Below are positions 1 to 48,179 of a DNA stretch of 48,179 bases, one piece after another (position 1 is the first letter of the stretch; the number at the start of each line of letters is the position of its first letter). The notes below the pieces were generated by a model. The model made no database searches and was not told the DNA's origin. It saw nothing but the letters and a program-made list of their open reading frames with translations. This stretch comes from an uncultured bacterium (GTDB lineage: Bacteria; Bacteroidota; Bacteroidia; Bacteroidales; CAIXTV01): positions 1-48,179 of the forward strand of contig CAIXTV010000082.1 of the NCBI GenBank assembly GCA_903922465.1, given 5' to 3'. Position numbers and translations under genes: made by a program.

Positions 1-132
1 AAAGATTTTCAAGCCCTGCAAACCAATCCAACGCTTAGCATTTCACAATTTAAGGAAGTGGCAAATAAATATAAGGAAGTTATTCCATTATACATTAAAG
101 ATTATATTAATTTAGAAAAATTTGCTGCCTAA
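1..132 (+). CDS. C-terminus of a protein, probably type I restriction enzyme R subunit (partial, runs off the left edge)
   Basis: Frame 1 reads KDFQALQTNPTLSISQFKEVANKYKEVIPLYIKDYINLEKFAA* and stops at 130-132. Position directly upstream of the hsdM-hsdS fusion suggests HsdR. Confidence 0.45.
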   Translation, partial: KDFQALQTNPTLSISQFKEVANKYKEVIPLYIKDYINLEKFAA

Positions 133-135
133 CCC

Positions 136-849
136 ATGTCCGACAAATTTCAAAACAAATACCGTATTCCGTCTGCCCGTTTACAAAATTGGGATTATGG
201 TTCCAATGCAATGTATTTTGTAACCATCTGCACACAAAACCGCGAATGTTTTTTTGGGAATGTGGTGGATGGTATAATGGAATTGTCGGAAATAGGGATA
301 ATTGTTGAAACCGAATGGTTAAAAACATTTGAATTGCGACCTGATATGAATTTAGGAATGGGCGAATTTCGTATAATGCCCAATCATTTTCACGCAATAA
401 TATCAATAGGAATTAATCAATACAATACAAAAAACAATGTAGATGCGGTTGGTGGCGCGGTTGGTGGCGGGGTTGATGGCGCGGTTGGTGGCGCGGTTGA
501 TGGCGGGGTTGGTGGCGCGGTTGATGGCGCGGTTGGTGGCGCGGTTGGTGGCGCGGTTGGTAGAGACGCAATGCATTGCGTCTCTACGGACAAAACGGAC
601 AAAATTAAACCCATTGGAAACGTATATAAAAATACATTTGGTCCACAATCAAAAAATCTGGCATCCATAATTCGGGGTTTCAAATCGGCGGTTACCATAA
701 ATGCGCACATAATACATTCCGATTTTGCATGGCAATCCCGTTTCCATGATCATATCATACGAAATGATGAATCGTTTCAACGCATTTCAAATTATATTAT
801 ACACAACCCGTCCAAATGGACGGATGATAAATTCTATTCATGTTCGTAG
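136..849 (+). CDS. REP-associated tyrosine transposase (RAYT, Y1/IS200-like HUH transposase), with an internal low-complexity/palindrome insertion
   Basis: Motifs MPNHFHAII (HUH), FAWQSRFHDHIIRNDESFQRISNYIIHNPSKW (Tyr region). Starts 3 bp after the upstream stop. Its stop codon TAG (847-849) lies inside the palindrome at 846-873. Confidence 0.9.
   Translation: MSDKFQNKYRIPSARLQNWDYGSNAMYFVTICTQNRECFFGNVVDGIMELSEIGIIVETEWLKTFELRPDMNLGMGEFRIMPNHFHAIISIGINQYNTKNNVDAVGGAVGGGVDGAVGGAVDGGVGGAVDGAVGGAVGGAVGRDAMHCVSTDKTDKIKPIGNVYKNTFGPQSKNLASIIRGFKSAVTINAHIIHSDFAWQSRFHDHIIRNDESFQRISNYIIHNPSKWTDDKFYSCS
445..560 (+). repeat. 12-bp tandem repeat GCGGTTGRTGGC, about 10 units, inside the RAYT gene (encodes AVGG/AVDG)
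   Basis: Direct reading: gcggttggtggc gcggttggtggc ggggttgatggc ... running into the palindrome at 560. Confidence 0.9.
560..587. repeat. 28-bp perfect palindrome copy 1 (A/T variant)
   Basis: gtagagacgcaatgcattgcgtctctac; read in frame as GRDAMHCVST in the RAYT. Confidence 0.97.
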
Positions 850-873
850 AGACGCAATGCATTGCGTCTCTAC
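846..873. repeat. 28-bp perfect palindrome copy 2 (A/T variant), overlapping the RAYT stop codon
   Basis: gtagagacgcaatgcattgcgtctctac immediately at the RAYT 3' end and 21 bp before the hsdM ATG at 895. Confidence 0.97.
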
Positions 874-894
874 CACCAAATCCAACATAAAAAA

Positions 895-3570
895 ATGTTA
901 GACACATTAACAAAAAAACGAATTGACGATTGCCGCGATATATTGGTAGGTAAATTACCTGACCCAAAAGCACAGATTGAGCAAATTACCATTGGGTTGA
1001 TCTATAAATTCATGGACGACATGGACAAAGAAGCCATTGAATTGGGAGGCAAAGCAAAATTCTTTTCGGGCGATTTTGAGAAATATAGTTGGGATAATTT
1101 ATTCGATTCAAAAGTTACAGCTCATGAAATGCTTGGCTTGTATTCTGAAGCTATTGTAAGCATGGATAAAAACCCTAATATTCCACAGTTGTTTCGGGAT
1201 ATTTTCAAAAATGCCTATTTGCCCTATCGTGACCCTGAAACGCTGAAAATGTTTCTGAAAACCATAAGTGAGTTTGAATATACTCACAGTGAAAAATTAG
1301 GCGATGCTTTTGAATACTTGCTTTCGGTAATGGGTTCGCAGGGCGATGCCGGACAGTTTCGCACCCCACGACATATCATTGATTTTTTAGTAGCGGCAGT
1401 TAATCCAGGTAAAACAGATACCATCCTCGACCCTGCCTGTGGAACGGCAGGTTTTCTAATCTCGGCATTTAAACATATTATCGGTGGTGATGGTAAACCC
1501 GATGCCGATTCCGATGGACGTAGAGACGCGATGCATCGCGTCTCTACCAATACCAATACCCATGACAAAACAACAATAACCCCCGACGAACGCAAACGCA
1601 TTATCGGGAACATTACAGGCTACGATATTTCGCCCGATATGGTGCGATTATCCCTGGTAAACCTTTATTTGCATGGTTTTTCAGACCCACATATTTGGGA
1701 ATACGACACCTTAAGCAGCGAAGACCGATGGAAAGAAAATTATGATGTAATATTGGCAAATCCACCCTTTATGAGTCCTAAAGGTGGTATTCGTCCACAT
1801 AAGAAATTTTCAATTAGCAGCAATCGTAGCGAGGTATTATTTGTCGATTATATTGCCGAACATCTCAATCCCAACGGACGTGCCGGTATTATTGTTCCTG
1901 AAGGTATAATTTTCCAAAGCGGAACAGCGTATAAAGATCTGAGAAAAATGTTGATCGATAATTATCTATATGCCGTGGTGAGTTTACCGGCAGGAGTATT
2001 TAATCCATATAGTGGTGTGAAAACATCCATATTGCTAATGGACAAACAAATTGCCAAAATCACCGACGAAATTCTTTTTGTAAAGGTCGCCAACGACGGT
2101 TTCGGATTAGGTGCCCAACGCAACGCCGTGAAAGGTGGACAATTGGACGATGCAATTAAAATCATACGCAATTTTGTAACAACCATAAAAAACAATGAAT
2201 CACCGACAACCGATATCGTAGAGACGCAATGCATTGCGTCTCTACCAACCACCCAACCGTCCCCACCAACCACCCAACCGACCCCACCAACCACCCAATC
2301 ATTACCACAAACCACCCTGCCCGACATCGCATACAACGTCCCCAAATCCGAAATCGCAAAAAACGGGGATTATAATTTGTCAGATGCAATGGCAACCAAT
2401 GCAATTTCAACCGATGGAATTTCAATCGATGCCCCCCCCGTAGAGACGCGATGCATCGCGTCTCTACAATCGCAATCACAACCATCATCGCCCACAATCC
2501 AATACCCCGATATCGCCCACACCGTCCCCAAATCCGAAATCGCAAAAAACGGGGATTATAATTTGTCTGGGGAAAGGTATAAAATAACGGCACATCATCA
2601 AGAATCAGATTTCCCTTTATTTAAATTATCAGAAATCACAGAAATAAAGAAAGGTACTTCAATTACAAAAGAATCCGTCAGTGTTGGAAGCATTCCAGTT
2701 ATTGCCGGGGGGCAACAACCTGCATATTATCATAATATTCCAAATCGTGAGGGAAAAACAATTACAGTAAGTTCATCTGGTGCTTATGCTGGTTTTATTA
2801 ATTATTTTGAACGACCAATATTTGCTTCTGATTGCACAACTATTCAATCTGATGAATCAATAATTAGTACGAGATTTTTGTTTCAAATTTTAAAATATAA
2901 ACAGAATGAATTTTACAAATTACAAAAAGGCGGTGCTCAACCACACGTATATGGTAAAGATTTTGGTGAAATCCAAATCCCCCTTCCCCCTCTTTCCATC
3001 CAACAAGAAATAGTAGCCGAAATAGAAGGCTATCAAAAAATAATAGATGGGGCAAAAATGGTAGTAGAAAACTACAAACCTAAAATTGATATTGATGAGG
3101 GGTGGGAGATGGTGGAGTTGGGAGATATTATTAAAACACAGACAGGAGGTACTCCTTCAAAATCAAATATTGATTTTTGGATAGGCGATGTCCCATGGGT
3201 ATCACCCAAAGATATGAAAATGGATTTTATCGGTGATTCAGAAGATCATATAAATAAAAATGCGATTGATAATAGTTCCACTAAAATGGTGCCTGAAAAT
3301 ACTGTATTAATTGTTGTAAGATCAGGTATTCTTCAACATTCTTTGCCAGTTGCTTTAACTGTTAAGCCTGTTAGTTTTAATCAAGATATTATCGCAATTA
3401 ATACAAATGAAAAAATTTTAACACCCAAATACCTATTTTATTATTTAAAAAGCACTTCTAAAACTCATATCAAGGAGGGTATAAAACCTGGTGTTACTGT
3501 TCAAAGTTTTCACAACGGTTATTTTAAGAAATTGATTTTTCCTTTACCACCTCTTGAAATCCAAAACTAA
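895..3570 (+). CDS. Fused type I restriction-modification methyltransferase (M) and specificity (S) subunit, with a premature stop in the distal S region
   Basis: M motifs RTPRHIIDFLV, DPACGTAGFL, GYDISPDMVRLSLVNLYLHG, ILANPPF. Two S-type target-recognition halves ending IPLPPLSIQQEIVAEIEGYQ and FPLPPLEIQN*. The TTG start at 862 in the ORF track lies in the palindrome; ATG 895 (MLDTLTKKRIDD) is preferred. Confidence 0.88.
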   Translation: MLDTLTKKRIDDCRDILVGKLPDPKAQIEQITIGLIYKFMDDMDKEAIELGGKAKFFSGDFEKYSWDNLFDSKVTAHEMLGLYSEAIVSMDKNPNIPQLFRDIFKNAYLPYRDPETLKMFLKTISEFEYTHSEKLGDAFEYLLSVMGSQGDAGQFRTPRHIIDFLVAAVNPGKTDTILDPACGTAGFLISAFKHIIGGDGKPDADSDGRRDAMHRVSTNTNTHDKTTITPDERKRIIGNITGYDISPDMVRLSLVNLYLHGFSDPHIWEYDTLSSEDRWKENYDVILANPPFMSPKGGIRPHKKFSISSNRSEVLFVDYIAEHLNPNGRAGIIVPEGIIFQSGTAYKDLRKMLIDNYLYAVVSLPAGVFNPYSGVKTSILLMDKQIAKITDEILFVKVANDGFGLGAQRNAVKGGQLDDAIKIIRNFVTTIKNNESPTTDIVETQCIASLPTTQPSPPTTQPTPPTTQSLPQTTLPDIAYNVPKSEIAKNGDYNLSDAMATNAISTDGISIDAPPVETRCIASLQSQSQPSSPTIQYPDIAHTVPKSEIAKNGDYNLSGERYKITAHHQESDFPLFKLSEITEIKKGTSITKESVSVGSIPVIAGGQQPAYYHNIPNREGKTITVSSSGAYAGFINYFERPIFASDCTTIQSDESIISTRFLFQILKYKQNEFYKLQKGGAQPHVYGKDFGEIQIPLPPLSIQQEIVAEIEGYQKIIDGAKMVVENYKPKIDIDEGWEMVELGDIIKTQTGGTPSKSNIDFWIGDVPWVSPKDMKMDFIGDSEDHINKNAIDNSSTKMVPENTVLIVVRSGILQHSLPVALTVKPVSFNQDIIAINTNEKILTPKYLFYYLKSTSKTHIKEGIKPGVTVQSFHNGYFKKLIFPLPPLEIQN
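1520..1547. repeat. 28-bp perfect palindrome copy 3 (G/C variant) inside the M domain
   Basis: gtagagacgcgatgcatcgcgtctctac; in frame as RRDAMHRVST. Confidence 0.97.
2218..2245. repeat. 28-bp perfect palindrome copy 4 (A/T variant) near the M-S junction
   Basis: gtagagacgcaatgcattgcgtctctac; in frame as VETQCIASLP. Confidence 0.97.
2242..2301 (+). repeat. Approximately 21-bp tandem repeat (ACCAACCACCCAACCGnCCCC), about 3 units
   Basis: accaaccacccaaccgtccccaccaaccacccaaccgaccccaccaaccacccaatc; encodes PTTQPSPPTTQPTPPTTQS. Confidence 0.85.
2321..2380 (+). repeat. Direct duplication copy A of the M C-terminal motif (NVPKSEIAKNGDYNLS)
   Basis: 60 bp, 56/60 identical to 2507-2566. Confidence 0.9.
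2440..2467. repeat. 28-bp perfect palindrome copy 5 (G/C variant), directly after a C8 homopolymer
   Basis: gtagagacgcgatgcatcgcgtctctac; in frame as VETRCIASLQ. Confidence 0.97.
2507..2566 (+). repeat. Direct duplication copy B of the M C-terminal motif (TVPKSEIAKNGDYNLS)
   Basis: 186 bp downstream of copy A; the last 44 bp are identical. Confidence 0.9.
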
Positions 3571-3681
3571 ATCGTCTCACAAATTGAAAAAGAACAGGAA
3601 TTAGTGAATGCCAACAAACAATTGATTGAAATATTTGAGCAGAAAATAAAAGACAGGATTGCTAAAGTTTGGGGGGAATAA
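3571..3681 (+). pseudogene. In-frame continuation of the S domain after the TAA at 3568-3570
   Basis: Same frame: IVSQIEKEQELVNANKQLIEIFEQKIKDRIAKVWGE*, a typical S-subunit C-terminus. Changing TAA to CAA would restore LEIQNQIVSQIEKEQ. Confidence 0.85.
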
Positions 3682-3683
3682 AC

Positions 3684-4532
3684 ATGAGAGCTTTACAGAA
3701 TATAGCTAATAAACATGAAAGAGTTGCTTTTCTGATTGGTAATGGGCCAAATTTGGCTGCCAAGATAATGCCTTCATGGAAAGACCTCTTGGCATCAGTT
3801 GCCGAAAGACCAATCCCCTTTGATGTGAATGGGTTAACTAATACAGAAATTTATGATTTGGTTGAACTTCATTCCGAAAATGTTTATGATGTTAAAAAAG
3901 AGGTAAAATCAAAACTCGAAATAAAATCATATTACAATCTTGATATTCACAAACGTTTAATGGAGTTTGCTTCCGAAAATAATTCTCCTGTTCTGTCTAC
4001 AAACTTTGATGAAGCATTTGAAAAATCAATAAATGCTGAAAAATTTCATATCGAATCAAAAAGTTTCACTCGCTTTTATCCATGGAAAACCTATTATGGT
4101 AAAGAACAATTAACATTACCTACAGATGGTTTTGGTATTTGGAAGATACATGGAGATGTGAATTACAAAGATAGTATCCGCCTTGGGCTTACTGATTATA
4201 TGGGTAGTGCTGAACGCGCTCGAAAGCTAATTCACAATGGTGATGATCGTTTGTTTCAAGGTAAGCGGCAAGAATTTTGGCAAGGTTATCAAACTTGGCT
4301 TCATATTTGGTTTAATCTTCCACTAGTTATTTTAGGATTTCGTTTTGATACCGATGAAGTATTCCTTCGGTGGCTATTAATCGAGCGTAAAAGATATTTG
4401 AACATTTATAAGGCTCCAATGGAAGTATATTACATCTCAAGTAGCATACCTGCTCCGTCTATAAATAACTTAATGAGAAATTTAGGGGTTGAAATAGTTT
4501 CTGTTAATGATTATACAGAAATATACGGATAA
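3684..4532 (+). CDS. SIR2-like domain protein (putative NADase-type defence protein)
   Basis: FLIGNGPN N-terminal loop, VLSTNFDEAFEKSI, KIHGDV, LVILGFRFDTDEVFLRWLL. ATG at 3684, 2 bp after the S-domain stop. Confidence 0.7.
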   Translation: MRALQNIANKHERVAFLIGNGPNLAAKIMPSWKDLLASVAERPIPFDVNGLTNTEIYDLVELHSENVYDVKKEVKSKLEIKSYYNLDIHKRLMEFASENNSPVLSTNFDEAFEKSINAEKFHIESKSFTRFYPWKTYYGKEQLTLPTDGFGIWKIHGDVNYKDSIRLGLTDYMGSAERARKLIHNGDDRLFQGKRQEFWQGYQTWLHIWFNLPLVILGFRFDTDEVFLRWLLIERKRYLNIYKAPMEVYYISSSIPAPSINNLMRNLGVEIVSVNDYTEIYG

Positions 4533-4752
4533 TGGAAACATTCGAACAATATCATAGTTAACAGCAAGCAGAACGAACCAATTTTGAAGCTTGATTACTA
4601 AAATTAAGATTGACAAACTTAAAAAATACGGAGATGCTGAAAACCACACTCAAACTTCGGCATAGGTGGGCAGGAATGAAGCCCAAAATCACTTACTGTA
4701 CATATTCTCAACCATTTAAGGCAAGTTTAAGTAACAACATCACACAATAATT

Positions 4753-5646
4753 ATGGAATACAAAATCGAAATTTATAAAGGCAATAGAGATAATCGTTAT
4801 TTGTTAGGGACGAAAGGTGTAAGACCCTTGATAGTCATGGGTATTAACCCAAGTACTGCCGATGCAGAAAAACCAGACCCTACAATAAGAAAAGTTATGG
4901 GGTTTGCTGAAATCAATGGATTTGACAGCTTCGTAATGATAAATGTTTACCCTCAAAGAGCAACAATCCCAAAAGAATTGCATAAGAAGCCTGATAAAAA
5001 CATAATGCAAGAAAATGCCGAAAGGATAAAAGACATTTTAATAAATGCTGAAAATCCAATAATAGCGGCAGCATGGGGAACAAGCATTGAAATTCGAGAC
5101 TATTTAAAATTATGTCTTTTCTCAATTCACTTAGCAACAGAAAAGTATTTAATTGGGAAAATTGTAAAATGGGTACATATAGGGGAACTTTCCAAAAACG
5201 GACACCCTAAGCATTTATTATATCAACCGTATAACTCAAAATTAAATGAATTTGACATTGAAAAATATATTTCAGCATTAGATAGGAATAGAGAAACAAA
5301 AAACACTGAAAGCGTAACTTTTTTCAAAGAAGATATTAAATTATCAGACATTCCTTCTTCAAGGCATTGGAAAGAAATATTTGACTTCGCTAAAACTATT
5401 GATTTAAGTAAATTTGATTCGAAAACCATAACAGAGCAAACTGTATATCTTGAAAAATATTTAAAAAATCATAATCAAATTGACAGCTCCTCTATTTCGG
5501 AATTAAGAGCAGTTTTGTTGCACTTTATTTTATCGCAAAAATTAAATAGAAACAATTATCCAACATTTGAACAATTGGCTTTTCTAAGTTCTGTTATTCT
5601 TAAAATTCATAATATTATATATGATGAAATGTGGGATGGTAAATAG
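4753..5646 (+). CDS. DUF1643-like protein with an additional ~110-aa C-terminal region
   Basis: LIVMGINPSTADAEKPDPTIRKVMGFAEINGFDSFVMINVYPQRAT ... PIIAAWG-type motif ... GHPKHLLY. Confidence 0.75.
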   Translation: MEYKIEIYKGNRDNRYLLGTKGVRPLIVMGINPSTADAEKPDPTIRKVMGFAEINGFDSFVMINVYPQRATIPKELHKKPDKNIMQENAERIKDILINAENPIIAAAWGTSIEIRDYLKLCLFSIHLATEKYLIGKIVKWVHIGELSKNGHPKHLLYQPYNSKLNEFDIEKYISALDRNRETKNTESVTFFKEDIKLSDIPSSRHWKEIFDFAKTIDLSKFDSKTITEQTVYLEKYLKNHNQIDSSSISELRAVLLHFILSQKLNRNNYPTFEQLAFLSSVILKIHNIIYDEMWDGK

Positions 5647-5654
5647 AATACTTG

Positions 5655-5790
5655 CCAATCAAAGATATTTGCCCAAGCTGTGCGGTAAATGTTTGCTGAG
5701 CAAAATTTGCAAATATTATCCTTAGTCTTAAGCCACAGCATTTTATCATTTAAGTCCGTTGGCTGAAGCACAACGGCAATGAAAAGGTTT
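5655..5790 (+). repeat. Dispersed non-coding repeat (family R1), copy 1
   Basis: cacagcattttatcatttaagtccgttggctgaagcacaacggcaatgaaaa matches the reverse complement of about 47893-47945. Confidence 0.85.
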
Positions 5791-5892
5791 GGGAATGGGA
5801 GGGGTATATCGTACCTACGGCACTTGAAAACCATAAGGGGCATTGGTTTCTACCGATATATCATCCCTACGAGATTTAGGGGATTGGAATGG

Positions 5893-5931
5893 TTCATTTA
5901 GTCCGTTGGCTGAAGTGCAACGGCAATGAAA
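5893..5931 (+). repeat. Dispersed repeat family R1, partial copy
   Basis: atttagtccgttggctgaagtgcaacggcaatgaaaa. Confidence 0.8.
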
Positions 5932-6101
5932 ACCCTTGTGAATCCCTGCCTATCGGCAGGTAAATTTGTGCAAAAACTTTGTGTAGCTTTGTGTTACAGC
6001 TTTATCATTTTTCTAAATGCATTCTAGCTTAAAGGTTTAAAAGTTTATATGTCTAAAAGTCCTACGCAGTTATAGCCCCTTTTTAAGGGGTTGGGGTTAA
6101 T

Positions 6102-6195
6102 GCCCCATCTGAGCGGCAAATGCTTAGGGTGAGTGGTATTTGCAATTCTGCTCTGAATACCTGATAATTTGCTTAATCACCTTAGGTTGAAGCCC
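6102..6195 (+). repeat. Dispersed repeat family R1, partial copy (other half)
   Basis: gagtggtatttgcaattctgctctgaatacctgataatttgcttaatcaccttaggttgaagcc, similar to the reverse complement of about 47950-48015. Confidence 0.7.
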
Positions 6196-6239
6196 AAACT
6201 CAAGCATTATTATAATATGCATTTTAATGAAAAGCAAGG

Positions 6240-7844
6240 TTAAAACCTCTTTCTAAGTTGGAGATATAATTTATGAAACTGATTTGATTTTTCGAAATCA
6301 GATTCGAAGTTTATGGATAGATATAATTTTCGGATAATTTCGGTGGAAATATTTACATCTGCAATATGTTGTATTAGAGGCAATTCGGCATGTAGGATGT
6401 TATAACTCACATAGCTGTATCCCAAACCCAGATTCATTCTTTCGGAAATAAATCCACGCGAAAGTCGTAAACTATATACATTGCCTTTCAGGTAGACGGT
6501 TTCTAAAAGAGTTGCGGATAATGTGGTGGAGATTTGAGATTTAAAAAGATTATTATGCGTAAAAAACATATAAGCATTTCGTGTAGGAGTTTGGTCTTTC
6601 TTTTGAAATCTATATCCACCTTTAATACCGATGTAAATATTTTTTGCAATATTCAGGTTAGCCTGAATACCATAACCTTGTCGAGCTTCTGATTCTATTA
6701 GGGTGTTTAGATAGTTTTTATAGGTTTCGTAATACACTATGTTTTTCCTTGAATCGTAGGTTCCTGAAAGTGTTAATCTTCTAAAAGGACGGTATCTCAG
6801 GGAGAAGTATGTATTTGTCATCGTCACAGTATTCTGTTTATGTTCGTTAACAACTTTATAGAGGTCAAGTTCTAAAGTATAAAACATCTGAATGTTTTTA
6901 ATTAGTGAGCTGCTGTGTTGAAAAGACAAAAATCGTCGGTCAGTTTTTGAATTGTTGGTCTGTTCGAGAATGGCAATAGAGTTTTGCATGTTTCGTTTGG
7001 CGCCTTGCAGGTTTAGACCAATATAAGCACCATATTGCAGGAGATTGAAATTATAGCCATAATCTAAATAATGTGGGCGGGAACCAAGTATGCCTCCAAT
7101 GTAAAGGTTTTTAAATGATTTTTCTACTTGCAGACCATCTATTACCCCGATATTAGCCATGTTTGGATTAATCTTCCTCCCGAGAAAGACATAGGAATTT
7201 TTACTAAACTCATAATTAAAACCTAAATTATAAATTTTCAAGCTATTAAAAATATTTTTTTGTGTATTACTCCATTGCCCGTCTTCTTGCCGGAACAGGA
7301 TATTGCTTTCGAAAGAAAATTTCGAATTTGCGATGCTATTTACATTGAAAGCAAGTGAATAATTAATGACTTGTGATTTATGAGCGGAGGTTTTTGAAAA
7401 GTTTGAAAAACTTGAAATACTTATTCCTCCACTGATATTTTGTTTAAACGGAGTTTTTAGTTTTACTTTTTCAGTTACTTTATTTGTGTCGATTGCATCT
7501 GTAAAACTTTCGTTCTTAGTAGGTTTAGTTTCCTCTGCTTTTTTATTTTCTAATCGTCGTTTGGCAATAATTTTATCGTTAACATTAAATTTAACTGAGC
7601 CAATTGTACTACAAACCACAGAAGATGAGGAAAGGTTTTTTATGATTAATGCAGGGATTAGCTGGCTATTTGAGCTAGTATACAGCGTATCGCCAATTAA
7701 TAAGCCAGCGGTGGATTTATATTTCACATAAGTGTTTTGAGAGCTTAAAAATGAAACTACGCCCTCTGCATTTTCAGATGGAGCCTGAGCATTCAGGCTT
7801 AAACTCCATACACATACAAATCCTAAAATAAATATTATCTTCAT
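6240..7844 (-). CDS. Outer-membrane beta-barrel protein (last gene of the multiheme operon)
   Basis: Signal peptide MKIIFILGFVCVWSLSLNAQ, alternating beta-strand pattern, C-terminal Phe (LYLQLRKRF). Confidence 0.75.
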   Translation of the reverse strand: MKIIFILGFVCVWSLSLNAQAPSENAEGVVSFLSSQNTYVKYKSTAGLLIGDTLYTSSNSQLIPALIIKNLSSSSVVCSTIGSVKFNVNDKIIAKRRLENKKAEETKPTKNESFTDAIDTNKVTEKVKLKTPFKQNISGGISISSFSNFSKTSAHKSQVINYSLAFNVNSIANSKFSFESNILFRQEDGQWSNTQKNIFNSLKIYNLGFNYEFSKNSYVFLGRKINPNMANIGVIDGLQVEKSFKNLYIGGILGSRPHYLDYGYNFNLLQYGAYIGLNLQGAKRNMQNSIAILEQTNNSKTDRRFLSFQHSSSLIKNIQMFYTLELDLYKVVNEHKQNTVTMTNTYFSLRYRPFRRLTLSGTYDSRKNIVYYETYKNYLNTLIESEARQGYGIQANLNIAKNIYIGIKGGYRFQKKDQTPTRNAYMFFTHNNLFKSQISTTLSATLLETVYLKGNVYSLRLSRGFISERMNLGLGYSYVSYNILHAELPLIQHIADVNISTEIIRKLYLSINFESDFEKSNQFHKLYLQLRKRF

Positions 7845-7845
7845 T

Positions 7846-8904
7846 TTATTTTCTAAAATGTTTTCCGCCCCCGGATCCATTAGGATGGCAATTATAGCAT
7901 GCTGTACTTAAATATGAATAGCCACCGACACCATTATGTTGATTGTTCGTTTCTGATTGGCTATGTTCATGACAATCGATGCAGCTAAAAGTGCAATTAG
8001 CAGGATTAGTATGACAAGCGTTGCAGGCAAAACCACTATGATTGCCTGAACTTATAGGGAAATAATTTTGATGGTCGAAGCTTGTAGGAGTCCAGCCAGG
8101 ATTAGTGGTATGACAAACAGTGCAATTTGTAGAAAAACATCCACCTGAATGAACCGGATGGGTAGTTGAATTATAGTCAGTTAAATGACAAGATACACAT
8201 TCTGTGGAAATGTTGGAGAAATTGTTGTTTGGGTGACATTTAGAGCATGCTACATTTGCATGACCTAAAGTTAGAGGGAAAAAATCATGATTAAAACCAG
8301 AACTTGCCCATTCATAAGAGTAAATATAGTGGCATTGAGAGCAGTCTGTCGAAAAATTTGCGGTATTATGATTTGGACTGCTTGTAGCTAAGTACTTGTC
8401 TCTATGACAATCGAAACATTCGATCCCCAGTACATCGTAGCGATGCAAGGTTTCAGATTTGTGGCATTGCTGGCACTCAGTCATGGTGTGAACACCTAAA
8501 AGTGGAAAACGGCTTTGCTGATGTATCCCGGTTACATTGCTGACAATCCATGAGTCAGGTGTATGGCATTTATCGCAATATTTACCAACGGACTGATTGT
8601 GAATGTCAGTATGACAACTTACACATTCGGTCTTTGCTTTGGCTTCCGAAAAAACTAAACTTGAGTGACACAATTTGCAGTTCAAGTCTTTATGAGAGCC
8701 TAATAAAGGCATCTTCGTTTTAGAATGGTCGAAAGCATAAATTTCTTTGTCCAAACTCCAACCCTTGGAGCTATGACAAGTGCTACAACTGATTTTAAAG
8801 TCCTTTCCATGAGGGGATTCGGTTGTTGTGTTTGGTGACTCAGTTGAAAAGAGTCCTATTAAATAGAGCACAAGGGGCCATATTATGAATGACAAGATTC
8901 GCAT
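7846..8904 (-). CDS. 13-heme c-type cytochrome
   Basis: 13 CXXCH motifs counted; N-terminal hydrophobic signal. Confidence 0.9.
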   Translation of the reverse strand: MRILSFIIWPLVLYLIGLFSTESPNTTTESPHGKDFKISCSTCHSSKGWSLDKEIYAFDHSKTKMPLLGSHKDLNCKLCHSSLVFSEAKAKTECVSCHTDIHNQSVGKYCDKCHTPDSWIVSNVTGIHQQSRFPLLGVHTMTECQQCHKSETLHRYDVLGIECFDCHRDKYLATSSPNHNTANFSTDCSQCHYIYSYEWASSGFNHDFFPLTLGHANVACSKCHPNNNFSNISTECVSCHLTDYNSTTHPVHSGGCFSTNCTVCHTTNPGWTPTSFDHQNYFPISSGNHSGFACNACHTNPANCTFSCIDCHEHSQSETNNQHNGVGGYSYLSTACYNCHPNGSGGGKHFRK

Positions 8905-10472
8905 TTTCCTGATATTTTATATTGTATATATTTATTTTGATTTACTTCGGTAGGCTTATGACACTTAATGCAAGCAAGATTTGCATGTTTTCCATCTAAT
9001 TTAAAAGCGGTGTTATTATGGTTAAATTTTAATGGCTTCCAGTTGTCAAATTCATGACATTTGCTGCAATCTGTTGCCCCATCTTTATCGAATTGTTTAT
9101 AATGTTTATCAAGATGACAATGGGTGCAATTTGCTTGTAAACCTGCAAATTTTTGTTGTTTGGAGCCATCAGTGTTTTTCGTGAAATGACATTTGCTGCA
9201 TGCTTGTTTGGTGTGTGCCCCGATAAGTTTAAAATCGGTTTTCGTATGATCGAAACTGATATCAGTCCATGTAGCAGGGTTATGACAGCTAAGGCAGTTG
9301 TCGTCGGGATAATATTTTTTAGAAATAAAATCAGCGTGAATATTTTTGTGACAGTCGATACACTTTTTCCCAATTTCCTTAAAAGTCCACTTTTCGGTTT
9401 TTTTGTGACAATCGAAGCAAGGTGTAGCTAAATGTGCTCCTTCTAAAGCAAAAACGCTTTTATTATGTTGCTCGATAGGGTAGACGAAATTTGAAAAACC
9501 TGATACATTATGACACAGGGAGCAATCGGGAGAAAGCCCGTCTTTTGCAAATTGAGCTTTATGATAATCAGTATGACAATCGGAACATTTTTGAAAGTTT
9601 AGTGGGGTGGTATATTTTTGTTTATGGCATTTTTTACAATCAACAGTCAAATGTTTTCCTTCGAGTGTATACTTTGTTTTCGTATGGTCGAAACTGTTCA
9701 ACCCTTTAATTGTAGTAAATGATTCGTTTGTATGACATTGTGCGCAATTTTGACCAAACTGATTTTTATGGACATCCTGATGACAGTTGGTGCAACTGCC
9801 ATATTGTAGTCCCGTAAATTTTTGAAATTTAACTCCATTTTGGGTTTCAATTTTATGGCATTTTATGCACTCAACATTTAGATGTTTGCCCGATAATTTA
9901 TATTTAGCGCTTGCATGATTAAATTTTGAGGCAGGCTTAAAGGCATTTCCATCGTGGCAATTAATACAATTAGTAGATAATGTCTTTTGATGATAATCGG
10001 TATGGCAGTTTACGCAATTAATATTTAGTCCCAAATAGGTGAATTTCTTGGCATTAATTTTTGGATTGGTAATATGCTTGGCATTATGGCAATCCTTACA
10101 AGTTTTCTTAGCATGTGCACCGGTAAGATTAAAACCTGTTAAATAATGCTTGAAATTCTTTTCATCGAATTTTACAATTTGAAAATTTAATCCGTGATGA
10201 TCGCTGTGGCAAGTTGCACATTCTTTTCCTTTTACATCTATTGAAGCATGGTAGCCTTTATTCAGAAGTATGCGTTCTTTTAATTCTGTATGGCAATCGA
10301 GGCATTTGTTATTGGACAATTGCTCTCCTAAAACATGACATTTGGTGCAATTGGAAATTCCTTCCAAATGACTATGGACTTTTGATAATTCGCCCGGGGA
10401 AATTTGTGCTATGGACTTTAGGGCAATAAACACAATTAAAAAAATGGAATAGAGTATTCTGCTAAAATTCAT
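8883..10472 (-). CDS. 20-heme c-type cytochrome
   Basis: 20 CXXCH motifs counted, with repeats of FDHTKTxFxLxGxHxxxxCxxCHK; N-terminal signal peptide. Confidence 0.92.
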   Translation of the reverse strand: MNFSRILYSIFLIVFIALKSIAQISPGELSKVHSHLEGISNCTKCHVLGEQLSNNKCLDCHTELKERILLNKGYHASIDVKGKECATCHSDHHGLNFQIVKFDEKNFKHYLTGFNLTGAHAKKTCKDCHNAKHITNPKINAKKFTYLGLNINCVNCHTDYHQKTLSTNCINCHDGNAFKPASKFNHASAKYKLSGKHLNVECIKCHKIETQNGVKFQKFTGLQYGSCTNCHQDVHKNQFGQNCAQCHTNESFTTIKGLNSFDHTKTKYTLEGKHLTVDCKKCHKQKYTTPLNFQKCSDCHTDYHKAQFAKDGLSPDCSLCHNVSGFSNFVYPIEQHNKSVFALEGAHLATPCFDCHKKTEKWTFKEIGKKCIDCHKNIHADFISKKYYPDDNCLSCHNPATWTDISFDHTKTDFKLIGAHTKQACSKCHFTKNTDGSKQQKFAGLQANCTHCHLDKHYKQFDKDGATDCSKCHEFDNWKPLKFNHNNTAFKLDGKHANLACIKCHKPTEVNQNKYIQYKISGKCESCHS

Positions 10473-10492
10473 AGAATTCGATTTTTGTAAAA

Positions 10493-11824
10493 TTAATGTT
10501 TTAAAATTGCTTCACCAAATTTCTCGCTGATTTGTATGCCTATTTTTTGCAGAAATTGTGAGGGAAGTTCGCCTCCCGCAAAAATGTATACCAAATCATT
10601 TTTAATTGTCTGTGTTTCGTTTACCTTAATATTAATCATGTTAACTGTTTCTTTTTCAATTGAAACAGGCTGGGTGTTAAACTTTACATCAATATTGTTA
10701 TTGATTATCGCTTCGCGAATTTTGCTGTTATTTAAAGGTTTTATTCGGCTAAACGACTCGCCCCGATAAGAAAGAATGACTCTGTTTTGATCAGAAAGTA
10801 ATAGGGCTGATTCGATGGCTGAATCACCTCCTCCTACAACCAAAATATCCTTGTCTTTAATTAGTTCAGGCTCTAAAAGACGATAAGCTACTTTCTCAAG
10901 ATTTTCGCCGGGAATATTTAATTTTCTGGGTGTACCCCTTCTGCCAATTGATAATAATACTTTTTTTGCTGTGTATTCTTCTCCCGATAGGGTAACAATT
11001 TTAAATATGTTATTTTCAGGAATAATGGTTTCAACTTTCGAATTTTCCTTTAGAAGGATATTGTTTTTACTGATAACGGTTTTCCATAAATCAAGCAACT
11101 CTGTTTTGCTGGTTTCGAATAGCTTTACTTTGCCATAAAGTGGTAAATCCATGGGCGAAGTCATCACTATTTTAGCTCTTGGAAAGGTGAAAACGGTTCC
11201 ACCCAAGGTGTCCTGTTCGAGGATTATCGCATTTATTTTTAGCAATTTAGCTGTTAAAGCAGCGGATATTCCGGCGGGGCCGGCACCAACTATCACCAAA
11301 TCGTAAGTTGCTGAATGATTTTTATCGAGGGTTTTCACAATGTTTTCAACGGCTTGCTTTCCCTGTTCAACAGAGTTTTTTACTAAGCCCATACCGCCCA
11401 ATTCACCGGCAATATATACTCCCTGAACATTGGTTTCAAAGTTTTGATTGACATGAGGCAATTCGATGCCACGCATTTCTGTTCCAATATGCAAGGATAT
11501 AGCTTCGGTAGGACATGCATGAAAACAAGCACCATGACCGATGCAGTGTGAAGCATTTATGGTGGTTGCTTTACCATTTCTAATGCCCAAAATATCCTTT
11601 TCAGGACAAGCCGAAATGCATGCGCCAGTTTTTATGCACCTGCTTTCATCTACCACGGGATGAAGTGAAATTGGCTCATAGAGTCCTTCTTCTTTGGCTT
11701 TAATAATTTTCGCTTCGACGATATTTGATTTTTTCTTTTGTCGCCACAAATAAAATATAATCGCAATCAAACAAAGCAGAATGACTGACGCATAAATAAT
11801 AATATTTTCTATGAGTACTTCCAT
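10493..11824 (-). CDS. Membrane-anchored ferredoxin-like / FAD-NAD(P) oxidoreductase fusion
   Basis: N-terminal TM; CIKTGACISACPEKDILG and CIGHGACFHACPTEAI; FAD GAGPAGISAA; NAD(P) VVGGGDSAIESALLL; ATG at 11824. Confidence 0.88.
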   Translation of the reverse strand: MEVLIENIIIYASVILLCLIAIIFYLWRQKKKSNIVEAKIIKAKEEGLYEPISLHPVVDESRCIKTGACISACPEKDILGIRNGKATTINASHCIGHGACFHACPTEAISLHIGTEMRGIELPHVNQNFETNVQGVYIAGELGGMGLVKNSVEQGKQAVENIVKTLDKNHSATYDLVIVGAGPAGISAALTAKLLKINAIILEQDTLGGTVFTFPRAKIVMTSPMDLPLYGKVKLFETSKTELLDLWKTVISKNNILLKENSKVETIIPENNIFKIVTLSGEEYTAKKVLLSIGRRGTPRKLNIPGENLEKVAYRLLEPELIKDKDILVVGGGDSAIESALLLSDQNRVILSYRGESFSRIKPLNNSKIREAIINNNIDVKFNTQPVSIEKETVNMINIKVNETQTIKNDLVYIFAGGELPSQFLQKIGIQISEKFGEAILKH

Positions 11825-11828
11825 AATT

Positions 11829-12698
11829 TTAAAATATCCATCTTGATCCAAACATGATGGTAATTGTTACATGAATTATCATAACTATCAACATAATAAA
11901 TGCAAAGGGCAGGTGGGCTACATGCCAGTATTTCAATAAATTTTGCATGGTTGTGAGCCTGTCGATTTTTCTGTTTAAAGAGATTTCGTTTTTTAATAGC
12001 TTGATAATGTTTACATATTCACTTTTAGTGAGATTACTTTTCTTAATGATTGATTTTGCATTTTTTAAGGATTTTCTATCCTCAAAATAGGTTTTGGTAT
12101 AACTTATCAAAAAATTTCGACGATATAAGCCCACTTTTCTTTTTGTAAGGTTAATAATCTCGTCATAAGATTCTTTATCAAGATTCAGCTTGCTATTTAG
12201 GGTTCCTTCAACATCAGTTTTCATGCTACTCACTTCGCTTAAACTTAATTCGCGTCCTTCTATCGATCTTGGAATTTGGATATAGATATATCTACCCACA
12301 ATGCCACTTAAAAAGACGGCAACCATGCTCCAGAAACTTATTGCAACAATGCCCCCAAACTTAAAAGAAGTATGGTAGAGCACTAAAATCGGACCTAAGG
12401 TGCATAAAAAGATATGAAATTCGAGCCAGTGTTTTAATATTCCCAATCGTGAAAAGGCTTTAAGTCGTTTCCTAAACATATACAGTAATACGCCAATAAG
12501 AATTAAAGCTGAACCGAAGATTCCATAAGCGTGACCAAACGAACCACTTGGTTTTAGCATTTTATAATCAGGATGGAAAAAACGCTCTTCGATACTCGTT
12601 TTGTAAAATGTATTCCCTCTGTATATTAGTAGTACAAATACGGTGATAACAATAAGTATCAGTGAAAAAAGGAAGATTCTGTGTGCTGTTTTTGACAT
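11829..12698 (-). CDS. Polytopic membrane protein, predicted b-type cytochrome-like
   Basis: Multiple TMs with histidines spaced within helices: HWLEFHIFLCTLGPILVLYHTSF and WHVAHLPFAFIMLIVMIIHVTI. Confidence 0.7.
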   Translation of the reverse strand: MSKTAHRIFLFSLILIVITVFVLLIYRGNTFYKTSIEERFFHPDYKMLKPSGSFGHAYGIFGSALILIGVLLYMFRKRLKAFSRLGILKHWLEFHIFLCTLGPILVLYHTSFKFGGIVAISFWSMVAVFLSGIVGRYIYIQIPRSIEGRELSLSEVSSMKTDVEGTLNSKLNLDKESYDEIINLTKRKVGLYRRNFLISYTKTYFEDRKSLKNAKSIIKKSNLTKSEYVNIIKLLKNEISLNRKIDRLTTMQNLLKYWHVAHLPFAFIMLIVMIIHVTITIMFGSRWIF

Positions 12699-13222
12699 AA
12701 CTGAATTATAAACTAGGTTGCTAAATTAATTTCAGGCTAAATTAAGATTTATTTTTATTCGTAGGTGAATTATTTGAAATATCTGAATTTAGAATAGGTA
12801 AAATCTTATATTCCAGCACCCCATTATTCAACATAAATTGAATGCAGTACAGTGGAGGTTTTCATTCATTGTGATATTATCAGAGTATTCGCTAAGAATA
12901 TCAAAGCCAAAATCGACAATCACTGTTCAGACAATTTAGGTTAAAGTCATTTTTAATATATCATTCCAATCAGTTTGCTAAAGACAAACCTTAACCTCAA
13001 CCTTAACCTCATAACTCATATCTTCCCAGCCTCTTTTTTCAAAAACTTTGTGTTGCAATTTTTTCATCTCTCCTAAACAGCTAAACGCCTAAACGCCTAA
13101 ACGCCTAAACCTCAACCCTGCTAATATCTTGTCCTGTTAACTTAATTTCAAAAAAAAATCTTAATTTTACACTCAAAATATTATCATTAGCAAGTAAGAA
13201 ATTAAATCAAAAAACAATACAG

Positions 13223-14149
13223 ATGAAAAAAATATCAGAAGAAAAAGCCGAAATAAAATCCACCCTTTATAATAACAATGTGTTATGGTATATGCGATAC
13301 AGCGATGAAGAAAAGGAAGTGTTTGAGGAAGATGAGTCAGATGAAGTTCAAATAGCCCTTATCCCCAGTTTTGATTATGAAATACCTGCTCCTGGCCAAT
13401 GGTTGGCACATATAGATTTTGAACTTGATTATCCTGAACTTGCCAAGATAAGGGTACGCACTAGCTATGAAGTGAGCTGCATTTTTGAACACTTCATGAC
13501 TCATGATTGTCTTGATCTATTGCATGAGAAAGCCATGGAGATGACAATTGAAAGATTTAATATCTATGGTGAAATGTTTGACATGGATTTCGAGCCAATG
13601 GATGTTGCGGTGTTTTCGCAATATTTGCCTGAATTCAGTGAGCAGGCTATAAAAAAATGCATGCTTAATAAAGAGAATGATTTTACTTTTTTGTCTAATA
13701 AATTCAACGTAATTACCATTAAAAAGAGTGACATAACACAATTTTTGATTACTGCGACGATCGTCATTATGGATGATATTCTTTATAATAATAAAGCCTT
13801 TAATTTGAAGCATAACAGGAAGGTTTTTCATGCGATAATTCCATCCACGGTTTATTTTACTACAAGAACGAATTGCCTTAAGATTTCGGAAGGTGATATA
13901 AAACTGGTCATGTCACACAACATCGCATTCCAAACCTGTATGGATTGTGCTCTTCAAATGTTGCTTGAAAGACACCTTGATACTTTAATGTCGTCTATTG
14001 CTAAACGTGGATTTAGCGATGAGGTTCAGCCGAATTTTCTGAAATATGGAACAGAGTTTCTTATAGGATCCCAAAAAGAACTTCAGGATAAAGGAGTAGA
14101 AATAGCCAACCTCCAGCAAAGATACGATTGGAATAAAGAAATAAAGTAA
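13223..14149 (+). CDS. Hypothetical protein
   Basis: Long ORF with plausible codon use; no family recognised. Confidence 0.75.
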   Translation: MKKISEEKAEIKSTLYNNNVLWYMRYSDEEKEVFEEDESDEVQIALIPSFDYEIPAPGQWLAHIDFELDYPELAKIRVRTSYEVSCIFEHFMTHDCLDLLHEKAMEMTIERFNIYGEMFDMDFEPMDVAVFSQYLPEFSEQAIKKCMLNKENDFTFLSNKFNVITIKKSDITQFLITATIVIMDDILYNNKAFNLKHNRKVFHAIIPSTVYFTTRTNCLKISEGDIKLVMSHNIAFQTCMDCALQMLLERHLDTLMSSIAKRGFSDEVQPNFLKYGTEFLIGSQKELQDKGVEIANLQQRYDWNKEIK

Positions 14150-14429
14150 AGCGGAATTAAAACATCAGAATTGAGGATTTTCTTCGTTGGGTTGAGCTTC
14201 TAACCTCAGTCGGTTTTATCTAAGTCGGCTGTGTCTGTAATTAATCAAAAACCATCGATCATCAAATGTTTATAATGAGAGAAATTCCCAATTCCACTCA
14301 AAACATCTGAAATTTGCTTTTATGATTGTTGTTGGATGTATTCAGATGAAAAATGACAGGATTTAAACCTCAACCTTAACCTCAACCTAAGTGCGCTAGC
14401 CCCCTAAGAAATAGGACTGAGATTTCAAG

Positions 14430-15662
14430 TTAAAAGTTAAAATCCATAGGTTCTCCTGCAAGTTTTCGTCCTGCTAAAATATTTTGTTTTGTCTGCAATA
14501 ATGATGCGTCATTGAAAGGTTGAATAGGAGCAGGGAAGGGGATTTTGGTTTCAATTCGGGTTAGGTAATCCTGATATGCATAAGGAATTGCATCAATTGT
14601 TTTTTGGTATTTGTATTTTCGATAAGAAATGATAAGCCCTTGTTTCCAATTTTCGTGTTCTATAATTGGAACAGCTTCGCGGATATTTTTTAATTCATCA
14701 ATTACATTATCCACTTCCTCTCTTAAGTCTTCTTCTTCGCTATTAGGAGCAATTTCAACGGCAGCATAGTTTTCGAAGTTTTTGCGGGTAATAGGAGATT
14801 CGAAATTATTAACTATATCAGTAAAGATTTTATTATGGTCCATCCCCAAGCCTAAGTAGGGTCGGGGGTCACTCTTGCGAAAGGGCTCTTGTGATATGCC
14901 TTCAGCTATTTCTTTTTTCTTTTTTTCATCACGCAGGAATTGAGCGTGCAATCGAGTATAACGAATCTCATTGGGGAATTTTACATCAGTTAGCCCCAGC
15001 AAGTGTTTTGTATACATGAATTCATCATAAAAATCGTACCAGGGAGGAATGCCGTTATCGTCCATAATACAAAGAACGTAGGTTTGGTAAAATTCATCCA
15101 GTTCAATCCCTTCCCTATCGGCAAAACATATTTTAAGATAAGGATAATTAAGCCAATCATAGTGATAGGGAACTTCATCCGCATATTGCTCTTCTACAGG
15201 TGTTTCTTCGAGAAATCGTATCATAAGGTCAACTTCTTCCTGTGTGATAACAGACACATGGGGACAGTTAAAAATATCATATTCCCAACGATTGAAATCT
15301 TCACAAATTTCTACGCCGGGGAGTGTTATTTTCCCTGCTCTCCACAAGCATTGCAGGTTAAAAAGTTTCTTATATTGAATTTGTTGAATAAATTCTTCTG
15401 CTTTTGAACGGAATTTCATTACTATTTCTTCAGCAGTCCTGGCAAAATAAGCTGCATCCTTTGTAAAACGATGGCGTTCATAGGCATATTGCTCTAAGAT
15501 TGTCTGAACGCTCTGAGGATGATATCCATAATAGTACGTTTTTATAGCTGGCATTTTGCTTTTCAGATCAGCGCTGATTTCTTTAGCCAGCTTCAAGCTA
15601 TCTTTTGAATCAAGTATGCGATCTGAAAAATATTTCACGAAATGTGCGAATGGCTCTTCCAT
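14430..15662 (-). CDS. Hypothetical protein
   Basis: Long ORF; start chosen at MEEPFAHFVKYF; no family recognised. Confidence 0.75.
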   Translation of the reverse strand: MEEPFAHFVKYFSDRILDSKDSLKLAKEISADLKSKMPAIKTYYYGYHPQSVQTILEQYAYERHRFTKDAAYFARTAEEIVMKFRSKAEEFIQQIQYKKLFNLQCLWRAGKITLPGVEICEDFNRWEYDIFNCPHVSVITQEEVDLMIRFLEETPVEEQYADEVPYHYDWLNYPYLKICFADREGIELDEFYQTYVLCIMDDNGIPPWYDFYDEFMYTKHLLGLTDVKFPNEIRYTRLHAQFLRDEKKKKEIAEGISQEPFRKSDPRPYLGLGMDHNKIFTDIVNNFESPITRKNFENYAAVEIAPNSEEEDLREEVDNVIDELKNIREAVPIIEHENWKQGLIISYRKYKYQKTIDAIPYAYQDYLTRIETKIPFPAPIQPFNDASLLQTKQNILAGRKLAGEPMDFNF

Positions 15663-15745
15663 AAATAAGTTAGTTTTTACCACAAAAGTAATCAAAAATA
15701 TCATATCAATTATTTAGATATCCTCAAAAATTATATGCGATCTCC

Positions 15746-15812
15746 ATCTGAGCGGCAAATGTTTACGTTGAGAAAGATTTTAAATTTTGCTTTGAACACC
15801 TGATGATTTGCA
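15746..15812 (+). repeat. Dispersed repeat family R1, degenerate partial copy
   Basis: ccatctgagcggcaaatgtttacgttgag...ttgctttgaacacctgatgatttgcaatta, compare 6102-6165. Confidence 0.6.
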
Positions 15813-16031
15813 ATTATCATTCTTGTTAAATGAATTTCCTTTACGAAAAATAATCTATTTATCTTTATGTAATAACATTTTCAATTATCATTCATCTGAT
15901 ATTGTTCATATATTATGGATATGTGGTAATTGTATAAAAAAAATAAAAAGATATTTAGCCTTATCATACCTGAAAGTCTAAAAGTCTAAATGCCTAAATA
16001 ACTAATTCTTAAGTCGAGCCGCGATTAACAG

Positions 16032-16352
16032 CATAAAAGGTCTTACTTTTTATCGTAAGATTGACTTTAGCAACATAAAAGGTCTTACTTTTTATTGTGA
16101 GATCGACTTTTCCGACATAAAATGTCTTATATTTTATCGTGGATCGATTTTTTCGACATAAAATGTCTTATATTTTATCGTGAGATCGATTTTTTCGACA
16201 TAAAATGTCTTATGTTTTATCGTGAGATCGATTTTTTCGACATAAAAGGTCTTACATTTTATCGTGAGATCGACTTTATCGACATAAAAGGTCTTACTTT
16301 TTATTGTGAGATCGACTTTTCCGACATAAATGGGTTTATATTTTAATGTCGA
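16032..16352 (+). repeat. 42-bp tandem repeat array, about 7.6 units
   Basis: Units start at 16032, 16074, 16116, 16157, 16199, 16241, 16283, 16325; consensus CATAAAAKGTCTTAYWTTTTATCGTGAGATCGAYTTTTTCGA. Unit 3 is 41 bp. Confidence 0.95.
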
Positions 16353-17000
16353 AGGTTCTTAAACGACACTGTCTTTTAAGTTGTTGATTAAAAAAATTGA
16401 ATGATTCAAGGATTCAGTCGGATGTCAAAAATAATCAAAAATGGGTTCAAAATAATAACTTAGTTTCTGCTAAGGTTATTTTTATAATATCACTAATATT
16501 AAAATATATAGTCTATAGAACTGCTTCATTCTTAGGCAAGAGATTATTTTTATCACTAATAGGTTTTGGTTTATGATAATCTTTCGGATATAAATGGAAG
16601 TTTAAGGTAAGATAAACCCTAAATCAAATAAAATTAATCATTATTGTAATATATATTGTTGCGATTAGTTGCAGAAAGTTTGTTTTTTGCAATATATTGA
16701 ATCTGAAATTGTAAATATCAGATGATATATTTCACAAAGAGTGGTTGAATATATCATGCGACTAATGATATATATCAGTGTAGGTGTTTTTGAATTTTAA
16801 AATAAGACTCTTTATTTTGTTTTATTACAGTCATTTAAAATTTATTTCTATTATTTATCATTTACACAAAAGTCAATTATACACTTATGTCAGGTTTGAA
16901 TTCAACTTTATCATTTGTTAAAAGTAAACATATTATTTTATTTTTGCTGTGAGTTCACTAACAGTAATTGTGAAATCAATAACAATAAAATAAATAAAAC

Positions 17001-20000
17001 ATGAAAGAAAAATTAATCAGACTTTTGATGTGTATGGCATTAATGATGGGTATGTTTATATCTGACAATGCATATTCACAAACAGGAGGAACGTTGTCAT
17101 TAAATGTGACAACAACATTTACTGGAGGAGCCTTTGGAGCCCGATCTGACTTTGTTGTTTGGATTGAAAATTCATCTACGACATTTGTAAAAACCAGAGC
17201 CATTTACGGAAATGACAGGGATCATTTAGTGCAATGGATTTCAAAAACGGCAACACAAAATGTTGTCGACGCAACTGTTGGAGCAACAACCACTACAAAT
17301 CCAAAGTCCTATACTGCAATTTTGTGGAATGGAAGTGATTTGACAGGAACAACTCCTTATAATTTGTTGCCTGATGGAACCTATAAAATAGGAATGGAAT
17401 GTGCATGGGGAAGCAATAATACTATTGTCACTTCAAGACAAATATATTACGCTACCTTCACTAAAGGGCCAACTCCTCAGACTATTACGCCAAATGATAC
17501 TGTTAATTTTACAGGGATTACATTACAGTGGACTCCTTCGAACCTTGTTGTTACGACTTCAGCTTTAGCTTCAAATACCTATTTTTTAGGTTCGTTAGTT
17601 AGTGTTCCTTTTACCCTTGGGACAGGAACAGTTTATAGAAATAATGTTTGGACTGCTCAATTATCTGACGAAACTGGGAGCTTCGCAAGCCCAGTAACTA
17701 TTGGAACCCTTACTAGTACTACTGCTGGTACTATATCAGCTACTATACCTGCAATTGCAACGTTAGGTGCTGGTTATAGAATTAGAGTTGTTGGAAGCCA
17801 ACCTTCAGCTATAGGAAGTGATAATGGAAGCAATATCACCCTAGCAGTTCCAGTTAGCGCACCAAGTCTCACAGCTGCTGTTGGAGCAACTGTTGATAAT
17901 CCAGTGAATATTACGTTTACCGATGATGCCGCATGGAGAACAGCTATCACAGCAGTTAAAATAGGTAGTACTTCTCTTGTTCCAACAACGGACTATGTTA
18001 TAAGTGCAGGAAATTTACAGCTTAAACCTGTCGGACTTAATGTGCTTCTTACTACGTTTGGCAGCAAAAATATTACGGTTGTAGCCACAGGCTATGCTGA
18101 TGCTACGGTAACACAATCAATAGATGTAGGTGTAGCCGCTAAGTTAGGAATGAAAACTCAACCCGCAGCCCCTGCTGTTAATGGAGGTGCTTTAGCAGTT
18201 CAGCCTGCAGTTTATATTCAGGATCAATATGGCAATACAACAACAAGTACGGCTGTTGTAAACGCAATTGTTGGCTCAGGTGTTTGGGTGTTAGGTGGAA
18301 CAAGTGCTGTTTCAGCTATTGCAGGAACAACAACTTTCAGTGGCTTAACTGCAACTGCAACTGCCAATATCATGGGAACTATTACTTTTACCTCTGTTGG
18401 TTTGACTTCGGTTACTTCCACTTCTTTTAATATTCCTTTCGTAGGTCAAAGTTGGGGGAATACAGCTGGGTCTTTATCTTTTACAATTAATCCTGTTTCA
18501 CGCAGCACAAGTAATTATACATTAAATCATGTCGCTGCATCGTGGATAGAAAATACATCTGGTACTTTTGTTAAAACCAGGAATAGATATACTGGAACAA
18601 GTAATCAGAGCCATTTAACTTCTTGGAGAGCAACAACAGGGTCGACATATAGTGTTGTTGATGCAACAACTGCAGCTACTTTAAACGCATATAACCCTAT
18701 AACAATTACTTCCTGGTTAGGAAATGATTTAACTGGAGCAACACCTTATAATTTACTACCTGATGGTGAATACAAGGTTTGGTTTGAAATGTCATGGGAT
18801 GATGCAACTACAGAAGCGGATAGGATTTCGGTGCAATTTACCAAAGGACCAACCCTTTTTACAGCATCTCCTGCAAATACAACAAATTTCACAGGCATGA
18901 CTGTTATCTGGACACCAGCAGCAGCCAATACAATTACAACGTCAGCTTTGGCAGGAAGTACTTATGCTGCTGGAGCAACAGTTAGTGTTCCTTTTACTAT
19001 TGGGGTTGGTACTGTGTATAACAACAATGTATGGACTGCTCAATTATCTGATGCTACGGGCAACTTTGCAAGTCCTATAAATATAGGAACACTCAATACT
19101 ACAACAGCAGGAAGCATTTCTGCAACCATTCCGATGGGTGCTCCTGCCGGAAGTGGATACAGAATAAGAGTTATCGGAAGTCAACCTCAAGCTGCAGGAA
19201 CAGACAACGGAACTAACTTTACAATAACTAATGGAGTTTCTCCTTCTATTGCGGCAGCAACAGCAGCAACTGTTGACAATGCATTTGAAATTACTTATAC
19301 AGACGATGCTATATGGAGAGCTGCTATAACAGGAGTTACTGTTGGTGGAACTACATTAACTGCAGGATGGGTTGTTTCAGCAGGGAAGATTACGTTTTCT
19401 CCATCTGCCTCAGTTCCGGCAAACTTATTGCAAGCTTCAGGTTCAAAAATAATCACTATTGTAGCTGCTGGATATGGAGATGCTTCCGTTATTCAGATGT
19501 TAGGACCTGGTATTGCGACAAAATTAGGAATGAAAACTCAGGCAGCTGCGCCAGCAACTAATGGTGCTTTATTTGCTATTCAACCAGAAGTATATGTTCA
19601 GGATCAATTTGGAAATACTGTAATAAGCTCTGCTATCGTTTCTGCAGCAGTTGGAACCGGCTCATGGATTTTGGGTGGAACAACTGTTGATACAGCTTCA
19701 TTGGGGATAGCTTCTTTTGTAGACTTAACAGGATCAACATCAACTTTTGGAGGCTCAACCATTACCTTTTCTTCCCCAGGATTAACTTCAGTATCTTGCA
19801 ATACATTCTATATTCCTTATCCTTTAAGTGGAAATCTTACTGTGGGTACATCAGGTAATTTTACATCATTCACAAAAGCCGATGGATTATTTTCTGTTAT
19901 CAACTCTTCGGGAATGTCTGGTAATACTTCGATTTCAGTAACAAGTGATATTGCCATCGAAGATGGGGTTACTGCGCTAAATCAGTGGGTAGAATACGGC

Positions 20001-23000
20001 GGAAGTGGTTATACACTCACAATTCAACCAAGTGGTGGTGTTTCAAGAACTATTTCCGGAACTGCTGCTGCTCCACTTCTTAATTTCAATGGTGCAGATA
20101 GAGTAACAATTAATGGTTTAAACACAGGAGGAAATGCTTTAGTTATTTCAAATTTAAGCACAGCTACAACTGCTGGGACTTCAACAATTCAGTTTATTAA
20201 TGATGCAACCAATAATACAATAACAAATTGTTCTATTCTTGGTTCTTCAACTGCTGCACTAACTACTAATGGAGGGAATATATTATTCAATACTGGAACT
20301 ATAACTGGGAATGATAGTATCACGATTTCTAATTGTAAAATAGGCCCTGCAGGAACAAATTTGCCTTCCAAGGGGATCTATGCTAATGGGAGTACAGCCT
20401 CAGTAGCAATAGCTAATAGTACTGTTCTCATTAATAACTGTGAGATTTATGATTTCTTTTTAACAAGTGGATGTGCTGGTATTTATGCTTTAACTGGGAA
20501 TACAGATTGGAGTATTACAAATAATAAAGTTTATCAAACTGCAACTAGAACTTTCACCGCCGCAGGAACTATGAGTGGAATCTATTTTGTAAACTCGACC
20601 TATGGAAATAATATTCAAATTACTGGTAATACAGTTGGATATGCTTCTAATTCTGCTACAGGAACATTGACTTTGACTGGTAGTGCAATTGCTGGTGTCT
20701 TTCAGGGGATTTATATGCAAGCAATGAATGCCGCTGCTAATACATGCAATGTTAACTTTAATGTGGTCTCTGATATTTCATTTACGTCTGCATCTGGTGC
20801 ATTTACCGGTATTTATAATAATACGGGAGCAACTTCAAATACGATAAATATTAATAGTAATCAGATAAAAAACATCGCTACCATCACAACTACTGGCACT
20901 GTTCAAGGAATATATGCTGGCTCTGCCACCAATCTTAATTGTAGTTCAAATACTATTGATGGAATTAGTCGTAATATCTCTGGTAACTTTTATCCAGTAA
21001 GATATAATGCACCAACAAATATTATATTTGATGGTAATACCATTAAAAATATAGCGTTTAACAATACAGGAACGACAACCACATTTTATGCTGTTTATTC
21101 AAGTGGTTCAGGAGTGAATGAAACTTTCACTAATAATAATATTTATAATATCTCATCAACGGCAACAGGCGCTCAAAGTATCTATGGTTGGTATTCCACA
21201 TCTGCAACAGGAATAAGAACTGTTCAGAATAACAAGATATATAATATTACTGCTGCAGTAGGAAGTGCTGTGATTTATGGAATGAGAATCAATACAGGAT
21301 CGACTAATGAAATTAGTGGGAATAAAATATACACCCTCAGTGGTGGTATTACTATTAATGGAATTAACATTAGTGGTGGAACTACAAATAATGTATTTAA
21401 AAACAAAATATATGATTTGTTTACAACTAATACAAGTCCTGTTGTAAGTGGATTGTTGCTTTCAGGAGGAACAACCAATAATGTTTCGAATAACCTTATT
21501 GGTGATTTAAGAGCCACAGCTGCAAATACCGTCACTCCTTTGGCCGGTATTAATATCAGTGGGGGGACAACAAACAATATTTATTATAACACCGTTAATT
21601 TAAATGCTATTAGTACAGGTGCTGCTTTTGGTAGTTCTGCTATTTATGCCTCTATTACTCCAACTGTAAACTTACGGAACAATATTTTGGTTAATACCTC
21701 AACCTCTAATGGCGCCACTGGTTATACTTGTGCTTATCGCCGTAGTGCAGGTGCTGCTGGAAATCTTTCTACTTATGCCAGTACATCTAACAATAACCTG
21801 TTCTATGCAGGTACTCCTGGAGCAAATAATTTAATCTATTATGACGGAACAAGTTCAGCTCAAACTATTGCTGCTTATAAAGCAGGAGTATTTACTGCTG
21901 GTACTATTGCTCCAAGAGACGCTAATTCTATCTCAGAGAACCCAGTTTGGGTAAGCACCATCGATTCAGTGACTACCTATTTGCATATTAATACTTCAAC
22001 TTCAACTCAAATTGAAGGTGGTGCGTCTACTATTGCAACATATACTACCGACTTTGATGGTGATACACGTAATGTAAGTACTCCTGACATTGGGGCAGAT
22101 GAGTTTGCAGGTACTCCTTTAGATTTATCTCCTCCTGTTATATCATATACAATTCTTGGGAATCAATTAGCAAATGCTACAGTTGCATTAACTTCTACTA
22201 TAATTGATGCTACAGGTGTATCAACATCGGGTGCAGGATTGCCAAGATTATATTATAAAGTTAATTCAGGGACATATAGTTCAGTTGTTGGTGTTTCGAT
22301 TGGTTCAAATCAATATACTTTTACTTTCTCTCCATCAACTGTTGTTGCAGATGTGGTTTCTTACTATATAGTAGCTCAAGATTCCAGTGCAGCAAAGAAC
22401 ATAACAGCAAGCCCTTCAATAGGAGCAAGTGGTTATACAACTGACCCTCCTGCATGTTCAACTCCTCCAACAACACCAAATACTTTTATTGTTGCAAATG
22501 CTTTTACCGGAACCTATAATGTTGGTTCTGCTGAAACCTATACTTCTTTAACTAATGCAGGTGGTGTTTTTGCTGCTTTAAATGCTGGTGTTCTTACGGG
22601 AAATATTGCCCTTAATATAACATCTGACCTAACTGAAGATGGAACCAATGCATTAAACCAATGGTCTGAAGCTAATGGAAGTGGTTATACGATGACTATT
22701 CAGCCAATTGGTGGTGTTACTAGAACAATATCAGGTACGGTTGCTGGAAAGCCAATGATTAACTTTAATGGTGCTGATAGAGTAACTATTAATGGAATAG
22801 ACACTGGTAGCAATGCTTTAGTGATTTCCAACTTAAGTACTTCGGCTACTGCAGGAACTTCAACAATACAATTTACAGCAGATGCCTCTAATAATACTAT
22901 AACTGAATGCACAATATTAGGTTCTTCAACTGTTCCACTTGCAACTAATGGTGGAACAATTAATATTAGCACTGGAGTTACAACAGGAAATGATAACCTT

Positions 23001-26000
23001 ACTATTTCTAACTGTAAGATTGGTCCTGCTGGTACTAGTTTGCCTTCAAAAGGAATTTGCGGAATGGGTAGTACTACTTCAGCAGCAATAGCTAACAGTA
23101 ACATAACTGTAAATAACTGTGAGATATATGATTTCTTCCTCACAGCAGGTTGTGCAGGTGTTTATGCAATTACTGGCAATACTGATTGGAATATAACCAA
23201 TAACAAAGTATACCAGACAGCAGCAAGGACCTTTACTGCTACAGGAACATTGACTGGGATTTACTTTGTAAATGCTACATATGGAGACAACATTCAGGTG
23301 ACTGGAAATACAATAGGCTATGCTTCTAACCTCGGGTCTGGTACTTTTGCTTTGTTAGGAAGTTCAATTGCTGGAGCCTTTCAGGGTGTATATGTGCAGG
23401 CTATGCCAACTGCTTTAGCAGTTTGTAATATCAACAATAACGTAATATCTGACATTTCGTTAACATCCTCTTCAGGAACTTTTACTGGAATTTACAATAA
23501 TAGCTCTGCTTCTTCTAATACAATTAATATTAATAGCAATCAGATTAAGAATATTGGCCTTGTTACAACAACAGGTACAGCTCAAGCTATCTATGCAGGT
23601 TCGGCAACAACGCTTAATTGTAATTTGAATACGATAGATGGTATTAGTCGTAATGGTTCAGGAGCTCTTTATGGAATACAATATAATGCGCCTACTACCA
23701 TTACTTTTAATGGAGACACTATTAGAAATTTATCCTTTACAAATAATACTACTACAACTTCTGCATTTTATGGATTATACACTGCTGGAGGTGCAACAAA
23801 TGAGAATTTAATTGGAAATTCTATCTATAATTTCACCTCATCTTCAACTACTACTCAAACGATTTATGGTTGGTATAATAATACAAACTCATCTACCGGA
23901 ATAAAAATAGTTCAAAATAATAGAATTTCAAATTTAGTTGCCGCAGGTGGTGCTACCATTAATGGAATGAGATTACGTTATGGAGCAACTGTAGAAGTAA
24001 GTGGTAATTCAGTATATTCTTTGAGTGGCGGACTTCTTGTTTACGGAATGTATATATATCCTGCTGCAACAATCGACAATATTTTCAAGAATAAGATATA
24101 TGACCTTGCTTCATCTAATACTAGTTCAAGCACTCAGGTGTATGGACTTTATCTAAATGGAGGTACTACCAACAATGTTTATAATAACTTAGTTGGAGAT
24201 TTAAGGGCTACTGCTGCAAATGCTGCTAACCCTCTCGTAGGTATATACCTTAATGGAGGAACTAATAATAATCTATATTTTAATACAGTATCTTTAAATG
24301 CAAGTAGCACTGGCGCTTTATTTGGTTCAACAGCTATTTATGCAAGTACAACTCCTATTGTTGATTTAAGAAATAACATTATTGTAAATAATTCTACTTC
24401 TAATGGAGCAACAGGTTTTACTTCGGCATATCGTCGTAGCTCTGCCACATTAACAACCTATGATTCTACATCTGCTAATAACTTGTTTTATGCAGGAGCA
24501 CCTGGTGCCAATAACTTAATTATGTATGATGGAACTAATTCATATCCTACCTTAGCTTCATTTAAGGCTGCAGTAAGTCCATTAAGAGACTCTACTTCAA
24601 TCTCTGAAAATCCTACATGGATAAACACTATTGGCTCAGATGCAAATTTCTTACATATAAATACAACTGTTCCCACTATGATTGAAAGTGCCGGAACTCC
24701 AATTGCAGGTTTTAATGATGATTTCGAAGGTAATGTCAGAAACGCCACAACACCTGATATCGGTGCTGATGAGTTTTCTGGAATACAAATGGTTGCTTGC
24801 ACAGGAACTCCTACTTCATCTGTTATAAATGGTGCTTTAGCTGTTTGTGCAGGATCAGGGACTACGCTTACTTTAAGTGAAACTTACGCTGCTGGAAATA
24901 CCTTCCAATGGTCATCTTCAACCACTGCTGGGGGACCATATACAACCAACTTAGGAACATCTAATACTCAGGCAACGGGTAATATAGCTGCAACAACATA
25001 TTATGTTTGTGCAATCACTTGTACTGCTAGTGGCTTGACTTACACTACTGTTGAGAAAGCAGTCGTTGTTAATGCAATTCCTACTGCAACTGCAGCAAGC
25101 AATTCACCTGTTTGTGCAGGATCTACCCTTAATCTTACAGGAACTACTAATATTGGTACAACATTCAATTGGACAGGTCCTAACAGTTATAGTTCTACTG
25201 AACAGAATCCAAGCATAGCTTCGATTTCAGCAGCTGGGGCTGGTGTATATTCATTTACTGCTAGCAATAATGGATGTACTTCTGCAATCGCCACAACCAC
25301 TGTTGCCATAAATGCTAAACCTACTGCTTCAGTAAGTCCTGCTTTTTCAGTTTGTGCAGGTGATAGCATTCAATTGAGTGTTAGCTTAACTGGAGTTGCA
25401 CCTTGGACTCTTACCATTAACAATGGCATTGATCCAGACATGATTGTTTCTGGTGTTGCTACATCTCCTTGGACTATTTGGGTAAAGCCAACTTCTTTAA
25501 CTACCTATTCTGTTGTTAATTTAGCTGGTGCTAACCTTTGTTCAAATACAGCTATTGTTTCGACAGCGGTGACTGTAAACTCACTTCCAGTTCCTGTTAT
25601 TACAGGTTTAGCTGCAGTTTGTGAAGGAACAACCGGTGTTGTGTATACCACAGAAGGAAGCATGTCGAATTATATTTGGAATGTTTCGACAGGTGGCACT
25701 GTTACTGCAGGGGGAGATTCTACTAGCAATACTGTAACTGTAAACTGGAGCACCCCAACTGCTGAATCGCTTAATGTAAAATATACTAATGGAAATACTT
25801 GTACTGCAAGTTCGCCTACCATTTATAATGTTAGCGTGAATCCAGTTTCTGTTGGAGGTACACTTAGCGGTGATGCAACGGTATGTTCAACTACCAATAG
25901 CACTCTTTTAACTTTAACAGCCAATGTTGGTAACATCATAAGATGGGAATCTTCTTTAAATGGAACCCTTTGGACTTCAATATCAAATACTGTTAATACC

Positions 26001-29000
26001 TATACTGCACAAAATGTTGCAGCAACTACTCAATACAGGGCAGTAGTTCAAAGTGGGGCTTGTAGTGCTGTTAATTCAGCCATTGCAACTATCACTGTGA
26101 ATACTCCACCTGTAGCTACTATTACAGCTCATACAAATCCTTCTGTTTGTGGTGCTTCTAATGGTACAGCTACAGTTAGTGCTGCTACTTCATATGCATG
26201 GAATACTTCGCCGGTGCAAACTACTCAAACCGCAACAGGTTTAGCTGCCGGAACTTACTTTGTTACCGTTTCAAACGGGATATGTTCTAACTCAACATCT
26301 GTAACTTTAAGTGACCCAAGTGCACCTACTATTACTTTAGTAGCAAACGATTCTACTATTTGTGCAGGTACATCTGTTACTTTTACTGCCGGTGGTGCTG
26401 GAGCAGGTACTTATGAATTCTTTATTGATGGTACTTCTCAAGGCGCTCCATCTGCAAGTGCTACATATAATAATTCAACTCTTGCAAATGGTAATACCAT
26501 TACCGTAAGAGGTGTTACGGCTGGTTGCACAGGAAATAGTTCTGGTGTAACTATGATGGTTTCTCCTGTAAGTAATGGTGGCGTTCTTAGTGGAGCTGCT
26601 ACTGTTTGTTCGAATGCCAACAGCACTCCTTTAACTTTAAATAGTTATACAGGAACCATTGTAAGATGGGAATCATCCTTAAACGGAACTTCATGGACTT
26701 CAATTGCAAATACTCTAAATACGTATACAGTTACTAATTTAACTAATACAACTCATTATAGGGCAGTTGTTCAAAGTGGATATTGTGGTACGGCTAACTC
26801 AAATGAAATCATCATTACGGTTACTCCTTTACCTACTGCTTCGATTAATTATGCCGGAACTCCATTCTGTAAATCACTTTCAACACCTCAGTCGGTTAGT
26901 TTGACAGGTACAGCTGGTGGCGTTTATGCTGCTTCTCCTCTTAGCTTAACTATCAATGCTGCCAACGGAGCCATAACTCCAAGCAGCAGTGCTACGGGTC
27001 CTTATACTGTTACTTATACTATTGCTGCTGCAGGAGGATGTCCTATCGTTTCAGCAAATACTACGGTAAACATAAATGCTGCTCCTGCTGCCACTATTGC
27101 TTATGCTAGTTCTCCATTCTGCAAAACCCTTTCTACAGATCAAATCGTTACTCACACAGGTACAACAGGCGGAATCTATTCTGCTTCACCTGCCGGTTTA
27201 ACTATTGATGCTGCAAGTGGAGCCATTACTGCTGGTACAAGTACTGCAGGTGCCTATACTGTCACTTATACTATCGCTGCTTCGGGTGGATGTGCATTAT
27301 TTACCACAACAGCTGCTGTTACTGTTACTGCTGCTCCTGCCGCTACCATTTCTTATGCAGGAACTCCATTCTGTAAGTCAATTTCAACAGCTCAAACTGT
27401 AACTCATACAGGAAGCACTGGAGGTGTTTATACTGCTTCTCCTGCAGGATTAACTATTGATGCTGCCACTGGAGCCATCACTCCAAGCACTAGCACTGCT
27501 GGCGCTTATACTGTAACCTACACTATTGCTGCTTCAGGTGGATGTGCTTTGGTTTCAACCACAACTCTTGTTAATGTTAATGCTGCACCTGCTGCAACTA
27601 TCGTATATTCAGCTTCGCCATATTGCAAGACTCTTTTAACTCCTCAAAATGTTACTCTTACAGGAACAACAGGAGGCGTTTATTCAGTATTGCCTGCTGG
27701 TTTAACCATCAATGCTACCAACGGAGCTATCACTCCAAACACTAGCACTGCCGGTGCCTATACGGTTACTTACACTATGGCTGCTGCTGGTGGATGTGCT
27801 ATTGCCACAGCTACTGCTCCAATAAGCATAACGGAAGCTCCTGCTGCAACTATTGCCTACACAGGTTCGCCATTCTGCAAATCAATCACCACTGCTCAAA
27901 CCGTTGTTATAACAGGAACCACCGGAGGTGTTTTCACTTCAACTCCTGCCGGTTTATCTATCAATGCAACTACCGGAGCCATTACTCCTAATAGCAGTTT
28001 TGCAGGTGTTTATACTATAACCTATACCATTGCTGCTGGCAGCGGATGTGCTGCTGTTGCAACAACTACTTCCGTAACTATTCTTAACCCTCCATCTGCT
28101 ACAATAACTTATGCAGGTTCACCATTCTGCAGTTCAGTTTCGACAGCTCAGGCTGTTACTCTGACAGGAACAGTAGGAGGGACCTTCGCTTCAACTCCAG
28201 CCGGTTTAAGCATCAATGCTACTTCGGGAGCGATAACTCCTGGTACTAGCACTGCAGGTACTTATACAGTTTCATATACTACTCCTGCTGTTGCCGGATG
28301 TTCAGGTGTTGTGGTTACTACTTCAGTTAGCATAACAACAGCTCCTTCTGCAGTTATCACTTATGCAGGTAGTCCTTTCTGCCAATCAGTTGCCACTGCA
28401 CAATTAGTATATCGCACGGGAACAGCTGGTGGAAGCTACACAGCTTTGCCTGCCGGTTTATCAATTCATCCTTCTACGGGAGCTATTGTTCCAGCCACAA
28501 GCACAGCGGGTGCCTATACGGTTACCTATACTGTTGCTGCAAACGGCGGATGCTCTGCTTTTTCTACTACTGCTAACATCAATATTACAGCTCCTCCAAC
28601 TGCAAGCATTGCTTATTCACCTTCTTCTTTCTGTGCTTCCGTTACTACTCCACAAGCAGTAACGCTAACAGGAACGGGTGGTGTTTTCAGTGCTCCAACA
28701 GGATTGACGGTGAATGCAACTACAGGTGCTATTTCTCCTTTTTCAAGCACTCCAGGAACTTATACGGTTAGCTACACCATTCCTGCCGCTAGCGGTTGTG
28801 CTGCTGTTACTACAACAACTCAGGTGACTATCACCGCTGCTCCATTTGCAAGCTTTGCTTACGCAACTGCTCCTCTTTGCACCTCTAATGCAACTCCTCA
28901 AGCTGTAACTCTAACGGGTTCAACCGGAGGCGTATTTAGCTCAACCAGTGGTTTGACGATTAATGCCACAAGTGGAGCCATCACACCTTCTACTAGTACT

Positions 29001-30146
29001 GCTGGAACCTATAACGTAACTTATACGATAGCTGCTGCCGGTGGTTGTGCTGCTTTCTCAACTACTGTTTCGGTAGTAGTTAATGCTGCTCCTGTGGCTT
29101 CTATTGCTTATGCCGGAACTCCTTACTGCAAAACACTAACTACACCTCAAGCAGTTACCCTTACCGGTGCAACTGGGGGTGCTTACACTGCCTTGCCAAG
29201 TGGTTTGACCATCAATGCAACAACGGGAGCAATTACGCCTTCAACTAGCACTGCTGGAACTTACACTGTTACTTACACTATTGCTGCTGCCGGTGGATGT
29301 TCTGCTGTCAACGCTACTGCGTCTGTAACTATTTCAAGCGCTCCGATTGCCGACATTGCTTATCCTACAACTCCATTTTGTAACCCTTCAACCTTCCCTG
29401 TTGCGGTGACCTTAGGCGGAAACTCAGGTGGTATTTTTACTGCCACGCCTGCAGGCTTAAACATCGATGCCAACAACGGAAACATCACGCCAATCACAAG
29501 CATTGCCGGTACTTATTTGGTAACTTATACCCTAGCTGCTGCCGGTGGATGTAGTGCTGTATTCGATACAACCAGCATAGTTATCGGCGGGGTTCCTGGA
29601 ATTGCCGGAAACATTACTTCTGTTGGAAACGACACCGTACTGTCAAGCGAAATCAATGTTGCTTACTTCGTTTCGACCATCAATAATGCCACTGCCTACA
29701 TCTGGACTTATTTCGACGGAATGGGAAGCATAGTTTCGATAGATACTACTGCTACTAACTCTTTGGCGTTGAGCTTTAACGCTGCCAGTCCTTCTGGCAA
29801 CCTAAAGGTAAGAGGCCATAACGATTGTGGTGATGGAGTGATGTCGTCGAACTATTCTGTTCTTGTGATTCATGATGGCATTAACGAAACTTATAATAAT
29901 CTGAATTATAAGATCTATCCTAATCCAACCCGTGGTATTGTTTCTGTGAATATCCAAGGCATCAGTTCAGGCTTAGAATTACAGATTATCAATGTTCAGG
30001 GTGTTGTAATTCGTTCCGAAAAACTCAATGCCAATACGCCTTCTTATAATCAGGATATTGATTTATCTGCTTATCCAAGGGGTATCTACTTTGTTAAACT
30101 TACTAATAAGAACTTCACTAAGGTGGAGAAACTTGTTCTACAATAA
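17001..30146 (+). CDS. Giant (4381 aa) secreted modular protein with T9SS type A C-terminal sorting domain
   Basis: Signal peptide MKEKLIRLLMCMALMMGMFISDNAYSQ; two DUF2271-like + hemoglobin-interacting (DUF1533)-like modules; two parallel beta-helix-like blocks ending TPDIGADEF; Ig/PKD-like region; 11 repeats of ~84 aa; C-terminal YPNPTRGIVSVNIQG...YPRGIYFVKLTNKNFTKVEKLVLQ. Confidence 0.93.
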   Translation: MKEKLIRLLMCMALMMGMFISDNAYSQTGGTLSLNVTTTFTGGAFGARSDFVVWIENSSTTFVKTRAIYGNDRDHLVQWISKTATQNVVDATVGATTTTNPKSYTAILWNGSDLTGTTPYNLLPDGTYKIGMECAWGSNNTIVTSRQIYYATFTKGPTPQTITPNDTVNFTGITLQWTPSNLVVTTSALASNTYFLGSLVSVPFTLGTGTVYRNNVWTAQLSDETGSFASPVTIGTLTSTTAGTISATIPAIATLGAGYRIRVVGSQPSAIGSDNGSNITLAVPVSAPSLTAAVGATVDNPVNITFTDDAAWRTAITAVKIGSTSLVPTTDYVISAGNLQLKPVGLNVLLTTFGSKNITVVATGYADATVTQSIDVGVAAKLGMKTQPAAPAVNGGALAVQPAVYIQDQYGNTTTSTAVVNAIVGSGVWVLGGTSAVSAIAGTTTFSGLTATATANIMGTITFTSVGLTSVTSTSFNIPFVGQSWGNTAGSLSFTINPVSRSTSNYTLNHVAASWIENTSGTFVKTRNRYTGTSNQSHLTSWRATTGSTYSVVDATTAATLNAYNPITITSWLGNDLTGATPYNLLPDGEYKVWFEMSWDDATTEADRISVQFTKGPTLFTASPANTTNFTGMTVIWTPAAANTITTSALAGSTYAAGATVSVPFTIGVGTVYNNNVWTAQLSDATGNFASPINIGTLNTTTAGSISATIPMGAPAGSGYRIRVIGSQPQAAGTDNGTNFTITNGVSPSIAAATAATVDNAFEITYTDDAIWRAAITGVTVGGTTLTAGWVVSAGKITFSPSASVPANLLQASGSKIITIVAAGYGDASVIQMLGPGIATKLGMKTQAAAPATNGALFAIQPEVYVQDQFGNTVISSAIVSAAVGTGSWILGGTTVDTASLGIASFVDLTGSTSTFGGSTITFSSPGLTSVSCNTFYIPYPLSGNLTVGTSGNFTSFTKADGLFSVINSSGMSGNTSISVTSDIAIEDGVTALNQWVEYGGSGYTLTIQPSGGVSRTISGTAAAPLLNFNGADRVTINGLNTGGNALVISNLSTATTAGTSTIQFINDATNNTITNCSILGSSTAALTTNGGNILFNTGTITGNDSITISNCKIGPAGTNLPSKGIYANGSTASVAIANSTVLINNCEIYDFFLTSGCAGIYALTGNTDWSITNNKVYQTATRTFTAAGTMSGIYFVNSTYGNNIQITGNTVGYASNSATGTLTLTGSAIAGVFQGIYMQAMNAAANTCNVNFNVVSDISFTSASGAFTGIYNNTGATSNTININSNQIKNIATITTTGTVQGIYAGSATNLNCSSNTIDGISRNISGNFYPVRYNAPTNIIFDGNTIKNIAFNNTGTTTTFYAVYSSGSGVNETFTNNNIYNISSTATGAQSIYGWYSTSATGIRTVQNNKIYNITAAVGSAVIYGMRINTGSTNEISGNKIYTLSGGITINGINISGGTTNNVFKNKIYDLFTTNTSPVVSGLLLSGGTTNNVSNNLIGDLRATAANTVTPLAGINISGGTTNNIYYNTVNLNAISTGAAFGSSAIYASITPTVNLRNNILVNTSTSNGATGYTCAYRRSAGAAGNLSTYASTSNNNLFYAGTPGANNLIYYDGTSSAQTIAAYKAGVFTAGTIAPRDANSISENPVWVSTIDSVTTYLHINTSTSTQIEGGASTIATYTTDFDGDTRNVSTPDIGADEFAGTPLDLSPPVISYTILGNQLANATVALTSTIIDATGVSTSGAGLPRLYYKVNSGTYSSVVGVSIGSNQYTFTFSPSTVVADVVSYYIVAQDSSAAKNITASPSIGASGYTTDPPACSTPPTTPNTFIVANAFTGTYNVGSAETYTSLTNAGGVFAALNAGVLTGNIALNITSDLTEDGTNALNQWSEANGSGYTMTIQPIGGVTRTISGTVAGKPMINFNGADRVTINGIDTGSNALVISNLSTSATAGTSTIQFTADASNNTITECTILGSSTVPLATNGGTINISTGVTTGNDNLTISNCKIGPAGTSLPSKGICGMGSTTSAAIANSNITVNNCEIYDFFLTAGCAGVYAITGNTDWNITNNKVYQTAARTFTATGTLTGIYFVNATYGDNIQVTGNTIGYASNLGSGTFALLGSSIAGAFQGVYVQAMPTALAVCNINNNVISDISLTSSSGTFTGIYNNSSASSNTININSNQIKNIGLVTTTGTAQAIYAGSATTLNCNLNTIDGISRNGSGALYGIQYNAPTTITFNGDTIRNLSFTNNTTTTSAFYGLYTAGGATNENLIGNSIYNFTSSSTTTQTIYGWYNNTNSSTGIKIVQNNRISNLVAAGGATINGMRLRYGATVEVSGNSVYSLSGGLLVYGMYIYPAATIDNIFKNKIYDLASSNTSSSTQVYGLYLNGGTTNNVYNNLVGDLRATAANAANPLVGIYLNGGTNNNLYFNTVSLNASSTGALFGSTAIYASTTPIVDLRNNIIVNNSTSNGATGFTSAYRRSSATLTTYDSTSANNLFYAGAPGANNLIMYDGTNSYPTLASFKAAVSPLRDSTSISENPTWINTIGSDANFLHINTTVPTMIESAGTPIAGFNDDFEGNVRNATTPDIGADEFSGIQMVACTGTPTSSVINGALAVCAGSGTTLTLSETYAAGNTFQWSSSTTAGGPYTTNLGTSNTQATGNIAATTYYVCAITCTASGLTYTTVEKAVVVNAIPTATAASNSPVCAGSTLNLTGTTNIGTTFNWTGPNSYSSTEQNPSIASISAAGAGVYSFTASNNGCTSAIATTTVAINAKPTASVSPAFSVCAGDSIQLSVSLTGVAPWTLTINNGIDPDMIVSGVATSPWTIWVKPTSLTTYSVVNLAGANLCSNTAIVSTAVTVNSLPVPVITGLAAVCEGTTGVVYTTEGSMSNYIWNVSTGGTVTAGGDSTSNTVTVNWSTPTAESLNVKYTNGNTCTASSPTIYNVSVNPVSVGGTLSGDATVCSTTNSTLLTLTANVGNIIRWESSLNGTLWTSISNTVNTYTAQNVAATTQYRAVVQSGACSAVNSAIATITVNTPPVATITAHTNPSVCGASNGTATVSAATSYAWNTSPVQTTQTATGLAAGTYFVTVSNGICSNSTSVTLSDPSAPTITLVANDSTICAGTSVTFTAGGAGAGTYEFFIDGTSQGAPSASATYNNSTLANGNTITVRGVTAGCTGNSSGVTMMVSPVSNGGVLSGAATVCSNANSTPLTLNSYTGTIVRWESSLNGTSWTSIANTLNTYTVTNLTNTTHYRAVVQSGYCGTANSNEIIITVTPLPTASINYAGTPFCKSLSTPQSVSLTGTAGGVYAASPLSLTINAANGAITPSSSATGPYTVTYTIAAAGGCPIVSANTTVNINAAPAATIAYASSPFCKTLSTDQIVTHTGTTGGIYSASPAGLTIDAASGAITAGTSTAGAYTVTYTIAASGGCALFTTTAAVTVTAAPAATISYAGTPFCKSISTAQTVTHTGSTGGVYTASPAGLTIDAATGAITPSTSTAGAYTVTYTIAASGGCALVSTTTLVNVNAAPAATIVYSASPYCKTLLTPQNVTLTGTTGGVYSVLPAGLTINATNGAITPNTSTAGAYTVTYTMAAAGGCAIATATAPISITEAPAATIAYTGSPFCKSITTAQTVVITGTTGGVFTSTPAGLSINATTGAITPNSSFAGVYTITYTIAAGSGCAAVATTTSVTILNPPSATITYAGSPFCSSVSTAQAVTLTGTVGGTFASTPAGLSINATSGAITPGTSTAGTYTVSYTTPAVAGCSGVVVTTSVSITTAPSAVITYAGSPFCQSVATAQLVYRTGTAGGSYTALPAGLSIHPSTGAIVPATSTAGAYTVTYTVAANGGCSAFSTTANINITAPPTASIAYSPSSFCASVTTPQAVTLTGTGGVFSAPTGLTVNATTGAISPFSSTPGTYTVSYTIPAASGCAAVTTTTQVTITAAPFASFAYATAPLCTSNATPQAVTLTGSTGGVFSSTSGLTINATSGAITPSTSTAGTYNVTYTIAAAGGCAAFSTTVSVVVNAAPVASIAYAGTPYCKTLTTPQAVTLTGATGGAYTALPSGLTINATTGAITPSTSTAGTYTVTYTIAAAGGCSAVNATASVTISSAPIADIAYPTTPFCNPSTFPVAVTLGGNSGGIFTATPAGLNIDANNGNITPITSIAGTYLVTYTLAAAGGCSAVFDTTSIVIGGVPGIAGNITSVGNDTVLSSEINVAYFVSTINNATAYIWTYFDGMGSIVSIDTTATNSLALSFNAASPSGNLKVRGHNDCGDGVMSSNYSVLVIHDGINETYNNLNYKIYPNPTRGIVSVNIQGISSGLELQIINVQGVVIRSEKLNANTPSYNQDIDLSAYPRGIYFVKLTNKNFTKVEKLVLQ
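26830..29590 (+). repeat. 11 tandem ~252-bp coding repeats (84 aa each)
   Basis: Repeating PxATIxYAGSPFCKSxSTxQxVTLTGTTGGVYxxxPAGLTINAxxGAITPSTSTAGxYTVTYTIAAAGGCxxxxTTxxVxIxAA, counted from the translation. Confidence 0.92.
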
Positions 30147-30171
30147 TAATTTGGTTGTTTAATTGATAATT

Positions 30172-30198
30172 GGGGAGGCGCAAGCTTCCCCTTTTTTT
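30172..30198 (+). terminator. Rho-independent terminator of the giant ORF
   Basis: ggggaggc-gcaa-gcttcccc followed by ttttttt. Confidence 0.85.
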
Positions 30199-30532
30199 GT
30201 TTATTGCCATGATGTTTTTCGTGAAAATCATGTGATTTTTACGTCCCTTACTATTAAAATGAAGGGCTGAAACAGGCAAAATAGGGGGGGTGCTTTGCTG
30301 ATGTAAAAAAAAAATCACTTTTTCTGAAAAAAAAATAAAGCAGCAAAGCCGCGTAGATATTGGGAAAGAGAAAAAAGTTTAAAGAAAAGAAAAAAATATT
30401 TTAAGTTTCAGGCAACCTTTTGTATTCTTTAAGTGTCTTATGAGTAATTTTAGCAACCTAATATTATTTGCAATGACAAACAAACAAACCTCAATGCAAG
30501 GAATAGTTAAACGAAATCTTGCATGCTTATAC

Positions 30533-30612
30533 GGTGCCAGAACAGCACCTTCTTGTTGAGGGATTAAAAACCCCTCTTTCTTCGACTATACGTTCTGGGA
30601 ATTAATATTCCC
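30533..30612 (+). promoter_or_regulatory. Three consecutive short hairpins in the leader of the 30651 gene
   Basis: GGTGC-cagaaca-GCACC (30533-30549), GAGGG-attaaaaac-CCCTC (30558-30576), GGGAAT-taat-ATTCCC (30597-30612). Confidence 0.6.
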
Positions 30613-30650
30613 TTAATCAAACAATATTCATTAATTTAAAAACATTTAAT

Positions 30651-31292
30651 ATGAAAGAAGCTATAATGGGTTGTTCAGTTGATGAACCCAAAAAGGTAAC
30701 TGGTTATGGAAGGTGTATGATATCTGGTGTATATGTTTTCACTGATTTATATGTAGACACACCTTATACTCTTGCAGAGTTTACCGCCAAAGTCGTTAGA
30801 GCTGAAATAGCAGAGTCTAAAACTGATGGAGGAGGTAAAGCTGAAACTATTGAGCGCGACTTAGCAGTTGCCGATTTATTTAGTGCTATCGAATATGATA
30901 TGATTCCTTATGGAAACGGTCTGTTTCGTGGCAATGAAACCAACCTACGCAAGGGAGGTTTTACTATTAGCAGTGAACCTGCTGCACAGGATGTTCCTGA
31001 TACTTTAGTTATTAAAGAAGTAGTTAAAGGTGTAACTGAAGGGACTTATCGTGTTAAACTACGTAAGGCTGAAATAGCCAGTCAAGGTAAGAATAACAAT
31101 CTTACTTATTATATTTATTCTATTGATCCTGCTAATCCTAATAACAAGACTTTAATCTTGATTGCAACAAACAGATTTAAGTTAATTCTAACTACTCTTG
31201 TTTATGGAACGGCTGTTAAATTAGCTATTTCAGCCCGTAATAGGAGGGGCTTTAGTGTATTAAGCACTGTTTTTCCTTTTATGCCTTATTAA
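30651..31292 (+). CDS. Hypothetical protein, possibly Fn3-like C-terminal domain
   Basis: 213-aa ORF; C-terminal GTAVKLAISARNRRGFSVLSTVFPFMPY resembles the end of an Fn3 fold. Confidence 0.7.
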   Translation: MKEAIMGCSVDEPKKVTGYGRCMISGVYVFTDLYVDTPYTLAEFTAKVVRAEIAESKTDGGGKAETIERDLAVADLFSAIEYDMIPYGNGLFRGNETNLRKGGFTISSEPAAQDVPDTLVIKEVVKGVTEGTYRVKLRKAEIASQGKNNNLTYYIYSIDPANPNNKTLILIATNRFKLILTTLVYGTAVKLAISARNRRGFSVLSTVFPFMPY

Positions 31293-31311
31293 ACTTAGGC
31301 AATATATTATG

Positions 31312-31423
31312 AGAAGTTGGCAGTCTGCATCCTACAGTGTATAAAAGCGGGTTTCAAAACTTTGTCTTTTTACAATATGACAATATGGGGCAAACGATTG
31401 TCATTAGCAGACTGCCTACTTCT
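31312..31423 (+). ncRNA. Candidate structured RNA or small inverted-repeat element
   Basis: AGAAGTTGGCAGTCTGC (31312-31328) pairs with GCAGACTGCCTACTTCT (31407-31423), 16 of 17; nested ATGACAAT/ATTGTCAT hairpin at 31377-31404. Confidence 0.45.
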
Positions 31424-31481
31424 TATGATTTGAATTGAATTTTTCATAATTTTAATTTGATAAATTGCATGTTGTAGATTG

Positions 31482-31510
31482 AAAGCGTAACCATTGGTTA
31501 CGCTTTTTTT
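31482..31510 (+). terminator. Rho-independent terminator
   Basis: AAAGCGTAACC-att-GGTTACGCTTT followed by T run; 11-bp perfect stem. Confidence 0.9.
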
Positions 31511-31631
31511 ATGTGTTTTTTTTGGGGATGATGTATATGTAATTGCAGTGAATCATTAAGCTGGAATAATGGAGTTAGATGAATTGGTTTTGAAGTATGC
31601 ATTAGCCGAAGCGGCATGAAATTATGGATGA

Positions 31632-31898
31632 ACTACGTATGCCGATGCTTCATCCCCATATGTCGATGCTTCAACTACGTATGCCGACGCTTCAACTACA
31701 TATGTCGATGCTCCAACTACGTGTGCCAACGCTTCAACTACGTGTGCCGACGCTTCATCCCCATATGCCGCCGCTTCAACTACGTGTGCCGATGCTTCAA
31801 CTACCTATGTCGATGCTTCAACTACCTATGTCGATGCTCCAACTACGTATGCTGATGCTTCAACTACATATGCCGATGCTTCAACTACGTATGTCGGA
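31632..31898 (+). repeat. 21-bp tandem repeat array, about 13 units
   Basis: Unit TCAACTACGTATGCCGATGCT with TCATCCCCATAT... variants; read unit by unit. Confidence 0.95.
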
Positions 31899-32226
31899 TT
31901 TAGTAAATACAATGTGGATTTATGGTCTAAATGCCATAATATTAAATGGTTAAAATTATTTTTCGTAAGATGAACTTTGGAGATTTCAACGAAAAAGCCT
32001 ATTAAAACACCTTCGTTTAGGTGTAATTTACTTATGTTTTTCTGGAAATAATAGGCATAATAACCCGAAAGGATTCAATTGGATATAGTCTTATTAAAAT
32101 AATACATCCTTACATCAATAACCAAACTCAGCAGATTTTAATAACCCATTAACTTATTAACCCAATAACCTAATCCCACAGCTTTAGGCACTCCAAACTC
32201 CAAGTATTCTAGGCACTTCCCCTCCT

Positions 32227-35200
32227 CTACATATTTCTCCTATACTGACCACCCACTTCAAACAAGGCATGTGTTATTTGTCCAATAGAACAGTATTTCG
32301 ATATCTCCATGATGACTTCAAACACATTCTCATTCTTTACGGCGGCATGTTTAAGCTGAGTCAGCACGTCGCTAATCTGCTCTGCATGGCATTTATGCAA
32401 TTCGGCTAGCATATTCACCTGATACTGCTTTTCCTCTTCGGTAGAACGTATCACTTCACTTGGAGTTATCGTTGGCGAGCCCTCTGACGAAAGAAAAGTG
32501 TTTACACCCATGATAGGCAATTCGCCAGTGTGCTTCAAAGTTTCATAATAAAGCGACTCCTCTTGTATCTTACTGCGCTGATATGCTGTTTCCATGGCCC
32601 CTAACACTCCACCGCGCTCCGAAATGCGGTCGAATTCGCTCAATATAGCTTCTTCAACCAACTGAGTAAGCTCTTCAATGATAAACGACCCCTGATTAGG
32701 GTTCTGATTCTTGGCTAGGCCCAACTCATGATTAATTATCATCTGTATCGCCATGGCACGGCGCACCGACTCTTCGGTAGGCGTGGTAATGGCTTCATCA
32801 TAAGCGTTCGTATGAAGTGAATTGCAGTTGTCGTAAATGGCATAAAGCGCCTGCAAAGTGGTGCGGATGTCGTTAAAACCAATCTCCTGCGCATGCAACG
32901 ATCGGCCCGAGGTTTGAATGTGGTATTTAAGCTGCTGCGAACGTGCATTGCCCTTATACTTATTCTTCATCGTCTTTGCCCATATTGAGCGCGCCACCCG
33001 ACCAATAACCGAGAACTCTATATCTATGCCATTAGAGAAGAAAAATGACAGATTGGGCGCAAACTTATCGATATGCATCCCCCTCGAAAGGTAATATTCC
33101 ACATAAGTGAAGCCGTTGGCAAGCGTAAAGGCAAGCTGCGATATCGCATTGGCACCTGCTTCGGCAATATGATATCCCGAAATCGACACCGAATAGAAGT
33201 TTCTCACATTATGATTGATGAAATACTCCTGCACATCACCCATCAACTTCAACGAAAAGTCTGTTGAGAAGATGCAAGTGTTTTGTCCTTGGTCTTCTTT
33301 TAGGATGTCGGCCTGAATAGTTCCCCTGACCACCGAAATGGTTTCGGCTTTTATCTTTTCATACACCTCAAGCGGCAACACCTGATCGCCGGTTACCCCC
33401 AAAAGCATTAAACCCAACCCATTGTTTCCATCGGGCAGTTCCTCTTGATATTTAGGGCGCATAACACCCTTTTGCTCGAATATCTTAACAATCTTCTGCT
33501 CCACCTCATCCTGAAGTCCGTGCTGCTTAATGTATAGCTCGCACTGCTGATCGATGGCTGCATTCATATAATATCCAACCATGATAGGCGCAGGCCCATT
33601 GATGGTCATAGAAACTGAAGTGCTTGGGTCGGCAAGGTTAAAGCCCGAATACAACTTCTTGGCGTCGTCCAAACAACATATAGAAACCCCCGAATTACCA
33701 ATCTTTCCGTAGATATCAGGTCGAACTTCGGGGTCATTGCCATAGAGCGTCACCGAATCAAATGCCGTCGAAAGCCTCTTAGCAGGCAATCCCTTCGACA
33801 CATAATGGAACCTTTTGTTCGTTCTTTCAGGTCCGCCCTCCCCAGCAAACATTCGCGTTGGGTCTTCACCTTCTCGCTTAAACGGAAATGTTCCTGCAAG
33901 ATAAGGAAACTCTCCGGGCACATTCTCTTTGAGATTCCACTTCAGAATGTCGCCCCAAGCCTCATACTTAGGTAGCGAAATCTTGGGAATTTGCAAATGC
34001 GAAAGTGTCTCAGTGTGGGTCTTAATCTTAATTTCCTTATCCCTCACCTTGAAAATGTAATATTCGTTCTTGTATGATGCAACCTTCTTATCCCAATTCT
34101 CAATAAGCATCTTGTTAGCTCCATCAAGCGTCGACTCAAGTGTAGCATACTTCAACTGTAGCGATTCGATGAGATTAATGTCATCCTTACAATCCTCCTT
34201 TTTGAGCAGTTCAATCGATTTCTTAAGACTGTAGAGCTGCTGAGCAATCTCGCCCTGCTCGTTAGTCCATTCGTTGTATGACCTCACTGTTTCCGATATC
34301 TCAGCAAGATAACGTGTGCGCTGAGGTGGTATTATGTATATCTTATCAGGAATTTCTCCTGCCAAACTCACATGCGAATCGAACTCAATGCCAAGTTTAC
34401 TTTTTATGATTTGAATAAGCGCGTTGTAAAATTGATTAACCCCCGCATCGTTAAACTGAGAAGCTATCGTGCCAAACACAGGCATCATATTGAAATCAAC
34501 TTCAAACAGCTTGTGGTTGCGCTGATATTGCTTCTTAACATCACGCAAAGCGTCCATACCTCCACGCTTGTCAAACTTATTCAGAGCGATGATGTCAGCA
34601 TAATCAAGCATGTCAATCTTTTCGAGTTGCGAAGCTGCACCATATTCAGGTGTCATCACATACATAAATAGATTGCTGTGATCAACTATCTCAGTGTCCG
34701 ACTGCCCAATCCCTGAGGTCTCCACAATGATAAGATCGAAGTTGGCAACCTTAAGAATGTTAATGGTGTCCTTCACATACTTCGAAAGAGCCAGATTCGA
34801 CTGCCGCGTTGCCATAGAGCGCAAATACACCCTGTTGTTATTGATGGCATTCATCCGAATCCTATCCCCAAGAAGGGCACCGCCTGTCTTACGTTTCGAA
34901 GGATCCACACACACAATTCCTATCTTCTTCTGAGGGAAATCAAGAAGGAACCTCCTCACGAGTTCATCCTCCAACGAAGATTTCCCTGAGCCTCCCGTGC
35001 CCGTAATCCCCAGCACAGGAATATTCTTCCCTGCTGCCATTTCATTAATTTGCGTAATAATACTACTCACTTCCTCCGGATAATTCTCAACCGATGAAAT
35101 CAATTTCGAAATCGAAGCGTAATCTTGTTTCTCGATGTCCGCCACAGCAACCTTAAGGTCCCTGCCTCTCGGAAAATCCGACTTCTGCATAAGATCATTT

Positions 35201-35607
35201 ATCATCCCTTGCAAGCCCATCCTCCTACCATCATCAGGCGAGTATATCCTAGTTATTCCGTAGTTATGCAATTCCTCTATCTCCTCCGGAAGAATAACTC
35301 CTCCGCCCCCCCCAAATATCTTAATGTCGTTAAAACCCTTTTCTTTCAACTGATCATACATATACTTGAAAAACTCAATATGACCTCCCTGATAAGAAGT
35401 GATAGCAATTGCCTGCGCATCTTCCTGCACTGCACAATCAACAATCTCTTGCACCGAACGGTTATGCCCAAGGTGAATAACCTCAGCTCCGGTCGATTGA
35501 ATAATGCGACGCATCACATTGATAGAAGCATCGTGCCCGTCAAATAGAGAAGCAGCGGTTACAATTCGTAGATGATTTATTGGTTTATATACTGAAATGT
35601 CCTGCAT
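32227..35607 (-). CDS. icmF: Fused isobutyryl-CoA mutase / G-protein chaperone (B12-dependent acyl-CoA mutase)
   Basis: N-terminal B12-binding domain ([11 protein letters not shown]), MeaB-like GTPase ([17 protein letters not shown]), C-terminal methylmalonyl-CoA mutase-type domain ([20 protein letters not shown]) in one ORF. Confidence 0.92.
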
Positions 35608-35888
35608 ATGAAGAATTGGTGTTATATTATTAAGACTGCAAAATTATTATTTATCTTAGACTAATGTATATATAAATTGAGTTATCTACCTATTATGGCT
35701 TTAAATTAATATTTTATTTGCTTTTAGCTCTCATCAAACTTCGATTCTCTAATAAACTTAAACATTTTGTTTTGTAATTAGATTTATGATTAATTTTGTA
35801 TCTCGTTCGAGAATATCAGGTCAATGACCTCCTGTCTGATGCTTCTTGAATTAAGAAGATTAATTTATTGAATTTAAACTATGTTGAA

Positions 35889-36503
35889 ATGAGTATTAAA
35901 AATCAAATTCCGCGATATTTTGTTGTGCTTATGTCATTATGTTTACTGATGACGTATAGTTGTAAGAAAGATATTAAAGGTTGCATCGACCCCAAAGCAA
36001 CCAATTATAATGACAATGCTAACCAAGATGATGGTTCGTGCACCTATTTGAACATTGGACAAGAATATCAGGGAGGTGTTATCTTTTATATTGATAATAG
36101 TGGTTTGCATGGTTTGATTGCTCCAACAAGCGATCAGAGTGCTGGAATTGCATGGGATAACGGACAATCATTACATACAAATGCGTTAGGAACAACAATT
36201 GGATCGGGAAAAGCAAATACCAATGCCATAATTGCAGTGCAAGGTGTTGGAAGCTATGCTGCTTATATGTGCGATACTTTACAACTTAATGGTTATAATG
36301 ATTGGTTTCTGCCTTCCTTAGATGAACTTTACGCTTTGTACACTCAAGATCTTGCAGGAACAGTATTGGGCTTTACAAATGATTTATATTGGAGTTCTAC
36401 CGAATACACTAACTATATAGCTTGGACTGTGGACTTTTCAGGTAGTTTATTAAACGATGAAAAAACTACACCTCATCGCGTTCGTGCAATTAGAGCCTTC
36501 TGA
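35889..36503 (+). CDS. Lipoprotein-like protein with CxDPxAxNYNxxANxDDGSC motif and DUF1566-like domain
   Basis: GCIDPKATNYNDNANQDDGSCTY; YNDWFLPSLDELYALY...YWSSTEY...RVRAIRAF. Confidence 0.8.
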   Translation: MSIKNQIPRYFVVLMSLCLLMTYSCKKDIKGCIDPKATNYNDNANQDDGSCTYLNIGQEYQGGVIFYIDNSGLHGLIAPTSDQSAGIAWDNGQSLHTNALGTTIGSGKANTNAIIAVQGVGSYAAYMCDTLQLNGYNDWFLPSLDELYALYTQDLAGTVLGFTNDLYWSSTEYTNYIAWTVDFSGSLLNDEKTTPHRVRAIRAF

Positions 36504-36558
36504 TGTTTGAAATATTATTTATTTAAGTTTATTTTGCATTCGTTAAACCCATATCAAA

Positions 36559-36738
36559 ATGAAACAATCACAGATTCTAACCTTGCCTATTGGGATGATA
36601 CTCCTGGCAATTGCTATTTTGATTGAAAAGTATAGTCCTCAAAGCAATTGCCTTGATTTTATCATAGGTCTGCTGCTAGGTTTGTCAGTATTACTTAATA
36701 TTGCATACATTTATTTCCTTATTAGAAAAATCAAATAA
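36559..36738 (+). CDS. Small (59 aa) two-TM membrane protein, absent from the ORF track
   Basis: MKQSQILTLPIGMILLAIAILIEKYSPQSNCLDFIIGLLLGLSVLLNIAYIYFLIRKIK*. Confidence 0.6.
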   Translation: MKQSQILTLPIGMILLAIAILIEKYSPQSNCLDFIIGLLLGLSVLLNIAYIYFLIRKIK

Positions 36739-36752
36739 AATATAATCATCGG

Positions 36753-37802
36753 ATGAAAACTAAATTTAAACTTTTCATACTTATCTTTGGTGCCTTAAGT
36801 ATGATGTCTCAATGTTTGGCACAAACCCCTAGCGAAAGAACTTATGTTAGTAATAACGACAAAGTGTTAGGCTTTGAGTTTATGAAGAAGATACCCGGTT
36901 TATGGAATGGGCCGGTTAGTTCAGCAACTTCTGCCGGTAGTTTTACTTCATGGTATGTGGATTTTCGTCCTATTTCCTCTGCTCAAGTTTCTCAATTCTC
37001 CATGCTGGATTCGAACACTGTGAATAATATGAGTTTCTTCATTGTTAAGCATAATAACAAGCTTAAAGTAGCGCTTAGGACTGAAGGATGTTTTAAGGAT
37101 AAATGTTGTGTAACCTATGAAGTGATGGATTCAGTTAATGACGCTAAGGGATATTATCGTTTTAGTGACGTCGTTAGTGGTGTTAAAAGAGCATTTACTG
37201 AGTTTGTTTTTCAAGATGAGCAGTTTGTGATGAAAGTGTATACCACTAAATTCAATAAGGTAAACCCACTCGAACTGCATTCGACTTTTACCGCTAAACT
37301 TGCTACCCGTGAGTATGCATCACAAACTGGTGTCCGCTTTAATTATCCCCAACCTGTGATGATTAAGGATTTTTCGGATGAATTTAAGAATATGAAAGAG
37401 AGTATCTTTTTTAGTTTCGAGAATGATCCTTACAAATCAGAGGCTCAGCCTTATGTTGGGAGTGCAAGTATTCATATCTCTATTAACCCTGAGTTTGACA
37501 CCAAGAACTCGGATGAGATTTGTGTGTTATTAACAACAGAGCCTTTGTTCGAAGGAATTCAATACCTCAAGGAAAATCTTAAATTTATTTCGAAATATGT
37601 TTATCTGCCTTATGGGACTACAAACTATACGCTTAAGAATGTTCATCCCGGGAAATACTATATTTACACCTTCCTCGACCGTGATAAGGATAAAAAGCAT
37701 GGTAAAGGCGATTATATGAGTTCAAACACTATTCAATCATTTATAGTTACTGATAAAGGGGATGCTACTGTTAATGCTCTGATTGATTTCGTTATTCCTT
37801 AA
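36753..37802 (+). CDS. Exported hypothetical protein
   Basis: Signal peptide MKTKFKLFILIFGALSMMSQCLAQ; no family recognised. Confidence 0.75.
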   Translation: MKTKFKLFILIFGALSMMSQCLAQTPSERTYVSNNDKVLGFEFMKKIPGLWNGPVSSATSAGSFTSWYVDFRPISSAQVSQFSMLDSNTVNNMSFFIVKHNNKLKVALRTEGCFKDKCCVTYEVMDSVNDAKGYYRFSDVVSGVKRAFTEFVFQDEQFVMKVYTTKFNKVNPLELHSTFTAKLATREYASQTGVRFNYPQPVMIKDFSDEFKNMKESIFFSFENDPYKSEAQPYVGSASIHISINPEFDTKNSDEICVLLTTEPLFEGIQYLKENLKFISKYVYLPYGTTNYTLKNVHPGKYYIYTFLDRDKDKKHGKGDYMSSNTIQSFIVTDKGDATVNALIDFVIP

Positions 37803-37832
37803 AGTGTTTATGTTAACATTAAAAATAAATCT

Positions 37833-38879
37833 ATGATTCTTACCGATTCTTCTCAAATTCAGCAACTTTGCATTCATAAAGTTGGTAATAAATACAGCGA
37901 CGATGGAGTGTATTTATCGAAATCGATTACTAATATTGATAATGACAGCATCGATAAAGTCTTGATTAAATACTTCCTTTCATCTTTTGTAAATGATGAA
38001 TTTTATAATCTTCATCACGAAAGTCATACCAAACTTAATGAGGTGTTTTCTTATGTTACCGAGATATTTGAGCATCACAACAAGGTGTTAGAGAACAGTA
38101 TTCATTTGGCTAAACATTTATATGAACAAAGCACTCATCCTAAAATTAAGGCGGGTGAGTTTTATGTTGCCTATTTTAAAGATTGTCTGGTTGAAGGCGA
38201 AATGTTTGATGCCGTTGGACTGTTTAAATCAGAGAACAAGGATGTTTTTCTGAAAGTGCATACTTCTGATGGTGACTTTGAAGTGGATAGTGAGGAAGGT
38301 ATCAATATTAATAAGTTGGATAAAGGTTGTCTTATTTTTAACACTGAAAAAGAAAAGGGTTATCTTGTGGCAATAGTCGACAATTCGGGAAAGGGGTATG
38401 AAGCTCAATACTGGAAAGATGATTTTCTGCATGTTAGCCCAAGAAATGACGATTATCATCAAACACAAAATGCGCTAAGCCTTTGCAAGAATTTCGTTGT
38501 TGAACGTCTATCGGAATCTTTTGATGTGAGCAAAGCCGATCAGGTGGATATGCTGAATAAATCAGTTCAGTTTTTCAAAGAAAACAGCACCTTTAATATG
38601 GATGATTTTGCTTCGGATGTGATTCAACAACCTGAAGTGATTGCCGTTTTTAATGATTATAAAAAACAATTTGCGGATGACCGCGATATTGACATATACG
38701 ATGAATTCAATATTTCGTCGGAGGCGGTGAAGAAACAACAGCGCATTTTTAAAAGCATCATAAAGCTAGATAAGAATTTTCATATCTATATTCATGGGAA
38801 TAAAGAGCTGATTGAAAAAGGTTATGATGATGCGAAAGGTATGAGTTTTTACAAGGTTTTCTTTAAAGAAGAAAATTAA
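37833..38879 (+). CDS. Nucleoid-associated protein, NdpA/YejK-like
   Basis: KAGEFYVAYFKDCLVEGEMFDAVGLFKSENKDVFLKV and C-terminal FHIYIHGNKELIEKGYDDAKGMSFYKVFFKEE fit the family. Confidence 0.7.
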   Translation: MILTDSSQIQQLCIHKVGNKYSDDGVYLSKSITNIDNDSIDKVLIKYFLSSFVNDEFYNLHHESHTKLNEVFSYVTEIFEHHNKVLENSIHLAKHLYEQSTHPKIKAGEFYVAYFKDCLVEGEMFDAVGLFKSENKDVFLKVHTSDGDFEVDSEEGININKLDKGCLIFNTEKEKGYLVAIVDNSGKGYEAQYWKDDFLHVSPRNDDYHQTQNALSLCKNFVVERLSESFDVSKADQVDMLNKSVQFFKENSTFNMDDFASDVIQQPEVIAVFNDYKKQFADDRDIDIYDEFNISSEAVKKQQRIFKSIIKLDKNFHIYIHGNKELIEKGYDDAKGMSFYKVFFKEEN

Positions 38880-38887
38880 GAGGAAAG

Positions 38888-38949
38888 GCCCTGATTTCAA
38901 ATTTCAGATTATAAGGGATACACCTTATTTGAGAATTTGGAATCAGGGC
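38888..38949. terminator. Bidirectional terminator between convergent genes
   Basis: GCCCTGATTTCAAATT...ATAAGG-gataca-CCTTAT...AATTTGGAATCAGGGC then tttt. Confidence 0.75.
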
Positions 38950-38957
38950 TTTTGTAT

Positions 38958-39548
38958 TTATTCTATTTCTCTGCCGTGAAATGGAGGGTAGATATCGGTC
39001 ATAAACTTCATATACAAGCTCACCCTTATTGACCAACGTTGTGTTTCGATTACAAAATTAAACATGCTTTCAGGATATTTTCCGGTGAATAAGACTATCC
39101 ACCATGCTATGAAGGCTATGAACATGCAGGCAATAGCGCGGAACATCAATAAAAATCCGTGGGGTATAATGACATAAAACATTCCGAAGAATAATCTTAA
39201 TAGTAATAATCCTCGGCTGAGCGATTCTGAATTTTCTATTTCGATGTTGCTGTTTGAGTCAGCTGAATTTAAGCCAAATGCTGGGTAGCCGTCGGCCAAA
39301 TTGAGCAATCTAAGTCCTACGCGCAAACTCCAACGCTGTAAATTAAGTTGAAACTCATAAAAACTTTGTGGATATTTGCCTGTAAACAATACTGCCCACC
39401 ACGATATAAAGCTTAGCAGACCTCCTGCAATTTGCAGGAAATACAACAGAAACATATGTGGTATCATAATGTAGAAGAAGCCGAAAAAAGAACGCAATAG
39501 TAATTCTCCTCTCGAAAAGGTTTCCTGGTGCTTGATAGTGATTTTCAT
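38958..39548 (-). CDS. DUF4389-like membrane protein with internal duplication
   Basis: RGELLLRSFFGFFYIMIPHMFLL...WWAVLFTGKYPQSFYEF and RGLLLLRLFFGMFYVIIPHGFLL...WWIVLFTGKYPESMFNF. Confidence 0.75.
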   Translation of the reverse strand: MKITIKHQETFSRGELLLRSFFGFFYIMIPHMFLLYFLQIAGGLLSFISWWAVLFTGKYPQSFYEFQLNLQRWSLRVGLRLLNLADGYPAFGLNSADSNSNIEIENSESLSRGLLLLRLFFGMFYVIIPHGFLLMFRAIACMFIAFIAWWIVLFTGKYPESMFNFVIETQRWSIRVSLYMKFMTDIYPPFHGREIE

Positions 39549-39605
39549 TGGTTTGATTATTATGTTATTTGATTATTGAGTTATTAAGTTAAAAGGTAGC
39601 TTATT

Positions 39606-39815
39606 TTATTCCTTTTTAGTGTTTTTTATTTTTGTCAGCCATAGATAAACTGACCAAATAAGCATAATGAAAAACAGTATAGCGATAGGAATATAATGAT
39701 TGCAAAAGAAGTCATGGAAGTAAGCGCCAATTAAAATATATGCTGTTGCAATGCATAATTTCAGGGGTATAAGTTCGGCATTTGTCCAAATTGTTTTGAT
39801 CTTGAAGAAATTCAT
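39606..39815 (-). CDS. Small membrane protein
   Basis: 69-aa ORF with two hydrophobic segments. Confidence 0.45.
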   Translation of the reverse strand: MNFFKIKTIWTNAELIPLKLCIATAYILIGAYFHDFFCNHYIPIAILFFIMLIWSVYLWLTKIKNTKKE

Positions 39816-39895
39816 TCGATGTTTTAATATTCGCCCAAAATTAATATTTATTTAATACGACATCGCAAAATAAAGATTTAATTTTTGAAATTTCA

Positions 39896-40480
39896 TTAAT
39901 TTACTCCCTCAATTTCAATGTTATATTTATCAAGCAAGCCTACAATTCCTGTTAGGGAGAACTTTGCTTTTTTAATTCTGTTGGTTTCGGGATTGATTGA
40001 GAAGTTGGTTGCAGTTCGGAAGTCGGCTTTTTCGAGGTTGCTGTTGTCGAAAGTTGCTCGTAAGAAGTCGCAGTGATCAAATGAGGAGAGGCTTACATCG
40101 CATTCGCTGAAGTCTACTTCGTTGAGTTGGCAGTTTTTGAACATGGTTTTTTTTAATTTCCCTTTGAAGAAGGAGGAATAAGTGAGGTTGCAGTTTTCGA
40201 AACTTAGCGATAAGCCAAACTGATTGCAATGTTGGAATTGCAATCCTAGCAATTTGCAATCTTTAAATATGATGTCGCGAAGTGCTGTGTTGGTGAGTTT
40301 TACCATACTTGTGTTGCAGGCTGTGAATTCGCAGTTGACGAACTTGATATCGGCAAGACTTGAATTTGAGAAATCGCAGTTGATAAATCGACATTGCTCA
40401 TATTCGCCTTGTGGGAGGGCTTGGACAGTGAAATCGGTTTTGTTGAAAGTTTTGTCTTCGGTGTAGAGTGTTGGAGTCAT
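39896..40480 (-). CDS. Pentapeptide-repeat-like protein
   Basis: CRFINCDFSNSSLADIKFVNCEFTACNTS...FENCNLTYSSFFKGKLKKTMFKNCQLNEVDFSECDVS. Confidence 0.8.
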   Translation of the reverse strand: MTPTLYTEDKTFNKTDFTVQALPQGEYEQCRFINCDFSNSSLADIKFVNCEFTACNTSMVKLTNTALRDIIFKDCKLLGLQFQHCNQFGLSLSFENCNLTYSSFFKGKLKKTMFKNCQLNEVDFSECDVSLSSFDHCDFLRATFDNSNLEKADFRTATNFSINPETNRIKKAKFSLTGIVGLLDKYNIEIEGVN

Positions 40481-40558
40481 TATGAAATATTAATTTTATA
40501 GCTAAGTGTTTCTTCAGCTTTGCTTGTTTGTGAAAGAGTTTTAGCGATTTTTGAATGA

Positions 40559-41299
40559 TTATGCTTCTTGTTGTTTTTGCGTTAAGACCAATGTTTTATC
40601 TCCTGTTAAGACTTTGTAATAAATAAACATGAAGCAAGCATTTGAATCGTAGTGTAGTTTTATTCTTTGTTTTATTTCGTTGCCCACAATGGGTGATATT
40701 ACCCCTGCTTTTTCATAGTAATTTGCTGGAAGTTCTGCGGGGCCTATTCCTATACTTAAGATGGTATATAAATCGTCGCCCACTTTGTCTTTTACACTAT
40801 TTAGATAGATACTATTGTTGATGCTTTGTTGAATTGGCTCGAAATGGGGTTTTAGTGTGTCGTTGCACAATTGTTTTATGTGATTAATATTTTCGGGCAA
40901 GTAGGGGAGCTTGAAAAGTTGTTCGGAGAGGTCTTGAAAATTTTTATTAAAAGGAATTAATGCTTCACATAGATCTGCTCTGCTGTGTTTTATTTGGTCG
41001 TAACTTAAACCCAAATAGGGTGGTAGTGCGCAGACCGGTATTTTGATAAAGTCGGTAAATTCAGTTGAGTCTGAATCGCTTGAAGTGTATGTATATAGAG
41101 TTTCTATATTTCGGTCGAGAGAGAAAATGCTTTCGCGCTTTATGATTATTTCTGAAATCCCTTCTAAATATGTATCTTCTCTTTCTTTTTCGCTTTTATA
41201 TTCGCCTGTTTTTAGTTCAATTATGCCTTGTTCAATAAAGGGGATCAAATTATATAAATTGTGATGTGTTGGGTTTGATTTGATGTTTAGAGCAATCAT
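40559..41299 (-). CDS. Hypothetical protein
   Basis: 246-aa ORF, no recognised domain. Confidence 0.65.
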   Translation of the reverse strand: MIALNIKSNPTHHNLYNLIPFIEQGIIELKTGEYKSEKEREDTYLEGISEIIIKRESIFSLDRNIETLYTYTSSDSDSTEFTDFIKIPVCALPPYLGLSYDQIKHSRADLCEALIPFNKNFQDLSEQLFKLPYLPENINHIKQLCNDTLKPHFEPIQQSINNSIYLNSVKDKVGDDLYTILSIGIGPAELPANYYEKAGVISPIVGNEIKQRIKLHYDSNACFMFIYYKVLTGDKTLVLTQKQQEA

Positions 41300-41603
41300 T
41301 TCTCTTATTCTTTAATGATAGATTTTAATCTTTCAATTCTAATTAACTCTTCATTGCTTTTTCGTTTTTGGCTCAATAATTTCTTATGCAAAATTAATGT
41401 TTCCATGAATTTATTTTCTTCAAAATTACAATAATATTTTCAATTCAGTATAGATATGTGGCATTTTTTTTTGTCCACTAAGACTGTAAAACTCTAAGAA
41501 GTAATTAAATTTCAACTGTATTCAATATTATTATTACTTATTCTTCGGAATTTCAAATTAACAAATTTTAAATTTTTCAAATTCTTCATCCCCGCATTTT
41601 TTT

Positions 41604-41611
41604 TATCTTTG
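41604..41611 (+). promoter_or_regulatory. Putative Bacteroidota -7 box (TAnnTTTG)
   Basis: TATCTTTG 25 bp upstream of the ATG at 41636; the -33 box is weak. Confidence 0.4.
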
Positions 41612-41635
41612 CAACCAATAGTATAAATATCCATA

Positions 41636-43687
41636 ATGAATCATAAGAAATTAACCGCATTATTAGCCTTTATAGCCCTGTTTTTCATCATAATAGTCTA
41701 TTCGAATCACTTCTACAATAGCTTTCATTTCGATGATAATCACACCATCGAAAATAACCCCTCTATCCGTACTCTTACAAATTTCAGCAAGTTTTTCACC
41801 GACGCCCGCACCCTAACACCCCATCCCGAAAACCAGGTTTACCGTCCTCTCATCACCCTTTCATATGCCATCGACTATAAAATAAACGGCGGATTGAAGG
41901 ATACCTTCTGGTTTCATATCTCGAATTTCTTCTGGTTTCTGATGTTGCTGTTGGTGATGTTTTTCTTTTATCTGAAAGTTTTCAATAAAGCAATTGAGCA
42001 CCGGTGGAACTATTTTATCGCCCTCTTCGCAGTGTGTTGGTTTGCTACGCATGCCGCCATTGCTGAAACGGTCAATTACATCTGCGCCCGGTCCGATTCC
42101 TATTCCACCTTTTTCGTGGTGCTCGCCTTTGTGATGTATGTCTTTTGGAAACCTGCCCGAAAGTTCTATCTCTATTTGATTCCCTTTATACTCTCGGTGC
42201 TGCTAAAACCTACTGGTTTGATGTTTGCTCCAATATTGCTAGTGTATATTCTTCTCTTCGAAAAAGAAATGTCATTCTTCGATGTATTTAAAGCGAAACG
42301 TTTCAATGACCTTAAGTCAGCCCTGCTGATTGTAATGCCTGTTTTTGTGTTGGCCGCATTGCTGTATTATCTGCAAGCGAAAATGACACCTTCGACTTTT
42401 ATGCCGAGCAATCTTTCGGTGTATAATTATATGATATCACAGCCTTTTGTGTGGCTTTATTATTTCAAAAGTTTTTTCCTCCCTAATCAATTAAGTGCCG
42501 ATTACGATTGGGTGGCCTTGACCAGCATCCTAAACTGGAGGTTTTTTGTTGGAATATTCTTTGTTATTGTCATGCTCATTATCAGCTTCATTACTTCGAA
42601 AAAGAAATCGACCCGGCCAATAGCCTTTGGAATTATGTGGTTTTTCTTGGCACTCATACCTTCTTCCACCATAGTCCCTTTTGCTGAAATATTGAACGAT
42701 CATCGTGTGTTTTATCCTTATGTGGGGTTAATGCTTTCGGTGTGCTGGTCTATTTTTCTTTTGTTGAAATATTACGAAGACGAAATTCGCACTCAGTTTG
42801 TCTTTTCAATGCTTATTGTGGTTTACGTGTTTTTTATTCTGGGTGCAAATGCTTGGGCTACGCATAAGCGCAATAAAGTTTGGAAAACGGAAGAAAGTCT
42901 CTGGTTTGATGTCACCGAAAAAAGCCCCGGGAATGGGAGGGGATTGATGAATTATGGTTTATCGCAAATGGCGATAGGAAAGTATGATGTTGCTTTGAAG
43001 TATTTCGAACGTGCGGTGCCTCTTACTCCTAATTATTCCTCCCTCTATGTAAATCTGGGGATAGTGAAAGGAGCTTTAGGAAGAAACATCGAAGCTGAAA
43101 ACGATTTTCGCAAGGCAATAGATTGCGGCAAAAATGAACAGGCGCCTTATTATTTCTTTGGGAATTATCTTGTGGGGAAGAATAAGCCGGCCGAAGCGCT
43201 TCCTTATCTCGAAATTGCTGTTGCAAACGGCCCATCCTTCCTCAGTTCGCGCTATCTGCTGATGCAATTGTATAACGAATTCGGTATGTTCGATAAATTA
43301 GCTGAACAGGCAAATCAAACCCTGCTCATCGACCCCAACGATCAGACTGCTTTGAGGTATCTCAACGCTTCGAAGTCCAAGCAATCGCCCACAATTGCCC
43401 TTGAAGAGGAAGCAAATAAAAAGCCCACTCCCGAAGGACTGCTTAATTTGAGTTTGAAATATTATCAGCAGCTAGATTATGAGAAATGTATAGAAACTTC
43501 GGAAAAGGCGCTGCAACTAAAGCCCGACTATGCTGAAGCGTATAATAATATTTGTGCTTCGTATAATTCGCTTGGGCAATATCTGAAAGCCAAAAAAGCC
43601 TGCGAAAATGCCCTTCGTCTCAAACCCGATTACGAGTTAGCGAAAAACAACCTCAACCTCTCCATCACCAAATTAAATAAGAAATGA
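41636..43687 (+). CDS. GT-C/TMTC-like membrane protein with C-terminal TPR repeats
   Basis: NSFHFDDNHTIENNPSIRTLTN...NQVYRPLITLSYAID, about ten TMs, then TPRs. Confidence 0.85.
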   Translation: MNHKKLTALLAFIALFFIIIVYSNHFYNSFHFDDNHTIENNPSIRTLTNFSKFFTDARTLTPHPENQVYRPLITLSYAIDYKINGGLKDTFWFHISNFFWFLMLLLVMFFFYLKVFNKAIEHRWNYFIALFAVCWFATHAAIAETVNYICARSDSYSTFFVVLAFVMYVFWKPARKFYLYLIPFILSVLLKPTGLMFAPILLVYILLFEKEMSFFDVFKAKRFNDLKSALLIVMPVFVLAALLYYLQAKMTPSTFMPSNLSVYNYMISQPFVWLYYFKSFFLPNQLSADYDWVALTSILNWRFFVGIFFVIVMLIISFITSKKKSTRPIAFGIMWFFLALIPSSTIVPFAEILNDHRVFYPYVGLMLSVCWSIFLLLKYYEDEIRTQFVFSMLIVVYVFFILGANAWATHKRNKVWKTEESLWFDVTEKSPGNGRGLMNYGLSQMAIGKYDVALKYFERAVPLTPNYSSLYVNLGIVKGALGRNIEAENDFRKAIDCGKNEQAPYYFFGNYLVGKNKPAEALPYLEIAVANGPSFLSSRYLLMQLYNEFGMFDKLAEQANQTLLIDPNDQTALRYLNASKSKQSPTIALEEEANKKPTPEGLLNLSLKYYQQLDYEKCIETSEKALQLKPDYAEAYNNICASYNSLGQYLKAKKACENALRLKPDYELAKNNLNLSITKLNKK

Positions 43688-43851
43688 TGAGAAAGCAAAC
43701 GACTATTTTTGGTTTTTCTAAAGAACAGAATGTAGTTCATGAAGCATATCAACGAATTAATGCTGCAAAACTAAAGGCTGTGTCTGCATATCAGGAGGAG
43801 GGTCTTAGTAATTCTTATTTTTCATTAGCCAAGAGTGATTATGAATGTTAA
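43684..43851 (+). CDS. Small (55 aa) hypothetical protein overlapping both neighbours, absent from the ORF track
   Basis: MMRKQTTIFGFSKEQNVVHEAYQRINAAKLKAVSAYQEEGLSNSYFSLAKSDYEC*. Confidence 0.45.
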   Translation: MMRKQTTIFGFSKEQNVVHEAYQRINAAKLKAVSAYQEEGLSNSYFSLAKSDYEC

Positions 43852-45073
43852 GACTATAAAATTTCTCGACAAATGGGTGGGCGGAATTATATGTAAGCTC
43901 TTTACCTACCATAATAACTTTTATTCCAAGCTTCATCTCATTGGCCGAAATTCGGAAAAGAAAAGCGAAAAACTAATCTTCATAAAACTTATTGAACAAG
44001 GGGCAACCATCATTGCTTATAGTTCAATCCTAAAAGCAACTCAGTTGCTCGGCAAAGAAAACGTGTATTTTTTGGTGTTTGAAGAGAATAAACCCATACT
44101 CGATTTGTTGGATATCATCCCATCCGAAAATATCATTACCATTAGACAGGATAATATTTTAATGTTCATTAAAGACTTACTGCTGGCTTTGCGCAAAATT
44201 AAAAAACTCCGCATCGATACCACCATTGATATGGAGTTCTTTTCGCGAGCATCGGCAGTGATAAGTTATCTTACTTTCGCCCGAAAACGGATTGGATACC
44301 ATCGTTTCACATGCGAGTATCCCTATCGCGGCGACTTAATGACGCATAAAGTTCAATACAATCCATATATTCATACTGCCGTTGCATATCAGTTGCTCGT
44401 CGAGGCCATTAATGCCGACATTTCGGTTACTCCCATGCCTAAGGTGAATCTTGCTGATATAAAATTAACTGCTCCCGTATTCAACGCAACAAAGGATGAA
44501 CAAGCGAGTGTTTTGGCGATGATAGAAAATGAATTCGGAAGCAAACCCATGGGCGAAATCATACTCTTAAATCCCAACGCCAGCGATATGTTGCCCATTC
44601 GCAAGTGGGCTTCAGAAAACTTTATCACATTGGCGCATCTGTTGAATTCTTATTATAAAGATGTGCTCATTATCTTAACCGGCGCTCCTTCTGAAAGGCC
44701 TTCTGCCGAAGTCATTCATAAACAAATTAATCTCACGAATGTCATTTGTCTGGCAGGGAAAACGAAACTAAGAGAGTTGTTTGTTTTGTACACACTCTCC
44801 AATTTACTTGTAACAAACGATAGTGGGCCCGGGCATTTCTCTTCAATAACCGACATAAAAAGTTTGGTGCTTTTCGGACCTGAAACGCCCACTCTGTTTG
44901 GTCCTTTAGGTAAAAACTCACATAGCATTCACACCAATTTAGCTTGCAGCCCTTGCGTGAATGCCTTCAATCACCGCTTTTCGCCTTGCACAAATAATCT
45001 TTGCATGCAAACCATCACCCCCCAAGCTGTGTTTGAAAAAATCAAAGAAATATTACCTTTGAAAACGATTTAA
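43841..45073 (+). CDS. Glycosyltransferase family 9 (heptosyltransferase-like)
   Basis: ILLNPNASDMLPIRKWASENF...LLVTNDSGPGHFSSITDIKSLVLFGPETP...CSPC. Confidence 0.85.
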   Translation: MNVKTIKFLDKWVGGIICKLFTYHNNFYSKLHLIGRNSEKKSEKLIFIKLIEQGATIIAYSSILKATQLLGKENVYFLVFEENKPILDLLDIIPSENIITIRQDNILMFIKDLLLALRKIKKLRIDTTIDMEFFSRASAVISYLTFARKRIGYHRFTCEYPYRGDLMTHKVQYNPYIHTAVAYQLLVEAINADISVTPMPKVNLADIKLTAPVFNATKDEQASVLAMIENEFGSKPMGEIILLNPNASDMLPIRKWASENFITLAHLLNSYYKDVLIILTGAPSERPSAEVIHKQINLTNVICLAGKTKLRELFVLYTLSNLLVTNDSGPGHFSSITDIKSLVLFGPETPTLFGPLGKNSHSIHTNLACSPCVNAFNHRFSPCTNNLCMQTITPQAVFEKIKEILPLKTI

Positions 45074-45082
45074 TTGAGAATC

Positions 45083-47008
45083 ATGAACCTTAGACGCAAT
45101 ATAAACCAAAACCTCAGAACCGAAAAACTTGAACGGATTGTTTTTGTATTGGTTATACTCATACTCTTGTTGCCTCTGTGGATTAATAAGCTGTTTGTCA
45201 CACAGGATGGCCCTTCTCATATCTACAATGCCAAGATCTTTTTAGATAATATCTTGGCTAACGATGTCGAATTCTATCGTCAATACTACGCTCCTAATTT
45301 CATTTTATTCCCCTATTGGTTCGGGCATATTGCAGTCAGTCTCTTGGTGTTAGTTTTTCCACCTATGCTGATTGAGAAGATATTTCTTTCGGTTTACATT
45401 CTGTCATTCGCTTTCGCTTTCCGCTATCTTATACGTTCAATCAATCATAACGCCAGTTTTCTGTCTGTTTTGGTCTTGCCCTTAGTGTGCAATTATGCTT
45501 TTCAGATGGGCTTTTATAGCTATATTTTTAGTATTGTTTTTATGCTGATAACTATAAGATATTGGATTAAGTACAGGGGGCTAATTAGCTTTAAAATAAT
45601 ATTAGTGCTATTGCTCTTGCTCCTATTGCTGTATTTTACGCATGCAGTTATATTTGCATTTTCAGTTGTGGCCATTTCAATTTACATTGGTTTTTCATTC
45701 GTGGTACGAATGCTTAACGATTTTGAAAACGCGAAAAAGCATATGATGTATGTATTGTATGAAATCCTTAAATTGATTGCAGTGGCTATTCCAGCGCTTC
45801 TATTGTTGTATATTTTTATGTCAACTTCGCCCGATTATACGAATTACAATAATGGCGAGCCAATGTTCTTCATAAAGAATTTCCTTTCGATGAGCTATTT
45901 GGTGGTACTATCTAATAAAGAAATCGCTTTTTCTTTTGCTATGGCGATAGTGATGTTAATTATGTTCTGCTTCGCGATGTACTATAAATTCAAAGACTTG
46001 AAATTGGTCGAAAACGATGCTTTTTATCTAATTGTATTCATACTTCTGCTTTTCCATTTCTATTTCAGCCAACACACTATCGGCTATTTCGAACGAACAC
46101 AATTAATCCCTTGGATGTTCTTAATTGTTTGGATGGCAACGCTGAACTATCATAAATGGATACAGTACGGAATACTTATGTTTGTGGTAGTTATTGTTGT
46201 TGGTCAAAGCATTTACCGTGCACCTGTCTATGCAAAAGCTTCTGAAATGTATGACGATTTCCTGACAATTGAACCTTATGTTTCTCCTAATTCAACAATT
46301 CTTCCCTTGAATTTTTCAAACACCGGAATTGATAGGAACGGCCAAATGATTTCTGATAAACTATACTTATTTGCAACATCTTCAAATCTGATTGGAGCTT
46401 ATAAACCCATGATAGTAATGACCAATATTCCGGCTCTTTATAAGCAATTTCCTTATATATGGAAGCAAGAAATGAATCCATGGACCTACATTGGCAACTT
46501 GCATTTCGAACCACCCCAGGCAAACTTTGTTGATTATCGCAAGAAAACCACAGGGGATATCGACTATGTAGTTACATGGTTTATGGATAACCGTTATTCC
46601 GGAAATAATGAAACCATGATGATTGCGGAGCAGTTGAAAAATGAATATAAACTGATATATACATCTCCTCTTGGCTTTGCAAAGCTCTACAAACATTTAC
46701 CTCCATCTTTACGCAAACTTAAAACTCAAACCGAAATGCTTCCGGGTTCCGATAAAGCAACCGACTTACTAAATCAAAGCCTGAATTCATATAATCAGGG
46801 CGATTATAATGAATGCATTCGTTTAAACAAAAAAGCGCTTGAAATAAATCCGGCTCTGGCTGATGCATGGAATAACATTTGTGCCTCCTACAATTCCATG
46901 AAGATGTGGAAAGAGGCATCCAATGCCTGCAACGAAGCAATCAAGATTCGTCCCGATTACCAATTAGCCAAAAACAATTTAAACTGGGCTTTGAAGAACC
47001 TAAAATAG
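45083..47008 (+). CDS. Multi-TM GT-C-like protein with C-terminal TPRs
   Basis: Many TMs, QDGPSHIYNA near the first loop, C-terminal TPRs ALEINPALADAWNNICASYNS. Confidence 0.7.
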   Translation: MNLRRNINQNLRTEKLERIVFVLVILILLLPLWINKLFVTQDGPSHIYNAKIFLDNILANDVEFYRQYYAPNFILFPYWFGHIAVSLLVLVFPPMLIEKIFLSVYILSFAFAFRYLIRSINHNASFLSVLVLPLVCNYAFQMGFYSYIFSIVFMLITIRYWIKYRGLISFKIILVLLLLLLLLYFTHAVIFAFSVVAISIYIGFSFVVRMLNDFENAKKHMMYVLYEILKLIAVAIPALLLLYIFMSTSPDYTNYNNGEPMFFIKNFLSMSYLVVLSNKEIAFSFAMAIVMLIMFCFAMYYKFKDLKLVENDAFYLIVFILLLFHFYFSQHTIGYFERTQLIPWMFLIVWMATLNYHKWIQYGILMFVVVIVVGQSIYRAPVYAKASEMYDDFLTIEPYVSPNSTILPLNFSNTGIDRNGQMISDKLYLFATSSNLIGAYKPMIVMTNIPALYKQFPYIWKQEMNPWTYIGNLHFEPPQANFVDYRKKTTGDIDYVVTWFMDNRYSGNNETMMIAEQLKNEYKLIYTSPLGFAKLYKHLPPSLRKLKTQTEMLPGSDKATDLLNQSLNSYNQGDYNECIRLNKKALEINPALADAWNNICASYNSMKMWKEASNACNEAIKIRPDYQLAKNNLNWALKNLK

Positions 47009-47014
47009 CACAAA

Positions 47015-47773
47015 ATGTTTAAGAAAATACTTAAGAACCCTTTTACAGCAATCGTTTTAATATGGCGACGTTTCTTCCCTTTTGGCATCAAACCCAAAGA
47101 CATGGAAGCCTATCGCATCGGGAGCTGGAGTTATGGTCAATTAAAGAGAGTTTTTATTACGGATGTTTTTAAAGGGATAGAAAAAACCGAAGTCACTTTG
47201 CGAAATGCTTTCGATAAGGATTTCTACACATCCATGGATATGCAGGAAGTATTTATCCTGTGCTCTGTTATGAAACATATTCAGGCAAAAAACATTCTCG
47301 AAATCGGGACTTTTGATGGAAATACCACGCTAAACCTTGCCCTTAACCTGCCCGAAAGTGGCAACATCACCACGGTGGACTTACCCCCCGAATGGGACGG
47401 AACACTTCAGTTAGACATCCCCGAAATATATAAGAATGTCACCGAACGTTCCGGTGTCGGAAGACAATACAGAGAATATCCTGAATTGGCTTATAAAATC
47501 AATCAGATATTTGAAGACTCTGCACGATTAGATTGGGAAGCTTTGGACACTCCTTTTGATTTAATATTCCTCGATGGCTGTCATCACTATGAATATGTGA
47601 AAAACGATACGCTAAATGCCCTGCAACATCTCAAAAAAGGTGGAGTTCTCGTATGGCACGACTATGGAATGATTGAAGATGTCAGCAAAGTAGTCGATAA
47701 ATATATTGGCAAAATGCCTGTTTATGCCATTCGGGGCACTCGCATCGCTTTAGCAATTAAAGAGGTTTTGTAA
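47015..47773 (+). CDS. Class I SAM-dependent methyltransferase (Methyltransf_24-like)
   Basis: ILEIGTFDGNTTLNLALNLPESGNITTVDLPPEW...FDLIFLDGCHHYEYVKNDTLNALQHLKKGGVLVWHDY. Confidence 0.85.
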   Translation: MFKKILKNPFTAIVLIWRRFFPFGIKPKDMEAYRIGSWSYGQLKRVFITDVFKGIEKTEVTLRNAFDKDFYTSMDMQEVFILCSVMKHIQAKNILEIGTFDGNTTLNLALNLPESGNITTVDLPPEWDGTLQLDIPEIYKNVTERSGVGRQYREYPELAYKINQIFEDSARLDWEALDTPFDLIFLDGCHHYEYVKNDTLNALQHLKKGGVLVWHDYGMIEDVSKVVDKYIGKMPVYAIRGTRIALAIKEVL

Positions 47774-47887
47774 GACGAAGGCTTTAGGCTTTAGGCTTTA
47801 GGAAGAAAAAAACCCAAGACCCAAAATTCAAACCTGCCTGACTGCAGTCAGGTTCCAGGATCCAAGGGGGCTCGCCCAAATTGAAAC

Positions 47888-48018
47888 AGTTTTTCATTGC
47901 CGTTGTGCTTCAGCCAACGGACTTAAATGATAAAATGCTGTGGCTTTAGCCTAAGGATTATAATTACAAATTATCAGGTGTTCAGAGCGGAATTGCAAAT
48001 TCCGTTCACAGTAAGTAT
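47888..48018 (-). repeat. Dispersed repeat family R1, longest copy (inverted relative to 5655-6195)
   Basis: Reverse complement contains GGAATTTGCAATTCCGCTCTGAACACCTGATAATTTG...AATCCTTAGGCTAAAGCCACAGCATTTTATCATTTAAGTCCGTTGGCTGAAGCACAACGGCAATGAAAAA. Confidence 0.85.
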
Positions 48019-48021
48019 GTA

Positions 48022-48178
48022 CTACGCTGAACAACGCAGATTTGTGATGTATTTCTGAATAATACCTGCTAAATGAGGTGAGTAATTTGTGAATTTTATC
48101 CTATCTTTCAATATATCAAAACCAAATTTATCTGTAATCTCTCCTATTGAAGAATTAAGAAAAGAACTTGATATAGAT
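48022..48178 (-). CDS. Possible C-terminus of a truncated protein (runs off the right edge)
   Basis: Minus frame reads SISSSFLNSSIGEITDKFGFDILKDRIKFTNYSPHLAGIIQKYITNLRCSA*. Confidence 0.3.
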   Translation of the reverse strand, partial: SISSSFLNSSIGEITDKFGFDILKDRIKFTNYSPHLAGIIQKYITNLRCSA

Positions 48179-48179
48179 G

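Follow-up and report, generated by a model that had tools for sequence, protein, structure and literature searches.

A five-gene multiheme cytochrome cassette in Bacteroidota and Ignavibacteriota: a probable PCC3-type variant with a predicted NAD(P)H-linked input protein

PCC3 gene clusters have been described in Sideroxydans, Leptothrix and other Proteobacteria (He et al. 2017 PMC5566968; PMC10734462). Their inner-membrane protein of about 300 aa has five transmembrane (TM) helices, with WX3HX13H motifs on TM3 and TM5 and SGXXG on TM4; the periplasmic cytochrome carries 21, 24 or 27 hemes and the second cytochrome 10 to 85 (PMC5566968; PMC10734462). The proteobacterial clusters consist of four genes without a flavoprotein, their input has been modelled on the quinone pool, and they were first proposed to function in Fe(II) oxidation (He et al. 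2017 PMC5566968). Sideroxydans ES-1 lowers the expression of both its PCC3 clusters on Fe(II) (PMC8788666), and PCC3 is therefore itself without a shown function.

We analyzed a cassette located at 6240-12698 on the minus strand of a 48,179-nucleotide stretch of DNA (the window) from an uncultured bacterium of the Bacteroidales. The first-pass annotation had placed five genes in this interval, and all five open reading frames were found at those coordinates. Its counts of 20 and 13 CXXCH motifs in the two cytochromes were exact.

ORF1, 11829..12698, minus strand: predicted diheme cytochrome b, inner-membrane, 289 aa
ORF2, 10493..11824, minus strand: membrane-anchored NAD(P)/FAD oxidoreductase with two ferredoxin-type Fe-S motifs, 443 aa
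ORF3, 8883..10472, minus strand: 20-CXXCH cytochrome, 529 aa, signal peptide, predicted periplasmic wire
ORF4, 7846..8904, minus strand: 13-CXXCH cytochrome, 352 aa, signal peptide, without a lipobox; 10-heme head and one triheme repeat
ORF5, 6240..7844, minus strand: outer-membrane barrel, 534 aa, signal peptide, C-terminal Phe

Two start codons were revised. From sequence comparison, the ORF2 start is most likely the ATG at 11824 (443 aa), the position at which most relatives begin; this leaves a gap of 4 nt to ORF1, while the alternative TTG at 11851 would give 452 aa. The ORF5 start is most likely the ATG at 7844 (534 aa), 1 nt past the ORF4 stop. A promoter and terminator scan of the cassette yielded nothing usable. 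Cytochrome c assembly genes are present in the source genome, in which no second copy of ORF2 or ORF3 was found; the multiheme genes on contig C42 were considered as a second cassette copy and rejected because they belong to other systems.

The predicted TM helices of ORF1 span residues 3-33, 53-78, 88-109, 116-140 and 258-286. The WX3HX13H motif occurs on predicted helix 3 (W91-H95-H109) and again on helix 5 (W258-H262-H276), and an SGXXG motif is found on helix 4 (SGIVG at 131-135). The four motif His residues are invariant in 40 aligned relatives. Of 73 full-length relatives, 68 have both WX3HX13H motifs and SGXXG, and five are short of only one Trp. In size, number of TM helices and placement of the motifs, ORF1 conforms to the published PCC3 inner-membrane protein. 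These features predict a diheme cytochrome b in which the conserved His residues would hold the hemes. A fold search with the ORF1 model (pTM 0.56) returned no significant match and no solved cytochrome b fold, ORF1 did not match the ferric reductase domain of Pfam, and sequence profile searches of the PDB with ORF1 and ORF5 returned nothing.

ORF5 had been annotated as a beta-barrel with a C-terminal Phe, and both the terminal residue and an AlphaFold2 model (22-strand barrel, pLDDT 82.5) agree with this description. An N-terminal beta domain (residues 25-95) is followed by the 22 barrel strands (136-533), and in the predicted model the barrel is as wide as large-bore outer-membrane barrels of 22 strands. 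ORF5 matched no Pfam family at E values up to 10 and no NCBIfam entry at E up to 0.01, and MtrB was missing from the top 50 PDB matches of its structure search.

ORF2 is, as first annotated, a membrane-anchored oxidoreductase: it has one N-terminal TM segment, a ferredoxin domain with two cluster motifs, and a flavoprotein domain resembling Pyr_redox/YpdA. Its Fe-S motifs are non-canonical, and the putative second cluster motif includes an invariant His. The protein scored 159.8 bits against the YpdA NCBIfam equivalog, below the cut-off of 339.9. The CXXC active site expected of a thioredoxin reductase is absent from the flavoprotein part in 117 relatives. ORF2 is a new part relative to the PCC3 descriptions, and its domains suggest NAD(P)H as the donor.

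The synteny of the five genes proved to be strong. ORF1 was found in 42 of 396 sampled Bacteroidota genomes (about one in ten); all five genes occurred together in 34 of the 42, six were broken by contig ends and two had ORF1 alone. Loci L028 and L062 lacked the later cassette genes. Since the same gene set is kept in scores of other genomes, chance is excluded. The cassette occurs in two gene orders, between which the ORF2 tree divides on a single branch, and ORF2 is fixed under both. The hosts belong to the Bacteroidota and Ignavibacteriota and include the cultured Emticicia oligotrophica (DSM 17448), Draconibacterium aestuarii, Aequorivita antarctica and Lacihabitans. No ORF2 relatives were found in viral contigs, and the literature yielded no experiments on any cassette member.

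We propose that the cassette is probably a cytoplasm-to-exterior electron conduit, a PCC3-type variant with a quinone-free NAD(P)H input, and likely a sink for reducing equivalents. At the cytoplasmic side of the inner membrane, ORF2 would take electrons from NAD(P)H, perhaps from a ferredoxin as well, and pass them over FAD and two Fe-S clusters. ORF1 would then move the electrons over this membrane on two b hemes, with H95 and H262 near the cytoplasm and H109 and H276 near the periplasm according to the positive-inside rule. ORF3 would span the periplasm as a 20-heme wire of near-constant length. The 10-heme head of ORF4 would form a complex with ORF5 by entering or sitting on its barrel, with the variable triheme repeats extending outward. 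The acceptors of the excess reducing equivalents may be Fe(III), Mn(IV), humics, electrodes or partner cells. No energy conservation is expected from the route itself, because the electrons would bypass the quinone pool on their way out of the negatively charged cytoplasm.

ORF1-like proteins encoded on plasmids bear on the source of the electrons. Profile comparison related them to ORF1 with a probability of 99.7% (E 2.9e-26) and with the heme-ligand His residues in register. In all nine plasmid operons examined, the ORF1-like protein adjoins an NAD(P)H-type flavoprotein. Eight of these encode a flavoprotein of the FNR type (FAD/NAD plus 2Fe-2S) together with a cytochrome of 7 hemes; in the ninth the flavoprotein is YpdA-like (FAD/cNMP/4Fe-4S) and the cytochrome has 10 hemes. 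The FNR-type operons (Alteromonas, Sphingobium, Bradyrhizobium, Methylophaga, Spirosoma) share with the cassette a homologous inner-membrane protein and the same logic of flavoprotein, ORF1-like protein and multiheme cytochrome, but they have another flavoprotein type and a small cytochrome, and lack both the porin and a second cytochrome. Because the pairing with an NAD(P)H-type flavoprotein holds in 9/9 operons, it supports a route from NAD(P)H through b hemes to c hemes that bypasses quinones. It is unlikely, then, that ORF1 trades electrons with menaquinol while ORF2 has an accessory role, as an NAD(P)H:quinone protein or a regulator. Such a quinone-linked PCC3 would be in keeping with the model of He et al. 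(PMC5566968), in which the inner-membrane protein of PCC3 works with the quinone pool, and with the four-gene proteobacterial clusters, in which there is no flavoprotein. It accounts less well for the retention of ORF2 in both gene orders and for flavoprotein neighbours of two other architectures on plasmids.

The direction of flow was considered in the same light. Multiheme wires can conduct in both directions, and the chain could take up electrons instead, with Fe(II), a cathode or a partner cell as the donor and NAD(P)+ or ferredoxin as the acceptor. This would agree with the first proposal for PCC3, Fe(II) oxidation (PMC5566968). We regard it as quite improbable, since, on thermodynamic grounds, electrons from Fe(II) at circumneutral pH would have to climb several hundred mV to reach NAD(P)+ and move against the membrane potential, and no coupling subunit is visible. 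The proteobacterial clusters were described with an unproven input and no known direction of flow. In the Bacteroidota version, the constant presence of an NAD(P)H-type input protein favours outward flow.

The cytochromes themselves suggest where the outward conduit may end. Shuffling the residues produced mean CXXCH counts of only 0.26 (ORF3) and 0.16 (ORF4), with a maximum of 3 in 2000 shuffles. Nearly all ORF3 relatives have 20 or 23 hemes, whereas ORF4 relatives range from 10 to 70, built from a fixed 10-heme head and triheme repeats of about 75 aa. ORF3 is predicted to be periplasmic from its signal peptide, and an outside location of ORF4 would fit these lengths, as a fixed ORF3 and a free ORF4 are expected if only the former must fit the periplasm. 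The pair suggests a periplasm-spanning wire and an extendable outer wire. Alternatively, both cytochromes may stay in the periplasm as a charge store or electron hub, with the barrel an unrelated export or uptake pore. Neither ORF3 nor ORF4 has a lipobox or an obvious surface-export signal, and heme-rich cytochromes have been proposed to act as capacitors (PMC11495043). However, the barrel gene directly adjoins the cytochrome pair in complete loci, and this observation, together with the contrast in length, leaves little probability to a purely periplasmic role.

No gene family recurred among 109 flanking neighbours, which gave no hint on function. Least probable of all is that extracellular reduction serves neither respiration nor redox balance but the acquisition of iron or the detoxification of metals: many of the nearest plasmid ORF1-like operons lie within copper or heavy-metal gene regions, but apart from a cation-efflux domain in 3/109 neighbours, the surroundings of the Bacteroidota cassette show no recurrent metal or siderophore family.

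If the cassette is an outward conduit, the Bacteroidota version points to a quinone-free, energy-dissipating sink that is testable in cultured carriers, and it is a candidate for metal or electrode reduction in this phylum. Labilibaculum manganireducens reportedly reduces Fe(III) and Mn(IV) by an unknown mechanism; ORF1 is present in only 4/9 genomes of its genus, and we do not claim the cassette as the basis of this activity. For the heme-rich Saprospiraceae cytochromes in activated sludge, described without a mechanism, the cassette offers a context (PMC11495043). It is possible, if slightly short of an even chance, that quinone-independent discharge of NAD(P)H to the outside is widespread in the Bacteroidota and the Ignavibacteriota, among them cultured species with no known extracellular electron transfer. 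The electrons would then pass an Fe-S relay, with an invariant His among the ligands of its second cluster, and a heme wire with a fixed inner and an adjustable outer part.

Several known systems resemble the cassette in part. MtrCAB, MtoAB and PioAB pass electrons through the outer membrane by a multiheme cytochrome and a barrel, the principle proposed here too, and MtrCAB receives its electrons from quinol via CymA. The cassette differs in having an NAD(P)H module in place of the quinol input, no MtrC-like lipoprotein, a barrel that is not of the MtrB/PioB type, and a 20-heme ORF3 instead of a decaheme cytochrome of the DmsE/MtrA family, which its N-terminal part resembles only weakly (TIGR03508, 43.4 bits against a cut-off of 192.2). 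The diheme b proteins of the NADPH oxidase/ferric reductase (FRD) group also have two HX13H ligand pairs on two helices and an NAD(P)H flavin input; in the cassette, by contrast, the flavoprotein is a separate chain of another fold and electrons would go to c hemes. Geobacter c7 polymers (GSU1996 type) form long heme arrays from tandem triheme repeats, as by description would ORF4, which differs by its 10-heme head and its porin cluster. Identity with the seven-gene anode cluster Bacteroidetes_1 was rejected, as that cluster has six multiheme cytochromes and a porin (PMC8258643). Plasmid searches that used ORF1, ORF3 and an ORF4 of 46 hemes as queries turned up no PCC3.

PCC3 is the closest match. 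The first-pass annotation had proposed a trans-envelope conduit with an NAD(P)H-linked input module, which is supported at the level of layout. It had also held that the components differ from porin-cytochrome systems and resemble no named one; instead, ORF1 bears the published PCC3 inner-membrane signature and the cytochrome pair with its porin repeats the PCC3 layout (He et al. 2017 PMC5566968; PMC10734462). ORF3 corresponds to the heme-rich periplasmic cytochrome, its 20 or 23 hemes being one fewer than 21 or 24, ORF4 to the variable, repeat-bearing second cytochrome (13 hemes here; 10 to 70 in relatives against 10 to 85), and the predicted ORF5 barrel to the adjacent large outer-membrane barrel; the cytochromes of both have 26 to 27 residues per heme. 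This likeness is one of motifs, heme counts and layout as published. The cassette is carried by Bacteroidota and Ignavibacteriota rather than Proteobacteria, and because ORF2 is a fixed fifth gene where PCC3 has four, we assign it as a PCC3 variant and not as a plain member.

The five genes that the first-pass annotation had recognized on the minus strand are all present, and they fill the following interval in a Bacteroidota source genome of 5.02 Mb (97% complete, 312 contigs, one of which is the window):

6240-12698, minus strand, ORF1 to ORF5 (five genes)

Use of the start codons common to relatives places the starts of ORF2 and ORF5 at 11824 and 7844, respectively, leaving gaps of 4 and 1 nt. 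The genes flanking this set showed no conservation among the relatives compared.

The conservation of the five genes was examined in two samples. Relatives of ORF2 with 62-79% identity were found at 80 loci (151 candidates) in Bacteroidales, Prolixibacteraceae, Saprospiraceae, Flavobacteriaceae, Leadbetterellaceae and Ignavibacteriales, with Draconibacterium aestuarii, Aequorivita antarctica, Lacihabitans and Labilibaculum among the cultured hosts. The order ORF1-ORF2-ORF3-ORF4-ORF5 was seen in nearly all of these loci that were sufficiently long, and the later genes were missing from two (L028 and L062). In Emticicia oligotrophica DSM 17448, the five genes reside on plasmid pEMTOL02 and adjoin a cytochrome c assembly gene. 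The second sample, chosen independently of ORF2, consisted of 396 genomes spread evenly over the phylum and was searched with an ORF1 profile. ORF1 was detected as a single copy in 42 of these genomes (34 of 172 genera). Inspection of the neighborhoods, the synteny check proposed in the first-pass annotation, revealed all five parts together in 34 of the 42, including one locus (L137) where a 605-aa ORF undetected by the barrel profile occupies the barrel position. The cassette is interrupted by contig ends in six others, and ORF1 stands alone in the remaining two (L151, 12807-13679; L171, 13396-14136), the latter copy carrying an internal stop codon. The order is either that of the window or ORF1-ORF3-ORF4-ORF5-ORF2, and the two are split by one fully supported branch in an ORF2 tree (116 rows, quick method). 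The five genes are a conserved cassette.

Other features of the window were noted. A perfect 22-bp palindrome, GAGACGCAATGCATTGCGTCTC or a variant differing at two bases, occurs five times (563-584, 849-870, 1523-1544, 2221-2242 and 2443-2464). Each copy lies inside one of two ORFs or at its end, the first being transposase-like (136-849) and the second an HsdM-like type I methylase (862-3570). Some copies contribute codons to the protein, and no other occurrence of the pattern was found in the 5-Mb genome. The region at 17001-30146 encodes, as judged from its translation by eye, a secreted-looking protein of 4381 aa that is rich in similar repeats and has a sorting-like domain at its C-terminus. 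That at 32227-35607 encodes a 1126-aa protein which, by its sequence, resembles an acyl-CoA mutase fused with a G-protein chaperone (IcmF type).

ORF1 is a membrane protein of 289 aa without a Pfam family, DUF4405 being matched only at an E value of 0.025. It contains the motifs W91-x3-H95-x13-H109 and W258-x3-H262-x13-H276 as well as SGIVG. The four motif histidines are invariant across 40 aligned relatives, and the complete motif set occurs in 68 of 73 full-length ones. An AlphaFold2 model (mean pLDDT 76, pTM 0.56) has five long transmembrane helices with these motifs on the third, fifth and fourth, respectively; a PDB fold search with this model returned no significant match. An identical description of motifs and helices has been given for the inner-membrane proteins of PCC3 and PCC4, for which two b hemes were proposed (He et al. 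2017, PMC5566968).

ORF2 (10493-11824) consists of an N-terminal transmembrane segment, a Lys/Arg-rich stretch, a ferredoxin-like domain and a Pyr_redox_3/YpdA-like FAD/NAD(P) domain. Its soluble part is probably cytoplasmic since the Lys/Arg-rich stretch follows the transmembrane segment. The flavoprotein part lacks CXXC in all 117 relatives, and a disulfide reductase resembling thioredoxin reductase was rejected on this ground. In the second ferredoxin motif, His replaces the second Cys in all 117; the same place in the first motif is taken by Ser, Thr or rarely Gly/Ala, and by Cys in 14 relatives from the phylum sample. One His-ligated and one three-Cys cluster are plausible but unproven.

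Proteins like ORF1 also occur in plasmid operons. In eight such operons, the partners are a 7-heme cytochrome and a protein that joins an FNR-type FAD/NAD part to a 2Fe-2S part; in a ninth, from Sphingobium, they are a 10-heme cytochrome and a YpdA-like protein with FAD, cyclic-nucleotide and 4Fe-4S parts. Profile-profile comparison aligned the ORF1-like proteins with ORF1 at a probability of 99.7%, and the His ligands of the hemes fell in register. By this pairing with NAD(P)H-type flavoproteins, the operons lend independent support to an NAD(P)H input. The input postulated in the first-pass annotation fits both this pairing and the ORF2 domains, although the donor itself is one that we infer. 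The eight FNR-type operons (L093-L095, L097, L098, L141-L143) come from plasmids of Proteobacteria and of Spirosoma. Copper/heavy-metal regions surround many of them, and NiFe-hydrogenase genes adjoin some (Alteromonas, Glaciecola, Bradyrhizobium).

The predicted heme counts of the two cytochromes were confirmed: ORF3 has 20 CXXCH motifs (26.5 residues per heme) and ORF4 has 13 (27.1 residues per heme), with only 0.3 and 0.2 expected from shuffled sequences. Among relatives, ORF3 has 20 hemes at 52 loci, 23 at 17 and 17 once in a truncated copy; it again has about 20 in the independent phylum sample. ORF4 relatives have 10 to 70 hemes overall and 13 to 70 in the ORF2-relative set, where the number equals 1 modulo 3 in 47 of 57 complete proteins, these being related rather than independent sequences. 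In long ORF4 proteins, the segments from heme to heme share 36-58% identity when they are three apart, compared with ~22-28% when the distance is not a multiple of three. The first nine spacings hardly vary (~36, 16, 16, 34, 19, 25, 32, 16, 25), and 62 of 70 tails are made solely of a ~35-15-25 triheme unit. As the heme count of ORF3 is near-fixed and the repeats of ORF4 are variable, we infer that ORF3 may be an inner wire with its length set by the periplasm and ORF4 an outer wire free to grow. The genome of the window encodes other multiheme proteins at a locus (L175) on a second contig (C42), with 6, 8 and 4 hemes beside a cytochrome c assembly gene (3305-9437) and with 16 hemes (17575-19971).

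ORF5 ends in Phe as annotated, and its AlphaFold2 model from 41 sequences (pLDDT 82.5, pTM 0.63) has an N-terminal beta domain and a 22-strand barrel. Foldseek matched nothing but generic barrels, led by ushers and porins, with TM-scores of at most 0.43 by query length, and MtrB was absent from the top 50 matches. TonB-dependent receptors likewise have 22 strands; a narrow pore, the objection foreseen in the first-pass annotation, is therefore no ground for refusing the conduit reading, with its putative entry of a cytochrome.

We propose that electrons most likely pass from NAD(P)H to FAD and two Fe-S clusters, all within ORF2, then to the two putative b hemes of ORF1, the 20 c hemes of ORF3 and the 13 or more of ORF4 in or on the ORF5 barrel, and finally to an outside acceptor. 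With direction, donor and acceptor all presumed, outward flow is favored by the low potential of NAD(P)H as a donor and by the membrane potential, which drives electrons out. Such a route would for the same reasons dissipate rather than conserve energy, which suits a redox-balance valve.

No description of the five-gene cassette was found in the main texts of open-licence papers. Heme-rich Bacteroidota cytochromes, mostly from Saprospiraceae, have been reported from activated sludge with no mechanism given (PMC11495043), an anode-enriched Bacteroidetes genome has a different cluster of seven genes (PMC8258643), and OmbB- and MtrB-type clusters are known in Ignavibacteria (PMC7399161). The first-pass annotation recognized no named system here; this was not supported, as the ORF1 motifs and the cytochrome/porin set match descriptions of PCC3. 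PCC3 combines an inner-membrane protein of ~300 aa and a porin with two cytochromes. One is periplasmic and carries 21, 24 or 27 hemes; the heme number of the other is 10 to 35 in Gallionellaceae (PMC10734462) and reaches 85 in other hosts. No function has been demonstrated for PCC3, and strain ES-1 downregulates both of its PCC3 clusters on Fe(II) (PMC8788666). The cassette has the matching set, with 20 or 23 hemes in ORF3 and 10 to 70 in ORF4 among relatives. Unlike the published cluster, it has a fixed fifth gene, ORF2, which is one reason for withholding formal PCC3 membership. Compared with PCC3 by published description, the cassette is most suitably classed as a PCC3-like variant that has a predicted NAD(P)H input module in addition.
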